From: a virus
DNA length: 44,016 nucleotides
Virus record (IMG/VR): IMGVR_UViG_3300049927_000035
Coordinates: 1-44,016 of that record
Strand: one strand, 5' to 3'
Shown here: positions 1 through 44,016 of the stretch, piece by piece
Layout of the letters: each line of letters starts with the position of its first letter
Position numbering within the stretch: the first letter of the stretch is position 1
Made by a program: the position numbers and the translations under genes
Notes under the pieces: generated by a model
What the model was told of the DNA's origin: nothing
The model's database searches: none
The model's input: the letters and a program-made list of their open reading frames with translations, nothing else

Positions 1-1664
1 ACGTGGCAGGCGTAGATCCGGCCAGGCGCGAGGACCCTCAGGAGTTGCGGGGTGAGGTAGTCCATCTGGGCCCAGAAGTGGTCATTGTTGTCGGTGTGGC
101 CGAAGTCGTTGTAGTTGGGCGTGTACTCGTAGTGGTTGCTGAACGGGATGGACGTGACGATCAGGTCGACGGAGTTCTCGGCCATGGATCGCGTCTCTGC
201 CACGCAGTCATTGTTCGCGACGAGCCAGCCTTCGCCGGACGCTTCGATACGATCGATGCCCATGGCTCTCGTGAGCGCTTCGTTGATGCCGGTCTGGGAC
301 AGGCCATGCTCTTTGATGATGGCGGTCATGTTTTTAGTCAGTTCCTTGTCTCGTGCCCATTTGGATTTGAGGGAGTCCACCACTTCGCGCTCCGATTCGG
401 CGTAGATGGCGTAGACGTGGCATTCCCGCGTCTGCCCGAAGCGCTGGATGCGGTGGCAGGCTTGTATGAAGTCGTTGAACTTCCATGACACGCCGACAAA
501 GATGGCGGTGTTGCACTGCTGCAGGTTCATGCCCTGGCCGAGCATGACGGGTTTGCCGATGAGCGCGTACGTTTCGTGGTTGCGCCACATGTCGAGGCGG
601 CGCTCGGCTTCCTCCGTGGTGAGCGAACCGTGCACGGATGAGTAGCTGAGGCCAGCCGACTTGAGCGTTTGCTCGATGGCGGATTGTTCGTCGTTGAGGT
701 CGCACCAGATGATGATCTGGTGTTGTTCGTCGCCGCCATGCGTGTTGACGATCTCGAGCATCTTGGCGATGCGGTCCCCGATGGTGACGCGCTTTTCCTT
801 CGCCGAGCCCTTGAGGTCCAGGGACGCGCCGCGGAAGAGGTGGACTTGGCCATCCCGGTCGATGGTGACGTTCTGGGACTGGTCTACGGACACTTCCACC
901 CATTCCGTTTTCATTCCGGGCAGGTCGTAGCCTTCGTCACTGAATCCGAGGTCGGACGGTCGTTGCAGGAAGATTGACCACGTGTTGAGCCAGATCCAGA
1001 ACTCTTGCTCTTTGTGTGGGTAGAGCGTGAGGTTGTTCGCTTGGGTGGAGTCGCGCTGGAAGAACCGGGTGAGTGCCTGTCCGGTGTCCATGACGCCGAG
1101 GAATCCGGCGTAGTGGATAAGCTCCTTGAATCGGTTAGGGCTTGGCGTGGCGGTGGCGACGAACCGGTAGGGCACGTCCTCAAAGAGTGTCAGGAACGTC
1201 TGGTAGGTCTTGGAGCCGAAGCTGCGCAGGACTGATGCCTCGTCGAGGCTCACGGCCGTGAAGATGTTGGGGTCCAGTTTCCCGTCGCGCACGGATTCGT
1301 AGTTGGTGATGTAGATGCCGGGCCCGTCCATTTCGGTGGCCGTGCGGATGAACTTGGCTTCGACGCCGATCTTGCGTGCATCACGGATGAACTCCTGCCG
1401 GACGCCGAGCGGGCAGATGATCAGCCCGGATCCGCCCTTGGCTTCGGTGATGATGCGGAGGGTTTCGATCTGCATGATTGACTTACCGAGGCCGAAGGAT
1501 GCGAAGATCGCACGCCGGCCGCCCTTGACTGCCCACTGAACGATGGCCGCCTGGTGGTCCTTGAGTATCGGATTGATGTCGTCGAGCTCGACGTCGAAGC
1601 CGAACTCCTTGTTGAAGTTGACCTTCTCCCGCAGGAAGTCCGCGTAGTCCATGGTGGCGGTCAT
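1..1664 (-). CDS. Helicase-DNA methyltransferase fusion, C-terminus cut by the window edge
   Basis: 554 codons are visible from the ATG at 1664, which overlaps the preceding stop as ATGA. Residues about 30-470 form an SF2 (SNF2/DEAD-like) helicase: LKDHQ at 34-38, Walker A SFGLGKS at 56-62, DEAS box at 141-144, TATPSPN (motif III) at 171-177, and a late QACHRIQRFGQTRE stretch that fits motif VI. A second domain then starts. TSIPF at 504-508 matches the catalytic motif IV of N6-adenine/N4-cytosine methyltransferases and is followed by LAPGRIYACH. The family usually continues for well over 100 residues, so the C-terminus must lie outside the window. The protein probably loads on phage DNA and methylates it during replication, either for protection from restriction or for replication control. 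The helicase call is firm; the target base is unknown. Confidence 0.9.
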   Translation of the reverse strand, partial: MTATMDYADFLREKVNFNKEFGFDVELDDINPILKDHQAAIVQWAVKGGRRAIFASFGLGKSIMQIETLRIITEAKGGSGLIICPLGVRQEFIRDARKIGVEAKFIRTATEMDGPGIYITNYESVRDGKLDPNIFTAVSLDEASVLRSFGSKTYQTFLTLFEDVPYRFVATATPSPNRFKELIHYAGFLGVMDTGQALTRFFQRDSTQANNLTLYPHKEQEFWIWLNTWSIFLQRPSDLGFSDEGYDLPGMKTEWVEVSVDQSQNVTIDRDGQVHLFRGASLDLKGSAKEKRVTIGDRIAKMLEIVNTHGGDEQHQIIIWCDLNDEQSAIEQTLKSAGLSYSSVHGSLTTEEAERRLDMWRNHETYALIGKPVMLGQGMNLQQCNTAIFVGVSWKFNDFIQACHRIQRFGQTRECHVYAIYAESEREVVDSLKSKWARDKELTKNMTAIIKEHGLSQTGINEALTRAMGIDRIEASGEGWLVANNDCVAETRSMAENSVDLIVTSIPFSNHYEYTPNYNDFGHTDNNDHFWAQMDYLTPQLLRVLAPGRIYACH

Positions 1665-3127
1665 GCGGACACCAGCGTTTCTGCCATGCATGCGACGAGG
1701 TCACGGGCGGCTGGCGGCGTTACAGCATTGCCGGCCATCTTCACCTGCTCGCGCTTGTTGCCGAGCATGATGTACTCCTTCGGGAATGCCATGCCCGCCT
1801 TGATTTCGTGCGGCTCCAGCATCCGGAACTCGCAGTCGTCCACTTCGGGGATGTTCCATTCGGCCAGGCCGTGGTGGAGTCCGTTGGCGGCGAATGTGTC
1901 GAGCGGCTGCCCGACGTCTTTGGGCGCGTTGGTCCCGCGAAGGGTGGTTATCATCGCGAAGCGGTCCACGGTCGTGATCGAGCGCATCGGGTCGTTTGTA
2001 GTGGCAGAGTTGTGCGTCCCGTAGTAGGGGACCAGGATCCCGGTTTCGTTGCGGGTGGTCTGAGTGCGCATAGCCTCGTCCGCGGCCTGGGCCTGTTTGC
2101 CCTCCCGGCCCTCTACGGGCACAAGCAGGGGCGGGACTGCCAATCCGTATTCGGATGTTCCAGTCTGAGTCTTGAGAGTTTCCGTGGCTGACGGCCAAAT
2201 GCGGACGTAGGAGCCGCCCTTACCGTTCACCGCGTCGTAGGTGTTGCCTGCTGCTGCGAGGTGCATGGCTTGGGATCCGTATTTCTTGAGGCCCGCCTCG
2301 ATGCGTGCGAGGGTCTTCGGGGCAAGGGCTTTCTTGCGGTCTCCGATGCGTTCGCCGCGCAGTGTCCAGTCGATGGCGTGTGAGGCGGGCAGCCATCCGG
2401 GTTCGACGATGGCGTTTTTGCAGGATGCTTTCGGGCACCGGTAGTTGTATTGGGCTTTGTATCGCCCCCATTGCTCGGCCTTTTTGAAGACCTGCATTGC
2501 GTCCACGACTTCATCGCAGGACGGGCAGTACGCCTTGGGCCGGAAGTACTTCTCCACGTCGGGCGCCTTGTTGCCCTTCTTCCAGAACAGCACATACATG
2601 CGGTCCCTGCTTTGGGGCGCGGGGAGGCCACCATGCTGGGCGTGCATGGAGTTCAAATACTGGATGCGGTGCTCGTAGCCGAGGGATGTCATGGCCATCA
2701 GCCATGCGTCGAACATGACCCATTTCGCGGCGTCGACTACGTTCTCGGTGATGATGGCCCGGTAGTGGTGGACCTCCGCGAACCGGGGAACATCCCACAT
2801 GGTTGCCCGGGACCGGTCGGCGGCTTCGTCGGGCAGGGTGTCCCCGAAGAGATCGGCCTGATTCGTGATGCGCTTCTTGCCCTTGGCTACGGAGTGGTTG
2901 GTGCATTCAGGCGATGCCCAGAGAATGTCCGAGTTGCCGATGTATCTTGGGTCGGTTTCTTTGATGTCAGCCTGCACGTGGATCGTGTCGGGGTGGTTGG
3001 CGTTATGCGAGTCCAAAGCCTTCTGCCAATGGTTCAGGGCGGTCTTCACGCTGATGCCGGGGTTCTGGATGGCACCCGTGCTGCTGCCGCCGGCTCCACA
3101 AAACATGTCCGTAATTGTTAAAGTCAT
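1661..3127 (-). CDS. C5-cytosine DNA methyltransferase (Dcm-like)
   Basis: This 488-residue protein would transfer a methyl group from SAM to C5 of cytosine in phage DNA. Motif I is FCGAGGSSTG at 9-18. Motif IV is ASPECTNHS with the catalytic Cys at 75; the usual Pro-Cys pair is replaced by Pro-Glu-Cys, a variant seen in phage-type enzymes. Motif VI is ENV at 128-130, a QSRDR motif VIII follows, and GNAVTPP near the C-terminus is motif X. A Cys-rich insertion (CPSC...CPKASC) in the middle resembles a zinc site. The start at 3127 is chosen because it forms an ATGA overlap with the upstream stop; a longer upstream reading is Arg/Pro-rich shadow sequence. It is followed by the helicase-methylase, so this phage probably carries two different DNA methylation activities. 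Confidence 0.93.
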   Translation of the reverse strand: MTLTITDMFCGAGGSSTGAIQNPGISVKTALNHWQKALDSHNANHPDTIHVQADIKETDPRYIGNSDILWASPECTNHSVAKGKKRITNQADLFGDTLPDEAADRSRATMWDVPRFAEVHHYRAIITENVVDAAKWVMFDAWLMAMTSLGYEHRIQYLNSMHAQHGGLPAPQSRDRMYVLFWKKGNKAPDVEKYFRPKAYCPSCDEVVDAMQVFKKAEQWGRYKAQYNYRCPKASCKNAIVEPGWLPASHAIDWTLRGERIGDRKKALAPKTLARIEAGLKKYGSQAMHLAAAGNTYDAVNGKGGSYVRIWPSATETLKTQTGTSEYGLAVPPLLVPVEGREGKQAQAADEAMRTQTTRNETGILVPYYGTHNSATTNDPMRSITTVDRFAMITTLRGTNAPKDVGQPLDTFAANGLHHGLAEWNIPEVDDCEFRMLEPHEIKAGMAFPKEYIMLGNKREQVKMAGNAVTPPAARDLVACMAETLVSA

Positions 3128-4047
3128 GCGGCGCGTTCCGTTTCTCGTAGGCGTTTGATGCGGTGGGTGATATCGGTGCGGCCTTGTCGGCGGCAGAACG
3201 TGTCGAGGGAGTTGATGCTGTTGAAGCCAGTTCGTTTGAGGATTTCGGCTTGGCCGCAGCCGGATTGGATGAGCCATTCGATTTCGTTGCACCGGTCTTC
3301 GCCGTGGATGAGTGGGGTTTCTTCGAAGACGTTCGGCTGGGCTGCGTGGTCGTCTATTGTTTCGTCGTCCCATGCGAGGGGTGGGTGCCAACCGTTTGTT
3401 CTGGCGTGGTTGCGGGCCCGGTTCGCGGAGATCCGGGTGCGGTGGTCGTTCCCGGTTTGTGGCCGGTTCCAGAGCTGGTCGTAGAGTGCCTGGACTTTGC
3501 GGGCTGTTTCGGCGTGCACGTTTTCGCCGTGGAGTGCTCTGCTGAAGTTTGGGCGGGACATGCCGAGTTGTTCGGCGATGCGAGATTGTGACCATCCGAT
3601 TGCTACGAGTGCTTGGATGCGGCGGCGGGTTCCTGCGGCGTTGACGGTGGTCTTTTGGCCGAGGTGGCGGAGTTCGGGTTGGATGGCTTGGATGGCTTCG
3701 GCTATGTGTTTGTCGACGCGGGCGCGGGGTTTGATGTTGAGTGTTGGGGAGCCGTAGATGATTCTCATGACGGTGGCTTTTGAGATGCCCGCGAGGGTGG
3801 CTGTGCGGTCCATGCCGATGCCGTAGTTGGCGAGTGTTTGGATGTGTTCGCGGACGGGTTGGGCGTCTACGCGGCCGGTGTCGTAGCGTCCGTAGGCGAT
3901 TTGTCGGTTGCGCTGGTCTTCGGCTTTCGCTGATGCTGCGGTGCAGTCATGGCACCGGCATCTGTCGCGGATGTAGGCGAGTTGTGTGCCGTGTTCGTGG
4001 CGGGCTTGTTTGTGTTCGCAGTCGCGTTTGACTCTGGGCGCGCTCAT
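3124..4047 (-). CDS. Multi-HTH DNA-binding protein with N-terminal Cys cluster
   Basis: 307 residues. The N-terminus has Cys at 10, 30, 32 and 35 (the last three in RCRCHDC), suggesting a metal site. It is followed by a classic helix-turn-helix, DRTATLAGISKATVMRII (about 80-97). A second HTH (WSQSRIAEQLGMSRPNFSRAL) and a third HTH-like segment (GCGQAEILKRTGFNSINSL) lie in the C-terminal half. This architecture recurs in actinophages as an uncharacterised HTH protein. It is translationally coupled on both sides (ATGA at 4044 and at 3124), so it is made together with the methyltransferases. A regulator or DNA-organising role is inferred only from the HTH elements; no target site can be named. 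Confidence 0.82.
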   Translation of the reverse strand: MSAPRVKRDCEHKQARHEHGTQLAYIRDRCRCHDCTAASAKAEDQRNRQIAYGRYDTGRVDAQPVREHIQTLANYGIGMDRTATLAGISKATVMRIIYGSPTLNIKPRARVDKHIAEAIQAIQPELRHLGQKTTVNAAGTRRRIQALVAIGWSQSRIAEQLGMSRPNFSRALHGENVHAETARKVQALYDQLWNRPQTGNDHRTRISANRARNHARTNGWHPPLAWDDETIDDHAAQPNVFEETPLIHGEDRCNEIEWLIQSGCGQAEILKRTGFNSINSLDTFCRRQGRTDITHRIKRLRETERAA

Positions 4048-4514
4048 GCCGCCCGACTCTCCGCGCCCCGTTGCCCGGCGAGCTCCGCGATGAGATCCGG
4101 CTGCCAGCCTTCCCATGAGGCAACCAATCGCCCGTGGCTGGTGATGGTGACGACGGGCCACTGGTGGTATCCGAGGCCGTCCGTGACGTAGTGGTGGGCT
4201 GTCGGGTCTTCGTCCATGGCGGATTCGGTGACGGGGTAGCCTGCCTGGTTGATGGCGGCTTTGGTGGGGTTGCCGTGGAGGTTGGTGCGGAGGTCGTGGA
4301 GGGTGATTTCGAATGCGAGGCGTGGCCGGGTGGCGCCGTTGCGGAATTGGCCCATGGGCCGGTAGGAGAGGACGAGTCTGCAGTCGTCGCAGGCTGCGGG
4401 TGATTCGTTTTCGCGGACGATGATGCCGCAGCGGGCGCATTCGCGTTCCGGTTCGGATCTGGCTGCGAGGGGTGCGGTGGCGCGGACGCCCTGCGACGTG
4501 CGGTAGTGGATCAT
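4044..4514 (-). CDS. Zinc-ribbon protein fused to a glutaredoxin-like domain lacking CxxC
   Basis: 156 residues. Cys 26, 29, 42 and 45 form a CxxC...CxxC zinc ribbon. Residues about 67-145 align without gaps over the first part to the NrdH glutaredoxin encoded immediately upstream: shared IT, TK, LGY-x-Q-x-PVV and W-x-G-x-x-P positions have nearly identical spacing (LGYHQWPVV at 114-122 against LGYQQAPVV at 47-55 in NrdH). The active-site cysteines are gone: the positions equivalent to NrdH C12 and C15 are N78 and G81. The domain therefore probably keeps the fold but not redox activity. It looks like a duplicated nrdH fused to a ribbon and reused for binding. ATGA overlaps couple it to both neighbours. 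Confidence 0.78.
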   Translation of the reverse strand: MIHYRTSQGVRATAPLAARSEPERECARCGIIVRENESPAACDDCRLVLSYRPMGQFRNGATRPRLAFEITLHDLRTNLHGNPTKAAINQAGYPVTESAMDEDPTAHHYVTDGLGYHQWPVVTITSHGRLVASWEGWQPDLIAELAGQRGAESRAA

Positions 4515-4765
4515 GCTGCAGCCTCGACGTAGCGTCCGAGGCTGATCGGGTCGAACCCTGACCAGTGCAGGTCCGTTTCAGGGTCGCCGCTGGACACGAT
4601 CACGACGGGCGCTTGCTGGTATCCGAGGTATTTAATGGCGGCCAAGTCGTCAGGACTTTGTGACACGTCCACGGTGCGGTATTCGATGCCACGCTTATCC
4701 AGCCACCGCTTCGTCGCTCTGCATGGCTGGCAGTGAGGCTGGGTGTAGACGGTGATGATGCTCAT
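4511..4765 (-). CDS. nrdH: NrdH-type glutaredoxin
   Basis: 84 residues, the normal length for NrdH redoxins. The N-terminal strand leads into the redox motif CQPC (C12-C15), followed by LGYQQAPVVIV, in which the cis-Pro lies, and WSGFDP, a conserved NrdH C-terminal signature. NrdH normally donates electrons to class Ib ribonucleotide reductase (NrdEF). No reductase gene is visible here, so the protein presumably supports the host enzyme to raise dNTP supply during infection. It is coupled to the flanking genes by ATGA overlaps. The identification is firm; the partner enzyme is inferred. Confidence 0.93.
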   Translation of the reverse strand: MSIITVYTQPHCQPCRATKRWLDKRGIEYRTVDVSQSPDDLAAIKYLGYQQAPVVIVSSGDPETDLHWSGFDPISLGRYVEAAA

Positions 4766-4980
4766 GCTTTTACCTTGATTCCGTGTTGTGCGATGACTTC
4801 GTCGGGGATGAACCTGGCCTTGTTGATGCCGTTCTCGTGGCGGTACTTATCCATGGCTGCGGCGGCTGCGTTTTTGCAGGGCCGGCAGGTCTGGGTTTTG
4901 TTGGACAGGTGCCGGTAGTAGGCGGATCGGGTGCCGCAGTTGGGGTAGATGGACGGTCCGTCTGGTGTTTTCCGTGGCAT
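4762..4980 (-). CDS. Small Cys-containing phage protein
   Basis: 72 residues; ATG at 4980 overlaps the upstream stop as TGATG. The sequence has NCGTRSAYYRHL followed by TCRPCKNA, so Cys 15, 32 and 35 plus nearby His form a likely zinc site. The pattern CGT-x-Y-x-H...C-x-x-C-x-x-A recurs in actinophage microproteins of unknown role, often compared with WhiB-like or zinc-finger proteins. The C-terminal part is basic and helical-looking. An ATGA overlap couples it to nrdH. Function unknown; a nucleic-acid-binding role is only a guess. Confidence 0.7.
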   Translation of the reverse strand: MPRKTPDGPSIYPNCGTRSAYYRHLSNKTQTCRPCKNAAAAAMDKYRHENGINKARFIPDEVIAQHGIKVKA

Positions 4981-5288
4981 CAGGCGTCCAGCTCCACATC
5001 TAGGGCTTTCGCGAGGGCCACAATGTGATCTTTTTCCCAGCCCGATCTGCCTTCGGGGTGCAGCCAGAACCATTGCCCGATGTGCGTCTTGGACGGCATG
5101 ACGATCCCGCGCTTACCCTTCGCGGACCAGACGTGCGCGAGGGCTTCGTCGTATGTGTCGAAGGACCGCTTACCCTCAGGCTTGTATGCGAACCGCGGCG
5201 GGGTTGCCTTCCACTTCCGCACGCCGGTGACCATGTCCGTGGAGGATTCGATGCGCCACTTGCCGTGGTGGGGTCTGTGCTTGCTCAT
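4980..5288 (-). CDS. Hypothetical basic protein, 102 aa
   Basis: The start at 5288 overlaps the stop of the kinase-phosphatase gene (TGATG). The first 45 residues are rich in Lys, Arg and Trp (HHGKWRIE, RKWKATPPRF). The middle has FDTYDEALAHVW, an amphipathic helix-like segment. The end has WFWLHPEGRSGWEKDHIVAL. No recognised catalytic motif, signal peptide or membrane segment is seen. Placement directly after the RNA-repair pair and before the small zinc protein suggests co-expression but not a shared function. I do not recognise the family. Confidence 0.68.
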   Translation of the reverse strand: MSKHRPHHGKWRIESSTDMVTGVRKWKATPPRFAYKPEGKRSFDTYDEALAHVWSAKGKRGIVMPSKTHIGQWFWLHPEGRSGWEKDHIVALAKALDVELDA

Positions 5289-6193
5289 CAGAAGTTCCCG
5301 TCCGCGACTTGGAACACGGTCAGGCCGATCGCACGCCACATGCGGACCACCTGATCCCGATCGTCCCAAACGCCAGCCACGTTGAACTTGCCGCGGATGT
5401 GCTCGTTGAACAGCTCGTGCTTCACGACAGCGTCTTTGCGCTTATCGCCGAGCGGGCGCATGTGCAGTTCGTCGGCTATGAGTCCCTGTCCTTTGAGCCA
5501 GTGCGCGGTCACGAAGCGGTGCTCGGCGTCGCGGCCGGTCATGTAGATGATGCGGTGGGTTTTCTGGAGCATCCGGATGATGCGCACGACGGGCCAGTTC
5601 GGCGTGTCAAGGTGCGCTTTGGAGCCGTCGTAAATGTCGCGGTCGCCCTTGATGGCCACGGTCCCGTCGATGTCCACGAGGTAGACGGAGTGCAGGCCGA
5701 TGGTGGGTTCCCATGGCTGCCATTCGGTGGTGGCTGGCGCGTCTGCGGTGGGGTGCGGGAGTGGGCCGCTGGCGATGTATTTGGCGTGCATGGTTTCGAT
5801 GACACTGGACGGGATGCGGGACTCGGCGGGGCGTGCCTCGTTGCGTGCCACGCACGTTTCGAATGGCACATCCGTAAAGTCCTTCACGACGAGCTCCGCA
5901 CCGGTGATGGATGCGATGGTTGCCCAGTTGCGAGCGGTGCGCTGGCGAAGGTTCGTGTCATCCACAACGACGTCGAGGCCGTTGCGTAGGAACGCCCGGA
6001 CAAGGTCCGCCCCGGTCTTGGTGATGACGTTCTCGGTGTCTTGGGTGGCGGATTGGGCGTTGACGTGGATCATGCGGCGCAGTGAGTCGCGGTTGACACG
6101 TCTCCTGGTCGAGGGTGATTCTTGGACCCACTGTTCGGCCCATGTTGTCTTGCCGGATCCGGGCAGACCTCGGGTTATAACGAGCTCAGACAT
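5288..6193 (-). CDS. Polynucleotide 5'-kinase / 3'-phosphatase (T4 Pnkp-like)
   Basis: 301 residues, the same length as T4 Pnkp. The N-terminal kinase domain has the P-loop GLPGSGKTT at 9-17 and a VNRD segment ending in D36, placed like the catalytic Asp of Pnkp. The C-terminal HAD phosphatase has YLVDIDGTV with nucleophile D174 and acid/base D176, then IIYMTGRD. The enzyme would heal RNA breaks by phosphorylating 5'-OH and removing 3'-phosphate ends, ready for ligation. It overlaps the upstream RNA ligase gene by 8 nt, so the two form one repair cassette. The start at 6193 puts the P-loop near the N-terminus, as in the family; a longer upstream reading is Arg/Ser-rich shadow. Confident. Confidence 0.92.
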   Translation of the reverse strand: MSELVITRGLPGSGKTTWAEQWVQESPSTRRRVNRDSLRRMIHVNAQSATQDTENVITKTGADLVRAFLRNGLDVVVDDTNLRQRTARNWATIASITGAELVVKDFTDVPFETCVARNEARPAESRIPSSVIETMHAKYIASGPLPHPTADAPATTEWQPWEPTIGLHSVYLVDIDGTVAIKGDRDIYDGSKAHLDTPNWPVVRIIRMLQKTHRIIYMTGRDAEHRFVTAHWLKGQGLIADELHMRPLGDKRKDAVVKHELFNEHIRGKFNVAGVWDDRDQVVRMWRAIGLTVFQVADGNF

Positions 6194-7250
6194 TTGCGGT
6201 CTCCTTCGTGAAGGTGGGGCGGATCTGCTTCCACGCCCACTCGCTGATGTCACGGCCGTCGAGTAGCTGGAACAGGGCGGGGCGCGTCTCTGGGTAGAGC
6301 GCTGTTGCCTGCGCGTATTCGCGGCGTTCGAATCCTTCGGGGAGGGTTTCGAGGATGCCGTGGTGAACGGCGTGCGCTGCGCCGATGTAACCGTCGAACT
6401 TGTCATTCAAGTCCTCGGCGATACCCATGGCCCATGCGTGGAACTCGTCAGGGACGCCCGCGAGCAAGGTCTCGTAGTCCTTACCGGTGGCGAGCATTTC
6501 CCAGATGGTGCGTTCGTTCCATCCGGTGACGATCTTGTGCAGCGCAACGTAGTCGTCCTGCTTGATCTTGATGCGCACGTCACTGTCGCGGAAGTGCACG
6601 ACGTAGCCTTCGGCGTTCTTGCGCGGCGGCGCGGCGAGGGCTTCGGCGAACGTGTTGAACGGGTAGATTTCCGCTGCCTGACCATCCCACGGGATATCCC
6701 GTGGCGTGAACGTTTCGCCGGTTGCAATGTCCACCCCGCCAAGCAGGATCAGGTCTTCTACGGGGCCATAGTCCAGGACGATGCGGTTCTCGGGAAAAAT
6801 GATTTCGAAGAGGACCGTGACGCCTGCCGGTGGCCGCCAGTTAGGATACTGCTTGCAGAGGATCTGCTCAGCCTTCGCGGCTTGCGTGCTGGTGAAGGAT
6901 CCGCGGGTGGCGATGCTTGGGTGGCCGAGTCCGTCGAGGTAGACGATGCCGAGGGAGCCGTCGAGCTTGTCAGTGACGGTGACAGGTTCGTCAAGGTTGA
7001 AGGCGGGGTGGTGGTCTTCGGAGTGGTTGAAGAACTTCGGGAACGGGCGGGCGACAACCTCAAGGGTTTCGCTGTTGTAGATGAGCCCGCGGCATGCCCG
7101 GGTGACGTCAGTCCATTCGCGCTTGTACTGCGCGAGTTCGGTGTAGTTCAGGATGCGGAGCGGCAAGCTCGGGTGGGTTTGGGTGCGGATGAAGCCGTCA
7201 GCGATGGCCTGGGCGAGCGCTTCGGCGGTGAAGAGGTCAGTGATTCTCAT
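6186..7250 (-). CDS. RNA ligase (T4 Rnl1-like)
   Basis: 354 residues, close to T4 Rnl1 (374). Motif I is TDKLDGSLG with the AMP-accepting lysine at K95. An EIIF-containing strand (motif III), EGYVVHF (motif IV) and RIKIKQDDY (motif V) complete the nucleotidyltransferase core, and a helical C-terminal domain follows. It would join 5'-phosphate and 3'-OH RNA ends prepared by the neighbouring kinase-phosphatase. In T4 the same pair reseals host tRNA cut by anticodon nucleases as an antiviral response. The ATG at 7250 overlaps the SSB stop (TGATG). The family call is firm; the natural substrate is inferred. Confidence 0.92.
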   Translation of the reverse strand: MRITDLFTAEALAQAIADGFIRTQTHPSLPLRILNYTELAQYKREWTDVTRACRGLIYNSETLEVVARPFPKFFNHSEDHHPAFNLDEPVTVTDKLDGSLGIVYLDGLGHPSIATRGSFTSTQAAKAEQILCKQYPNWRPPAGVTVLFEIIFPENRIVLDYGPVEDLILLGGVDIATGETFTPRDIPWDGQAAEIYPFNTFAEALAAPPRKNAEGYVVHFRDSDVRIKIKQDDYVALHKIVTGWNERTIWEMLATGKDYETLLAGVPDEFHAWAMGIAEDLNDKFDGYIGAAHAVHHGILETLPEGFERREYAQATALYPETRPALFQLLDGRDISEWAWKQIRPTFTKETANV

Positions 7251-7747
7251 CAGAACGGAGCCTCAGCGTCGTTGCTGCCCCAGCCGCCCGCGTTGGCCGC
7301 TGCAGGCGTGGCCCATGGGTCGTCCTGCGTTGCGGACTGGTTGCCCCATGTCTGGCCGCTCGTTGAGGCTGCGGAGACGTCGTTGGCGTGTGTCTGATGC
7401 CAGCGCAGATCCTTGCCGATGCCCTCGACGCGGAGTTCATCCACGGATCGCTTCTCGTTGTCCTTGGTCACATATTCGCGGGTCTCAATCTCGCCGTAGA
7501 CCAGAACGGTGTCACCCTTCTTCAAGGCATTGGCAACGTTATCCGCTAGCAGCGCCTTGCCCTGGTTCCATGCTTGGCAGCGCCAGAACTTCGCGGGTTT
7601 CTTCTCCCACTCGTTGGACTGTTTGTTGAATTTGCGGGCGTTCACGGCGACGGTGAAGTTGGCGACGCCCGCGCCGGAAGGGGTGAATCGGAGTTCGGCG
7701 TCAGCGGTCATCGTGCCGATGATGCATACATATGTCTCGTTGCTCAT
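7250..7747 (-). CDS. ssb: Single-stranded DNA-binding protein
   Basis: 165 residues. The N-terminal OB fold has the SSB signatures IIGTMTADAELRFTPSG and VANFTVAVN, then FWRCQAWNQ, KKGDTVLVYGEI and RREYV-like strands. A Gly/Asn/Ala/Trp-rich linker leads to an acidic tip ending in DAEAPF, which resembles the canonical SSB tail that recruits partner proteins. The ATG at 7747 is chosen because it sits 2 nt after the recT stop; the in-frame upstream extension runs back into recT. It works with RecT and the YqaJ exonuclease encoded just upstream in recombination and replication of phage DNA. Confidence 0.95.
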   Translation of the reverse strand: MSNETYVCIIGTMTADAELRFTPSGAGVANFTVAVNARKFNKQSNEWEKKPAKFWRCQAWNQGKALLADNVANALKKGDTVLVYGEIETREYVTKDNEKRSVDELRVEGIGKDLRWHQTHANDVSAASTSGQTWGNQSATQDDPWATPAAANAGGWGSNDAEAPF

Positions 7748-7749
7748 AT

Positions 7750-8583
7750 CTACTTCGCTTCCGCTCCGGCGAGCCATGCGGCGTCGTCCGCGTGGTTGTA
7801 CTTTTCGCCTTCGTCGATGAGTTCCCCGGTGACGGTGTCAGCGGCTGGTTCGGGCTGGGGCCGGGGTGCGGGTTTCGGTTCGGCCTTGGGCTTGACGGGC
7901 TCATTGGCCACGTCGCGGACGGCACGGACCTGCTCACGGATGTACTCGGCGGACGTCGGGACCCACTTGGCAAGGTCATGCGCGGCCGTCTTGAGGACCA
8001 TCGCCGCCTCGTCGGAAGTCCATGGGGAGAATGACTTACCAGCCGTTGCGGAGGCCCTCTTTGCCCGGTCGATGCGTTCCTGGTTGACGATGACAACCTT
8101 GGACACGGCGCCGTCTTTCATGATGGCGTAGGCGTAGGAGCCGATGATCTTGCCGCGGTCTCCGCCGAACCAGTCCACATCGTGCACGGGCTTGGTCATA
8201 GTGCCGGGGTTCCATGAGAACTTGTCATTCTGGTAGACGTTCTCGACGATCACGGAGGACACTGCGCCGGCCCGGTACATGAGCTCAACTTCGCCTTGGT
8301 ATCCGACGACGCCGAGGATCTTGCCGCCCTTGGGGGTGATGTAGTACTCGTCGGTCCCGGGCATGAGACCGAGCTGCGCGGCCTGCGAGAGTGCGACGAT
8401 GAGCGAGCCGGGATCCTGGTTGGCGCACTTGAGTACTTCGTCGTTCTTGCGGAGGGCTGAGAGCGCGGACGTGAGCCAGCCGACTCCCTTGTCCTGCAGG
8501 TGGGAGGGGAGTGCTGCGAGCAGTTCGCCCTTGAATGCGCCAATGGTTTGACGGGCCTGTTCGATGGCGGTTGAGGTGGTCAT
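7750..8583 (-). CDS. recT: RecT single-strand annealing protein
   Basis: 277 residues of the RecT/Redbeta family. Diagnostic segments include LTSALSALRKNDEVL, ALSQAAQLGLMPG, YYITPKGGKILGVVGYQG and the AAMVLKTAAHDLAKW-type helix near the end of the core. The last ~60 residues are Pro/Lys/Glu-rich and variable, as is usual. It anneals complementary single strands produced by the adjacent exonuclease and promotes phage recombination. The ATG at 8583 overlaps the exonuclease stop (ATGA), which settles the start. A synexp-like trio with YqaJ and SSB is typical of temperate phages. Confidence 0.94.
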   Translation of the reverse strand: MTTSTAIEQARQTIGAFKGELLAALPSHLQDKGVGWLTSALSALRKNDEVLKCANQDPGSLIVALSQAAQLGLMPGTDEYYITPKGGKILGVVGYQGEVELMYRAGAVSSVIVENVYQNDKFSWNPGTMTKPVHDVDWFGGDRGKIIGSYAYAIMKDGAVSKVVIVNQERIDRAKRASATAGKSFSPWTSDEAAMVLKTAAHDLAKWVPTSAEYIREQVRAVRDVANEPVKPKAEPKPAPRPQPEPAADTVTGELIDEGEKYNHADDAAWLAGAEAK

Positions 8584-9497
8584 TTCGTTTCGCTCTTTTC
8601 CGGGATGGTGGGGAGGTTCTTGGAGGCGACGAGGTACGGGGTTCCGCCTTTGCGTGATTGGCGGGTGAACATCTTGTGGTTCGTGTCGGCGTCTGGCATC
8701 CAGCACACGGAGCGTGCTTCTCCTGCGTGGTCTGCGATGACGGTCTTGGCGGCCTGTTCGCGGTACTCGGCGGCTTTCCGTTCGGTTACTGCGGTGAGGT
8801 AGGGGATGGCCATCTCGTCGTCGATGTACGCGGTTTCGTCGCTGATGCCGGGGTTGAGTTCCTTGATGGCTTCGTATGTGGCGGCGTGCCCGTCGATCGG
8901 GTCGATGCTGGGCCGTTCGCCTTTGGCGAGGGTGTCCATGAACGCGGTGACGGCGGCGAGCATGAGCGCCACATATTCGGGGTCGTACTCGATGACGTAC
9001 TCGGCGAAGTCAAGGTAGGACTTGATGACGGCGAGCCGGACGCGGCGGAGGCCGGTGGTGAACATCTGCCACTGGGTTTGGTCGTAGTATCCGGCCGGTA
9101 TCTGGTCGGTGTCTGGTTCGCCCCATTCATGGTCGAGGGTGGAGGATTTCGCCTCGAATAGCTCAGTTCCGTCAGGGGTGTGGATGATGCCGTCAGGTGT
9201 GGATGCGGCCCATTCGATTTCGGGGTGGACCCACATGCCCGTCTTGGTGACCTGCCACTCGGGGTGTTGATCGCGGAACCATGCGCGGACGGCGGGCTCG
9301 AGGTAGTGGCCGCGGCGGGTGGTGTCTGTGTCCTGCTGGGGTTGAATCCGGCCAGCCATTTTGAGCCAGAGCGACAGGTAGGACTCGTAGGTGGAGTGCT
9401 TCATGATGGCGGAGACTTTGCTGGCCGTCATGTAGGTGAACCACTCTTCGGAGCCGGGGGCTACCTCCGGTATGGAGATGTCGACGAAGGCGCTCAT
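8580..9497 (-). CDS. YqaJ-like recombination exonuclease
   Basis: 305 residues of the YqaJ/lambda-exonuclease group within the PD-(D/E)xK fold. Visible motifs are TASKVSAI at 24-31, GHYLEP at 63-68, STPDG with D102, LFEAKSS with E115 and K117, and YYDQTQWQM at 138-146. Together these make the two-metal nuclease site and the helix that follows it. It would resect double-stranded DNA ends to give 3' single strands for RecT. The start at 9497 is supported by an ATGA overlap with a 36-codon gene upstream. Well supported by motifs and neighbours. Confidence 0.93.
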   Translation of the reverse strand: MSAFVDISIPEVAPGSEEWFTYMTASKVSAIMKHSTYESYLSLWLKMAGRIQPQQDTDTTRRGHYLEPAVRAWFRDQHPEWQVTKTGMWVHPEIEWAASTPDGIIHTPDGTELFEAKSSTLDHEWGEPDTDQIPAGYYDQTQWQMFTTGLRRVRLAVIKSYLDFAEYVIEYDPEYVALMLAAVTAFMDTLAKGERPSIDPIDGHAATYEAIKELNPGISDETAYIDDEMAIPYLTAVTERKAAEYREQAAKTVIADHAGEARSVCWMPDADTNHKMFTRQSRKGGTPYLVASKNLPTIPEKSETK

Positions 9498-9604
9498 GAC
9501 ACGTGGCTTTCGTGGGTGCATGCGTTGTCTGGTTCGGAGTGGGTGACGTATTCGCCGGCCACTACTTCGGTGCGTACCCGGCAGGTGGGGAGGTGCGCGC
9601 TCAT
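9494..9604 (-). CDS. Microprotein, 36 aa
   Basis: A 36-codon reading frame (MSAHLPTCRV ... HESHVS) links two coupled genes: its ATG at 9604 overlaps the stop of the 47-aa gene, and its stop overlaps the ATG of the exonuclease gene, both as ATGA. Two Cys and three His residues in so short a peptide could bind metal, but no family is recognised. Its reality rests on perfect coupling at both ends, as for the other genes of this operon. It may act simply as a translational bridge. Confidence 0.6.
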   Translation of the reverse strand: MSAHLPTCRVRTEVVAGEYVTHSEPDNACTHESHVS

Positions 9605-9744
9605 CGCGTGAGCTCCTGCTTCTGCGCCCAAGCGGCGATGCGCTCCTGGCTGGGGTTGACGTACCCGGAGGTGACTTCTTCTCGGGTCTGGGGTGCGCCG
9701 TCGACTTCGGCGAGGTGTTTCGGGTGGCGCTGGGTGTCGCTCAT
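9601..9744 (-). CDS. Microprotein, 47 aa; first gene of the recombination block
   Basis: 47 codons from ATG 9744, preceded at a good distance by a strong ribosome-binding site (GGAAGGA). The product is hydrophilic, with a C-terminal helix (NPSQERIAAWAQKQELTR). It ends in an ATGA overlap with the 36-aa gene. Its leader contains the operator-like palindrome at 9766-9793, so it is probably the first translated gene of a repressor-controlled transcript carrying exonuclease, RecT and SSB. No function is recognised. Confidence 0.65.
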   Translation of the reverse strand: MSDTQRHPKHLAEVDGAPQTREEVTSGYVNPSQERIAAWAQKQELTR

Positions 9745-9765
9745 TGGTGGTTCCTTCCGTAGTGG

Positions 9766-9793
9766 TGTGATGTGTTTATAGGAACATGTTACA
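9766..9793. promoter_or_regulatory. Operator-like palindrome O3 in front of the recombination operon
   Basis: A 28-bp imperfect palindrome with left half TGTGATGTGTT and right part GAACATGTTACA. It matches the site at 15203-15230 at 23 of 28 positions and shares the core TGTnnTGTGTT-n5-GAACA with sites at 13419 and 13474. On the minus strand it contains TATAAA (9780-9775), a plausible -10 box for the operon starting at 9744; no good -35 is seen. A repressor bound here would cover that promoter. The repeat is seen directly; repressor binding is inferred. Confidence 0.75.
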
Positions 9794-9844
9794 CACTTGT
9801 AGTGACATTTTGGAACACTCCCGACACGATTTCTTCGCCCGGAT

Positions 9845-10141
9845 TTATCCGTTGCAGTCCTCGCACTGGCGGGAGTAGCAGCCTGTGCACCAGCCGTGCT
9901 TCGGGCACTTCTGGTTCGTGAAGTACTCGGGGGCTTCGTCGGCTTCGATCGGGCGCAATTCGGTTGCGTCGTCCGGGTGGTTCTCTTCCGTGGCGGGGCA
10001 TGGGCCGGACTTTTCGGCGAGATGTCCGCAGTCGTCGCAGACGAAGCCTTCGCCCTCGCACGTGCAGTCGTTGTCGTAGGGGTTGGCGTTCTCCCATGCG
10101 GCTTGCGCGGATCGGAATCCGTAGCTGGTTTCGATGGTCAT
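9845..10141 (-). CDS. Cys-rich, probably zinc-binding protein
   Basis: 98 residues with at least ten cysteines arranged in pairs: CTCEGEG, CDDCGHL, CPKHGWCTGC and CEDC. These would form two or more zinc knuckles or ribbons. The linker between them is acidic (PDDATELRPIEADEAPE). The ATG at 10141 overlaps the previous stop as ATGA. It is the last gene before the 100-bp gap that carries operator O3. Such small zinc proteins are abundant in actinophage early regions and their roles are mostly unknown. Confidence 0.72.
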   Translation of the reverse strand: MTIETSYGFRSAQAAWENANPYDNDCTCEGEGFVCDDCGHLAEKSGPCPATEENHPDDATELRPIEADEAPEYFTNQKCPKHGWCTGCYSRQCEDCNG

Positions 10142-10437
10142 GACTTCCCTCCAATGGGCCCGAGGATCTGGTTTTGTTCGGTCGGGCCCAGGCTGCGATT
10201 GCACCAGAAGCAGGACGTGTAGCGGGTCTGTCTAGTCCAGTGCTTCACATAGGCGTGGCAGACGGCGAGGATCCCGCCAACAGGGCCGAAGCATTCGTGG
10301 CCGATGAGCATGTAGTGGGTGGCCGGCCCGTCGTCGTGGGATGACCCGGTCTCGCCGTGGTGCGGCGATTCGCAGTGCTGCGAAAACTCGTCCGCGATGA
10401 GTTCGAAGTCGATGCCCACGTCAACGGCGGTACTCAC
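10138..10437 (-). CDS. Cys/His-rich phage protein, tandem paralogue 1
   Basis: 99 residues, starting with GTG in a GTGA overlap with the previous gene. It shares a pattern with the next-upstream product: STA near the N-terminus, CE-x-P-x-HGE, DxGPAT-x-Y, a C-terminal Cys pair (CFWC here, CGKC there) and an ILGP-x-x-G ending. This indicates tandem duplication. Cys and His residues (HCESPHHGE, CHAYVKH, SCFWC) suggest metal binding. The HGE...GPAT signature is common in small actinophage zinc proteins of unknown function. Confidence 0.72.
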   Translation of the reverse strand: MSTAVDVGIDFELIADEFSQHCESPHHGETGSSHDDGPATHYMLIGHECFGPVGGILAVCHAYVKHWTRQTRYTSCFWCNRSLGPTEQNQILGPIGGKS

Positions 10438-10724
10438 GAGGTTCTCCCGTTCACCGGGCCGAGGATGGTGACGATCATCCTGGCCGTGAAAGTCTTCCTG
10501 CATTTGCCGCAGCATACGAGGCCGTTGTTTTGGATGTGATTGACAACCAGTTCGCAGTAACTCTGGATCTTGTTGTTTCCACAGTCTGGGCAGTTGACCC
10601 TTCCGTACTGTGTGGCCGGGCCGAAGTCAGGGTGCATTTCTCCATGTCCCGGAGCCTCGCACGGTATGGCTGGCATGTCGCCGACGAGCGTTGCGATGTC
10701 CAGGTCGAGGGCGGTGCTACTCAT
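10434..10724 (-). CDS. Cys-rich phage protein, tandem paralogue 2
   Basis: 96 residues from ATG 10724. It holds a clear zinc ribbon: CPDCG followed about 25 residues later by CCGKC. The N-terminal half (CEAPGHGE...DFGPATQY) and the end (ILGPVNGRTS) match the product of the gene at 10138-10437, so the two are tandem paralogues. An in-frame GTG at 10820 would add 32 residues of Ser/Pro-rich sequence, but that stretch is better explained by the small gene at 10717-10845 in another frame. Function unknown. Confidence 0.72.
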   Translation of the reverse strand: MSSTALDLDIATLVGDMPAIPCEAPGHGEMHPDFGPATQYGRVNCPDCGNNKIQSYCELVVNHIQNNGLVCCGKCRKTFTARMIVTILGPVNGRTS

Positions 10725-10845
10725 AGTTGGCCTCCGAAGCGTGCGGGATGGTAGCGAAGCGGTAGATGGTGTTGAGCCTGCCCATGTGGCTATCCCAGCG
10801 ATCTTCGGGATACGGCTCACCGGAGGATGCTTCGTTGTACTGCAT
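10717..10845 (-). CDS. Possible microprotein, 42 aa
   Basis: A 42-codon frame from ATG 10845 with plausible protein composition (MQYNEASSGEPYPEDRWD... RLNTIYRFATIPHAS). It bridges the 92-bp space between its neighbours, overlapping the end of the upstream gene and, at its TAG, the start of the zinc-ribbon gene. No clear ribosome-binding site is seen, so it may be translated by coupling. Two in-frame ATGs (10845 and 10785) are possible. No homology is recognised; this is among the less certain genes. Confidence 0.45.
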   Translation of the reverse strand: MQYNEASSGEPYPEDRWDSHMGRLNTIYRFATIPHASEANYE

Positions 10846-11017
10846 CTTGTACCGGTGCTGGTTGATCTTTGTGATACTCAGCCGCGAGTTCCGTATCAGT
10901 CAGGCGCTTGCGATTCCTGAGGCGAAGCTCCGTCCAGCGCCCTTGTCGGATGTCCTCAGGGCTGAGGTTGGCGTCTTCCAGCCTCGGGTGAATGGTGAGT
11001 ATCAGCGGCTTGCTCAT
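10817..11017 (-). CDS. Hypothetical protein, 66 aa
   Basis: 66 residues from ATG 11017 in an ATGA overlap with the small membrane protein gene. The product is charged and helical-looking (PEDIRQGRWTELRLRNRKRLTDTELAAEYHKD), without Cys or a membrane segment. No known domain is recognised. It belongs to the string of coupled early microproteins. Confidence 0.62.
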   Translation of the reverse strand: MSKPLILTIHPRLEDANLSPEDIRQGRWTELRLRNRKRLTDTELAAEYHKDQPAPVQDAVQRSILR

Positions 11018-11139
11018 CTGACCACCAGCGCGAACAGGACCATGCCGGAGCAGGGGATGATGACGAACGCGCACACGGCGGCGGCGAGCTCACGCACCCA
11101 CTCGCCACGCTCGGTTAGCTTGATTGGCGGGCGGGTCAC
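11014..11139 (-). CDS. Single-span membrane microprotein, 41 aa
   Basis: A GTG start at 11139 in a GTGA overlap with the upstream gene. Residues about 19-40 (LAAAVCAFVIIPCSGMVLFA) form one hydrophobic segment long enough to cross the membrane, preceded by a charged N-terminal half (KLTERGEWVRE), which predicts a cytoplasmic N-terminus. Small early membrane proteins of phages can affect superinfection or the host envelope, but nothing here identifies which. Coupled at both ends. Confidence 0.6.
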   Translation of the reverse strand: MTRPPIKLTERGEWVRELAAAVCAFVIIPCSGMVLFALVVR

Positions 11140-11279
11140 GCCGTCACCTCTTCGTGGTCGATGCGGTTCTCGCCGCTGACGCGAGCGATCTTGTGGAGGG
11201 CGTCCACAGCCGTGATGCCGATATTGAACCACTCATCCAGGACATCGTTGATCGCGGTCATCGCATCGTGATCGGTCAC
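11136..11279 (-). CDS. Hypothetical microprotein, 47 aa
   Basis: 47 codons from GTG 11279, two bases after the stop of the previous gene, ending in a GTGA overlap with the membrane microprotein. The product is acidic and helical (INDVLDEWFNIGITAVDALHK). No domain recognised. An in-frame ATG seven codons in is an alternative start. Its place in the unbroken chain of coupled genes is the main evidence. Confidence 0.58.
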   Translation of the reverse strand: MTDHDAMTAINDVLDEWFNIGITAVDALHKIARVSGENRIDHEEVTA

Positions 11280-11281
11280 GG

Positions 11282-11623
11282 CTAGGCCTCCGGTTCGTAC
11301 AGGACGGTTGCGTAGTCGCCTTCGTTACTGAGGAGGAAGTGGAAGCTCTCGGGCGTCAGGTGGGGATTGTTGCGGTAGATCGTTGCGCCGCTGCCGTATC
11401 GGGACATGATTACGGTCCCGTCAAGCAGCGCGTCCAGTTCCTCGATGGTCGTAATGGTGCGGTGCTTGACGTAGCCGAGTGCCCGGACGGTGTCGAGTGC
11501 GTGTTCCGCGCCTTCGCTGTAGCCGTAGAGCGCGGTCACCTCGTTGTTCGCGTACTCGGTTTGCAACTTCGCATCAGCAAAGAGTCGGCCGTGGATGGCG
11601 AAGAGTTCATCCCGGGCGTTCAC
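11282..11623 (-). CDS. Hypothetical protein, 113 aa
   Basis: GTG start at 11623, overlapping the previous stop as GTGA. The N-terminal half is helical (RDELFAIHGRLFADAKLQTE). The second half has TTIEELDALLDGTVIMSRYG, a pattern typical of a small beta domain, then ATIYRNN and FHFLLSNEGDYATVLYEPEA. A TIEELDALPDGTVI-type stretch recurs in actinophage proteins of unknown function, often duplicated in host and phage genomes. No catalytic residues are recognised. Confidence 0.68.
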   Translation of the reverse strand: MNARDELFAIHGRLFADAKLQTEYANNEVTALYGYSEGAEHALDTVRALGYVKHRTITTIEELDALLDGTVIMSRYGSGATIYRNNPHLTPESFHFLLSNEGDYATVLYEPEA

Positions 11624-12000
11624 GCTGCCACCTTCTTCACTGCCCGGAACGCGGAGGCTTGCAGCAGTTCCCACATGTTGTCGCGGAGGACGCCGTTGAG
11701 TTCGTCTCGGAGATCCTGGCGGTTGTCGATCGTGAGTGCTTTGTTGATTTGGATGCGATAGTGGGTTTCGTTGTCGAGTGACTGGATTTCCTCGAGGGTG
11801 GTGATGAGTTCGCGGAGGTCGTGGACGCCTTTCTCGTCGATGTCGGCGCCGGTCTCGGCGGACAGGTATTTGGCGAGCTGTTCGAGGCGTTCATCCCATT
11901 TGTGGCCGGGCTCGTCCCATGGGGTGTCTTCAACGAACTGGCGGCACTGGCTGAGGATGGTTTTGCGTGCTTGTTCTTCGGTGACTTTACGGATGCTCAC
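11620..12000 (-). CDS. Hypothetical helical protein, 126 aa
   Basis: 126 residues, starting at ATG 12000 in an ATGA overlap. Highly charged and predicted mostly alpha-helical (RKVTEEQARKTILSQCRQF, HDLRELITTLEEIQSLDNET). No Cys pairs, membrane segment or nucleotide-binding motif. The length and regular helix spacing suggest a small helical bundle. Unknown role within the early operon. Confidence 0.68.
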   Translation of the reverse strand: MSIRKVTEEQARKTILSQCRQFVEDTPWDEPGHKWDERLEQLAKYLSAETGADIDEKGVHDLRELITTLEEIQSLDNETHYRIQINKALTIDNRQDLRDELNGVLRDNMWELLQASAFRAVKKVAA

Positions 12001-12167
12001 TTCTGGTTCCTTTCGGCGTGCCGGCCATCACGGTTTGGGACGTGGCCTTTGAGTGTCTGATCGACCCAGTCGAGGGTGTCGCGGATCGTGTCGCGTTCCC
12101 CGCGGTGCCGTGGCGGGCGAACAAACCGGATCTGCGTCGGCCTGCTCATCGTCTGCATGGCGGTCAT
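11997..12167 (-). CDS. Hypothetical basic microprotein, 56 aa
   Basis: 56 residues from ATG 12167, with a good ribosome-binding site (AGGAG) 8 nt upstream and ATGA overlaps at both ends. Rich in Arg (RFVRPPRHRGERDTIRDTL), with a short amphipathic helix (DTLDWVDQTLKGH). Its charge would suit nucleic-acid binding, but no motif confirms this. Confidence 0.62.
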   Translation of the reverse strand: MTAMQTMSRPTQIRFVRPPRHRGERDTIRDTLDWVDQTLKGHVPNRDGRHAERNQK

Positions 12168-12385
12168 GTTCTTCTCCTGCGTCGTCGTGTTGGTTCTTGT
12201 GGTGGTGGTGCTTCGGAGGTGGTGAGAATTTGGGTGAGGTGGTCGTCTGTGAAGCGGATGGTGCGTGGCCCGAATTTCAGGTAGGGCCAGGTGCCTTTGC
12301 GGGCTGCGGCGCGGATTGTGGCGGGTGTGAGTTGGAGGATTTCGGAGAGCTGCGTGACCGTGTACGTGCGGGGGGCCTCGGTCAT
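12164..12385 (-). CDS. Excisionase-like / MerR-type HTH DNA-binding protein
   Basis: 73 residues. The pattern TVTQLSEILQLTPATIRAA followed by GTWPYLKFGPRTIRFTDDHL is the winged-helix layout of the excisionase/MerR-like HTH_17 family: the YTVTQLSEIL recognition unit, then an arginine-containing wing. The C-terminus is a poly-Arg tail. Small proteins of this family act as recombination directionality factors (Xis) or as regulators. As the only such gene here it is the best Xis candidate, although it lies about 3 kb from attP and in the early operon. Family firm, role inferred. Confidence 0.78.
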   Translation of the reverse strand: MTEAPRTYTVTQLSEILQLTPATIRAAARKGTWPYLKFGPRTIRFTDDHLTQILTTSEAPPPQEPTRRRRRRT

Positions 12386-12546
12386 CGGCTGCCGAACCTG
12401 CGGGCCAGGTGTTTGCGGAAGGCATCGATCATGTTGGCGCGGTGCTGGCCGGTTCCGGTTTCGGGTGGGAACACGGCATCTTCGGCGGCACGCCCAAAGG
12501 TCCACTCGGCCGCGTGACGGGCTTTAGTGCTGGTGGTGGGTGACAT
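12382..12546 (-). CDS. Hypothetical microprotein, 54 aa
   Basis: 54 codons from ATG 12546, ending in an ATGA overlap with the excisionase-like gene. The start lies 23 nt inside the upstream gene. The product is hydrophilic with a C-terminal basic helix (MIDAFRKHLARRFGSR) and AEWTFGRAAEDAVF in the middle. No family recognised. Coupling to the HTH gene suggests co-expression. Confidence 0.6.
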   Translation of the reverse strand: MSPTTSTKARHAAEWTFGRAAEDAVFPPETGTGQHRANMIDAFRKHLARRFGSR

Positions 12547-12655
12547 GGAATTCCTTCGGGATCATGGACATGACGGCGGCCCGGGTTTCATGGGCGGTCA
12601 GGTCTGCGGTGATGAGCGCGTTGATCGCGTGGCGGAAGGACTCGGCATAGGTCAC
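12524..12655 (-). CDS. Hypothetical microprotein, 43 aa
   Basis: A GTG start at 12655 in a GTGA overlap with the stop of the gene above it. The 43 residues read as a helical peptide (YAESFRHAINALI, HETRAAVMSMI) with a His-rich C-terminus (HVTHHQH) that might bind metal. The 3' end overlaps the next gene by 23 nt in another frame. No known domain. Confidence 0.55.
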   Translation of the reverse strand: MTYAESFRHAINALITADLTAHETRAAVMSMIPKEFHVTHHQH

Positions 12656-12927
12656 GCTGAGGCACCGATCCAGACGGCGCAGACGCCGCGTGAACGGCCA
12701 GGGCGGGAACTCTCGTGGTACCCCACCTTGCGGATGATCTTCGCTTTGGCGGCTTCCTTGAACAGTTGGCCCCACATCGACGGGTGGCCGGGGTCGGGCA
12801 GGCCGCGAACCGTCAGCGTGTAGGCGTCGATGGGTTCGCCGGCCAGTGCTGCGGCTTCGATCGCGGCGAGAGCCTGGGTGGTCCAGTCGGGTTCGTTCGG
12901 GTCTTCAAGGACGGCAGGTCTGGTCAT
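12652..12927 (-). CDS. Hypothetical winged-helix-like protein, 91 aa
   Basis: 91 residues with a GGAG ribosome-binding site. The middle part AYTLTVRGLPDPGHPSMWGQ followed by LFKEAAKAKIIRKVGY and RPGRSRGVCAVWIG is a recurrent pattern in actinobacterial phage and prophage proteins: a small helical domain with a basic beta-hairpin, resembling a winged helix. A link to replication initiation or DNA binding has been suggested for such proteins from context, but is not shown here. Start by RBS and spacing. Confidence 0.68.
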   Translation of the reverse strand: MTRPAVLEDPNEPDWTTQALAAIEAAALAGEPIDAYTLTVRGLPDPGHPSMWGQLFKEAAKAKIIRKVGYHESSRPGRSRGVCAVWIGASA

Positions 12928-12939
12928 GGTCAGGTGCTC

Positions 12940-13095
12940 CTATGCTGCGGTGACGGTCGTGACGGCACCATGGGTGGTGGTGGTGACGTGGGCGCCAGGC
13001 GAGTAGGCGGCTCTCTGGAGGCGTTCCAGCAGTTCGGGGTCGCGTGCGATGTCCTTGGTGAGGACGGAGAAGTTGCGTGGCTGGTTGGTGGTCAT
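12940..13095 (-). CDS. Hypothetical microprotein, 51 aa
   Basis: 51 residues from ATG 13095, with a strong AAGGAG site and an ATGA overlap with the Cro-like gene. The N-terminal half is helical and charged (LTKDIARDPELLERLQRAA). The C-terminal half is Thr/Val-rich (HVTTTTHGAVTTVTA). As second gene of the early transcript it should be made immediately after induction. No domain recognised. Confidence 0.6.
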   Translation of the reverse strand: MTTNQPRNFSVLTKDIARDPELLERLQRAAYSPGAHVTTTTHGAVTTVTAA

Positions 13096-13403
13096 TTGGT
13101 GCTCCTTGTGGGTGGGACTTCGCGGACGACTCGTTCGACCTTGTTGGTGAAGAGTGCGTCGTGGGGGAGTTTGAACAGTTCGGCGATGGCGAGGGCCACA
13201 TCGGTTTTCACCATGTTGCGGTGTCCTGAGCGGAGGTGCCCGATGGTGGGGCGGCTGATGCGGGTTTTGGATTTGTTGCGGATGAGGATGAGTTGTATCG
13301 CCTCGGTGAGGGTGGTGACGGTGTAGCCGTTCGCTTTCATGAGTTGGGCGAAGAGTTCGGCGTTGGTGAGCTTGATGTCGAGCCTTTCCGTGGTTTGGCG
13401 CAT
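13092..13403 (-). CDS. Cro-like HTH regulator, first gene of the early operon
   Basis: 103 residues transcribed divergently from the repressor gene. Residues 45-85 (KTRISRPTIGHLRSGHR, then KTDVALAIAELFKLPHDAL) fit an XRE/Cro-type helix-turn-helix in which the second unit helps choose the operator. A GGGAGA ribosome-binding site precedes ATG 13403. Operator-like sites at 13419-13446 and 13474-13499 lie directly in front of the gene. Position and fold make it the probable lytic-switch (Cro) protein or a delayed antirepressor. HTH identity is good; the Cro role is inferred from the arrangement. Confidence 0.76.
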   Translation of the reverse strand: MRQTTERLDIKLTNAELFAQLMKANGYTVTTLTEAIQLILIRNKSKTRISRPTIGHLRSGHRNMVKTDVALAIAELFKLPHDALFTNKVERVVREVPPTRSTK

Positions 13404-13418
13404 GACGTCTCCCTGGGG

Positions 13419-13446
13419 TGTTGTGTGTTTGGTCGAACATGGAACA
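13419..13446. promoter_or_regulatory. Operator-like site O4, cro-proximal
   Basis: 28 bp with the shared frame TGTnnTGTGTT-n5-GAACA-n4-ACA; here the first half reads TGTTGTGTGTT and the second GAACATGGAACA. It matches the 15203 site at 18 of 28 positions. It ends 16 bp before the cro start codon, so it would overlap the cro leader or promoter. Seen directly as a repeat; binding inferred. Confidence 0.65.
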
Positions 13447-13473
13447 CATCACCGCTGAGACCTTTCTTGTAGC

Positions 13474-13499
13474 TGTTATGTGTTGGTATGAACATTACA
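13474..13499. promoter_or_regulatory. Operator-like site O2 between cro and repressor
   Basis: 26 bp, first half TGTTATGTGTT and second half GAACATTACA, two bases shorter than the sites at 9766 and 15203. The sequence just right of it (TTACACACTTGTAG, 13495-13508) is repeated exactly at 9789-9802. TTGTAG at 13503 with TATTAA at 13527, 18 bp apart, is a weak candidate promoter for the repressor. Together with O4 and the weaker site at 13605 it gives a three-site control region like that of lambda OR. Confidence 0.7.
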
Positions 13500-13604
13500 C
13501 ACTTGTAGATGGGCTTGTCTACAGATTATTAAATCTATTCGTTGGATTTACGTAGAGAACGTTGGAAACACCGGAATTACACCGATGGGATTTGTAGATG
13601 AATC

Positions 13605-13633
13605 TGTAAAATGTTCTATTGACACACATGACA
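13605..13633. promoter_or_regulatory. Weaker operator-like site O5 in the repressor leader
   Basis: Read on the minus strand, 29 bp follow the operator frame with one mismatch in the TGTGTT block and a spacer of six instead of five: TGTCATGTGTG, then GAACATTTTACA after the spacer. It lies 20 bp before the preferred repressor start at 13654, so it could mediate autoregulation. It is less well matched than the other four sites and could be coincidental. Confidence 0.45.
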
Positions 13634-13653
13634 GCGCGAGGGAGATTGAAGCC

Positions 13654-14181
13654 GTGACAGACATACCGATCCAATGGGACGACCTGATGATCAGGAAAGG
13701 GTTCACATCCATCCGGCAACTAGCAAAAGCTGCAGACCTGAACCACACGATCGTCAACAGGGTCATCATGAAGGACGCCACAACAAGCGCCGAGAACATG
13801 CAGAAGATCGCATGGGCGCTCGACGTACCGGTGGAAGAGCTCTACGGGATCACCTCCGGGGTCGCAGCCAAGCCCCTCAGCATCCCGAAGGGCACCGAGA
13901 AACTGTCGGAACGCCAGAAGTCGGCGGTCCAGGAACTTATCCGCTCCATGGTCGAAGAGAAAGAAGTGACCAATGATGAATTTGTATACGAGAAGAACCC
14001 CGAAACGGCCCAACCTGGGCAGGAGAAGACGGGTAGCGTCACCCCCATTGGGGGCTACAAGTGGCGCACTCCGGCGCAGCAGAAGTTCGAGGACGCAGGG
14101 CGCCGGGTAGCCAAGATTAGGCGAGATTTTCCGCAGGATTCCCCTAGTTCTGACACAGATTCACCCCAAGTCGACGAGTAG
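13654..14181 (+). CDS. Phage immunity repressor (HTH, XRE-like)
   Basis: 175 residues. An XRE-type HTH covers about 10-65: MIRKGFTSIRQLAKAADLN, then HTIVNRVIMKDATTS, then MQKIAWALDVPVEELYG. A charged C-terminal half follows (SERQKSAVQELIRSMVEEK). I chose GTG 13654 because GGAG lies 9 nt before it and because a weak operator lies just upstream; ATG 13585 would add 23 residues and has no ribosome-binding site. It is the leftmost gene of the plus-strand immunity cluster, divergent from cro, followed by an ImmA-like peptidase. It is the most likely protein to bind the five palindromic sites. No autocleavage (LexA) domain is visible. Confidence 0.8.
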   Translation: MTDIPIQWDDLMIRKGFTSIRQLAKAADLNHTIVNRVIMKDATTSAENMQKIAWALDVPVEELYGITSGVAAKPLSIPKGTEKLSERQKSAVQELIRSMVEEKEVTNDEFVYEKNPETAQPGQEKTGSVTPIGGYKWRTPAQQKFEDAGRRVAKIRRDFPQDSPSSDTDSPQVDE

Positions 14182-14195
14182 CACGAATCTCTGGA

Positions 14196-14223
14196 TTGAC
14201 AGACCATTTCGACCCCCTATGAT
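14196..14223 (+). promoter_or_regulatory. Sigma70-type promoter for the ImmA-like gene
   Basis: A perfect -35 TTGACA (14196-14201) and TATGAT -10 (14218-14223) are separated by 16 bp, 45 bp before the start codon at 14269. This is the best housekeeping promoter in the window. It lies between repressor and peptidase genes, so the ImmA-like gene and its neighbour can be transcribed independently of the repressor. Confidence 0.7.
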
Positions 14224-14268
14224 TCGCCCACGGCACAGTGCCGGGAACACGAATACTGGGGTAGCGCG

Positions 14269-14772
14269 ATGGGTCTTGAAGTTGTTCTAGAGGATTTGGG
14301 GGAGGACCTGTGCGGGTTCTACGACCACGCCACGGAAACCGTCTACATTAATCGGAGGCTCTCAATAAGGGATCGGCGGTGCACTCTCGTGCACGAGCTG
14401 ATCCACTGGGAGCGGGGACACGAGCCGACGGACAACCTGTCCAGACACACGGCCCGTGAAGTGGAAGTTGACCACGAAGCAGCGCGGCGCCTCATCAGCT
14501 TCCCGCAACTCATGTGGGCAATGACCTACTTTGGAACCGGGAGCGGGAATGCCGCGGCCGAAGCTCTCGACGTCGAACCATCGGCTTACCTGTCCCGGGT
14601 CCTGGCTATGACCAGACTGGAGCAGGTCATCCTGGACGTGTGTGCGCTGCAGTGTATTGGGATTCGTTCGGAGCTTGCGTTATCCGCCGGTAGTGAGCCG
14701 GCGTTGTTGAATCTGCCCCGTGTGGTGGACGAAAGGATTCTTGATGGAATTGACTGTGTGGACGCCGCATGA
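14269..14772 (+). CDS. immA: ImmA/IrrE-family metallopeptidase
   Basis: 167 residues with the zinc-protease motif HELIHWERGH (HExxH at 42-46), preceded by YINRRLSIRDRRCTLVHEL, the typical lead-in of the DUF955/ImmA family. In ICEBs1 and related elements ImmA cleaves the partner HTH repressor to trigger induction. Here the gene follows the repressor and has its own promoter at 14196, so a repressor-protease pair is likely. The rest of the protein (AARRLISFPQLMWAM) is also family-typical. Substrate inferred from position. Confidence 0.88.
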   Translation: MGLEVVLEDLGEDLCGFYDHATETVYINRRLSIRDRRCTLVHELIHWERGHEPTDNLSRHTAREVEVDHEAARRLISFPQLMWAMTYFGTGSGNAAAEALDVEPSAYLSRVLAMTRLEQVILDVCALQCIGIRSELALSAGSEPALLNLPRVVDERILDGIDCVDAA

Positions 14773-14784
14773 GGTGGTGGTCCC

Positions 14785-15147
14785 GTGAGCGGGGAGACGC
14801 TGCCCGCCCTCATTCTCCGGGTCAAGGGTGAGAGGACGTTCCGTGAGTTGCGGGGGCAGGCTTTGAGGTTCGGTCATGACGTTCCGGAGTCCTCGTGGCA
14901 GCAGTGGGCGAAACCGGAGTTCAAGCGCACGAAGCTCCCGGACCCGGAAACCATCCGGGCGTTCGCCATCGGCCTCGGGGTCACGGAGACTGAGGTTCTG
15001 CTCGCCGCCGGGAGGTCCCTGGGGCTGGCTGTGGGGCTCGATAACGATGCGGACCTACTTCTCCCCGGCGCGGGTGTTTTGAGCGCCGCTGACAAGAACG
15101 TTCTGGCGTCCATGGCGGCGCTGCTGGTCTCGAAAATGGAGCGGTGA
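14785..15147 (+). CDS. HTH-like protein of the immunity cluster
   Basis: 120 residues from GTG 14785, 12 nt after the ImmA-like stop and with a purine-rich GAGGTGG ahead. The N-terminal part (RTFRELRGQALRFGHDVPES, then WQQWAKPEF, then PDPETIRAFAIGLGVTETEVL) has the spacing of an XRE-family HTH with a variant recognition helix. The C-terminal third (LGLAVGLDNDADLLLPG, then LSAADKNVLASMAALLV) recalls the end of phage and host transcriptional regulators. It is the last gene before attP. It may modulate the switch or integrase expression, but this is a guess. Confidence 0.7.
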   Translation: MSGETLPALILRVKGERTFRELRGQALRFGHDVPESSWQQWAKPEFKRTKLPDPETIRAFAIGLGVTETEVLLAAGRSLGLAVGLDNDADLLLPGAGVLSAADKNVLASMAALLVSKMER

Positions 15148-15174
15148 GTCTGGTATTTCAGACAGTCGGGAGGC

Positions 15175-15389
15175 TTGTTGACAAAGTCAAGAATTAGGCG
15201 CTTGTAATGTGTTCCTAGGAACAGATTACAGCACTATAGTTCAGGAAGTCGGCTAAAATTCCGCGGATTCTAGGGGTCGGGAGGTGGGTTCGAGTCCCAC
15301 CTCGGGCACGAAAAGTCCCTTGAATTCTAGGGGATTTTGGACTGGTAACAGGTTAGTTGTTGACAAAGGTTCCGCTTATGTTGACAAGC
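15175..15389. other. attP region with tRNA 3'-end core and repeated integrase arm-type sites
   Basis: The core (about 15268-15310) contains a T-arm: stem GTGGG (15285-15289), loop TTCGAGT, stem CCCAC, then acceptor strand CTCGGGC and A, which would pair with a tRNA starting GCCCGAG. It is flanked by TTGTTGACAAAG at 15175-15186 and 15358-15369 and TGTTGACAAG at 15380-15389, good candidates for arm-type integrase sites. ATTCTAGGGG occurs at 15268-15277 and 15325-15334, and an imperfect palindrome around GAATTC follows the core (15311-15338). Operator O1 lies within. The integrase starts 16 bp after the last repeat. The exact crossover and the host tRNA cannot be read from one copy. Confidence 0.78.
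15203..15230. promoter_or_regulatory. Operator-like palindrome O1 inside attP
   Basis: A nearly perfect 28-bp palindrome: TGTAAT-G-TGTTCCT on the left and its complement AGGAACA-G-ATTACA on the right, with a single mismatched pair. The inner TGTTCCTAGGAACA is a perfect 14-bp palindrome. It is the most symmetric member of the shared operator set and lies 175 bp before the integrase. TATAGT at 15235 could be a -10 box of a plus-strand promoter that this site would block, but no convincing -35 is seen. Confidence 0.78.
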
Positions 15390-15405
15390 ATCCGATAATA
15401 GAGGC

Positions 15406-16581
15406 ATGGCAAGCATCAGAAAGCGGATTCGCAAAGACGGATCCGCCACGTGGCAAGTCCTGTTCCGCAACGTTGACACGGGCAGGCAAGAGGGCATTAC
15501 CTACACGCTCGAGTCGGACGCCAACAGGATGCGTAACCTCCTCGAAGCCAACGGCCACTCCTACCGGATCGCCGAAGCGGCCATCGATGCAGCGGAACAA
15601 AGATCCCGAACCGTGGCCGACGTCGTCAAGGAACACATCGACCTGCTCATCAAGCCCGGGCCGCAGACGATCCACAACTACCGGGCCATGCTCGAGCACC
15701 ACATCAAAGACAGCCTCGGTGCGGCCGCAGTGTCAGCCATCGACTACCGGCACATCACCGAGTGGATCCGGACGCTCCAGAAAAAGGGACTGTCTCCGAA
15801 GACCATCCGGAATATTCACGGGCTCTTGTCCGCATCCATGGAAACGGCTGTTCGACTCAAGTACCGGCCAGACAACCCCTGTCGCGGCGTGGACCTGCCA
15901 TCGAGCGAGCACCGCGGCAACAAGATGACCGTACTCACCTACGTGGAATTCAAGACGCTACGGGATGCGATCAGCGAACGCTACCGGCCTTTCGTGCTGT
16001 TCCTGGCCGTGACGGGGGCGCGCTTTGGCGAAGCGACCGCCGTGAAGGTTGGCGACATACACCTTGACGGACGGACGGCAACGGTTGAAGTCACCAAGGC
16101 GTGGAAGCGACAAGGGTCCACCGGCTACAAGATCGGTGAGCCGAAGAACGAATTCTCATGGCGCACGATATCGCTCTCTGATGCTCTGGTGCGCGAGCTC
16201 CGGCCGCTGGTGGATGGCCGGCAAGGTGACGAGTGGTTGTTCACGAACCGTGACGGCGTATCGCACGTTGACCACCGATCGTTCTATCAGAAGCACTGGG
16301 TTCCGACAATCGCCCGGCTCAACAAGGACAAGGCCGTGAACTTCGCCAAGAGACCGCGTATCCACGATCTGCGCCACACTTCGGCTTCGTGGCTGATCCA
16401 TGAGCATATGGATACGTTCAAGGTGGCGCGGCGCCTGGGTCACTCGTCCACGGCCATGATCGACCGTGTCTACGGCCACCTCATGCCGGATGCCCAGGCG
16501 GAAGGAACGCGCACGATGAACCAAGCCATGCGCGAACTCCTCCCGCCCGAGGCGCTGGAAGGTTCGGCCGCTGGTTCGTAG
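15406..16581 (+). CDS. int: Tyrosine integrase
   Basis: 391 residues of the tyrosine recombinase family. Residues 1-60 carry an AP2-like arm-binding domain (KRIRKDGSATWQVLF), 65-165 a SAM-like core-binding domain, and 175-391 the catalytic domain. The catalytic set is complete: R206 in TGARFGEA, H320 and R323 in HDLRHT, H346 in LGHSS and nucleophile Y356 in DRVYGH. It would insert the phage genome at a host tRNA gene via the attP just upstream. The ATG at 15406 follows TAGAGGC and needs no extension; overlapping frames are shadows. A bidirectional terminator ends the transcript. Confidence 0.97.
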   Translation: MASIRKRIRKDGSATWQVLFRNVDTGRQEGITYTLESDANRMRNLLEANGHSYRIAEAAIDAAEQRSRTVADVVKEHIDLLIKPGPQTIHNYRAMLEHHIKDSLGAAAVSAIDYRHITEWIRTLQKKGLSPKTIRNIHGLLSASMETAVRLKYRPDNPCRGVDLPSSEHRGNKMTVLTYVEFKTLRDAISERYRPFVLFLAVTGARFGEATAVKVGDIHLDGRTATVEVTKAWKRQGSTGYKIGEPKNEFSWRTISLSDALVRELRPLVDGRQGDEWLFTNRDGVSHVDHRSFYQKHWVPTIARLNKDKAVNFAKRPRIHDLRHTSASWLIHEHMDTFKVARRLGHSSTAMIDRVYGHLMPDAQAEGTRTMNQAMRELLPPEALEGSAAGS

Positions 16582-16587
16582 TTTGTT

Positions 16588-16634
16588 AAACGAAAATACC
16601 CCCGCCATCCGAAGATGACGGGGGTATTCGTTTT
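16588..16634. terminator. Bidirectional terminator between integrase and holin
   Basis: A long inverted repeat (AATACCCCCG...CATC-CGAA-GATG...CGGGGGTATT, extended by AAACG/CGTTT) with a CGAA tetraloop. On the plus strand it is followed by CGTTTTG, on the minus strand by TTTTCGTTT. It separates the convergent integrase transcript from the late operon that ends with the holin. Confidence 0.9.
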
Positions 16635-16640
16635 GCGCGG

Positions 16641-17024
16641 TTACGCTACCGGCGCTGCAGGGGTTTCGGGTGCCGGTTCGGCGGCGAGTGCGGCGTCGAC
16701 TGCTGCTTTGGGGAACGTTGCCGGGGCTGCGGGTCCGGGGACGATGACGGGCGGCAGTGCCGGGAAGTCAACGCTGGCGGTAACCGGGTCCGTGGACGGG
16801 AGTGTGGGGCTGGCCGCCGCGCTGTCCGGGGGGAGGATCGGCGTCAGGGACACGAGGGACATGAGGACTGATGCCAAGGCGGCGGTGGCAGAGATGGACA
16901 GGTCTGTGCGCCAGTCAAGGCTGGTGATACCCACGGCCCCGGTGCCGATGAGGGCAAGGAAGGCTTGGGCGAAGGTGCGGACGGCGCGGGATGCGGCCGC
17001 TTTCCAGAAAGCGAGGGTGAACAT
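16641..17024 (-). CDS. Holin (r1t-like)
   Basis: 127 residues. The first ~58 (FWKAAASRAVRTFAQAFLAL, TGAVGITSLDW, SISATAALASVLMSLVSL) match the phage r1t holin family, with two hydrophobic segments flanking a short loop. The remainder is Pro/Ala-rich and probably extends into the cytoplasm. It would permeabilise the membrane to release the endolysin encoded just upstream. A TAGGAG site precedes ATG 17024, formed partly from the previous stop codon. Last gene of the late operon, before the terminator. Confidence 0.88.
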   Translation of the reverse strand: MFTLAFWKAAASRAVRTFAQAFLALIGTGAVGITSLDWRTDLSISATAALASVLMSLVSLTPILPPDSAAASPTLPSTDPVTASVDFPALPPVIVPGPAAPATFPKAAVDAALAAEPAPETPAAPVA

Positions 17025-17032
17025 GGGGGCTC

Positions 17033-17359
17033 CTACTTGAGTTTCGCGACGATGGCGGCGAGGACGGCGGGGGGTACTTCCGCTTTGAGGCGTGCGACGA
17101 GGGCGTCCACGTCGACGGCCGCGGCTGTTCCGGCGGGGCGTGCGTTGATGGCTGCCGCGTTGCGGATGAACTTGTCGTCATCCCATGCGACGAGGGATGC
17201 GAGGCTCGTGAACCCGCCCATGGCGCCTTGCCGTTTGATGGGGGTGTTGAGGGTTTTGTCGGCGGCGTGGGATCCGGTGAGTTCGGCTAGGTAGTTGCGG
17301 CCGTCGTCCGTGCAGAGGATCCAGTGGAGGTCGTCGAGTTTTTCCTGATTGGTGGGCAT
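17033..17359 (-). CDS. Hypothetical protein in the lysis cassette, 108 aa
   Basis: 108 residues from ATG 17359 with a good AGGAG site, between endolysin and holin. N-terminal LDDLHWILCTDDGRNYLAEL and IRNAAAINARPAG are followed by a C-terminal helix DVDALVARLKAEVPPAVLAA, like the short repeats seen at the end of phage minor proteins. No membrane segment or signal peptide. It could be a lysis accessory or a small structural protein; position is the only hint. Confidence 0.7.
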   Translation of the reverse strand: MPTNQEKLDDLHWILCTDDGRNYLAELTGSHAADKTLNTPIKRQGAMGGFTSLASLVAWDDDKFIRNAAAINARPAGTAAAVDVDALVARLKAEVPPAVLAAIVAKLK

Positions 17360-17370
17360 GGGGAGGGCTC

Positions 17371-17991
17371 CTAGAGGCTTCCGAAGAGATCGATGAGGAA
17401 TTGCTGGTCCGGGCCGACACCTGGGGCGGGCGGCGTTGTGCTCTGGACGGTGATCGCGCCGGGGTTGAAGAACGGTGTCGGGTCGGTGCGCCCGTAGATC
17501 AGGCCGTTGCCGGTGGCGAAGCTGAGGTCGATCAGCGCTTCGACGTGGAGGTGCGCGCCGAGGGACACTCCGGGGGATCGGGTGTTGCCGGAGAGTGCGA
17601 TCTGTTGTCCCTCGGTGACGGTGTCCCCGGGGTTGAGTGGCGCTTCTGAGAGGTGCGCGTAGACGCTGATCCATCCGTCATGCTGGATGACGGTGACGAT
17701 GCCCGGGAATGTCTTGTACAGGTACCAGCGTTCCCGGTACCCGGCATCCGTTTCGTCGCCGGGCAGATTCGTTCCCCAGTCGGCCCAGAGGACCGTTCCT
17801 GCGGCGATGGCGTGCACGGGCGTGCCGATAGGGCAGCCGATGTCTTGGCCGGCGTGCCCGTAGGGCTGGTAGTTGCCGTACTGGGCGACGAGTTGCTGTA
17901 CTTCGGTGCCGTTCGGGTCGGCGGCCACTCCTCCTGTGGCATAGGACCCGAAGGCCTGGGTGACCGCGAATTGCTCTGCTACGGGCCTCAT
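17371..17991 (-). CDS. Endolysin, M23-family peptidase
   Basis: 206 residues. The zinc site of M23 (lysostaphin-type) endopeptidases is visible: H46 and D50 in GHAGQD, H113 in YAHLS and H147-L-H149 in GAHLHVE, along with GTPVHAIAAGTV. It would cut peptide cross-bridges of the host wall. No separate wall-binding domain is evident; the last ~50 residues (PTPFFNPGAITVQST...) may serve that purpose or be a linker. ATGA overlap with the upstream gene fixes the start. No signal peptide, so export depends on the holin. Confidence 0.92.
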   Translation of the reverse strand: MRPVAEQFAVTQAFGSYATGGVAADPNGTEVQQLVAQYGNYQPYGHAGQDIGCPIGTPVHAIAAGTVLWADWGTNLPGDETDAGYRERWYLYKTFPGIVTVIQHDGWISVYAHLSEAPLNPGDTVTEGQQIALSGNTRSPGVSLGAHLHVEALIDLSFATGNGLIYGRTDPTPFFNPGAITVQSTTPPAPGVGPDQQFLIDLFGSL

Positions 17992-18431
17992 GGGCTCTCC
18001 TGTGCGTGGACGTTGATTGTGGTGGTCGGCCCCGGTTTCAGGTGGGCGTCCAACTTGTCGTGCAGGTCGTCGACTTTGCCGATGACTTCGTCCACGTCAT
18101 CGCGGAGGTTGGTGAGGTGGCTGTTTTGGACCTGCTGGACGGCCTTGTTGACTTCCTTGGTGATGGTCGCGAGGGATCGGTCCTGCGTGGCGAGGGTTTC
18201 GCCTTGGGACGCTTGTGTGGCTTCGAGGGTTTGGAGGCGTTCCATGACGCCGGGTTCCCGGTCAACACCGGGCCGTCCGGGGCGTCCTTCCCAGTCGTCG
18301 AAGAAGTTCGCTATGCGCTTCTTCCAACCTGCTTTCCATTTGCGCCATGCGCCGTGGGCTTTGAAGATTCCGATGATGGTTCCTACGAGTCCGGCGAGAG
18401 CGGAGATGATCCCGATGGTTTGGGCGTCCAT
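17988..18431 (-). CDS. DUF2746-like membrane-anchored coiled-coil protein
   Basis: 147 residues. Residues 6-23 (IGIISALAGLVGTIIGIF) form a membrane segment, followed by a basic Trp-rich stretch (WRKWKAGWKKR), then a coiled coil about 62-132 (MERLQTLEATQ, RDDVDEVIGKVDDLHDKLDAH). Such proteins are common between tail and lysis genes in actinophages and resemble DUF2746. The ATG at 18431 shares a base with the upstream stop (TAATG). A second-holin or spanin-like role is possible but unproven; the coiled coil could reach into the wall. Confidence 0.74.
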   Translation of the reverse strand: MDAQTIGIISALAGLVGTIIGIFKAHGAWRKWKAGWKKRIANFFDDWEGRPGRPGVDREPGVMERLQTLEATQASQGETLATQDRSLATITKEVNKAVQQVQNSHLTNLRDDVDEVIGKVDDLHDKLDAHLKPGPTTTINVHAQESP

Positions 18432-19393
18432 TAGATTTGTGCCCCCTGGTCTTCGATGTAGCAGTACGAGGGGGCCGTTGCTGCGGCTTGCAGGGTCCAT
18501 GTGCCGCTGCCGAGGGCGCGGGCGACGGTGAACTTGATCTGGAGGGTGGTGTCCGAGGCCGGTTCGTGGATCGCTTCCACGTAAAAGGACTCGCCAGCGC
18601 CCGCGGCGTTGGCCGTATAGGAGCGGGACTGGACGGCAGTCAGGCCTGTGATCGCACCTGCCGCGTCGGCCGTCGAGCATGTTTGGATGGCGAGGTTGAA
18701 GTAGTCGGTGGCAACTGAAAGGGAGTACCCGCCGTGCCAGACGATCTTGTACCTGCGGTTGGCCCGGAAGGTGAAGGATGCGATGTTGTTCTGCACGGCG
18801 AGCGTTGTCAGGCCTGCACCGCTGGCGGTGACCTTGACACGCCCGGGCATGATGCCCAGTGCCGGGGTTGTGGCGCCGGTGGGGATGGTGGTGATGTTCG
18901 CGGTCAGGATTGATGCTGCGCTGGCGGCGACGCTGATCCAGGCCAAAGCGATGGCGTTCGCGGGGATGGTGGGGGCGTTGGCCGGGTAGGTGGCGCCGGG
19001 CGTAGGAACACCGGTTGCGACTCCGAGGATGGCGGTGTTGGTGGTGCCAGCGTATTGGGAGTCTTGGATGGCGATGTAGGCGACGTCAATGCGCGGGTTG
19101 GTGGGGTCCGATGTGGCGACGGATGCTGTGACCGCGGAGTCGTTCTGCGCGTAGTACATGGCCTGGTTGGAGAAGTTCCCGCCGGTCACGTTGGCGAGGT
19201 TCGTGCCGGGGACCCATGCGCGGCCGACGCCGAACACGATGTTCATGGAGGCGGTGCCGGTTTGGGTGATGGCGAGGTCGCCCTTGGTGACGAGGCCGCC
19301 GCCTGGCGGGACGAAGGATGAGACTGCCTGGCGGAACAGATCAGCGCTGTGCGATCCGTTCTGGAGGGCGTAGGGGACGGCGCTGATGGCCAT
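18431..19393 (-). CDS. Minor tail protein, probable receptor-binding/tail-tip component
   Basis: 320 residues with a N-terminal part typical of phage tail proteins (MAISAVPYALQNGSHSADLF, then GDLAITQTGTASMNIVFGVG), followed by Ala/Thr-rich beta-like sequence and a C-terminal domain (YKIVWHGGYSLSVATDYF, LQIKFTVARALGSGTWTLQ). Similar N-termini occur in actinophage tail-tip proteins that carry variable C-terminal heads. It follows directly downstream of the intrinsic terminator at 19417, so readthrough must supply its transcript. The AGGAG site is clear. Assignment by context and composition. Confidence 0.72.
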   Translation of the reverse strand: MAISAVPYALQNGSHSADLFRQAVSSFVPPGGGLVTKGDLAITQTGTASMNIVFGVGRAWVPGTNLANVTGGNFSNQAMYYAQNDSAVTASVATSDPTNPRIDVAYIAIQDSQYAGTTNTAILGVATGVPTPGATYPANAPTIPANAIALAWISVAASAASILTANITTIPTGATTPALGIMPGRVKVTASGAGLTTLAVQNNIASFTFRANRRYKIVWHGGYSLSVATDYFNLAIQTCSTADAAGAITGLTAVQSRSYTANAAGAGESFYVEAIHEPASDTTLQIKFTVARALGSGTWTLQAAATAPSYCYIEDQGAQI

Positions 19394-19416
19394 GGACGGC
19401 TCCTATGGTGGGCATG

Positions 19417-19441
19417 AAAAAGCCCCGACTGGCGGGGCTTT
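19417..19441 (-). terminator. Intrinsic terminator within the late region
   Basis: AAAGCCCCG and CGGGGCTTT pair with a five-base loop (19419-19441). On the minus strand the stem is followed by TTTTT, giving a standard terminator for transcription arriving from the tail genes, just before the 18431-19393 gene. It probably attenuates rather than stops late transcription, since the lysis genes lie downstream. It may also insulate the plus-strand gene. Confidence 0.8.
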
Positions 19442-19470
19442 GTAAATTCGTTGGACGAAAGAGTATTAAT
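19440..19470 (+). promoter_or_regulatory. Possible promoter for the plus-strand secreted protein gene
   Basis: TTGTAA (19440-19445) and TATTAAT (19464-19470) are 18 bp apart, 20 bp before the ATG at 19491. Both boxes are imperfect. The AT-rich patch stands out from its GC-rich surroundings and directly precedes the only plus-strand gene in the late region. Confidence 0.4.
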
Positions 19471-19490
19471 TTGTGGGCGCAGTGGTTACC

Positions 19491-19901
19491 ATGGGGGTTA
19501 TGGAAACGAAGTCAGCGGTACTCGGTGGGGCGGCAACACTGCTAGCAGTGGGTCTGGGGTTCGGTCTGATCGCCACGGCGAACGCGCAGAACGCGCCCGC
19601 GCCGGTCGTTTCCGTGACCACTTCCGCGCCAGCCACCCCGGCAGCGCCAACACCGACACCGGAGCCCGCAGTGACCACAACAGCAACACCCGAGCCCGTA
19701 GTGACTCCCGCGCCTGTTGCGCCTGCTCCTGCCCCGGTGGTCGAGCCAGCGCCGGCCGCTCCTGCTGGTGAGTCGCTACCCCCGGCCGTGATTGCCCCCG
19801 CCCCCGCGCAGATGTGGACTCCGGCCACGACTCAGGCTCCAGCGCCCGGAAAAATGGCACCCCCCGTTCCTCAGCCGCCAGGTCCCGGATACAAGAAATA
19901 G
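19491..19901 (+). CDS. Secreted Pro/Ala/Thr-rich protein, probable moron
   Basis: About 136 residues on the strand opposite to all neighbouring late genes. A signal peptide is clear: ETK, then a hydrophobic core (AVLGGAATLLAVGLGFGLIA) and an AxA cleavage site (ANA before QNA). The mature part is low-complexity, with repeats of the type TPEPxV and PAPAP, like extracellular wall-spanning linkers. Starts at 19473 (GTG), 19491 or 19500 are possible; none has a strong ribosome-binding site. It stops 2 nt from the end of the convergent tail gene. A possible promoter and a terminator lie just upstream. It fits a lysogenic-conversion gene acting at the host surface. Function unknown. Confidence 0.66.
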   Translation: MGVMETKSAVLGGAATLLAVGLGFGLIATANAQNAPAPVVSVTTSAPATPAAPTPTPEPAVTTTATPEPVVTPAPVAPAPAPVVEPAPAAPAGESLPPAVIAPAPAQMWTPATTQAPAPGKMAPPVPQPPGPGYKK

Positions 19902-19903
19902 CG

Positions 19904-20596
19904 TTAGCGCCGGAAGAAGATCACGGCGTTCATGTTCGCGATATTGCTGGTGTTTGTGCCCCATGCCGACGAGTTTGATCTGATCTGGCAACCGATAGTG
20001 ATGGTTCCTCCGCTGAGTCCAGTCAAGGTGCGGATTCCGTTAGCTGCTGCCGAGGCGTATCCTCCGCTTGCTGGTGCCGGCTGGGGCGTCTCGCCGCCTG
20101 CGACTCCGTTGATGCTCGCGGAGACATAGAGATAGTCCGCGCTAGCCGTGCCGTTGAATGCTCCACCAACCACCATGCAGAGAATGTCGGCTTGGGAATA
20201 TCCTGCTGGCACAGTGACGTTTGCTGTCGCGTAGACCGTGGGGCTGGTTGAGACGGCGAAGTTGTTTTGGCTGACGCCTGATGTGCTGATGACTACGGGC
20301 GCCACGAGTGCCGCGTTGCTGATTGAGCCGTTAGGCACGGCGAGGTTGCCGTTGATGGTGACGTTGCCGTTGAAGTTCGCTGACCCGTCTGCTGTGGCGA
20401 GGGTGATGTCTTCGACGCCCGCAGGGTTGAACAGGTGCAGCCCGTCCTTGTCCGTGGAGAGCCCGGGAACACCTGCTCCTTGCCCCGTGGAGGCGTTCAA
20501 AAGGATCGGCTGGGTGGACAGGTCCCGGACGATCCGTTCGAGCTCGTTGAGGCGCCGGGTCAGGTCGTAGTCCATGCCGAGGATGGCGTTTACCAT
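19904..20596 (-). CDS. Minor tail protein
   Basis: 230 residues from ATG 20596 with TAGGAGC ahead. The N-terminal helix (YDLTRRLNELERIVRDL) resembles the coiled-coil start of tail fibre or baseplate proteins. It is followed by GLHLFNPAGVEDITLAT and NFNGNVTINGNLAVPNGSIS, a pattern found in phage fibre shafts, then a beta-rich C-terminal domain with SADYLYVSASINGVAGG. Likely a trimeric tail-tip or fibre protein. A long upstream Arg/Pro-rich extension is an antisense-type artefact. Confidence 0.72.
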   Translation of the reverse strand: MVNAILGMDYDLTRRLNELERIVRDLSTQPILLNASTGQGAGVPGLSTDKDGLHLFNPAGVEDITLATADGSANFNGNVTINGNLAVPNGSISNAALVAPVVISTSGVSQNNFAVSTSPTVYATANVTVPAGYSQADILCMVVGGAFNGTASADYLYVSASINGVAGGETPQPAPASGGYASAAANGIRTLTGLSGGTITIGCQIRSNSSAWGTNTSNIANMNAVIFFRR

Positions 20597-20607
20597 GTGG
20601 GGCGCTC

Positions 20608-21720
20608 CTAGAAGACGGGTGGCCGGTTGAGGGTGAGCTGGTACGTGGGTACGCCTTCGTCGGGGTAAGTGACCGTGTAGGCGGCGATGCGCCACCACTG
20701 GTCGAGCCGGTTCGGGAACCATGGCGAGGGCGGGGAGGTGACGTGTACGTCATCGCCGATCGTGAACGAGCCGAGCGGCAGGGGCGCGTAGTCGATGGGC
20801 ATCGTGACGACGGGCACGGCGATGGGTTGACCGAACATTTGCAGCAGCCCATTCGCTTGCGCGTCGAGCTGCGCGAGCGTCGTTAGCCGGTTGAACTGGT
20901 ACACCATCTGCAGCAAAGGCGGCTGCCCGAGACCGCCGCGGGGGAACGCCGCGTTCTTGGTGGACACCGGCTGAACACCACCTGACCCGGCGCCGACAAC
21001 GATGGCCTGATTGCCTGCCTGCGCGGCGTTGATGGGCCATTCCCATGCGATGGCTTGGGAGATGTCGATGGAGGCTTGGGACACGGTTTGGTCGCGGCCG
21101 CAACGGGGCGCGGCGATGTTCAGGGTGTGGGCGGGGGCGCCGTTGGTGAACACGTCGGTCTGGTAGTAGTCCACGCCGCCCGTGCCCGGGGTGATGGCCG
21201 CCGTGCAGTCAGCGATGACCTGGGCTGCCGTGACCCGCTGTGTGAGAGCGTAGGTGGGGACGATGTTTGGTGGCGGGGAGTTCAGGTTCAGGCGCGGGGT
21301 GAGGCGGATGTTCGCGGCTGGCTGGTTCTGCGTGTCGGCCACAACGTTGTAGAGCAGCACGGCCGGGCTGATCGGGGTGTTGTAGTCCTTGGTGATGACC
21401 ACCTGTGTGAAGTAGGAAGTCATGGCTTTCCCCGCAATTTCCAGTACGGGTGAGCCGCTGGACATTTTGGTATTCCACGCAATACCGGAATATCGGATGG
21501 AGTAGGGGGAGTCGGCGATGACGATTTTGAACGGGGTGCCTTTGAGGGCGAGGATGTTCGCGGTCTGTTTCGCGGACTGCGAGTCCATCAGGTTGAGTTT
21601 CAGGGCGAATTCACCGGCGTCGTTCATGCGCACGCTGTAGGAGAGGCTGATGGCACGTAGGTTCGTGATCAGGGTGTTGGTGTTGAGGTCCCAGGCGGTG
21701 ATGGTGGGCACGATGGCCAC
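20608..21720 (-). CDS. Tail hub/baseplate protein (ReqiPepy6 Gp37-like)
   Basis: 370 residues. The N-terminal half (TAWDLNTNTLITNLRAISLSY, then MNDAGEFALKLNLMDSQS) and SIRYSGIAWNTKMSSGSPVL resemble the tail-associated hub proteins in the Gp37-like family, which sit under the tail tube. The C-terminal segment (PLPLGSFTIGDDVHVT, then WWRIAAYTVTYPDEGVP) is typical of the closing part of the hub fold. It directly follows the distal tail protein gene, matching the usual Dit-Tal order. Identification by pattern; no lytic domain is seen. Confidence 0.75.
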   Translation of the reverse strand: MAIVPTITAWDLNTNTLITNLRAISLSYSVRMNDAGEFALKLNLMDSQSAKQTANILALKGTPFKIVIADSPYSIRYSGIAWNTKMSSGSPVLEIAGKAMTSYFTQVVITKDYNTPISPAVLLYNVVADTQNQPAANIRLTPRLNLNSPPPNIVPTYALTQRVTAAQVIADCTAAITPGTGGVDYYQTDVFTNGAPAHTLNIAAPRCGRDQTVSQASIDISQAIAWEWPINAAQAGNQAIVVGAGSGGVQPVSTKNAAFPRGGLGQPPLLQMVYQFNRLTTLAQLDAQANGLLQMFGQPIAVPVVTMPIDYAPLPLGSFTIGDDVHVTSPPSPWFPNRLDQWWRIAAYTVTYPDEGVPTYQLTLNRPPVF

Positions 21721-21729
21721 GGGGCCTCC

Positions 21730-22683
21730 TTAGGCGACGGAGTAGGCGGGGAGCGCGTATCCGGTGAGTTGGGACGCGACGGCGGTGGAATCGGAGGACC
21801 CGTAGGCGATGGTGTTGTTGCCGGGGGTGAGGGGGAAGAATTGTGTGGTGATGTCGACGGTGTTGTTGCGGTTCGCGGTGCCGTTGAGGGTGACGGTCCC
21901 GCTCTGGCAGTCGATGCCGATGACGTCGGACGCGGCCAACGCGATGTTGAGTTTGATTTGCTGGCCGGTGGTCTGGTTGGTGATGACAGGGTTGGTGACG
22001 GGCCCGGTGATCGTGAAGTACGGGAACGTGTTGTAGGCGCCGGTGTTGTTCATCTGGAACGTGCCACCGGAGCTGGCGCCGAAGGTCAGGGCGAACGTGG
22101 CTGGGAACGTCGTGCCGCTGGTCGGGTTCGGTAGCCCGCAAGACCCCGTCACGATCGTGTTGTCGTACAGCAGCCCGTCGGGGCATGACCATTCGGTGGA
22201 GATGTTGATGCGGCCGAACTGAAAATCTTGATCGATCGGGGCGTTGAACCGTGTTGGCCGGCCGAAGAAGATCAGCGGGTTCGGCCGGGAGGGGAGTTGC
22301 ACCATGACCGAGGACACGGGCTTGGCCGTGCCGACCCCGGCTTTTTGTCGGAGGTAATCGCCGGAGGTCATGCACACGGTGGACGGGTCGATGACGTTTT
22401 GATGCGCCGCCGTGGCAAGGGCGAGTGCGGTCTCGGTGGTGTCGCCGACTCTTGTGATCTGGTAGTTGATGCCGACCGTGCGTTCACCAACAAAATTCAG
22501 GCCCGGCAGTGCCCCATCGCGTTGCCCGCGGTTCGCGTTGCCTTGCCGGATCCCCGGCAAATCCCGCAAACCCGTCGTACCGATCAGCCCAACATCGGTA
22601 CCCGCCCCGAACACTGCGCCCGTAGACGCGACATAAACCTGGTAGTTACCGAGAGTGACGGCTGCGAAAACGACGGCGGGCAA
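21730..22683 (-). CDS. Probable distal tail protein (Dit-like)
   Basis: 317 residues from TTG 22683, chosen because AGGAGG stands 6 nt ahead. The sequence contains GINYQITRVGDTTETALALA and LFFGRPTRFNAPID-type segments, typical of the distal tail protein in actinophages with a belt domain, followed by a C-terminal beta-sandwich (ITGPVTNPVITNQTTGQQIK, then GIDCQSGTVTLNGTANRN). The last motif is the usual ending of phage Dit/tail-related carbohydrate-like folds. Located one gene upstream of the hub. Good family fit. Confidence 0.75.
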   Translation of the reverse strand: MPAVVFAAVTLGNYQVYVASTGAVFGAGTDVGLIGTTGLRDLPGIRQGNANRGQRDGALPGLNFVGERTVGINYQITRVGDTTETALALATAAHQNVIDPSTVCMTSGDYLRQKAGVGTAKPVSSVMVQLPSRPNPLIFFGRPTRFNAPIDQDFQFGRINISTEWSCPDGLLYDNTIVTGSCGLPNPTSGTTFPATFALTFGASSGGTFQMNNTGAYNTFPYFTITGPVTNPVITNQTTGQQIKLNIALAASDVIGIDCQSGTVTLNGTANRNNTVDITTQFFPLTPGNNTIAYGSSDSTAVASQLTGYALPAYSVA

Positions 22684-22715
22684 GGCAGCCTCCTATGTGG
22701 TTATGGGTACGACAA

Positions 22716-22741
22716 AGGCCCCCGTCGAGTGACGAGGGCCT
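22716..22741 (-). terminator. Hairpin, possible weak terminator in tail operon
   Basis: AGGCCC...GGGCCT with a further CGTC/GACG pairing makes an imperfect hairpin in the 111-bp gap between the 22795 and 21730 genes. On the minus strand it is followed by TTTGTC, too few Ts for a strong terminator. It may act as a processing or attenuation site. Confidence 0.5.
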
Positions 22742-22794
22742 CGCGGGTGAAGCCTATTTATGGGTGGGGCACTTAACCGGGTCTTATGTAGCCC

Positions 22795-23178
22795 TTACGC
22801 GAGCAGGGTTGCGGCGATATGTCCGATGTAAATCGAACCGGCTGTTGCTGCGACGTTCGTTGCGATCTTCACCGACGAGGTTCCTGACACCGTGACGCGC
22901 TTGAACCTGAATGGAACCCCGGCTGCTATTGCCGGGAGGCGTGCGAGTGTCACGGCCCCGACGATTATCTGGAAGTTGGCGAGCCCGGTGGCAGTCGTTT
23001 CTGCCGTTCCGGGATTCGACACCATGCCGCTGATGTCGTAGGTGCCTGCCGGGAGTTTCGCAAAGGTGCCGTTATCGAATGCTGCGATGGAGGCGCCGGC
23101 GCCTGGTGCTGAGACTGTCCCGTAGGCGGTGAGGGTGTCTTGGAGGGCTGCGGCGCCGATTGCTGTTGCGGAGAGCAT
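22795..23178 (-). CDS. Small tail-region protein, 127 aa
   Basis: 127 residues directly abutting the previous gene (1-nt spacing). Rich in Ala, Gly and Thr with a beta-sandwich look: SIAAFDNGTFAKLPAGTYDI, then FQIIVGAVTLARLPAI, then VPFRFKRVTVSGTSSVKI. Similar small proteins in actinophage tail clusters are minor tail or decoration proteins. It is unlikely to be enzymatic. Assigned by location and composition. Confidence 0.66.
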   Translation of the reverse strand: MLSATAIGAAALQDTLTAYGTVSAPGAGASIAAFDNGTFAKLPAGTYDISGMVSNPGTAETTATGLANFQIIVGAVTLARLPAIAAGVPFRFKRVTVSGTSSVKIATNVAATAGSIYIGHIAATLLA

Positions 23179-23628
23179 TTAGCGTCCCTTCTGGATCAGG
23201 GTGACGGTCACGCCGAAGCTCGGGTTCGAGCCGCCAGTGAGGGAGGACGCGTCCAGTTGCAGGTTGCACATGCTGCCAAAATCGCGGATGGTGCGCTTGC
23301 GCGAGGTGGGCGAGGGCATCGTGTAGGTCGCGAGCGGGCTCGGCCAATCACCCTCAGTGATCAGGGTCGTCTTCTGCGCCGGTTCAAGGTCGAACAGGCG
23401 ATTGGACCCCCACTGGACTCCGGTCTTGTGGGAGATGCCCAACTGGAACTTCGCGAACAGGCTACCTGCGGTGGGTGAGCCGAAGATCTGCTGCACGTCG
23501 ATGACGAACGTGAGTTCATCTGCGCAGGTGAAGTCCGTCCATGGTGTCAGGTTCCAGATGCCGCCGTTCGCGTCCGAAGGCCCCACGTGCATGGAAGAAA
23601 GCAGGATGCTCTTGTGGGCGGTGATCAT
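23179..23628 (-). CDS. Minor tail-region protein, 149 aa
   Basis: 149 residues, starting in an ATGA overlap with the upstream tail protein. Contains WNLTPWTDFTCADELTFVID, LFAKFQLGISHKTGVQWG and TRDFGSMCN-like blocks suggestive of a beta-sandwich of the type used in tail-tip proteins. Coupled translation with the 375-aa protein suggests they assemble together. No catalytic motif. Specific function unknown. Confidence 0.66.
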   Translation of the reverse strand: MITAHKSILLSSMHVGPSDANGGIWNLTPWTDFTCADELTFVIDVQQIFGSPTAGSLFAKFQLGISHKTGVQWGSNRLFDLEPAQKTTLITEGDWPSPLATYTMPSPTSRKRTIRDFGSMCNLQLDASSLTGGSNPSFGVTVTLIQKGR

Positions 23629-24752
23629 ACGAGGGCCTCATAACTTCCGCGTGCGCGATGCACTTCGAGGTAGCTGGCCGTCGTGGTGGTGCCGGCGCGG
23701 TTGATCAAGGACAAGTAGAAGTTCAACCCACCCGTGAATGAGGGGTCGTTGTACAACGGCTCAGCCGAAACAGGAGCGGCCACGACACCGCCCGAGAGGC
23801 GCGAGTCGCCCGCGCTGAGCGGGCCTCCGGGGCAGGCAGTGAGGTCGAACACGTGGTGGTTGACCTGAAGCGACTTGTACGCGGGGGCTGCCGGGTTCGT
23901 TTCCACGACGAGCTTCACGTACTGCTGGTTTCGCTTGTTGCCGTTATACGGCAGGTCGGCCACGTACCCGGATTGGAGGAAGTTGCCGTCGTTTGGGGAG
24001 ATGTACCCGCCGCCCGGATAGTCAACGGCCGACTTCGTATTCAGGAACCAGTCACAGGTGCGCTGTGCGATCACGGAGCCTTGCACGGTCGCGTTGCCGG
24101 GGTTGGTCGTCGTGGCGATGCGGATCGTTGTCGAAGTGATCGAGGCGACGATCCAGTCACCATTGATCCCGGAAGGGGTGAAGCCAGTCAGGTGCGCCTG
24201 CATCCCTGCCGCGATGGTGTGCGCCGCGGAGAACGTCACTGTGAATCCGGTGGAGTCGGACGCTACCGATGAGACGGTGGGTTGGGCGTTCTCGTTCCAC
24301 TGCCGCCACTTGGCCGCGAAGAATGCGCGGTTGCCGTAGCCGAGCTGCGTTGGCGAGTCCGCGGGTGGTGTCTGGTCGATGCCGAACACGATGTAGCGGG
24401 GCGCGCCTCCGAGCCCTTCCGTGGCCGCGGGGCCTTGGTTCTCGCCGCCGTAGGAGAACCACCACTCAGCGGTTACGCGCCCGTAGGCTGCCGGGTGCAC
24501 AAGCCTGCGGATCGCGTTGCATGCCGAACCGTAAGCCGGGTCTGCGACACTGAACGTTTGCATCTTCAAGGACCGGCCCGAATAGTGGCCGTGATCCCCG
24601 ATCGTCAGCGGCGAAGAGTTCTGCACCGTGGATGATCCGGAAGAGTCCGGGGCGAGTTCCTCCCAGCCGTGGAACCCCTGGTCGAACTTATCGTCAAACA
24701 AGACGATCGTATCGGGATAGGTGCGCTGGTCGCGGGCAATACCTACGGTCAC
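23625..24752 (-). CDS. Minor tail protein, 375 aa
   Basis: 375 residues, start coupled by ATGA to the gene above. Opens with RTYPDTIVLFDDKFDQGFHGWEE-type sequence, followed by HGHYSGRSLKMQT and AYGRVTAEWWFSYGG, a pattern of concanavalin-like beta-sandwich tail proteins. An inserted Ig-like unit lies at about residues 155-230 (PTVSSVASDSTGFTVTFSAA, then SITSTTIRIATTTNPG). It could bind the host surface or scaffold the tip. Common in Arthrobacter and related phages; exact role unknown. Confidence 0.7.
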   Translation of the reverse strand: MTVGIARDQRTYPDTIVLFDDKFDQGFHGWEELAPDSSGSSTVQNSSPLTIGDHGHYSGRSLKMQTFSVADPAYGSACNAIRRLVHPAAYGRVTAEWWFSYGGENQGPAATEGLGGAPRYIVFGIDQTPPADSPTQLGYGNRAFFAAKWRQWNENAQPTVSSVASDSTGFTVTFSAAHTIAAGMQAHLTGFTPSGINGDWIVASITSTTIRIATTTNPGNATVQGSVIAQRTCDWFLNTKSAVDYPGGGYISPNDGNFLQSGYVADLPYNGNKRNQQYVKLVVETNPAAPAYKSLQVNHHVFDLTACPGGPLSAGDSRLSGGVVAAPVSAEPLYNDPSFTGGLNFYLSLINRAGTTTTASYLEVHRARGSYEALV

Positions 24753-25168
24753 AGTTCAACTCCGTTCAAGTAAAGGTGGATGCCGCCCTGAGCGTCAACG
24801 GACGCAGTAACGCCGTTGGTTACTTGGACATAAGTGGCAGAAAGTGCCGATGCGGTGGCGGTGGTGGGGTCATTGATGAAGCTGGCCGTGGCGGTGTCTT
24901 GCTGGACACAGTTGACCGTCCATGCGTATACCTTGGAGGCGTCCGCGATAACGACAGTGGAGTTCGTGGCTTGCTTGAACTGCGGGAAAACACCCATCGA
25001 CCCCGAGTTTAGGATGTTGCCGGGAAGGCCCGCCTCGAAAGTATCAGTGATCGCCAACGGGGTCGTGAAAGCCGTGTCCGTGACCGCGTAAACCTGAAAC
25101 GAAACACTCTTCACCACCGCCTTACCAGTGGGGTCCCAAGCGACCATAGCCGGGAAAGTGAAGGCCAC
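24749..25168 (-). CDS. Minor tail protein, 139 aa
   Basis: 139 residues immediately downstream of the tape measure gene. An N-terminal beta-rich part (TFPAMVAWDPTGKAVVKSVS, then FQVYAVTDTAFTTPLAI) is followed by TYVQVTNGVTASVDAQGGIH at the C-terminus, which resembles baseplate/adaptor protein endings. Coupled to the next gene by ATGA. As first gene after the tape measure it would be part of the tail tip. No closer identity can be given. Confidence 0.68.
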   Translation of the reverse strand: MAFTFPAMVAWDPTGKAVVKSVSFQVYAVTDTAFTTPLAITDTFEAGLPGNILNSGSMGVFPQFKQATNSTVVIADASKVYAWTVNCVQQDTATASFINDPTTATASALSATYVQVTNGVTASVDAQGGIHLYLNGVEL

Positions 25169-25189
25169 TAGGGACCCCTCTCTGATTAG

Positions 25190-28100
25190 TTATTTGATGC
25201 GCATCTCCCAAGAGATGGCCTTAGCGATCTGATCGCCCGTTGCGTTCGTCTGAACGTTGACGTTGTTCGTGATGTTCGGTCCCTGAGCACCAGCAATCGC
25301 ATAAGCCGGGGCCGCTTGTGCCGCGCCTTGGGCGTAACCGGACGCATACCGGGACTGCATCGCATTACCGATATTCAGGCCCGCGTTCGACGCCTTCAAC
25401 CACGGCAAGTTCGCCTTCGTCGCCGGCTCATTCGTTATGAACTCACCCGAGCGGACCTTGAGCGGTTTCCCGTTGACTTCCGCCATCAGGTTGTCGATGC
25501 GAGGGTTCGACGGAGGCGTGCCAGGAATGATGCCGCCATCGAAGAAGCCCATAGTCTCCGAAACCGCGCCGCCCATGTTGCTGATCTTGATCGTATTTCC
25601 ACCGCCAGCGTCGGACGCGTGCTGCAAAACAGCGGTACCCGACTCCGTGTACTGCACATGGACCGCGACACTCTTGAACGTCGGGAGCTTGTCCAGTGAC
25701 GCCTGCAGCTTGTCGGCCTCGGCGCGAGCCTGAGCGTCCATCCACGTCTTCACATCAACGTTCTTCGGAATACCCATCAGGTTGCGCGTCAAGTCAATAG
25801 CCGCCTGCCCGTGGATACCCATGGAATCCGCGGCCCTGAGCATGTTGTCGTATGTGTCCTGCAAAGCCCCCACGACGGAGTCCTTGCCCTGACCAACCAT
25901 GGACTTCGCCACAGCGACGCCCTTGTCCTTGATCGCAGTGAACTTGTCATTCAGAGCCGACCCGGCCTCATCGGCCAAGTTGAAGTCCGTCGCCGTGTCG
26001 TTGAGTGCGTTGCTCACATCGACATGAGACTTCACGAGATCCGCGACTGCCGTATCGGCGTCGCGGATGGTCTTGTTGAAGCCCTCCGTCGCGGCGCGGG
26101 TGGTTTCCGTTTTCATACCCGTGGCAAGCATGCCGTCCAGGACCTTGCCGAGGTCCGTCGCCAAACCGTCAGCCGAAACACCGGCATCGTCGAGTGACTT
26201 CTGCAACTCCGGGGTGATCGGGTGGACCTGACCAATCGCATCGGTGAACCCAGTCGTCGACTTAGCCGCGTCCTGCATCGTTTTCGGTATCTTCCCGTAC
26301 GCGTACTCGACCATTTCCTGCTGGGAGAGCGTCTTGCCCGTGGAACGCACCTGATCCTCAAGGGCGTTCTTGTACCCGGGCATCGCGTCAAGGAGTTTCT
26401 GCAACGACTCCTTGCTACCGTCCGTTTTCAACGCCAACTGCTGGAACGCGGACTGCGCCTTCGTCAGGTTCGTGTCCGCGAGCTTCCCCAACTGGTCACC
26501 CATGGACTTGAAAGCGGCCTCATTCTGGGACGCCTCACCATGGGCGATGCCGAACATGTCCCGCAAACCGTCGCCCCACTTGGACATCTGGTCCTGGAAG
26601 TCCTCATGCAGCAGCTTGTTCACCGCATCATCAACACCATGGATGTCAGAGGTGGCCATGCCCCACTGGGTGGACCAGTGCGAGAACATGCTGTCCATCT
26701 GCGCTTTACTGGTCGATGTTCCGTCGCCGAACACGGTCAGGGCCGTAGCCATTTTCCCCGCGTCAATCGTGACCTTCTCAGACCCTGCCGCAACAACCAT
26801 CAGGGACGCCGCGAGGCCCGCAGCCATCGCACCGACACCGGCCATCGTGCCGCCCATGCCCTTGACTTTCGCCCCGGCGAGCTCGGCCTTGGACGAGAAC
26901 TGGCCAACAGCCACCTCATCGGCCATCATTCCGGACACGAAAAGGGAGGACTGTGCAATGGCGGTGGCGCCCATGTCGACTAGACCCGAAATGGTTTTCA
27001 CGACGGTCTTGCCCATTTGGATGCCGAAGTTCACTGTGGAGATGAGCAGTGCCCCGCCGATAATCCCGGCGACGCCAAGCAGCACAGGGTTGCCTTGCTC
27101 GAAGCCGTGGAACAGGTCCGTGACACCCTTGACCGTGTCCTTCGCGACCGGGATCAGCTTGGTTCCGAGTTCGATGCCGAAGTTCGCGGCCATCTGCTTG
27201 GTCTGGTCCATCTGCACGGACAAGGTTGATTGCATGTCGGCCCAGGTGGAGATGTCCTGCCCGGTTTTGTTGCCCGCCTCGCCGATGGCCTTGATGTTCG
27301 CTTCGAACTCGCGGCCGTTGTTCATGAGGAGCATCTGCGCGGCACGCATGGCCGTCACGTTGCCGAGGGTGTCCCGGAGCGCTGCGTTGTAGGTTTCGTA
27401 GGCGGGCTTACCGGCCTTCAGCGCATCGGTAACGCCCGAGTTGGCCTTGTACAGGTTGAGGAACTGGTTACCCAATGCGCCGGCATCACCGCCAAGGTTC
27501 TTCGCTGCGATGCCGTACTTTTTCTGCGACATCTCCCCGTCAAGGAGTTTCTGGGATTGATTCGCCATCGTCGGGGACATCTGGTCCATGATCGTTTTCA
27601 TGGCCTTCGCGGCGTTGGCGTTGTCCTTCATGGTGCCCGTGTACACGAGCCCGTCTTTGGTGTGCGCCTTGATCGCGTCGTCCACGATCTTCAACGAACC
27701 TGACAGGCCACGGTCGCCAAGGTGCTGGGCGAGGTCGGTGGTGTCGATGCCGAGCTGTGACATGGCCGCTGAGGCGAGGTTGTTCGGCCGGATCAGGGAC
27801 ATGACAAGGTTGGCAAGGTTCTGCGAGGACTGCTGCGCGGTCTGGCCATGCTGGGTCATGGTCGCGATGGCGCCGCCGACCTCCGCGAAGCTGATCTTCG
27901 CGGTGGACGCAATCGGCACAATCGCAGACATGGATCCGGCGAAGTCCTGCATTGTGGTCTTGGCAGCACCGGACGCGGCAACGAGCATGTTCGTGACCCG
28001 GACGGCGGAGTCCGTCGCGTGCGCGGCGGTGTCCATCTTGTAGCCATAGTCGAGCAGCACGTCCGTGGTGGCCTGCGACATGGTCGCGAGGTCCACGTTC

Positions 28101-28945
28101 TCATCCTTGGCACCCTGAGCGGACGCCTTCAACGCCGCCAGACCGGCGGCGCCACGGAACCCGGCCTTCTCCATGATGTACATACCCTCGGACATCTGCT
28201 CAGCAGAGGTGCCCGTCTGGGTGGAGATGTCCAGGATGCCCTTGCGGACCCCGTCGAGGGCGGACATCTGCTCCCCGCCAGCCGTAACCAAAAGCATGGT
28301 GGACTTCTCGAAGTGCGCCGCCATTTCGGTCGCACCGATGGCCACAGCGGCCCCGGCGAGGAGGGACACGGCGCTGATCTTGTTCGCCACACCCACGACG
28401 GAGGCCATGGCCACTTTGGTGCGTGTCGCGGCGACTTCCTGCGCTGCGGCAGACTTCTCCGCTGCAACGACTTGGAGGTCGGCGGCTTTCGCCTGCGCCG
28501 CGGCGGAAGCAACAGCAGCAGCAGCAGCATTGTCCTGCGCCTGGATTTCCTTCGCGGCCGCCAGCGAGACGGCGTTCGCGGCCCGTTCGGCGGCGGCTAT
28601 CTGCTTGTCGTAGGCGACCTGCTGTTCCTTGGTCATGACGCCAAGGGACTCGGTCTGCATCTGCGTGGCCTTGGCCTGCGCTTCGGTGGCCTTGACCTCG
28701 GCCGCGATCCGGCGATCAGCGGCAACAACGGCGGCTTTAGCTGACGTTTCGGCGGCGAGGGTCTTCTGTTCGGCTGCGCGGGTCGCTTCGGCTGCCGAGG
28801 TGCGGGCGGCCGCAGCTTCCTTCTGTGCGGCCTTCTCGGTCTCCGTGGCTGTGGTCTTCGCCGCCGCAACAACCTTGCCCTGCTCCGAAAAGAACTGGCT
28901 CGCGTTGGCCCGCATTTCCATGACGACAGGGGGAAGGAACGACAT
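25190..28945 (-). CDS. Tape measure protein
   Basis: 1251 residues, the longest gene. Residues about 18-190 are an Ala-rich coiled coil. A TP901-like tape-measure core follows (AAHFEKSTMLLVTAGGEQ, then LDISTQTGTSAEQMSEGMYI, then IVPIASTAKISFAEVGGAIA). Hydrophobic segments lie in the centre (LLGVAGIIGGALLISTV, MAAGLAASLMVVAAG). The C-terminal FDGGIIPGTPPSNPRIDNLM and VRSGEFITNEPATKANLPWL are standard near tape-measure ends. At about 0.15 nm per residue the tail would be roughly 190 nm. The ATG at 28945 has GGAG in front; an upstream extension is shadow. Very confident. Confidence 0.97.
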   Translation of the reverse strand: MSFLPPVVMEMRANASQFFSEQGKVVAAAKTTATETEKAAQKEAAAARTSAAEATRAAEQKTLAAETSAKAAVVAADRRIAAEVKATEAQAKATQMQTESLGVMTKEQQVAYDKQIAAAERAANAVSLAAAKEIQAQDNAAAAAVASAAAQAKAADLQVVAAEKSAAAQEVAATRTKVAMASVVGVANKISAVSLLAGAAVAIGATEMAAHFEKSTMLLVTAGGEQMSALDGVRKGILDISTQTGTSAEQMSEGMYIMEKAGFRGAAGLAALKASAQGAKDENVDLATMSQATTDVLLDYGYKMDTAAHATDSAVRVTNMLVAASGAAKTTMQDFAGSMSAIVPIASTAKISFAEVGGAIATMTQHGQTAQQSSQNLANLVMSLIRPNNLASAAMSQLGIDTTDLAQHLGDRGLSGSLKIVDDAIKAHTKDGLVYTGTMKDNANAAKAMKTIMDQMSPTMANQSQKLLDGEMSQKKYGIAAKNLGGDAGALGNQFLNLYKANSGVTDALKAGKPAYETYNAALRDTLGNVTAMRAAQMLLMNNGREFEANIKAIGEAGNKTGQDISTWADMQSTLSVQMDQTKQMAANFGIELGTKLIPVAKDTVKGVTDLFHGFEQGNPVLLGVAGIIGGALLISTVNFGIQMGKTVVKTISGLVDMGATAIAQSSLFVSGMMADEVAVGQFSSKAELAGAKVKGMGGTMAGVGAMAAGLAASLMVVAAGSEKVTIDAGKMATALTVFGDGTSTSKAQMDSMFSHWSTQWGMATSDIHGVDDAVNKLLHEDFQDQMSKWGDGLRDMFGIAHGEASQNEAAFKSMGDQLGKLADTNLTKAQSAFQQLALKTDGSKESLQKLLDAMPGYKNALEDQVRSTGKTLSQQEMVEYAYGKIPKTMQDAAKSTTGFTDAIGQVHPITPELQKSLDDAGVSADGLATDLGKVLDGMLATGMKTETTRAATEGFNKTIRDADTAVADLVKSHVDVSNALNDTATDFNLADEAGSALNDKFTAIKDKGVAVAKSMVGQGKDSVVGALQDTYDNMLRAADSMGIHGQAAIDLTRNLMGIPKNVDVKTWMDAQARAEADKLQASLDKLPTFKSVAVHVQYTESGTAVLQHASDAGGGNTIKISNMGGAVSETMGFFDGGIIPGTPPSNPRIDNLMAEVNGKPLKVRSGEFITNEPATKANLPWLKASNAGLNIGNAMQSRYASGYAQGAAQAAPAYAIAGAQGPNITNNVNVQTNATGDQIAKAISWEMRIK

Positions 28946-28964
28946 GGGGAGCCTCCAAGGGCCT

Positions 28965-29387
28965 TTAGAATTTGATGTAACGCGCCCAGTTGGCGGTGGC
29001 GATGGCGGCCATTTCGAGGCGCAGATGCGCGGCGGCCGGGCCGAAGTACGGGTAAGCTCCGGTCGGTGCGAGGCCGAGCTCCACACGGCGGCCGTACTTC
29101 ATGGTTGGGCCCACGGTCGTGGAGTACAGGCCCATGCCGTAATGCTTGGTCGAGTCCGCCATGATCGATCGGCGCAGGTTGCCCGTAACAACGTTCGGCT
29201 TGTTCCCGCCGACGTGCGGCTGGCCCTTCTTGTGGGCGCCCACGAAGTTGTTCTGCGCGTCACGGATCAGGGTCGCGGCCGCGACGGACACGTTCGCCCT
29301 GGCTGCGGCGTCAACCTGAATACCGGCCCGCGTCACGGCCTTCTCGAGATCTTCGATCCCGTGCCAGATGAATTCCAGACCTGACAC
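28965..29387 (-). CDS. HK97 gp10-like tail protein
   Basis: 140 residues from GTG 29387, with GGGAG 7 nt ahead. GLEFIWHGIEDLEKAVTRAG, an Ala-rich helix, VVTGNLRRSI and the C-terminal VELGLAPTGAYPYFGPAA match the HK97 gp10/tail-completion family. Such genes normally sit between connector and major tail genes; here it follows the chaperones, just before the tape measure. It may therefore assist tail initiation or neck assembly. Longer upstream reading overlaps the frameshifted chaperone and is rejected. Confidence 0.8.
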   Translation of the reverse strand: MSGLEFIWHGIEDLEKAVTRAGIQVDAAARANVSVAAATLIRDAQNNFVGAHKKGQPHVGGNKPNVVTGNLRRSIMADSTKHYGMGLYSTTVGPTMKYGRRVELGLAPTGAYPYFGPAAAHLRLEMAAIATANWARYIKF

Positions 29388-29397
29388 GGGATGCTCC

Positions 29398-30071
29398 CTA
29401 CTGGATGATTGGTTCGAACGCTTCGCCCAACGGCGCTGGGGGCTGCGGGGCGTAGGCGTCCTCGATGCGGAGCAGCATTTCAATGACCGACTCGGGCGTG
29501 TCCATGTACTCCGCATAGGTGCCGCCATAGAGGGGGTACCAGCGGTTCCGGAACCTTAGGAGTTCGAGGTCTTCCGGGTGGAGTTCCGACGCTTTGCGGT
29601 CGCCCCTGATTGCGTCTTGGATTTTTCTGAGGCGCCAGTAAAAGACTCTTTGTTCTCGAGCGTCTCGGTGCTCATCTCGAAGTCATCCGTGATGTCGGGG
29701 TTGCCGAGCTTCGCAACTTCGTTGCTCAGGGTGTCGACAATGTCAGACGGGATGTCGAGTAGGTCTTCCCATGTCGCTGGGAGGGGAATGTCAAGGGACC
29801 ATGATTTGAGGTATCCCCACGTGACGGCGCACTGCATGTGATCGAGCGTTTCCGCTTCGTACTGGGTGAGTCGCACATCGGGGCCGGTGAGGATCGGGTT
29901 TTCCTCGACCCTGCCATCAGGGGATTCGACGCGGCCAGCTGCGGCGATCTTGCCGAGGAGCTGGTCCGAGCGGCGCATCAGTGCCCTGGCCGGGATACGG
30001 CGCCGCGGCGTGAGTTCCTTGGGTTCGAACAGTTCGGCGGTGCCGCCGGGAATCTGGACAGTTTTGGACAT
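29398..30071 (-). CDS. Tail assembly chaperone gpGT, made by -1 frameshift
   Basis: A -1 shift near K150 of the gpG frame, at GAA-AAA-T (29627-29621 on the minus strand), joins gpG to a second open frame of 74 codons ending at 29398. The added part is clearly protein-like (IQDAIRGDRKASELHPEDLE, then FRNRWYPLYGGTYAEYM, then ESVIEMLLRIEDAY). The FRNRWYPLYGG segment resembles the T portion of known gpGT proteins. The product would be about 224 residues. In lambda-like systems the gpG/gpGT ratio controls tail assembly on the tape measure. The slip site is inferred from the overlap; AAA tRNA slippage on five A is the simplest explanation. Confidence 0.82.
29556..30071 (-). CDS. Tail assembly chaperone gpG
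   Basis: 171 residues from ATG 30071 (AGGAG ahead; an N-terminal extension is shadow). The middle, RLTQYEAETLDHMQCAVTWG, then ATWEDLLDIPSDIVDTLSNE, is typical of the short chaperone. The last ~25 residues are Ser/Thr/Lys-rich (SKTQSGATAKRRNSTRK) and lie in the part overlapped by the -1 frame, consistent with a tail free of structural constraint. Located between the major tail and tape measure genes, as expected. It binds the tape measure during tail assembly and is absent from virions. Confidence 0.86.
   Translation of the reverse strand: MSKTVQIPGGTAELFEPKELTPRRRIPARALMRRSDQLLGKIAAAGRVESPDGRVEENPILTGPDVRLTQYEAETLDHMQCAVTWGYLKSWSLDIPLPATWEDLLDIPSDIVDTLSNEVAKLGNPDITDDFEMSTETLENKESFTGASEKSKTQSGATAKRRNSTRKTSNS
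29621..29631 (-). promoter_or_regulatory. Programmed -1 ribosomal frameshift site
   Basis: Within the minus-strand string TCAGAAAAATCC the zero frame reads TCA GAA AAA TCC; slipping back one base on the run of five A lets the ribosome continue as AGA AAA ATC. Upstream codons belong to gpG, downstream codons to the T extension. The heptamer is A-GAA-AAA, not a textbook XXXYYYZ, so the efficiency may be low. Confidence 0.7.
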
Positions 30072-30101
30072 GAGGGGATACTCCTGTGGGGATAAGTGGG
30101 T

Positions 30102-30125
30102 GGCGGGCGCCCGAAGACGCCCGCC
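30102..30125. other. GC hairpin after the major tail protein gene
   Basis: GGCGGGCG and CGCCCGCC pair perfectly with an 8-base loop, 23 nt beyond the major tail stop codon (minus direction). No U-tract follows, so it is more likely a partial terminator or 3'-end stabiliser that raises tail-tube mRNA relative to the chaperones. Similar hairpins follow the capsid and connector genes. Confidence 0.6.
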
Positions 30126-30147
30126 GGGGTTGTACAACCTGTGGGGT

Positions 30148-31449
30148 TTAGTACGGGGTCGAGGAAGTGGTGACGATCTTCGCCTGAATCGGGGAGAGCT
30201 TCCCGTCCAGGGCGTCCGTGGCATTCATGAGCGCCTTGAAGTTCGACGCGATGGTCGCAAAGGACGTGTTGCTTCCCTGAGGGCCGGCGGAGTCGTACGT
30301 GATCTTGGAGCACTGGAGCACGAGCGGGTGCGCGGAGTCGGCCTGCTGGTTGCAAGACAGCGACAGCGCGGGCTGAACGTTCGTGGTCAGGTTCACGAGG
30401 TCGGAGTCCGTGAGGCCCTGGTAGATGGCATTCAGGGAACCGGACACGGTCAGGGGCCCTGCGAAGATCGACGTCGGGGCGTTGGTGCCGTTCAGCGTGC
30501 CGACAGGGGTGACGGTGCGCTTCAAATCGAGCGAGAAGTCCGAGTACCGGTCCGTGAACGCGCCAGCAATGGTGATACCGGCACTGGACGGCGGGAACGG
30601 CGGCAGAGTCGACGGCGTGTTCGTGGGGGCGGACAGGGTCTTGCCCGGCATACCGATCCACGAAGCATCCACGGTGACCTGGGTGTCGGTCTTGAACGTG
30701 AATTTCAGGTCCGCGAGGATCATGCCCGGGATCTGGATGACGTTCCCGTCGAACTGGTACAGGAACCCGGTGTAGGAGTTCGGCTGGCCCGCGTGGGTGG
30801 CGTCGGAGGCGTTGCCCAGGGACAGGGCGTGCACGTTGCCAGCAACGGCAGGCGGGGACTGTGTGCCGATGTTCAGGCCGGTGTCCGTGTACGCGGTCAC
30901 GACGCCGAGCTTCGCGACGAGAATGGTCTCAGCACCTGCTGCGGTGCCGCGGTAGACGTTGTAACCGGTTGCGCCGGTCACGGTCGTCCATGTGAGCGGC
31001 TGCGAGGATGTGGCGCCGGTCAGGGTGGCGGTGACTTCGTTGGAGCCGATGCCTTCACCGCCTGCAGCGGTCGCGGTGACCTTCCAGTAGGTGGCGCCTG
31101 CGGGGAGCGTGCCGCCTGTGGTCGACGTCGAACCGAGGGTCAGGGTCGTTGCGGTGAGCGGGGTGACGTTGTCGGTGCCGCCGAGGATGGCCACAAGGTG
31201 CGGGAAGATCGAGTCCGCGTAGATCATGGTCTTGTACGAGAGCTCGTCGTGGCGCATGCCCTGGGTCTGGCCGTAGTCGGTGCCCATGTAGCCGCGAAGC
31301 GCCTGGTCAACGAGGGGCGTGATTTTCGGTTCCCACTTGGGGGTGTCGACGGGGACCCACATGGTGGGTGCGGCGACTGCGACGCCGTAGGTGGTTTCTT
31401 TGGCATAGCCGAACCACTGCTGGGAGCCCGGCCGGGGGGTGGTTGTCAT
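30148..31449 (-). CDS. Major tail protein with Ig/FN3-like insertion
   Basis: 433 residues. N-terminal QQWFGYAKETTYGVAVAAPT and KWEPKITPLVDQALRG, and the C-terminal SLDLKRTVTPVGTLNGTN are typical of tail-tube subunits in actinophages. Residues about 103-198 are an inserted Ig/FN3-like unit (STTGGTLPAGATYWKVTATA, then WTTVTGATGYNVYRG), which closely resembles the insertion in the capsid protein at 150-246. It probably protrudes from the tube as decoration. Located just before the chaperones, as expected for the tube subunit. Confidence 0.88.
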   Translation of the reverse strand: MTTTPRPGSQQWFGYAKETTYGVAVAAPTMWVPVDTPKWEPKITPLVDQALRGYMGTDYGQTQGMRHDELSYKTMIYADSIFPHLVAILGGTDNVTPLTATTLTLGSTSTTGGTLPAGATYWKVTATAAGGEGIGSNEVTATLTGATSSQPLTWTTVTGATGYNVYRGTAAGAETILVAKLGVVTAYTDTGLNIGTQSPPAVAGNVHALSLGNASDATHAGQPNSYTGFLYQFDGNVIQIPGMILADLKFTFKTDTQVTVDASWIGMPGKTLSAPTNTPSTLPPFPPSSAGITIAGAFTDRYSDFSLDLKRTVTPVGTLNGTNAPTSIFAGPLTVSGSLNAIYQGLTDSDLVNLTTNVQPALSLSCNQQADSAHPLVLQCSKITYDSAGPQGSNTSFATIASNFKALMNATDALDGKLSPIQAKIVTTSSTPY

Positions 31450-31463
31450 GTCGGGGTTCCTTC

Positions 31464-31778
31464 TTAGGCGGTGGGTTCGGCCGGGGCGGGTGCGCCTTCG
31501 GCGGTCATGGCGTCATGGGCCGGATCGGCGGGGACGGGCTCAATAGGGGGCAGGATGGGGGTGCCGTCCGCTTCGACGGGCTGCGGCTCCGGAGTTACTT
31601 CCGTGAGCTCGGGGTGCACGTATGGTTCGTCGGTGTGGACCGCGTCGCCGGGGCTGGCTTCGATCGTGGAGCCGTACGGCGGTGTGGCCCTGTCCGTTGG
31701 CAGGATGAGCGCATTCACGCCCTGAGAGAGGCCGGCCAGCACCCGTGGGTACGCTCCGGTGAAGTGGTAATCGGGCAT
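31464..31778 (-). CDS. Conserved small protein before major tail gene, 104 aa
   Basis: 104 residues. The first ~35 (MPDYHFTGAYPRVLAGLSQG, then VNALILP) resemble a short conserved head-tail protein found before the major tail gene in many actinophages. The rest is Pro/Glu/Ala-rich and acidic, probably unstructured. Spacing to both neighbours is small, so it is in the same transcript. Function unknown; could be a neck or tail accessory factor. Confidence 0.68.
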   Translation of the reverse strand: MPDYHFTGAYPRVLAGLSQGVNALILPTDRATPPYGSTIEASPGDAVHTDEPYVHPELTEVTPEPQPVEADGTPILPPIEPVPADPAHDAMTAEGAPAPAEPTA

Positions 31779-31789
31779 GGCAGGTTCTC

Positions 31790-32269
31790 CTAGAACATGG
31801 ACAGGTAAGACGCGCTCGAAATGGGGGCGGCCTTGGGTTTCGGGATACGGGTGCGGGGCTTGTGGGTGCTGGGCTTCCGGCCGAGGAATCGGCGGTGCTG
31901 GCCCGGTTTGACGTGGCGGCCGTGATACTGGCGGCCCTTGAACGTGCGGTGCAGGCCCTTGCGCATCACACGCTTATGCAGGGACTTCTTGCGGCCCTTG
32001 AAAACGCGGTGCCCGTGACGGCCCTTGTGGATCCGGGGGACGGCATGCCCGCGGGCTGCGCGTCCCTTGAACTTGCGGTGCCGTCCGGTCTTGGACGGCC
32101 GGGCCTTGGTGATGGTCGCGCCCCGGTGCACGACGGATGAGGTGCCTTTGGCCCCTGCATATCGCCGGGGATGGTGTTTGCGGACTTGGACGCGGCGGCG
32201 CACCAAAGTGTTGGTGGCATTCCGGCCCGTCCGTCCACGCCGCGCCTGATTGGAGCGGACCTTGTACAT
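31790..32269 (-). CDS. Strongly basic repeat protein (HRxF(K/L)GR repeats)
   Basis: 159 residues, most of them Arg, Lys, His and Gly. The motif HRxF(K/L)GR occurs four times: 64-70, 87-93, 107-113 and 125-131, spaced 18-23 residues, each surrounded by further Lys/Arg/His clusters (KGRHGHRVF, HGRHVKPGQ). ATG 32269 overlaps the previous stop as TGATG; an upstream extension is shadow. Lying between the tail-completion gene and the small conserved gene, it should be made with neck proteins. The charge suggests binding to DNA or RNA, perhaps DNA in the head-tail channel. I know of no matching family. Confidence 0.75.
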   Translation of the reverse strand: MYKVRSNQARRGRTGRNATNTLVRRRVQVRKHHPRRYAGAKGTSSVVHRGATITKARPSKTGRHRKFKGRAARGHAVPRIHKGRHGHRVFKGRKKSLHKRVMRKGLHRTFKGRQYHGRHVKPGQHRRFLGRKPSTHKPRTRIPKPKAAPISSASYLSMF

Positions 32270-32763
32270 CAGGCAGGCACTATCTCGGCGACCTTGAACT
32301 CGACCCTGACCCAGTTGCGGACTTTCCCGCCGCCCTGATCCCAATGAGGTAGGTCGTGGTGGATCTGGATGCCCTGATCCTGGTTGCCTGCCTCGAAGAT
32401 CACGGTGCCGTTGGTCCCGAATGCCCGGTCGGAGCGGATCTTCGTCACGGCCGCGTCGAGGAGGGCATCGAGGGCGTCAACCCAGACGTCCTTGCTGGCC
32501 ACGTCCGGGGGGATGATGTACTGGTACAGGAGCACCAGCGAGACGGTGTAGTCGACCTGCTTGAAGCCGCCATGGTCCCCGCCAAGCGCGATGCGCGACT
32601 CGGAAGAATGATCAAGGTGCAGGAAACCGGGAGTCCCTGGGATGGTCGCGGTCTGCCAGTTGTCACCCGTCATCTCCCACGGCGCATCCTTGTATAGGGT
32701 GGTGATGCCGGGTGTTGGTGCGAGGAAAGACTGGATAGCGGCCCGGACGGTGGTACGGCTCAT
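32269..32763 (-). CDS. Head-tail connector / tail terminator-like protein
   Basis: 164 residues with the pattern of neck and tail-terminator proteins: RAAIQSFLAPTPGITTLY at the start, then KQVDYTVSLVLLYQYIIPP, WVDALDALLDAAVTKIRSD and VRNWVRVEFKVAEIV at the end, all familiar in the minor capsid/tail completion group. It follows the connector gene and precedes the basic repeat protein. Its ring would close the tail tube or join tail to head. The call is by fold-like pattern and gene order. Confidence 0.75.
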   Translation of the reverse strand: MSRTTVRAAIQSFLAPTPGITTLYKDAPWEMTGDNWQTATIPGTPGFLHLDHSSESRIALGGDHGGFKQVDYTVSLVLLYQYIIPPDVASKDVWVDALDALLDAAVTKIRSDRAFGTNGTVIFEAGNQDQGIQIHHDLPHWDQGGGKVRNWVRVEFKVAEIVPA

Positions 32764-32783
32764 CGGTGGTCCTAAAGTTTGGA

Positions 32784-32821
32784 GGGCGCCCCGCCACGTA
32801 TCCCCACATGAGGGGGCGCCC
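32784..32821. other. GC hairpin between connector genes
   Basis: GGGCGCCCC (32784-32792) pairs with GGGGCGCCC (32813-32821) over a 20-base loop, in the 71-bp gap after the connector gene. No T-run follows on either strand, so a terminator is doubtful; it may stabilise or process late mRNA. Confidence 0.55.
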
Positions 32822-32834
32822 GGTCTGGGCGCGG

Positions 32835-33731
32835 CTAGATGCCGCGCTTGTACTGTGAGAGGATGTCCTCGGCGAGGCCAAGGTCCGAGGTGACGCCAGG
32901 TTCGAGCCGGTCAACATGGTCCGGTTGGGATGTGACCGAGGCGATGGTGATGGACTCGGAGCCGCGGGTCTTGATGAACGACTTCGCGATGAGGATCACA
33001 GCCTGTTTGATGTCCTGCGGGAACGCCGTCACCGTGTCAGCCGCCGCATACGTGCCCACAACCGGTGTGGTGATCGGCACGGACACGTTGATGGCCGTAT
33101 TCGAAGGCACCCACGACGCGGCGACCGTGACCGTTTCGGCTTGCGTGGCGTTCTGGATGTTCAACTGCTGCCCCGGCATGATCCCAAGCGCCGACGCGAC
33201 AGTGATGGACGTCGCCCCGGGGGCCGCACCAGCGGTAAGGGCCGTGTTCGCCCAGCCGTTCACGTACTGGACGGTCGCGAACTTGTCACTCGAAGCGGCG
33301 AAGGGCGAGCCTGGGCCGGTTCCAGCGACCGGGACCGTGACCGTCTTGGGGCCGATCCAGATGTTCGACAAATCAGACAGCGGGGCAACCGACGCCGGGG
33401 TGGAACCAATCGAGACGCCAGAGACGGCAACAATCGGTGTGAAATTCAGGGGAATCCGCAATGCCGGGCCCAGCGTGCGATGACGGCGGACCGGATAGAA
33501 ACCCGCCTGCGTGTTCACGGTCGCGGCGAGCACCTTCTGGCAGAAGTTATCCGCATACGCCGAGGCCCGCTGCAACTGCATCACCAACGCCGCAGCATTC
33601 GACGCAGCATCACCGGCCGGGACAAGCTGGGACACATCCACGCCCGTAGGCGCGGCACGGAACTCCCGCGGCGTGACATACATGGTGCGCGTACTGTAGG
33701 TGCCCACGTTCGGGGCGGGGACGATGCTCAC
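32835..33731 (-). CDS. Head-tail connector (adaptor) protein
   Basis: 298 residues immediately downstream of the major capsid gene. N-terminal TMYVTPREFRAAPTGVDVSQ and AASNAAALVMQLQRASAYAD belong to the adaptor family (gp6/gp15-like), whose helices dock under the portal. The C-terminal FPQDIKQAVILIAKSFIKTRG and VTSDLGLAEDILSQYKRG segments are also typical. A beta-rich insertion (NATQAETVTVAASW, INVSVPITTPVVGTY) lies in the middle. It probably joins the portal to the tail. Good by gene order and pattern. Confidence 0.82.
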   Translation of the reverse strand: MSIVPAPNVGTYSTRTMYVTPREFRAAPTGVDVSQLVPAGDAASNAAALVMQLQRASAYADNFCQKVLAATVNTQAGFYPVRRHRTLGPALRIPLNFTPIVAVSGVSIGSTPASVAPLSDLSNIWIGPKTVTVPVAGTGPGSPFAASSDKFATVQYVNGWANTALTAGAAPGATSITVASALGIMPGQQLNIQNATQAETVTVAASWVPSNTAINVSVPITTPVVGTYAAADTVTAFPQDIKQAVILIAKSFIKTRGSESITIASVTSQPDHVDRLEPGVTSDLGLAEDILSQYKRGI

Positions 33732-33760
33732 AGGGCTCCTAGTACGGGAAAGGGTGGGGA

Positions 33761-33795
33761 GTGCCCCCAGTGGCCGTGAAGCTCACTGGGGGCAC
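33761..33795. other. Perfect 12-bp hairpin after the major capsid gene
   Basis: GTGCCCCCAGTG (33761-33772) and CACTGGGGGCAC (33784-33795) pair perfectly around an 11-base loop, 11 bp after the major capsid stop codon in the minus direction. There is no U-tract. It probably protects the 3' end of the most abundant late message or partly terminates transcription. Confidence 0.65.
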
Positions 33796-33806
33796 GAAAC
33801 CGGGGC

Positions 33807-35258
33807 TTAGGAAGCCGCGATGTCCTGGATCACGCCGAACGCCACAGGGGCGCGGTTGATCAGTGCCGAGGTGGAGAAAACTTCACCGTCGTTACGCGGA
33901 CCGCCGCCAGCACCAGACGCACGGTTCGTGGCGTACTGGTAGTCCTGCACGCTGCGCAGATCGCGCACCTCGAGGGTGTTGGCGATGTTCGCACCAGCGA
34001 ACGGGGCGCCCGAGTCGGACAGGGCAATCAGGGTGCCCGGTGCGAGGTTCGGCTCAACGATCAGCGGAACGGGAATGCCGCCAGCCGCCTTGTTGATGTA
34101 CGAGCCGATGTAACCGCCGGCCTCGATGTTGTTCCGGCCGGAACCGTTCGGGGTGAGGAACGTGGTTCCGCCGCCCGCAGTGGACAGGAGCAGCTTGGAG
34201 ATGCTGTTCGCTTCCTGCGAGGACATCAGGTACCGGGTGGGGGATGCCTGGATGTTGTTGAACAGGGCGCTGTTGAGGGCGTCGAGCTCGTTGATGGACT
34301 GGCCGGATGCAGTGAATGCCGCGCCGCCGAGGGTCTGGAACGTGGCGCCCGAGGAGGTGCCGGAGCCTCGGGTGACGAGGCCGGTGGCGCCGCCGGTTGC
34401 GTAGTCACCCGCGAGGGTGGCGAGCAGGCCGTTGAAGTCCGTGGCCTTCGCCGAGGAGTCGGCGACGGGAACGGCGGTCGGTGCGGTGCCGTAGATGCCG
34501 GGGATGTTCGGCACGGCCTGGTTGGACGCGGGCGGGGTCGTGGTCCACACGTACTTGTTGACGGTCGTGGTCGTGGTGTAGAAGCCGTTGACGTAGATGT
34601 CGTAGGCCACAGCGCCCGGGATGGACGGCCATGTTGCGGTCAGCGTGGACGTGGCGCCCGTGGTGACCTGCGAACCGGCGGCGGAGGCGATGGTGGAGCC
34701 GCCGTAGTTGAAGTTCGACATGGTCCGGGCAGCTACCTTGATCAGGTAGGTGTTCGCCGCAACAGTGCCGCCCGTGGTGGCCGTGGCCGTGGTCGGAGCG
34801 GTCGGGGTCGGCAGGGCGAACACCTGTCCGCCGAGGAGCTTGCGGTCGGCGCCGATCTTGTACTGGTTCATGGCGTTCATGACCGCGATGGCGTGCGCGT
34901 CGGCGTAGTTCTTCGCGAACGAGATGGCGTCTTCGGTCACGGTGTAGCCGTAGCCGAGCTTGCCATAGGGTGCGGAGACGTCGAGCTCGTTGAGCAGCGC
35001 CAGCGGTGCGGCGTAGTCAAACGCGGTGCCGGGGTCGGCCTGCAGGTTGTTGATGTTCGTCAGGACACGCCACTGGCAGAACTTCGCGCCATCGGTGGCG
35101 GCCTTGCGGGGGGCCGAGTCAAGGAACGGGGTATTGACCGGGATGAGCGATACGAGGTCGCCAAGGTCAACACCGACGATGCCGGTGCCGGAGGTGATAC
35201 CAGCGGTCTGCGCCTTGATCAGCGCGAGGGTTTCGAGGGACTTGTCGTCCATGTTCAC
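33807..35258 (-). CDS. Major capsid protein with Ig/FN3-like insertion
   Basis: 483 residues. N-terminal TLALIKAQTAGITSGTGIVG and LIPVNTPFLDSAPRKAATDG, the helical middle SFAKNYADAHAIAVMNAMNQ, and the C-terminal GPRNDGEVFSTSALINRAPV (A-domain region) match HK97-fold capsid proteins of actinophages. Residues about 150-246 insert a beta-sandwich (TTGGTVAANTYLIKVAARTM, then TWPSIPGAVAYDIYVNGFY) that resembles the insertion in the major tail protein. The start may be GTG 35258 or the ATG two codons later; AAAGG is positioned for the GTG. It follows the scaffold gene, in standard order. Confidence 0.93.
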   Translation of the reverse strand: MNMDDKSLETLALIKAQTAGITSGTGIVGVDLGDLVSLIPVNTPFLDSAPRKAATDGAKFCQWRVLTNINNLQADPGTAFDYAAPLALLNELDVSAPYGKLGYGYTVTEDAISFAKNYADAHAIAVMNAMNQYKIGADRKLLGGQVFALPTPTAPTTATATTGGTVAANTYLIKVAARTMSNFNYGGSTIASAAGSQVTTGATSTLTATWPSIPGAVAYDIYVNGFYTTTTTVNKYVWTTTPPASNQAVPNIPGIYGTAPTAVPVADSSAKATDFNGLLATLAGDYATGGATGLVTRGSGTSSGATFQTLGGAAFTASGQSINELDALNSALFNNIQASPTRYLMSSQEANSISKLLLSTAGGGTTFLTPNGSGRNNIEAGGYIGSYINKAAGGIPVPLIVEPNLAPGTLIALSDSGAPFAGANIANTLEVRDLRSVQDYQYATNRASGAGGGPRNDGEVFSTSALINRAPVAFGVIQDIAAS

Positions 35259-35295
35259 GGGGGAACCTTTCGGAGAAAAATGGGTGCGCCGAAGT

Positions 35296-35317
35296 GCCCG
35301 CGTTCATTCATGCGGGC
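35296..35317. other. Small hairpin between scaffold and capsid genes
   Basis: GCCCGC (35296-35301) and GCGGGC (35312-35317) with a 10-base loop lie in the 80-bp gap before the capsid gene. On the minus strand TTTTT follows about 20 nt later, too far for a classical terminator. It could separate scaffold from capsid message. Confidence 0.45.
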
Positions 35318-35338
35318 TGGGGTGGCGCGGGGCGTGGG

Positions 35339-36391
35339 TTAGTTCTGGAAGCGGTTCTTGATGGCCTCGAACGCGTAGGCCTGGGAGGCGTTCGCGATCT
35401 TCGTGGGGTCGCCGCTTTCCTTGGCGATTTCGACGGACTTGGCCAGGCTGGTCAGGTCGTCGGTGTCGGCGCCGCGCTTGGCGATGCCGGCCTGTCCGGT
35501 GGCCCCGTTGAGCTTGGGGCTGTTCCGGTCGTCAGGTTCACGCCCGTATGCTTCGACGCGCTCCTTCAGCACATCGACCACACCGGCAAGATCGGAGACA
35601 GCTTCGATCTTCTCTACCAGCGGGGCGAGGAGCTCTTTGAGCAGTGCGGCAACATCAGGTGCCTGTGTGACGGTTTCGGGTGCGGCGCCCTTTTCGATGG
35701 GGGACTGCACGGTTTCGGTGCCGGGGATGACGGTTTCGTCTTCGGCGGCGGTTTCGACGGGTGCGCCGTCTTCGGGCTGCACCTCATCGCTAGGGGCGTC
35801 GGCTGCGGCCTCTTCGAAGGGCACCTCGGCGGTCTCCTCTTCCGGGGACTCCGCGGCCTCTTCTTCGGCAGCGGGTGCGGCGTCAATGACGGTCAGTGCG
35901 CTGGGCTTGATGGCACCCACGAGACGGCCGGTGGCGTCATAGACGGCCATCATGCTGGCCTTCTCGACAACATCCTCGACGGGAGCCTCAACGGCTGCGG
36001 TCTCGGTCTTTTCGACCGCGGTTTCTTCTGTGGTTTCTTCGGCCACGGGGGTTTCCTTTTCTACGGGGGCCTCTTCCGGGGCCGGGAGAGATGCGAGAAC
36101 TTTCTGAATGGCTTCTGCCGCGCCGCGCAGCGCGGACTCGTTGGCCGAGGACAATGCCCGGCCAGCTTTCAGGACAGCGGTGAGGTCTTCGAGGCTGGCG
36201 AGCGCCGCCGGGTCCGCCTGCTCCGCGTCGGCGTCCTTGATCAGGTCACGGACCGTGTCCGCTGCGATCAGATTTGGAGACTCGGACTTAGCGAGCAGGA
36301 ATCGGTGCCCGTTCGCGGCCTTTCCGACGAGGTCGACGCGATCAATGTTCACGTCGACCAGTTCGGACATGTCCTCTGGGATGGTTGTCAT
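35339..36391 (-). CDS. Scaffolding protein
   Basis: 350 residues, very acidic and Ala/Glu/Pro-rich in the middle (EEAPVEKETPVAEETTEETA-type runs), with a C-terminal coiled coil (LLKELLAPLVEKIEAVSDLA, then GVVDVLKERVEAYGRE) and a C-terminal helix (AYAFEAIKNRFQN) suited to bind the capsid protein. The first ~35 residues (VDVNIDRVDLVGKAANGHRF) look like the tail of an XkdF-type protease. It begins 6 nt after the protease gene. Scaffold would guide capsid assembly and then be degraded. Role by position and composition. Confidence 0.8.
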   Translation of the reverse strand: MTTIPEDMSELVDVNIDRVDLVGKAANGHRFLLAKSESPNLIAADTVRDLIKDADAEQADPAALASLEDLTAVLKAGRALSSANESALRGAAEAIQKVLASLPAPEEAPVEKETPVAEETTEETAVEKTETAAVEAPVEDVVEKASMMAVYDATGRLVGAIKPSALTVIDAAPAAEEEAAESPEEETAEVPFEEAAADAPSDEVQPEDGAPVETAAEDETVIPGTETVQSPIEKGAAPETVTQAPDVAALLKELLAPLVEKIEAVSDLAGVVDVLKERVEAYGREPDDRNSPKLNGATGQAGIAKRGADTDDLTSLAKSVEIAKESGDPTKIANASQAYAFEAIKNRFQN

Positions 36392-36397
36392 GATCGG

Positions 36398-36784
36398 TCA
36401 GCTTTCGAGGTTGGGGGAGGGTTTGCGGCGCTTCGCTGTGCCCTGGGGGGACAGCCCGGTGATGTCGCCGGATTCGTAGAGCGCCCACGCGGTTTCGTCT
36501 AGGACGGTGCCCAGAAGCCAGTCGCCGGACTTCACAATCACGCCGTCTCCCAGATCCCAGTTCGGGCCGCGGTAGATGTAGCTTTCTACGACATCCGCGT
36601 GCCCTTCGGTGCCGTTCTCGTGGAACAGGCCGATGGACCGGGAGGACTTGTTGAACTCCCAAGCCGCCTTCTCGAGCTCCGCGGGGGTGAAGAAGTCGCG
36701 TGAACCATCCGCGCCGGTCGCGATCCTGGGATCGGGGCCGGCCTGGTAGGCGATGGAGAGCAGGTAGCGTTGCGGCTCACTCAC
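36398..36784 (-). CDS. XkdF-like prohead protease
   Basis: 128 residues from a GTG in a GTGA overlap with the portal stop. The sequence TPAELEKAAWEF, SIGLFHENGTEGHADVVESY, GVIVKSGDWLLGTVLDETAW and the ALYESGDITGLSPQGTAKRR ending match the XkdF-type putative serine protease family, with GLSPQG probably carrying the active serine. Such proteases cleave scaffold and sometimes portal or MuF partners during maturation. Shorter than the fused forms; the expected C-terminal portion (DLVGKAANGHRF) begins the next gene. Good family match. Confidence 0.8.
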   Translation of the reverse strand: MSEPQRYLLSIAYQAGPDPRIATGADGSRDFFTPAELEKAAWEFNKSSRSIGLFHENGTEGHADVVESYIYRGPNWDLGDGVIVKSGDWLLGTVLDETAWALYESGDITGLSPQGTAKRRKPSPNLES

Positions 36785-39771
36785 AGGGCGTGTCCTTCGA
36801 TGTAGGGTGCGGCTGCGCAACGGCAGTACGGGTGTGCGGGGATGAGTGATTCGCCGACGGGGAAGTGCAGCCCGTCTTTCGGGGAGCACACCTCAGGGCA
36901 AGCCCCGGCAGAGGTGACCCATGTCCACTGGGCGACGCCGAGCGCCTGGTATTGGGCCATGGCAGCGTCGGTGAGCATGCGTGCGGTCTCGGTCTGGGCG
37001 ATCATGAGGGACCGCACCGGATCGTCCAGCACATCGTTCAGTGCCCGGCCGATGACGTCGGACGGGTCGCCAGCGTTCACGCCGTCAGCGATCTTGTACG
37101 CGAGCCGGTTCACGGTCGTGTCGGTGATTTCCTTGAGCGTGATGCCCGCGTTTTGCAGGGCTTCTTTCCAACCGAGGGCGGTGATCTGGTTCGCGTCGGT
37201 CATGCCCGGCGTCCACGTCCCCCAGTTCGGGGGCGTGTCGCCCATCTGCACCTTCGCGGCCATGATGCCCGAGTGGTACGCGTCAGCCCATGCGTTCGTG
37301 ATGACCTGCTCGAGCGTGGACGGCTGCACCGAACCGGACAGGACACGCCTGGCGACGTCACGGAACACGCCGAGCGCAACGTCACCCACACCCTCGGTTG
37401 ATGTGATCGCGGCCTGTAGGTCGCTTTCACGCCACAGCTGGGTCATGGACTCCTGGATCCTTGGTGACCAGTAGTCGGTCAGGGCAAGGTCCACCAAGTG
37501 CTGCGGCTGGGCGTTCGGGGGTGCGTCACGCCATTTAGGCGTACCAGCTTTTGGGCCAGCATCAGTCCCGACGTGATCATCCTTGGCCAGTTGCGCACGG
37601 GCCGTATCGTTCAGGTGCTTCGCGACAGGTGCCGGGATGGCATCGAATTCGAAGTCACGCCACGTGCCACGCTTTGCACGGGCCTTCGTGAACGCCTGGA
37701 ACTTCGCCAACTCCTTGGCGGTTGCCTTGGCGAGCTCCTCAGCGGGCAGGTTGTCGGCGAGTTCCTCACGCAATGCGGGGAATCCGTCGAGGTGGTCCGG
37801 GTCGAACCATGCCAGCGTTTCGCCGTCTTCACCGTCTCCGGTGTTGATCGGGATGGACGCCTCAGAATCGATCTTGAACACGTGCCCGGCGTAGTTGCCG
37901 TTCGCCCACGAGCCGACAAGGTTGGCGTCTGCCGGGAAGTCAAGCCCGGTTTCTTCCTCCCATTCACGGATCGCCGCGTCCTGCGCGGTTTCGCCAGCGT
38001 CAAGATGCCCGCCGGGGAACTCCCAACGGCCTGCGGCTGGGTCCTCGGGGTCGAGGTAGCGCTGGATCATCAGCACCCGGCCGGTGTCCTTGGCCTTCAC
38101 TGCTGCCCCGGCAACCTTGACGTCGGACTTCTCGAGCTCGTCAGGTTTGACCTGATCCACGCCCGTGATTCCGGTGGCCGAGGTGACGCCGGCCGTGAGT
38201 TCCTTCGCAACCGTGGGTGACGGCTTGGCGATCGTGCCGGTGTCCTCGTGGACGTGCTCCAGTTCAGGGAAGCGCGGCTCGTCAGGATTGATCGGTGCCC
38301 GGTGGAACTCTGGCGAACCCGGGAGCTTGTCAGGCATCAGGCCCGGCGTCCCGGCGAACGGAACCTCCGGGAGCGGCTGGTCATCAGCCGGGGCCTTCGT
38401 TTCCGGGTCCACCTTGCCGGAAATGGCAAGCAGCGAAGCCAGCGGGACGAAGCCCTGGCGCGGCAGCACCAGGCCACGCGGGACCGGACGCTCATTATCG
38501 ACCGGCAACCCGAGGATCTGCTCGCGACCCTCGTCGGCCGATGCCATGCCGGATTCGATGTACAGCTTCCATGCCTGAGCTTCGGTGAGGCGGTCTTCCT
38601 TGTCGCGGCCGGTGTTCAGCTTCAACTGGACGGGCAGTCCGAGGTCGTGCTGCAGGTAGCGGGTGAGGATTGCCTCGACGAAGCGCACCCATGGGAGGGT
38701 GTTGACGCGGAACTGGGTGTCGGTCTGGGTTTCGCCCGTGGCACGGTTCACGTCATCGGTGAGCCCCAAGTCCTGCGGGACCACACCGAACGCGCCCGCA
38801 ACCTTGATGTCAAGGTATTTCGGGAAGTTCGGGTCGAACGCGATCGGGACCGTACCCGTGAACTTGGATCCGGTCGGCACGGCAATGAGCTTGTGCGTGA
38901 TGGACTGGTCGCCCATGAACGTCGCGTCCCAGTAGTCCTGCCACTCAGCCACCTGATCGGGTGACGTGACGTCCGGAGGCATCTCCATGAAGCCGCCGGG
39001 GATGGACCCCTCGGTGAACATCTGCAGGAGGTGCCACTGGAAGCGCATGTCCGTGTTGACGGTCAGCATGATCGATTCCAGCGGGGCCATGCCGTACGGG
39101 GAGTCTGTCTGCGGCCGGTAGCGGGTGTAGGTCAGGTCCTCGGCAGTGAAGTCCACGGACGCCTGACCGCGGATGATCTGCTGATACGCAGGGGCGGGTG
39201 CCTGGGGGCGGCGGCCGTGATCGTCGATCAGCGGGTAAATCGTTGCGCCGTCCACGATTTCAAGGCCGATGATCTGGCCGTCACGGTTACGGCGACGGTA
39301 CAGGGGGCCGGAGTCGAACGTGAGCATGTTTTCCAGCCACAGGGCCAGCCACTCATCCCATGAGTGCTCACGGTCGGGGAATGCCAGTGCGGCCCGTGCG
39401 GCGGATACTGCAGCTTCGCCGTCGCCCTTGAATCCATCCATGGGCGTCAGGAGCGGCTCCATGGAGCGCAGCTCGTCGATCTTGTGGTTCTTGCACATCT
39501 GCGCCGTACCGTAGGCGCGCATGAGTTCACGCAGCACGTCATAGGAGGTGCGCCCCCACGCCTGCCGGGAACGGGACGTGAGGTTGACGCCGACAGGGTA
39601 GTCATTGGCTCGCGGCCGCACACTGTACCCGCGGGACGGGGCGAGAGGCTGCCCTGGTCCCATGTCCGAGTTACCGGCCATGCCCTGCAGGGTGAGGGCG
39701 TCACTGATGGGCTGTGGGGTGGTGGCCCTTTTGAGCAGGCCGTCGCCACGGAAGAGATCCATGATTCCCAA
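36781..39771 (-). CDS. Portal-Nudix-MuF fusion protein
   Basis: 996 residues in one uninterrupted frame. Residues about 60-450 are the portal: RSYDVLRELM-type clip start, SPYGMAPLESIMLTVNTDMR, LGLTDDVNRATGE, TRYLQHDLGLPVQLK, with the usual crown. About 545-680 is a Nudix domain whose box fits exactly: G588 to L610 (GHLDAGETAQDAAIREWEEE then TGL). About 770-990 is a MuF-type minor head domain, with IAQTETARM and the Cys pairs C958/C962 and C983/C985 (HPYCRC). TTG 39771 fits a GGAAGG site; ATG three codons on is an alternative. Portal and MuF fusions are known, but a Nudix domain between them is very unusual. The dodecameric portal would put Nudix and MuF domains inside the head. Confidence 0.93.
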   Translation of the reverse strand: MGIMDLFRGDGLLKRATTPQPISDALTLQGMAGNSDMGPGQPLAPSRGYSVRPRANDYPVGVNLTSRSRQAWGRTSYDVLRELMRAYGTAQMCKNHKIDELRSMEPLLTPMDGFKGDGEAAVSAARAALAFPDREHSWDEWLALWLENMLTFDSGPLYRRRNRDGQIIGLEIVDGATIYPLIDDHGRRPQAPAPAYQQIIRGQASVDFTAEDLTYTRYRPQTDSPYGMAPLESIMLTVNTDMRFQWHLLQMFTEGSIPGGFMEMPPDVTSPDQVAEWQDYWDATFMGDQSITHKLIAVPTGSKFTGTVPIAFDPNFPKYLDIKVAGAFGVVPQDLGLTDDVNRATGETQTDTQFRVNTLPWVRFVEAILTRYLQHDLGLPVQLKLNTGRDKEDRLTEAQAWKLYIESGMASADEGREQILGLPVDNERPVPRGLVLPRQGFVPLASLLAISGKVDPETKAPADDQPLPEVPFAGTPGLMPDKLPGSPEFHRAPINPDEPRFPELEHVHEDTGTIAKPSPTVAKELTAGVTSATGITGVDQVKPDELEKSDVKVAGAAVKAKDTGRVLMIQRYLDPEDPAAGRWEFPGGHLDAGETAQDAAIREWEEETGLDFPADANLVGSWANGNYAGHVFKIDSEASIPINTGDGEDGETLAWFDPDHLDGFPALREELADNLPAEELAKATAKELAKFQAFTKARAKRGTWRDFEFDAIPAPVAKHLNDTARAQLAKDDHVGTDAGPKAGTPKWRDAPPNAQPQHLVDLALTDYWSPRIQESMTQLWRESDLQAAITSTEGVGDVALGVFRDVARRVLSGSVQPSTLEQVITNAWADAYHSGIMAAKVQMGDTPPNWGTWTPGMTDANQITALGWKEALQNAGITLKEITDTTVNRLAYKIADGVNAGDPSDVIGRALNDVLDDPVRSLMIAQTETARMLTDAAMAQYQALGVAQWTWVTSAGACPEVCSPKDGLHFPVGESLIPAHPYCRCAAAPYIEGHAL

Positions 39772-39777
39772 GTGGGT

Positions 39778-41310
39778 CTACCTTCCGTGATGGTTTTTGA
39801 GTTCGGCCGCTTGTTGCCGCCAGTTACGTGAATGGTTCGGTGGGGTGATGCCTTGTTCCTCGAGCCGGTTCTTCATGGCTGTCAGGAACGCCGCACCTTG
39901 GCCGCCGCGCAGAAAGAGCCGGTTGAGTGCCTGGGTGAGTGCGTCAACGCGGTCATCGTGGGCGCCGTTGGGGAACGCGGCCGCTTCTTCGATGAGCCCG
40001 TCAACCCATGGGGCGAGTTTCGGGTCGGGCAGGTGCACGTTTCCGGCCTCGATGAATGGGGTTACGGCGGCGGCGCGTGCCTCTTTGGATTCCTTGGCTT
40101 TGACGGGGATGAGTCCGGAGACTTTGCCTTTGAGGGAGTCGAGGATCGCCGCGCCGTTGGCTGCCTCTTCGACGAGTTTCGCGGAGGCTTGCGGCCACTT
40201 CGCGACCATGGCTTCGAAAGCGGTCAAGGTCTCGGTGAACGTCAGCCGGGCGTGCTTCTGGTCGAGCAGGTACGCATCAGCGCCGCGTTTGAGCCACACT
40301 TGCCCGGCGACATAGTCGCTGTTCTGGGTAGCCTTGAATGCCATGTCCCACGAGAGGATCAGTTCGTCCGATGCTCCTGTCGTGCGGCACACGCCGTTCT
40401 CTTCGATCCAGAGTGGCGTCCGGTAGAGCTGCCAGTCCTTGCGCTTGAACAGGCCACCCTCGGTCGGGGCGGGTCGGCCTTGATAGAGGGCGTTCCAGAC
40501 GCGGGAACCGGCGCGCTTCTTGATGGCTTCCCATTGGGCGTCGGTGCGGCCGCGGGTCGATTCGAGCCATTCGCCGGGGACGCGGCTGAGGATGTCTTTT
40601 TCGCCCTTGTCCGGGTTGTGGTCGGCTTGTGCGGGGATGTTCACGACGTTCCACAGGTGCCCGTCCTCAGCTTCGAGGAGGCGGCCGGCGAGGTCGAGTT
40701 GGTGCCACCGGGTCATGATCAGGATCACGGGGGCGCCGGGTGCGAGGCGGGTCGATGCCGTGCCGGTCCACCAGTCCCATGCACGTTCCTGGTAGGTGGC
40801 CGATTCTGCTGTGTCCATGCCGGAGTGCGGGTCGTCGATCACCATCATGTCCGCGGCGCGCCCGGTCAGGCCGCCGCCGATGCCCACGGCGTAGAGTCCG
40901 CCGCGGTGCCCATCGATCTGCCATTCGGATTGCGCGGACACGTCTGGGCGGATGCTGATGCCGAGGTCGCGGCCGTGCGTTTCGATGTGATTGCGGATGG
41001 AGCGGCCATTACGCCGCGCCAAGGACATGGCGTAGGAGGCTGTGACGATGCGAGTGTCAGGGGACTGTGAGAGGACCCATAGCGGGAAGACCTCGGCGAC
41101 ACGGGTCGACTTCCCCTCTTGCGGACCTAGGAAGATCATGGTGCGCGAGTCGGGGGTGTTCCATGCGTCGAGGAGTGCTTCGTCGATGAGATCAAGCGCG
41201 GGGGTCTGGACGCTCTTCGGGTTCAGGTAGCGTGCGAGGTGGCCCGGGCTGGTGAATCGTGGCCCGGAACCGGCTTCGAAGGCTTTGGCGGCGAGTTCTG
41301 CCCAGTTCAT
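39778..41310 (-). CDS. terL: Terminase large subunit
   Basis: 510 residues. Packaging ATPase with variant Walker A GPQEGKST (62-69), Walker B MMVIDD (155-160) and coupling region LIMTRWHQLD. The nuclease domain has LSWDMAFK, with the usual first Asp, and the C-terminal AHDDRVDALTQAL. I chose ATG 41310 because GGGAGG is 6 nt ahead; the reading extends upstream but without a ribosome-binding site. It drives DNA into the head and cuts the concatemer. No small subunit is recognised nearby. Confidence 0.96.
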   Translation of the reverse strand: MNWAELAAKAFEAGSGPRFTSPGHLARYLNPKSVQTPALDLIDEALLDAWNTPDSRTMIFLGPQEGKSTRVAEVFPLWVLSQSPDTRIVTASYAMSLARRNGRSIRNHIETHGRDLGISIRPDVSAQSEWQIDGHRGGLYAVGIGGGLTGRAADMMVIDDPHSGMDTAESATYQERAWDWWTGTASTRLAPGAPVILIMTRWHQLDLAGRLLEAEDGHLWNVVNIPAQADHNPDKGEKDILSRVPGEWLESTRGRTDAQWEAIKKRAGSRVWNALYQGRPAPTEGGLFKRKDWQLYRTPLWIEENGVCRTTGASDELILSWDMAFKATQNSDYVAGQVWLKRGADAYLLDQKHARLTFTETLTAFEAMVAKWPQASAKLVEEAANGAAILDSLKGKVSGLIPVKAKESKEARAAAVTPFIEAGNVHLPDPKLAPWVDGLIEEAAAFPNGAHDDRVDALTQALNRLFLRGGQGAAFLTAMKNRLEEQGITPPNHSRNWRQQAAELKNHHGR

Positions 41311-41351
41311 CCCGGACCTCCCTTGCCGCCTTTCAGCTATCGTTTGATTTG

Positions 41352-41591
41352 CTAGGACTCCAGCACTTGCCTCAGTGAGCTTTCGAAACATTCCTGCCAC
41401 TCGGCGAAGTGTTCACCAGTTGAGAGGTCGTTAGCTGCGGCCATCTGCACCGTGAGCTTGAGCGCGTCAAGGCGGATCTGATAGTCGGTGGGCCGAAAGC
41501 TCAAGAGTGCCTTCTTGACCTCTTCGATCGACGCATGAAATTCTGTGGTGTCGATGCTGAGTTTCATGGTGACGGGCGGCAGCATGGCCAT
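41352..41591 (-). CDS. Hypothetical protein before terminase, 79 aa
   Basis: 79 residues (or 71 from the second Met) with AGGAG ahead. Helical and charged (IDTTEFHASIEEVKKALLSF, RLDALKLTVQMAAANDL, HFAEWQECFESSLRQVLES). It stands directly before terL, where small terminase genes often lie, but no HTH is evident. Its size and helices make a small-terminase-like or accessory role possible, nothing more. Confidence 0.66.
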   Translation of the reverse strand: MAMLPPVTMKLSIDTTEFHASIEEVKKALLSFRPTDYQIRLDALKLTVQMAAANDLSTGEHFAEWQECFESSLRQVLES

Positions 41592-41615
41592 GGGGATACT
41601 CCTGGGGATAGGTGT

Positions 41616-42104
41616 TTACAGCCAGCCGTGCGTTTGGAAGTACCGCTCGAAGTCTCCGGGCGTTACGAGTTCGGCGATGGCGGGGAAGAGGTGGATGCCT
41701 GCCCGGTTGTAGATGTCGTCGGACAGCTGCGAGCAGTTTTCGTTAGGCCGCTTGGATAGCCACTCAGCAACCCAGCCGTCCACCTTGTGGCCCGTGAGCT
41801 TCTGGAACAGCAGCGGCGGGTAGATCGCATAGTTGTACGGGGTCGGTTGCGCGACGTAAAAGTGTGCGGCGTTGATGATCGCCTGCTTCTGCTCACGGGA
41901 CAGATCGAACGCGGACCAGTCCACGTGCGGGTAGTCGCTGATCGGCCGGTAACGCACACCACCCGGCTCAGCAGACACGCACATGGTGGGACTGACAGCC
42001 ACGATCACGTGGTGAGTGTGCGAATCCGTAGCCCACTCGATTCCGCGGGCAATAGGGGTTGTCCCGAAGCGGCGCAAGCCAATCTGACCGGTGAGGTCCG
42101 TCAT
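41616..42104 (-). CDS. YiiX-like permuted NlpC/P60 (papain-fold) hydrolase
   Basis: 162 residues. ARGIEWATDSHTHHVIVAV with H30/H31 and AEPGGVRYRPISDY, then NENCSQLSDDIYNRAGIHLF with the likely catalytic C124, match the permuted NlpC/P60 (YiiX/YebB-like) family, in which the histidine precedes the cysteine. Such enzymes cut amide or thioester bonds, in peptidoglycan or in lipid substrates. The gene is coupled by ATGA to a Cys-containing microprotein and lies near terL. It could be a wall-modifying, lysis or lipid-acting factor. Family call moderate; role open. Confidence 0.76.
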   Translation of the reverse strand: MTDLTGQIGLRRFGTTPIARGIEWATDSHTHHVIVAVSPTMCVSAEPGGVRYRPISDYPHVDWSAFDLSREQKQAIINAAHFYVAQPTPYNYAIYPPLLFQKLTGHKVDGWVAEWLSKRPNENCSQLSDDIYNRAGIHLFPAIAELVTPGDFERYFQTHGWL

Positions 42105-42250
42105 GGTGTCTCCCGGCGTATCTCGGTCTGTGCTTGATGTCTGTCGCGGCGTCGACGTGGCCGTTTCGCGAGGCCTTGGACGCACCACTCGCAGTTCAGT
42201 TCAGGGCAGCGGGTCCAGCCGTGGCGGCGTTCAGTGCGGGCCACTGCCAT
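42101..42250 (-). CDS. Cys-containing basic microprotein, 49 aa
   Basis: 49 residues from ATG 42250, overlapping the preceding gene by 20 nt in another frame, ending in an ATGA overlap with the hydrolase gene. WTRCPELNCEWCVQGLAKRP carries three Cys (15, 20 and 23) in a possible metal site; the remainder is Arg-rich (RPRRRRDRHQ). Long readings upstream of ATG 42250 are shadows. Function unknown. Confidence 0.6.
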   Translation of the reverse strand: MAVARTERRHGWTRCPELNCEWCVQGLAKRPRRRRDRHQAQTEIRRETP

Positions 42251-42428
42251 CTCGCTTCTCTTTGGCGTATTCGGTGTTGATGCGGGCGCCAACTGTGGCC
42301 TGGTAGCGGGTACAGTGCGGGCAGCCGGTGTTTGGTTTGCACACGACGTGGTCGCAGTGCTTGGTGCACACGGCATAGCCGCGGATGAGTTCCTTCTCGA
42401 GCCCGCACGGGCAGACGATCGGCTTCAT
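42231..42428 (-). CDS. Zinc-binding protein, 65 aa
   Basis: 65 residues with a GGAGG site 10 nt before ATG 42428. Seven Cys and three His are arranged as CPCG, CTKHCDHVVC and CPHCTRY, a double zinc ribbon. The C-terminal end (INTEYAKEKRDGSGPH) is charged. It is the first gene after the tRNA-Trp and hairpin region. Small double-ribbon proteins of phages may modify host transcription, but nothing here shows that. The longer in-frame reading upstream runs through the tRNA and is rejected. Confidence 0.68.
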   Translation of the reverse strand: MKPIVCPCGLEKELIRGYAVCTKHCDHVVCKPNTGCPHCTRYQATVGARINTEYAKEKRDGSGPH

Positions 42429-42688
42429 TGCAGGCCTCCATGGCGTGGGGAAAGGTTGCCCTGTCTTTAGTGCTTGCCGTAGACATGGGGCGGTAGATTC
42501 GGCATATTCGCCGCGCTTGGGGTCCCTGTTCTCATGGAAGGGCTCACACTTGGGCGGGACGTTTGATGGCCTGTTGTTCTCGCAGGTTTGCCGACTGCGC
42601 CCCGGCCTTCGCCGGGGAATGGTTCGCGCTATTACGGGCGCACCCGAGGCAGTTTCGCTGTTGCGAGACGTGGCTACCCAGCACGTCG
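42429..42688. other. Intergenic stretch between tRNA-Trp and zinc-protein gene
   Basis: 260 bp without a supportable gene. It holds a strong GC hairpin at 42600-42617 (CCCCGGC and GCCGGGG around CTTC), which is not followed by a T-run on either strand and may be an RNA-processing or partial termination site downstream of the tRNA. Frames that cross the tRNA are artefacts. No convincing promoter is seen. Confidence 0.5.
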
Positions 42689-42762
42689 CATGGAGGGCAG
42701 GACTCGAACCTGCAACCCACGGTTTTGGAGACCGCTGCTCTACCAATTTGAGCTACCTCCAC
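42689..42762 (-). tRNA. tRNA-Trp (anticodon CCA)
   Basis: 74 nt with all arms: acceptor GTGGAGG / CCTCCAT (G-U first pair), T8-A9, D stem GCTC/GAGC, anticodon arm GCGGT-CTCCAAA-ACCGT with CCA anticodon, variable loop GGGTT, T arm GCAGG-TTCGAGT-CCTGC and discriminator G. The 3' CCA is not encoded. It would supply Trp tRNA during late expression; portal, capsid and tail proteins are Trp-rich in places. It may also replace host tRNA cut by anticodon nucleases, in line with the phage RNA-repair genes. Confidence 0.95.
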
Positions 42763-42961
42763 TTGGCCGCCGCGTCCCCTTCTCGGATAGGGCGCCCGTT
42801 CCGGCCTGAGTGGTTACCGGCATTCATTAGCTTTGGCGGCTGTTCCCTTGCCTCCGTGTTCCGGTCAGCAAGGTACGTTCAAAATCCATGACAGATGCGG
42901 TTACCTGTCGTGGAATCCCCACGTGCGGATCCAACGCCTAGGGCGGTAGAAGAACAGGGGC
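42763..42961. other. Intergenic stretch upstream of tRNA-Trp
   Basis: 199 bp between the nucleotide-hydrolase gene and the tRNA. Only very short reading frames occur (24 codons or fewer), none with a ribosome-binding site that fits. I see no convincing promoter or terminator, so the tRNA is probably excised from the longer operon transcript. Confidence 0.5.
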
Positions 42962-43291
42962 CTACGCCTTGTAACGGTCATCGAATGCTCGCTGTTCGTC
43001 CATGAAGGTCAGGAGCGCGAGGGCGTGGAACGCGACGGACGCCATGTGCGGCGAGCCCGTCTCTTCGTCAATGTCCTCACCTGACCAGAACGCGTTGGCG
43101 TGGCGCTGCAGGGCCGCAAACGACTTCGACCACTCATAACCTTTTCTCCAGTTGTGCGCAGAGTACTTGAGCGCGCCGACACCGTAGTGGCGGGCAACGG
43201 CGGCGAGGGCTTCCTGTGGGAGCAGGTCGAACCGTTCGGGCTTGGTGCCCTTCTCGGCCCCGGTGCTACTGACGGAGCGGACCTCAGTCAT
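42962..43291 (-). CDS. dATP/dGTP diphosphohydrolase-like (DUF5664) protein
   Basis: 109 residues. The pattern KPERFDLLPQEALAAVARHY, then GALKYSAHNWRKGYEWSKSF, then LQRHANAFWSGEDIDEETGS and HMASVAFHALALLTF matches the phage family annotated as dATP/dGTP diphosphohydrolase or DUF5664, an all-helical MazG-like fold in which Glu/Asp and His bind metal. It would hydrolyse purine dNTPs or related nucleotides to shape precursor pools. The ATG at 43291 overlaps the preceding stop as ATGA. Reaction inferred from the family. Confidence 0.75.
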   Translation of the reverse strand: MTEVRSVSSTGAEKGTKPERFDLLPQEALAAVARHYGVGALKYSAHNWRKGYEWSKSFAALQRHANAFWSGEDIDEETGSPHMASVAFHALALLTFMDEQRAFDDRYKA

Positions 43292-43656
43292 GCTATTGCT
43301 CCGTGAAAGTCGCTGGGCAGTTTATCGAGTTCGTACTTGGGGATACCAAGCGCCTCAGCCAGAGCCATCTCTGCACGGACACCCTTGGATCGTTCCCAGC
43401 CTTCAAGGAGCACGAGCGCTTCGGCGTGGTCGCAGATCCAGGACAAGTCCTGCTTGAGCGCACGCCGCAGGCTGAAACCCAGACGCTCGGCTTCATGACC
43501 CGCCAAGCCTGTTGCGTCGAAGCCGTTTTCACGGTCGTTGTCAGCCGGGTTGAATACGAAATGCCCATGGGACCGCAGGATCGCGGCGCCCCGGTCGAAT
43601 GCGGGGAAGTTGTAATCTGGCAAGCCGGTCATGGGGCCGGCCAAGTACAGTTTCAC
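43288..43656 (-). CDS. DUF4406 / nucleoside deoxyribosyltransferase-like protein
   Basis: 122 residues beginning KLYLAGPMTGLPDYNFPAFD, the signature of DUF4406 and the nucleoside 2-deoxyribosyltransferase superfamily, with FVFNPADND, then DLSWICDHAEALVLLEGWE and SKGVRAEMALAEALG following in order. These enzymes exchange or remove nucleobases from deoxynucleosides or nucleotides. It is coupled to the diphosphohydrolase gene by ATGA, so both probably act on the same pool. Family clear; substrate not known. Confidence 0.85.
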   Translation of the reverse strand: MKLYLAGPMTGLPDYNFPAFDRGAAILRSHGHFVFNPADNDRENGFDATGLAGHEAERLGFSLRRALKQDLSWICDHAEALVLLEGWERSKGVRAEMALAEALGIPKYELDKLPSDFHGAIA

Positions 43657-43844
43657 TTGCCGTCCTCCGCTTTGGCCGTCTCTTCCCGCTCAACGGATCG
43701 CCAGGACTGCGGATGGAAGGTCGCGCAGTTGCCTTTGCTCGTCACGGTGACGTGGAGGTAGCCGTTCTCGTCAACGTGCCAGCCGGTCGCATTCGGGAAG
43801 GAACGCGGCGAGAAGTCGTCAGTGGTGCTTACATGAATTGTCAT
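43653..43844 (-). CDS. Hypothetical protein, 63 aa
   Basis: 63 residues from ATG 43844 with an AGGAG site at 8 nt. GWHVDENGYLHVTVTSKGNC and ATFHPQSWRSVEREE suggest a small beta domain. Coupled to the DUF4406 gene by ATGA. No known family. A 20-bp palindrome lies 24 bp upstream, so this gene may be the start of a transcript. Confidence 0.62.
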   Translation of the reverse strand: MTIHVSTTDDFSPRSFPNATGWHVDENGYLHVTVTSKGNCATFHPQSWRSVEREETAKAEDGK

Positions 43845-43867
43845 GGTGGTACTCCTGGTGGTTGTCA

Positions 43868-43887
43868 AATAACCATTGGTGGTTATT
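43868..43887. promoter_or_regulatory. Perfect-arm palindrome AATAACCA-TTGG-TGGTTATT
   Basis: AATAACCA and TGGTTATT are exact inverted copies around TTGG, unlike the TGT/ACA operator set. It lies between the 43902 stop and the 43653-43844 gene. It is AT-rich compared with its surroundings. It could be an operator for an unknown regulator or a stem in mRNA. TAACCA recurs just to the right (TGATAACCAAAACCA on the minus strand). Confidence 0.5.
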
Positions 43888-43901
43888 CGTGGTTTTGGTT
43901 A

Positions 43902-44016
43902 TCAGATGACTTCGTAGTGTGAGAACTTGCGGGGGTCGTGCCGTCCGATGAGGTACGTGGTGGTGCCGCGGGTGCTGAACTTGCCGGTGCCGTCCGTGAA
44001 CGACTTCGATCCGGGG
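43902..44016 (-). CDS. C-terminal part of an unknown protein, cut by window edge
   Basis: The last 37 codons of a minus-strand frame end at TGA 43904-43902. The visible residues (FTDGTGKFSTRGTTTYLIGR, then HDPRKFSHYEVI) look like genuine coding sequence with a beta-hairpin character. The N-terminus is outside the window. No function is recognised. If the window ends were joined the frame would run on into the methylase gene, but that would truncate the methylase and is not believed. Confidence 0.55.
   Translation of the reverse strand, partial: PGSKSFTDGTGKFSTRGTTTYLIGRHDPRKFSHYEVI

What the first reader, a model, noticed from the sequence alone, without database searches (positions are those of the whole stretch)
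4044..4765. Dead glutaredoxin fused to a zinc ribbon, next to an intact nrdH
The 4044-4514 protein aligns without gaps to the neighbouring NrdH around the active site (IT, TK, LGY-x-Q-x-PVV, W-x-G positions), but the catalytic C12/C15 of NrdH are N78 and G81, and a four-Cys zinc ribbon precedes the domain. This looks like a tandem duplication followed by loss of redox chemistry and gain of a metal-binding module: an NrdH fold probably reused for binding, perhaps of ribonucleotide reductase or host RNA polymerase.
Basis: seen in the sequence. Interest (0 to 1): 0.65.

Follow-up and report, generated by a model that had tools for sequence, protein, structure and literature searches.

The report
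Cysteine-free NrdH domain behind zinc-ribbon motif
An actinophage carries, directly behind a normal copy of the small redox protein NrdH, a second gene whose NrdH-like domain has lost all its reactive cysteines and is joined to a four-cysteine, probably zinc-binding segment; the old enzyme fold has probably been kept as a binding module, but so far this is a single example with no tested function.

Summary
The sequence observation is right. Minus-strand ORF 4514-4044 (156 aa) has four cysteines only, C26/C29/C42/C45 (CX2C-X12-CX2C), and a C-terminal NrdH domain with N78/G81 where NrdH has its two cysteines. Homology to NrdH is firm: an NrdH HMM gives E 4e-12 against a best of 1.3 in 1,500 shuffles, TIGR02194 gives 2e-5, and the best PDB sequence and Foldseek hits are all NrdH. 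The gene is real coding sequence, with ATGA overlaps to nrdH upstream and to an HTH gene downstream. Loss is focal: 0 of 4 highly conserved active-site-block positions are kept against 12 of 16 elsewhere. The 'tandem duplication' is not supported: by alignment score the neighbouring NrdH ranks 100th of 105 NrdHs, and the domain is nearer to other Arthrobacter-phage and Micrococcaceae NrdHs; the tree is unresolved. No second redox-dead relative was found in phages, plasmids, IMG/VR, GTDB contigs or 398 related genomes, and no NrdH inspected had lost CXXC. Best reading: a redox-dead NrdH pseudoenzyme/adaptor made together with active NrdH. Its target is unknown. New variant of a known kind; single case.

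The parts
4044..4514 (-). Redox-dead NrdH-like protein, 156 aa, ATG start to TGA stop
   Evidence: ORF; codon-usage score 0.36 in this frame, negative in the other five; TIGR02194 E 2e-5
4380..4439 (-). Four-Cys segment, C26-X2-C29-X12-C42-X2-C45, probable zinc ribbon
   Evidence: Sequence; weak DUF7129 and rubrerythrin-like matches; model strands 23-25 and 32-34, pLDDT about 70
4065..4316 (-). NrdH/thioredoxin-fold domain, residues 67-150, no cysteine (N78 and G81 at the CXXC positions)
   Evidence: hmmsearch E 4e-12; AF2 pLDDT 89-97 with NrdH alignment; Foldseek top four PDB hits NrdH
4511..4765 (-). Intact NrdH glutaredoxin, CQPC active site
   Evidence: PF00462 2e-13; TIGR02194 1e-20, 73.4 bits, below its 85.75 cut-off; PDB NrdH 6e-15
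4511..4514 (-). ATGA overlap of nrdH stop and dead-NrdH start (translational coupling likely)
   Evidence: Sequence
4044..4047 (-). ATGA overlap of dead-NrdH stop and HTH gene start
   Evidence: Sequence; HTH start matches relatives L289-L291
3124..4047 (-). HTH protein of family phrog_1590, downstream gene
   Evidence: PHROG E 3e-60

Best explanation
The gene makes a redox-dead NrdH pseudoenzyme. Shown by sequence: the C-terminal domain is homologous to NrdH, has lost both active-site cysteines and the conserved Tyr and Pro of the active-site loop, and keeps the LGY-x-Q-x-P cis-Pro loop and the W-x-G-x-x-P motif. Inferred: it keeps the surface by which NrdH meets its partners, cannot exchange disulfides, and so binds non-covalently as an adaptor or competitor for a partner of NrdH (host thioredoxin reductase, ribonucleotide reductase, or another client). 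The N-terminal four-Cys segment probably binds zinc and supplies a second contact. The ATGA overlap suggests that it is made together with active NrdH.
For: Homology; NrdH fold (with the caveat that the alignment was NrdH); no Cys in the domain; focal loss, active-site block 0/4 kept versus 12/16 elsewhere, Fisher p 0.014; coding signal in both halves, 0.31 and 0.40; ATGA overlaps on both sides. Precedents: thioredoxin's redox capacity is not needed in T7 DNA polymerase (PMC3997047); ERp27 is a non-catalytic PDI relative that interacts with ERp57 (reference title in PMC2757866).
Against: No second redox-dead homolog was found, so conservation of the protein cannot be shown. The tree branch is very long (2.6 changes per column), which drift would also give. 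Zinc binding, partner and expression are untested. Some fold positions are altered too (D99A, A119W, F137W in NrdH terms).
Confidence: 0.45

Rival explanations
1. Decaying remnant: an old nrdH made redundant by the second, active nrdH is drifting and is still open by chance; the upstream four-Cys stretch is incidental or left from another gene.
For: Singleton with a very long branch; loss of every active-site-block residue; an active NrdH lies beside it.
Against: 156 codons without a stop, codon-usage score above that of nrdH itself, ATGA overlaps on both sides; 12 of 16 strongly conserved fold positions kept; regular four-Cys spacing.
Confidence: 0.22
2. Non-redox scaffold of the phage replication/recombination machinery, as thioredoxin is for T7 DNA polymerase, with the zinc ribbon contacting nucleic acid or a replication protein.
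For: Neighbours are SSB, RecT, YqaJ recombinase, C5 methylase, helicase, polynucleotide kinase and RNA ligase; redox-independent T7 precedent (PMC3997047).
Against: Such neighbours are usual around phage nrdH and say little; no sequence sign of a specific partner.
Confidence: 0.17
3. Redox role moved to the N-terminal cysteines: the four-Cys segment is a thiol/zinc switch whose cysteines are kept reduced by the coupled active NrdH, and the dead domain is a docking handle.
For: Small Cys-rich proteins recur directly behind phage nrdH: a PCCxLC family in L006, L007, L012, L017, L098 and L316; Kukla gp57, a 43-aa CxxC...CxxC ORF between nrdH and the same HTH gene.
Against: No sequence similarity shown between those proteins and this one; structural zinc is the commoner role of such knuckles; thioredoxin-2 has a zinc knuckle together with an active CXXC (PMC8615215).
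Confidence: 0.1
4. Direct tandem duplicate of the adjacent nrdH that lost its cysteines.
For: Adjacency; the tree test does not reject the pair as sisters (p-AU 0.31).
Against: Neighbour ranks 100 of 105 NrdHs in similarity, its whole clade 96-105; YVTDGLGY carries an extra residue shared with the DPTA...YVT...LGY-type NrdHs and lacking in the neighbour.
Confidence: 0.06

Closest known systems
NrdH-redoxin (TIGR02194; PDB 4fiw, 1h75, 4hs1)
   Same: Homologous domain, same predicted fold, LGYxQxPVV and WxGxxP motifs kept
   Different: No CXXC, active-site Tyr and Pro also lost, score far below the family cut-off (24.7 versus 85.75 bits), extra N-terminal four-Cys module
Thioredoxin-2 (TrxC type, e.g. 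Deinococcus radiodurans DrTrx2)
   Same: Architecture: two CXXC motifs forming an N-terminal zinc module ahead of a thioredoxin-fold domain (PMC8615215)
   Different: Trx2 keeps its WCGPC active site; here the fold domain is of NrdH type and has no cysteine; no sequence relation of the zinc modules was tested
Class II glutaredoxins (redox-inactive)
   Same: Glutaredoxin-like fold with little or no oxidoreductase activity (PMC7138851)
   Different: Class II proteins keep an active-site Cys for Fe-S binding; none here
E. coli thioredoxin in T7 DNA polymerase
   Same: Works like: thioredoxin fold used as a binding module, redox not needed (PMC3997047)
   Different: Host protein with intact CXXC; no evidence that this protein binds a polymerase

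Membership tests
NrdH-redoxin | Homology over the domain | tested here: met
   hmmsearch E 4e-12 versus best shuffle 1.3; TIGR02194 E 2e-5
NrdH-redoxin | C-x-x-C redox active site | tested here: not met
   N78-L-H-G81; no Cys in residues 46-156
NrdH-redoxin | Score above the curated TIGR02194 cut-off | tested here: not met
   24.7 bits against 85.75; note that the neighbouring intact NrdH also falls short, 73.4
NrdH-redoxin | C-terminal W-S-G-F-x-P motif | tested here: met
   W134-E-G136-W-Q-P139: W, G and P kept, S and F replaced
NrdH-redoxin | Thioredoxin/glutaredoxin fold | tested here: met
   AF2 pLDDT 89-97 over 68-150 and Foldseek top hits NrdH; the alignment was NrdH, and the single-sequence model was poor, pLDDT 46.6, with no significant Foldseek match
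NrdH-redoxin | Reduces class Ib ribonucleotide reductase | not testable with these tools
   Needs biochemistry; predicted negative for lack of cysteines
Thioredoxin-2 architecture | N-terminal two-CXXC zinc module ahead of the fold domain | tested here: inconclusive
   CX2C-X12-CX2C present; zinc binding not shown
Thioredoxin-2 architecture | WCGPC active site | tested here: not met
   Absent
Class II glutaredoxin | One active-site Cys for Fe-S/GSH ligation | tested here: not met
   No Cys in the domain
Zinc ribbon | Curated family match to the four-Cys segment | tested here: not met
   DUF7129 17.1 bits (cut-off 30), rubre_like_arch 17.1 (cut-off 32)

The most novel reading that the evidence does not exclude
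Actinophage nrdH genes often serve, besides or instead of ribonucleotide reductase, small Cys-rich zinc proteins encoded and coupled directly behind them; in this phage that Cys-rich protein has captured a redox-dead NrdH domain as its docking handle or off-switch, making an NrdH / dead-NrdH regulatory pair.
Probability: 0.1. Interest if true: 0.65.

Novelty: new variant of a known kind. Interest (0 to 1): 0.42.

Why it matters
No NrdH examined here had lost its active-site cysteines, so a cysteine-free NrdH domain fused to a metal-ligand-like segment and overlapping an active nrdH would be a clean natural case of a redox enzyme fold turned into a binding module in a phage. It is easy to test: both proteins are small and the predictions (zinc content, no reductase activity, binding to NrdH partners) are direct.

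Tried and rejected
L294 begins inside an NrdH-like gene whose active site is cut off, so it decides nothing. N-terminal module alone: only chance hits, E 5-8. Single-sequence AF2 gave a poor model with no significant PDB match. Tree and AU tests could not place the domain. My first CXXC filter was wrongly written; its printed sequences were read by eye and contain CXXC (mostly CVQC). Fe-S class II glutaredoxin rejected for lack of any Cys in the domain. A sequencing or frameshift artefact is unlikely, since both flanks of the active site stay in register.

Full report
Observation. The 156-aa ORF 4044-4514 has exactly four cysteines, 26, 29, 42 and 45, as CX2C-X12-CX2C. Setting T71 on T5 of the neighbouring NrdH gives an ungapped register through T84-K85, with C12 and C15 falling on N78 and G81. 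So the described features are there, at the stated places.

Is the gene real? Codon usage learned from 16 larger genes of the window scores +0.36 in this frame and below zero in all five others; nrdH itself scores 0.15. Both halves score positive (0.31 and 0.40). The start overlaps the nrdH stop as ATGA (4511-4514), and the stop overlaps the start of the next gene as ATGA (4044-4047). The next gene is an HTH protein of phrog_1590 whose start agrees with relatives.

Is it NrdH? A profile from about 100 NrdHs finds residues 67-156 at E 4e-12, while the best of 1,500 shuffles reaches 1.3. NCBIfam TIGR02194 matches at 2e-5, beginning at profile position 14, just behind the active site. phmmer against PDB returns five chains, all NrdH, E 0.0024 to 0.37. 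tblastn against phages gives 42 records, nearly all on genes annotated NrdH, glutaredoxin or thioredoxin; one record has no annotation and one names the gene a hypothetical protein. AlphaFold2 with an alignment of 43 rows gives pLDDT 89-97 over the domain, and the four best Foldseek PDB hits are NrdH structures. That alignment consisted of NrdHs, so the model confirms compatibility rather than giving an independent proof; the single-sequence model was poor, pLDDT 46.6, and found nothing significant.

What was lost and kept. Positions at least 90% conserved among NrdHs: in the active-site block (Y, P, C, C) none of four is kept; elsewhere 12 of 16 are, including L114, G115, Y116, Q118, cis-Pro P120, W134, G136 and P139 (Fisher p 0.014). 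The profile set was collected with a CXXC filter, so the 100% for cysteine is partly by construction. The translated NrdHs printed before that filter (24 from IMG/VR; host NrdHs read by eye, where my regular expression was faulty; six more) all carried CXXC, and the sequences dropped by the filter were wrong-frame fragments or had CXXC.

Origin. It is not: by local alignment score it is 100th of 105, and its clade mates L008, L009 and L011-L017 fill places 96-105 with it. Best are NrdHs from Micrococcaceae genomes (L124, L125) and Arthrobacter phages (L098, L006), which share D-P-x-A-x-x-Y-V/I-T-x-x-LGY or close variants of it, with one more residue than the neighbour. Sampling is biased, since many rows were fetched by similarity to the dead domain and the neighbour's clade by similarity to the neighbour. 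The tree cannot decide: end branch 2.6, sister pair not rejected (p-AU 0.31), membership in the Arthrobacter-phage clade not rejected either (p-AU 0.48). The fair statement is: NrdH-derived, source unknown, neighbour unlikely.

Distribution. Searches of phages, plasmids, IMG/VR, GTDB contigs and 398 genomes of one host family found no second redox-dead member. Phage records with a hit to the dead protein had one place each. So there is no comparative evidence for selection on this protein; what stands for function is the intact coding frame, the overlaps and the focal pattern of loss.

Context. The record is a 44-kb virus record classed among those that may be fragments; a SNF2-type helicase runs off its first base. 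It encodes an integrase, repressor-like HTH and IrrE-type peptidase, so it is probably temperate. No ribonucleotide reductase large or small subunit matched, but the record may be incomplete. NrdH may therefore act on the host enzyme (inference). Neighbours are SSB, RNA ligase, polynucleotide kinase/phosphatase, RecT, YqaJ, C5 methylase. The Arthrobacter phages that share DNA with the window suggest an Arthrobacter-like host (inference).

Mechanism. Thiol-disulfide exchange by the domain is excluded by the absence of cysteine (shown). That the kept cis-Pro loop and W-x-G-x-x-P surface still bind NrdH partners is inference. Zinc binding of the four-Cys segment is inference from spacing; family matches are below cut-offs. 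Thioredoxin-2 shows that a two-CXXC zinc module ahead of a thioredoxin fold exists (PMC8615215), and T7 polymerase shows that a thioredoxin fold can serve a phage without redox chemistry (PMC3997047). Adaptor or competitor for an NrdH partner is my first choice (0.45), then decay (0.22), replication scaffold (0.17), relocated thiol/zinc switch (0.10), with 0.06 left for simple tandem duplication as origin.

Side finding. In several actinophages the ORF directly behind nrdH encodes a small Cys-rich protein, PCCxLCxxxxGICLxRxxCxHHKxAD, and Kukla has a 43-aa CxxC...CxxC ORF between nrdH and the same HTH family. A crude count gave 11 of 39 viral nrdH loci (the window included) with a Cys-rich next ORF; no control for other genes was run, so it is a lead only. 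If real, the window's protein would be a member of that habit in which the Cys-rich protein is joined to a dead NrdH domain.

Noticed in passing
L006:3210-3443, L007:3210-3410, L012, L017, L098, L316 behind nrdH; L014:3246-3446; Seahorse gp80 in L002:9701-9928: Small Cys/His-rich protein family (PCCxLC...GICLxRxxCxHHKxAD...) encoded directly behind or near nrdH in Arthrobacter-type phages; EvePickles gp73 matched no PHROG. Crude count only, no control.
   Followed up: partly
L314:2146-2277 (Arthrobacter phage Kukla gp57): 43-aa ORF with CxxC...CxxC lying between an active nrdH and the same HTH family as in the window.
   Followed up: partly
L294:1-900: Contig starts inside an NrdH-like gene followed by a Cys-rich protein and an HTH relative; its active site is cut off, so it may or may not be redox-dead.
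   Followed up: partly
window 36781-39771 (-): Single 996-aa ORF matching phage portal, NUDIX hydrolase (E 2e-19) and, more weakly, Mu F-like domains: a portal-NUDIX-MuF fusion.
   Followed up: no
window 5288-7250 (-): Adjacent polynucleotide kinase/phosphatase and T4-type RNA ligase, an RNA-repair pair.
   Followed up: no
window 4762-4980 (-): 72-aa protein upstream of nrdH with CGT...YYRHL...CxxC pattern; matches the tail of a WhiB-like PHROG (phrog_12112, E 3e-9).
   Followed up: no
window 42962-43291 (-): N-terminal domain of dATP/dGTP diphosphohydrolase (PF18909, E 3e-35), a nucleotide-pool gene without RNR genes in the record.
   Followed up: no

Follow-up and report, generated by a model that had tools for sequence, protein, structure and literature searches.

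A phage attachment site at the tRNA-Leu(CAA) gene of Arthrobacter-group bacteria with a predicted immunity-repressor operator in its left arm

For the segment at positions 15,175 to 15,389 of the viral record IMGVR_UViG_3300049927_000035 (44,016 nt in total, the whole of which is referred to as the window), the original prediction, made from the letters alone, described an undivided attP with a tRNA 3' end in its core, flanked by repeats in the layout of integrase arm sites and with an operator, O1, between left arm and core. Read rightward, the order is P0004, P0001, P0002, left arm, O1, core, hairpin, right arms and integrase (Table 1).

Table 1. Predicted features of the attachment site, the immunity module and related operators (window coordinates)
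Feature	Position	Strand	Basis or remark
Excisionase	12164..12385	-	HTH_17, phrog_1840
Cro-like HTH protein, first early gene	13092..13403	-	
XRE/Cro-C1 HTH protein P0004, ImmR-like repressor	13585..14181	+	
ImmA/IrrE-like metallopeptidase P0001	14269..14772	+	
HTH protein P0002, last gene of immunity operon	14785..15147	+	repressor family phrog_12831
Tyrosine integrase, 391 aa	15406..16581	+	Pfam Phage_integrase PF00589, E 1.1e-19; PHROG 1 (phrog_1); 91% identical in G001
Operator (predicted) TGTGATGTGTTTATAGGAACATGTTACA	9766..9793	.	precedes leftward genes below 9750
Early operator (predicted) TGTTGTGTGTTTGGTCGAACATGGAACA	13419..13446	.	operator consensus
Early operator (predicted) TGTTATGTGTTGGTATGAACATTACACA	13474..13501	.	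overlaps -10 of putative leftward promoter
Left (P) arm, TTGTTGACAAAG and inverted partner	15175..15190	.	palindrome TTGACAAAGTCAA at 15178-15190
O1, 28-bp dyad TGTAATGTGTTCCTAGGAACAGATTACA, predicted immunity-repressor/Cro operator in P arm	15203..15230	.	operator consensus
Element CCGCGGATTCTAGGGG left of core	15261..15276	+	partial repeat ATTCTAGGGG right of core, 15324-15333
attP common core, T-arm and acceptor 3' strand of tRNA-Leu(CAA)	15284..15309	+	26 nt identical to attB
Hairpin AAAGTCCCTTGAATTCTAGGGGATTTT	15312..15338	+	candidate terminator for rebuilt tRNA or attenuator before int
Right (P') arm site 1, TTGTTGACAAAG	15357..15368	+	repeat of left copy
Right (P') arm site 2, TGTTGACAAG	15379..15388	+	21 bp from site 1

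The core and its host tRNA gene

The claim that the core carries a tRNA T-arm and acceptor strand was borne out: its 26 nt, GTGGGTTCGAGTCCCACCTCGGGCAC, occur once in the window and match the 3' end of Arthrobacter tRNA-Leu(CAA). This target was reached via relatives of the integrase rather than via an exact scan for the att sequence; scanning the genome collection with GGTGGGTTCGAGTCCCACCTCGGGCAC gave no matches, the base preceding the T-stem being specific to the phage. Likewise, a longer att pattern matched no viral contig, and no DNA-level relative of the window phage was found in the phage collection. When bacterial genomes were scanned with three aligned integrases, 40 integrase loci were obtained, all from Arthrobacter, Pseudarthrobacter or Paenarthrobacter, and in approximately 30 of the 40 the integrase start is preceded, within 100 bp, by a tRNA-Leu(CAA) gene. 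Nearly all of these ~30 tRNA genes end with GTGGGTTCGAGTCCCACCTCGGGCAC. The matching host gene that the original prediction proposed to look for was found in this way, with a 25-nt core pattern present in one copy per genome in 28 of the 29 genomes searched, and the identity between attP and attB breaks off sharply at either edge of the 26-nt core. The segment is almost certainly an attP, used by a temperate Arthrobacter-group phage to integrate at tRNA-Leu(CAA).

An attL assembled in silico from the host 5' half and the phage core was called as tRNA-Leu(CAA) by ARAGORN, unlike attP and attR, neither of which gave a tRNA call. Because of this difference the phage is predicted to rebuild the tRNA on integration. 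No tRNA gene of the phage's own would be needed for the rebuilding, in contrast to tRNA-dependent lysogeny (PMC10865867); the window's single tRNA gene, a tRNA-Trp (CCA) at 42688-42762 on the minus strand, is unrelated to the attachment site.

Two further elements stand beside the core. The exact 16-mer CCGCGGATTCTAGGGG was found in 12 viral stretches, in most of which it directly adjoins the 3' fragment of a tRNA or tmRNA gene (tmRNA, a tRNA with CAT anticodon, and tRNA-Leu), and in 1 of 204 Arthrobacter-group genomes. It is sometimes a full palindrome, CCCCTAGAATCCGCGGATTCTAGGGG, followed by T's, and could represent either a terminator of stereotyped form or a site for a protein. Besides the window, it was seen next to an att core in L098, L099, L100, L101, L103, L105, L107, L108 and L050. 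The hairpin right of the core is weak (z -1.84) and absent from the terminator-scan list.

Arm-type sites and the undivided attP

All three TTGACAA repeats described by the original prediction are present, with the two right copies starting at 15357 and 15379 rather than at 15358 and 15380, an offset of at most one position. The copies of TTGTTGACAAAG at 15175-15186 and 15357-15368 are its sole matches at ≤2 mismatches in 44 kb, a count reached in 41 of 100 shuffles and so not unusual in itself; an exact 12-mer direct repeat within 258 bp of the local composition arose in 0.4% of simulations. Right arm pairs with a spacing of 21 bp were found 26-30 nt before the integrase start in ~29 bacterial loci, and likewise in the window and at a second integrase in G001 (IMG/VR record 2926383366_000001, 57 kb), which is the nearest relative of the window phage and is integrated. 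The repeat unit varies among the relatives (TGTTGACA, TGTGTACA, TGTTCCCA) and its two copies vary jointly, as co-evolution with the arm-binding domain of the integrase would predict. This joint variation backs the proposed layout, and the identification of the TTGTTGACAAAG repeats as putative integrase arm-type sites is supported.

The left arm of G001 has the same palindrome as the window, TTGACAAAGTCAA, with identity running through TTGTTGACAAAGTCAAGAATTAG. In two phages with other cores, the G019 prophage and L054, palindromes of a different sequence (TGTCATCACGGATGACA and GTTAGCAGAGATAAC, respectively) occupy the same place, and in all four phages the palindrome consists of arm-like units resembling the right arms of the phage in question. 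Palindromic left-arm candidates, e.g. AAAAGTGTGGACATTGTCCACACTTTT and GCTGACGGCGTCAGC, were also seen left of the core in other elements at tRNA-Leu(CAA) (L033, L039, L053 and L047), which suggests that integrases of this group may generally use an inverted pair as their left arm. TTGACA and TGTAAT at the left arm, separated by 19-21 nt, were also weighed as a rightward promoter, a reading rejected because the spacing is poor and the arrangement is not kept in G001.

The comparison with G001 bears directly on whether the site is undivided. At its left end, G001 carries the 91% identical integrase; its right end comprises the immunity module together with left arm, dyad and core. The window genes at 15.4 to 42 kb have their counterparts at 1 to 28.7 kb of G001, and those between the window's left end and 15.2 kb have theirs at 45 to 55.8 kb; the two gene orders are thus circular permutations of each other, broken at attP. 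The attR of G001 maps exactly to the site in the window, as the original prediction had proposed to check on att junctions, and with attL lying outside its contig, the integration of G001 at tRNA-Leu(CAA) is deduced solely from attR. Beyond the core, G001 carries another complete integrase (46% identical), which has arms of the same type (L005:3924-5166), i.e. the junction is one of tandem elements at tRNA-Leu(CAA) after attR. Such a junction, with repressor, O1, core, arms and int in sequence, mimics an undivided attP, and the layout alone is consequently no proof. That the window holds an undivided attP is instead supported because of its gene order and single-genome length. Phage genes lie on both sides of the site, as the original prediction stated, and the G001 order is opened at precisely this attP. 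A junction of two tandem prophages in the window, for which G001 provides an exact example, is extremely improbable, given that the window has the length of a single phage genome and carries one integrase, and that this integrase is 91% identical to that of the phage whose repressor module it shares.

O1 as a member of an operator family

The dyad at O1 was not equalled in any of 200 shuffles. Its inner motif, GTGTTN6AACA, occurs five times in the window against 0.23 expected, and the extended consensus TGTNNNGTGTTN6AACAN4ACA picks out exactly four sites without mismatch, at 9766, 13419, 13474 and 15203. At ≤2 mismatches no fifth match appears in the window (shuffles: mean 0.03, maximum 2); the consensus was derived from its four sites, so that a comparison of 4 with 0.03 overstates the surprise. 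An independent check is provided by G001, where the consensus at ≤1 mismatch selects exactly three sites, two in the early gap (54048 and 54101) and one at attR (55832). The sites at 13419 and 13474 both lie in the gap between the cro and repressor genes, and the site at 9766 is identical to O1 at 23 of 28 positions. The same gap contains a putative leftward promoter for the early genes (TAGACA, 18 nt, TAATGT; 13521 to 13492, read directly), and the layout of early promoter and operator is readable also in G001, L054 and G019. O1 is very probably an operator of the repressor/Cro family, as judged from sequence, and the placement of an operator between left arm and core is backed by this family in the window and in the relatives. 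In the structure predicted for P0002 (mean pLDDT 75), the N-terminal domain is an HTH fold whose matches to HTH repressors, e.g. the TP901-1 CI N-terminal domain, are weak (E about 0.1 and above); this is consistent with a repressor role for P0002, which is a candidate binder of O1 alongside P0004 and the Cro-like protein.

An intrinsic terminator at O1 was rejected, as no T run follows the dyad in any of the four phages. Elsewhere, a host intergenic dyad upstream of leuS, CGTTGCGTGTTTATGGAAACACGCAACA (L097:1501-1528 in genome G026), differs by one mismatch from the attP dyad of the relatives. No prophage was found near it, approximately 0.1 such matches are expected on a rough estimate, and it is regarded as a chance occurrence or a host site.

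The position of the dyad was compared across the same four phages, the only ones that carry it. L054 and the G019 prophage have a core from tmRNA, their integrases and arm sequences are different ones, and their immunity genes are related to those of the window (52-63% identity for P0004 and 54-58% for P0002); in both, a dyad is kept in the interval from the P0002 stop codon to the core. The centres of left arm and dyad are 32.5 bp apart in the window, 31.5 in G001, 31.5 in G019 and 31.0 in L054, a comparison of four sequences of which two have an identical left arm. The distances from dyad-centre to T-loop-centre are 75.5, 86.5, 77.5 and 76.5 bp, respectively, the value for G001 exceeding the other three by about one helical turn. 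These values are suggestive of a dyad position kept relative to the left arm, and the constant spacing could reflect descent rather than function. The dyad of L054 is weak, with 37 of 200 shuffles as good, and neither it nor the early operator of this phage fits the consensus exactly. Because the tmRNA-using relatives, with other integrases and arms, keep the dyad at the same place, O1 is assigned to the immunity module. A search for further phages with a P0002 module and an adjoining att site found only the G019 prophage. In another genome (L060, G039) a P0002 homologue has no visible att site beside it and is directly followed by the dyad GTTCCGGCCGCGGAAC, as if a dyad after a P0002-type gene were part of the module.

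Known systems and the possible working of O1

The locus shares with lambda-type arm-site attPs an adjacent tyrosine integrase, a rebuilt tRNA 3'-end core, the attR of a relative at the site and predicted arm-type sites on either side of the core. The lambda-type attPs of actinobacteriophages at tRNA 3' ends likewise combine a tyrosine integrase, a tRNA-rebuilding core and flanking arm sites, and mycobacteriophage Omega (attB-11) uses the same isoacceptor, tRNA-Leu-CAA, with a core of 44 bp as compared with 26 nt from the T-stem in the window (PMC10865867). Relative to these sites, the predicted operator inside the left arm sets the window apart, and except for this built-in element the attP is of an ordinary kind. 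In the KplE1 intS region a tRNA likewise stands beside int with arm sites before int (PMC2951348), and in ICEKp1 a hairpin lies between the tRNA end and int (PMC13023037); the available parts of these two sources describe no immunity-repressor operator in an att arm. No described precedent for an immunity-repressor operator inside an attP arm was found in the literature searched, which covers few subscription journals, and a position-conserved operator embedded in attP is to that extent a variant without described precedent.

In the integration-dependent immunity of BPs-type phages the repressor gene, attP and int are likewise adjacent and co-directional (PMC4557955, PMC9262239). These systems have no excisionase and no need of arm-type sites (PMC9262239). 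Assignment of the window to this class was rejected, since its attP lies outside the repressor ORF (P0002 stop at 15147, core start at 15284) and since it has an excisionase at 12164-12385 together with arm sites.

Overall, the data are probably best explained by an attP at tRNA-Leu(CAA) with O1 embedded in it. The tyrosine integrase would bind the inverted arm pair on the left and, to the right of the core, the two direct arm sites with their 21-bp spacing; strand exchange within the T-arm core would place the phage in tRNA-Leu(CAA), the tRNA being rebuilt at attL. O1, of the same kind as the early-promoter operator, would lie within the left arm, at a distance of about three helical turns from its palindrome, and remain on attR after integration. 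In the lysogen, repressor at O1 would most likely obstruct the left-arm complex and hold back excision until the repressor is lost, perhaps via the ImmA-like peptidase; the latter role is presumed by analogy with ICEBs1-type systems. That the main effect of O1 is on recombination is proposed tentatively, its likelihood being put at somewhat under even. The more specific version, in which repressor at the P-arm operator is a built-in recombination lock that holds attR shut in the lysogen and has been kept through exchange of integrase and target, is speculative and rather unlikely as it stands.

In the free phage, repressor bound at O1 may equally well block transcripts that run on from the immunity operon across attP towards int. 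O1 would then be a transcriptional roadblock before int in the unintegrated genome, reminiscent of the stoperators known in cluster A mycobacteriophages, with any effect on recombination incidental. P0004, the ImmA-like gene, P0002 and int are indeed co-directional, O1 directly follows the last immunity gene and no consensus promoter was found at O1. However, known stoperators are asymmetric and 13-14 bp long, and they occur in large number, uniformly oriented and spread genome-wide, whereas the window has only four symmetric 28-bp sites, for which reason the cluster A system itself was rejected, and a roadblock leaves the constant distance between O1 and the arm unexplained. Such a role is rather unlikely also. 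O1 might also be an auxiliary operator that tightens repression by looping to the early operators at a distance of 1.7 kb, its placement in attP being an accident of gene order. This reading would account for the same type of site at either end of the immunity module in both the window and G001, but not for an arm distance that stays constant despite a different integrase and different arms, and is clearly unlikely.

A third alternative, that the dyad is a recombination element (an excisionase or host-factor site) and resembles the early operators on account of a dual-use protein of the Cox/Apl type, is improbable. Excisionase sites lie between left arm and core, as O1 does, and phage 186 Apl, like P2 Cox, has its sites both at early promoters and in attP (PMC7498355), which corresponds to the binding predicted here. 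Conversely, Apl and Cox are themselves excisionases, and excisionase (RDF) sites are direct repeats 10-11 bp, or about one helical turn, apart (PMC7498355); O1 is an inverted repeat and was rejected as such a site, and the window has a separate HTH_17 excisionase gene. Furthermore, phages at tRNA-Leu(CAA) with other immunity modules have palindromes near the core, none of them of the O1 consensus.

If the recombination lock is true, loss of the repressor would open lytic transcription and excision at once. The site supplies an attP/attB pair for an integration vector in Arthrobacter-group bacteria and offers a clear test of direct repressor control of site-specific recombination, beyond control of xis and int transcription.

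Follow-up and report, generated by a model that had tools for sequence, protein, structure and literature searches.

Phage portals are regarded as dodecameric rings in which all twelve chains are the same, and MuF proteins are present in phage heads in small numbers that have remained unexplained. Several described systems are close to the locus presented here. Enzyme domains fused to phage head proteins (polyvalent proteins) have been proposed to be packaged and injected (PMC5512222), and Iyer et al. 2022 (PMC9503650), in their section on Nudix fusions, predicted the same for Nudix domains joined to portal, MuF or head protease proteins. In Microbacterium phages, MuF–VIP2 fusions carry enzyme cargo on MuF in one phage that is missing in a homologue (PMC7302621), and VIP2/MuF-like pairs are among the unannotated frameshift predictions of the PRFect screen (PMC10885494). 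The SPP1 MuF protein, gp7, enters procapsids in few copies through portal binding (PMC6316719), and programmed −1 frameshifts occur in phage structural genes, namely those of the lambda gpG/gpGT tail chaperones and the Lactobacillus phage A2 major head protein (PMC5009743, PMC6316719).

The locus shares features with each of these systems. Like the fusions of PMC9503650 and PMC5512222, in which Nudix (and 2H) domains are joined to portal, MuF or capsid protease, it carries a Nudix domain in a head protein gene, but this domain is MutT/RppH-like, unlike the fused versions of PMC9503650, which are assigned there to the T4 NudE-like, ADP-ribose-linked clade; the corresponding passages of both papers mention neither a frameshift site nor alternation of cargo at one slot. 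Cargo and position also differ from those of the MuF–VIP2 fusions and PRFect pairs, and PMC7302621 and PMC10885494 do not mention a portal frameshift. As with the SPP1 portal (gp6) and gp7, MuF would reach the capsid via the portal (in SPP1, in few copies), but here MuF is covalently fused rather than separately encoded, and a frameshift site could set its copy number. The heptamer is of the type used by lambda and A2, where two products arise in fixed ratio, but it lies in a portal gene whose variable end is MuF (with or without Nudix); slipping would shorten the product in the majority of members, as in dnaX, and lengthen it in others. Fusions of the portal–Nudix–MuF type have been predicted before, and it is for the strongly conserved slip site in the portal gene that we found no earlier description.

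A portal–Nudix–MuF fusion gene

We analysed a window of 44,016 nucleotides (IMG/VR record IMGVR_UViG_3300049927_000035), in which one frame of 996 codons (TTG start, Met at codon 4, no internal stops) lies between genes for terminase and a head protease:

39778–41400, minus strand: terminase large subunit gene, directly upstream of the fusion gene (Pfam and PHROGs profile matches)
36781–39771, minus strand: portal–Nudix–MuF fusion gene (0 frame, long isoform), 996 codons
38521–39420, minus strand: portal domain, residues 118–417 (PF04860, E = 5.8e-23, above cut-off)
38125–38373, minus strand: disordered linker from portal to Nudix, about residues 467–549 (pLDDT <50)
37732–38121, minus strand: Nudix domain, about residues 551–680 (PF00293, isolated model, Foldseek)
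37942–38010, minus strand: Nudix box, residues 588–610 (sequence reading, conservation in relatives)
36796–37338, minus strand: MuF/SPP1 gp7-like domain, residues 812–992, predicted in the long isoform only (PF04233, phrog_115, family profile)
36398–36784, minus strand: XkdF-like head protease gene (PF14550, E = 1.3e-12), its GTG start overlapping the fusion gene stop

A preliminary description had placed portal, Nudix and MuF in this one frame, with a complete Nudix box and MuF cysteine pairs, and each element was borne out by Pfam and PHROGs matches or by the residues themselves. Profile and fold both identify a phage portal protein (Foldseek with the full-length model matched the portals of phage 812, GTA, HK97 and T5), and PHROGs recovered portal, MutT/NUDIX and minor head protein families (phrog_115, E = 3.4e-16). 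The Pfam NUDIX match (PF00293) spans residues 558–663 (E = 1.7e-19). The Pfam Phage_Mu_F match (PF04233, residues 892–987, E = 2.3e-5) scored 25.5 bits, slightly below the 29.6-bit cut-off, which relatives pass with up to 39.7 bits (L038); with the phrog_115 match and the C-terminal cysteine motif (cysteines 958, 962, 983 and 985), this identifies the domain as MuF/SPP1 gp7-like. MuF forms the C-terminus, with the enzyme upstream and no toxin domain C-terminal to MuF, which sets the protein apart from MuF polymorphic toxins.

A search for the same domain order, as the preliminary description had proposed, recovered it from two Arthrobacter phages in culture, Sonali and Mufasa8 (41–42% identity, with 94–99% of the protein aligned), from many IMG/VR contigs and from genome contigs of Arthrobacter, Pseudarthrobacter and Subtercola. 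Because it recurs in all of these, the fusion is neither a chimaera nor a chance arrangement; it is the portal gene of a temperate actinobacteriophage with relatives in Arthrobacter and its kin. The arrangement had been taken to be undescribed, a claim that cannot stand, as section 3.5.2 of PMC9503650 already states it and Sonali and Mufasa8 are annotated with its parts. In both, gp3 matches the window gene in the order of its domains and in its neighbouring genes, has the CCCAAAA site with a −1 stop close by, and is deposited as a single coding sequence with no frameshift annotated.

The Nudix domain as exchangeable cargo

The domain has a Nudix fold and an intact Gx5Ex7REUxEExGU box (GHLDAGETAQDAAIREWEEETG at 588–609), from which hydrolase activity is predicted. 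Non-conservation of the box, set beforehand as the outcome that would count against the preliminary reading, was not seen: the catalytic residues hardly vary among 41 relatives (R602, E603 and E606 in 41/41, E607 in 40/41, and Glu or Asp at position 594 in 41/41), which rules out a dead relic and leaves, as noted earlier, a complete, conserved enzyme domain in a position that would expose it to the inside of the capsid.

Its suggested substrates, cyclic-ADP-ribose or NAD-type molecules, are not favoured, because the closest matches in both sequence and fold are MutT-like proteins (3r03, 3hhj, MutT2) and RppH, and because the X-loop lacks the conserved proline of ADP-ribose-type enzymes (NudE, ADP-ribose pyrophosphatases) and has an invariant Tyr627 instead. 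Structure prediction of the isolated region, also proposed earlier, gave a model with pLDDT 89 and MutT-like 3r03 as the best Foldseek match, and ADP-ribose pyrophosphatases were matched by sequence only at E near 9e-4; the domain looks MutT/RppH-like rather than ADP-ribose-type. A Tyr motif of Ap4A hydrolases has been discussed (PMC5389931), but we do not accept Tyr627 as proof of such an enzyme because a Tyr with roughly this spacing is also present in the MutT-like 3r03.

Along the portal tree, Nudix switches between present and absent at least 12 times, and one phage whose portal is 91% identical has a 2H phosphoesterase in place of Nudix; in some relatives the slot holds a 2H enzyme or nothing. 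By this distribution, Nudix is an exchangeable cargo of the portal C-terminal arm. The enzyme might instead work in the producing cell or during packaging, clearing oxidised or free nucleotides near the motor, with the portal serving as its location only and no delivery. Its MutT-like nearest relatives fit such a role, as does its retention in both predicted isoforms of the window phage (below), but repeated gain and loss, and the 2H swap at similar portals, look more like the behaviour of conflict cargo than of a function required for packaging, and we consider this explanation possible but rather doubtful. Separately, one relative (L026) carries a 530-nt insert within Nudix, for which an Rfam search for an RNA family (intron) gave no match.

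A conserved slip site ahead of MuF

Between Nudix and MuF lie three features relevant to translation:

37549–37555, minus strand: in-frame slippery heptamer (C CCA AAA) at codons 740–741, kept in 53 of 58 fused relatives
37535–37537, minus strand: TAA closing the −1 frame six codons past the slip; predicted short isoform of 745 aa ending ...DAGPKSWYA (frame reading)
37489–37548, minus strand: tentative downstream stimulatory RNA fold (folding-energy peak, mean z = −0.77)

The idea of a slip came from a few split genes and was then tested on other relatives, including in-frame fused genes that had no part in forming it. Among 58 fused relatives (non-redundant at <90% identity), 53 have a heptamer between portal and MuF (47 CCCAAAA, 3 GGGAAAA, 2 CCCTTTA and 1 GGGTTTC), at a median of 77 aa ahead of MuF; it is absent in five (L024, L046, L048, L083 and L145). 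Synonymous-codon shuffles would place it in 11.5 of the 58 (maximum 17), and the portal part of the fused genes has 11 heptamers in 30,136 codons. The encoded amino acids vary (PK, GK, PL) while the slip pattern is kept, and Pro-Lys is written CCA AAA in 47 of 47 cases at the sites and in 0 of 119 elsewhere in the same genes. A −1 stop follows within 11 codons in 48 of the 53, against 23% in synonymous shuffles. The median distance to the stop is 6 codons, against 46; in L099 and L103 it is 71 codons off. Codons 739–745 show 100% synonymous identity, and the windows that rank highest over all 996 codons lie here, in a low-confidence linker that separates folded parts in the structure model. 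Two properties together point to programmed −1 frameshifting: the X XXY YYZ heptamer stays in frame and is kept even where the encoded amino acids change, and translation in the −1 frame leads to a definite product, either through an early stop or by running into the next domain. Messenger RNA folding energy peaks sharply directly past the heptamer, but in comparison with synonymous shuffles the fold is only modestly stronger (mean z = −0.77, with 70% of values below 0). An AAA/TTT-class heptamer, sought as an internal positive control, was not found in the tail-chaperone region of the window phage, and the Sonali and Mufasa8 annotations have no joined tail chaperone.

In ten non-redundant relatives (L011, L013, L025, L085, L086, L093, L095, L098, L116 and L156), the next domain lies in an overlapping −1-frame open reading frame, and in all ten an in-frame X XXY YYZ heptamer (YYY = AAA or TTT) joins the frames. 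None of five +1-frame overlapping junctions has a heptamer; these carry start codons instead (for example, ATG in L071). Single-sequence hairpin z-scores of the split genes were weak relative to mononucleotide shuffles and gave little information. The split relatives could in principle be ordinary fused genes broken by sequencing or assembly errors, and one portal reading frame (L028) indeed has a break in frame that is missing in its near relative L025. However, the same junctions recur in different metagenomes and diverged sequences, the +1 controls show start codons, and fused genes bear the site independently, making such errors extremely improbable as a general explanation; we reject them for all split genes except L028. 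It is also very unlikely that the region is some other DNA or RNA element (a packaging, regulatory or protein-binding site) at which ribosomes do not slip. Synonymous invariance by itself fits any nucleotide-level element, but this one stays in codon phase, the next domain is exactly in the −1 frame at the heptamer in 10 relatives, the variants (GGGAAAA, CCCTTTA, AAAAAAA) share only their slippery property, and the −1 stop is retained too.

Proposed mechanism

We therefore consider it very likely, from the sequence comparisons above, that programmed −1 frameshifting in the fusion gene yields portals with and without MuF that form a mixed 12-subunit ring, with Nudix as exchangeable cargo. The portal C-terminal arm, pointing into the capsid, would bear the enzyme module (here the MutT/RppH-like Nudix) followed by MuF. 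At C CCA AAA, in the flexible linker ahead of MuF, some ribosomes would slip by −1, read ...PKSWYA and terminate, giving a long portal–Nudix–MuF product of 996 aa alongside a 745-aa portal–Nudix form that lacks MuF; the predicted short products of Sonali and Mufasa8 are 748 and 749 aa, ending ...GGNPKSAYPSVLEG and ...GGFPKSTYPSLVEG, respectively. Both forms would co-assemble, such that MuF enters the head on some subunits only. In relatives with a 0-frame stop just past the heptamer, the slip would act in reverse, appending the next domain or domains. Domains, conservation, site and reading frames were computed here; from them we infer slipping itself, the long:short ratio, co-assembly, Nudix activity and Nudix delivery with the DNA.

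The preliminary description instead envisaged one product in twelve copies, from which the XkdF-like protease frees the Nudix domain, to be injected and destroy cyclic-ADP-ribose or NAD-type immune signals. The box is invariant, a protease gene adjoins downstream, and the general idea has been published for phage Nudix–head fusions (in the relevant section of PMC9503650), but the nearest Nudix relatives are MutT/RppH rather than ADP-ribose pyrophosphatases, some relatives have a 2H enzyme or nothing at the slot, and the slip site speaks against twelve identical copies; as a whole this scenario is unlikely. Twelve copies of the whole protein are probably wrong in their own right, because the conserved frameshift site should leave a fraction of subunits without MuF.

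Implications

We found no literature description of a portal frameshift yielding forms with and without MuF. With somewhat less confidence than in the frameshift, we lean towards the broader view that it sets portal dodecamer composition across a large actinobacteriophage group, placing the MuF arm on some of 12 otherwise identical subunits (in L086, L025, L096 and others, Nudix also on some only), and that the same arm bears exchangeable cargo that processes nucleotides or RNA. If true, the site would explain few MuF copies despite covalent portal–MuF fusion, asymmetric portals would be expected in these phages, and frameshifting would offer phages a route to tune the dose of a head-packaged enzyme. 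The alternation of Nudix and 2H also amounts to a natural experiment that bears on the host nucleotides targeted by cargo of this kind.

Results and discussion

The preliminary description had claimed a single portal–Nudix–MuF frame, and the gene at 36781–39771 (minus strand) does contain 996 codons in an uninterrupted frame, with profile matches to a portal, a complete Nudix and a MuF domain. The terminase gene lies directly upstream, and the start of an XkdF-like protease gene overlaps the stop codon of the fusion gene. This 44-kb IMG/VR virus contig carries an integrase, and the phage is therefore probably temperate. An Arthrobacter liuii genome contig encodes a portal with 84% identity to that of the window, and three further relatives were found on contigs of Arthrobacter, Pseudarthrobacter and Subtercola. 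Other features of the window are:

1661–3595, DNA methyltransferase
5288–6406, polynucleotide kinase
15406–16581, integrase
42688–42762, tRNA-Trp gene

A 483-aa protein in the major-capsid position (33807–35258) had a PHROG of unknown function as its sole match; its gene order agrees with that of the major capsid gene of the cultured Arthrobacter phage Sonali.

The architecture had been thought undescribed, but section 3.5.2 of Iyer et al. 2022 (PMC9503650) already places phage Nudix domains in fusions with MuF, portal and capsid-processing peptidase, and proposes that the fused enzymes may be packaged and injected. All three contexts were recovered here: portal–Nudix–MuF (the window gene and gp3 of Sonali and of a second Arthrobacter phage, Mufasa8), MuF–Nudix–protease (Pam4_13; L004 4870–7911) and protease–Nudix (Streptomyces phage Gilgamesh gp52; L109 4365–6290). 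Given that section and these contexts, the claim of a novel architecture falls. The Nudix domains of Gilgamesh gp52 and Pam4_13, both within head proteins, are the closest other phage Nudix domains, which suggests a head-associated Nudix subfamily.

The Nudix box noted previously is conserved among relatives: across 41 non-redundant sequences, the catalytic residues R602, E603 and E606 are invariant, as are W622, Y627 and E637, with E607 present in 40 and Glu or Asp at position 594 in all. The isolated domain was modelled confidently (pLDDT 89), its nearest PDB sequences and folds being MutT-like (3r03, 3hhj and Mycobacterium smegmatis MutT2) and also RppH; NCBIfam returned MutT-type models, all below cut-off. 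Because the catalytic residues are kept, the model is confident and the nearest proteins are MutT-like or RppH, the domain is very probably an active pyrophosphohydrolase. Judging from the same sequences and folds, (oxidised) nucleotides, RNA 5' ends or dinucleotides are more likely substrates than ADP-ribose, so that the ADP-ribose-type substrate suggested earlier is less favoured. In two relatives (L065 and L074), a Cys/His-rich loop of ~50 residues lies inside the Nudix domain, just ahead of the DPAAG segment; in L026, a ~530-nt insert without an Rfam family match interrupts the Nudix-coding region (about 2512–3042), and L158 may carry a similar one.

Several lines of sequence evidence point to the Nudix domain being an inserted module. 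Of the 66 non-redundant sequences in a portal tree, 63 could be scored for Nudix and 41 of these have it, with at least 12 presence/absence changes by well-supported branches and 16 on the full tree. The Arthrobacter liuii relative (L105) lacks Nudix, with flanks 79% and 67% identical to the window protein, and two relatives with 91% identical portals carry Nudix (L056) versus a 2H phosphoesterase (HxT...HxT; L064). Such 2H-like domains, with Pfam matches just below cut-off, also occur in L027, L038, L053 and L062; in all five, the motifs HHITIVYLG ... HVTLAYL fall mid portal–MuF ORF, in the slot filled by Nudix in close relatives. Nudix also lies either ahead of or behind a 'mid' segment, again as expected of an inserted module.

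Other insertions were observed in these proteins. An extra domain between the portal and Nudix, 2H or MuF (L030, L034, L035, L038 and L056) has a DGHHR/DGHHH-type motif and appears ParB-like by eye, with only a very weak Pfam match to DUF1015 (L034 and L038). A small Cys-rich module (CGNCSMF...C.LV.G.I....CDHWE) is found upstream of MuF in L035 and L056 (the latter with a weak HIPIP match) and also in L073. By eye, intein-like insertions lie inside the portal of L033 (4447–10038) and the MuF domain of L103 (C-terminal part of 4618–8688); L164, in which the portal match is in two pieces, may hold another.

Some relatives apparently have the gene split into a portal(–Nudix) ORF and a MuF ORF. 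In the few split genes read first, a canonical −1 slippery heptamer lies just ahead of the first ORF's stop, and the second ORF lacks a start codon. An in-frame heptamer (CCCAAAA, GGGAAAA, AAAAAAA or CCCTTTC) was present at 10 of 10 non-redundant −1-frame junctions (all split members tested) versus 0 of 5 overlapping +1-frame junctions, where the second ORFs have their own start codons; the background rate of this heptamer class in portal domains is 1.8 × 10−4 per codon.

Since the frameshift idea arose from split genes, fused genes provided a separate test. Despite its in-frame fusion, the window gene contains a single such heptamer, GG[C CCA AAA]GCT, at codons 740–741 (37555–37549), after which the −1 frame closes with ...PKSWYA and a TAA at 37537–37535. 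A site between portal and MuF, usually ~77 residues ahead of MuF, was found in 53 of 58 non-redundant fused relatives (synonymous-codon shuffles: mean 11.5, maximum 17). The dipeptide at the site changes (PK, GK or PL) while slipperiness is retained; PK is encoded by CCA AAA in 47 of 47 cases at the site versus 0 of 119 elsewhere in the same genes. In 48 of the 53, the −1 frame reaches a stop within 11 codons (shuffles, 23%). Codons 739–745, from slip to −1 stop, show 100% synonymous conservation among 15 near relatives, and this region holds the most conserved synonymous windows of the whole fusion gene. In the structural model, folded parts flank the site, which itself lies in a linker of low confidence (728–741). 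The mRNA folding energy peaks immediately downstream of the site, in mild excess over synonymous shuffles (z −0.77), as a candidate stimulatory structure. A second synonymous-conservation peak lies in the portal domain (codons about 196–209, around 39145–39186). The tail-chaperone region (28900–30300), which precedes the tape measure, lacks any −1 AAA/TTT-class heptamer.

Full-text literature searches returned frameshifts in tail chaperones and capsid proteins and none between portal and MuF; PRFect lists VIP2/MuF-like gene pairs among possible unannotated frameshifts. Because most subscription journals lie outside the coverage of these searches, novelty of the site is likely rather than certain.

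These patterns, which come entirely from computation on sequences that are in good part metagenomic, are most likely explained by −1 slipping that yields two portal isoforms. In fused genes, frame 0 would give the long protein and slipping a short one without MuF (predicted at 748 aa in Sonali and 749 aa in Mufasa8); in split genes, frame 0 would give the short protein and slipping the long one. Either arrangement would thus produce two isoforms with a common portal domain. In phage SPP1, the portal brings a few copies of the MuF protein gp7 into procapsids, and gp7 helps infection begin (PMC6316719), whereas the portal-fused MuF described here is a covalent version, for which frameshifting may provide a similarly low MuF dose. 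Nudix is on both predicted isoforms of the window phage; in five relatives (L086, L093, L095, L025 and L096), the heptamer precedes Nudix, so that the enzyme itself would be restricted to one of the two forms, whether the less or the more abundant one. Portal geometry and earlier published arguments make it reasonable to infer that the Nudix domain may be delivered with the DNA.
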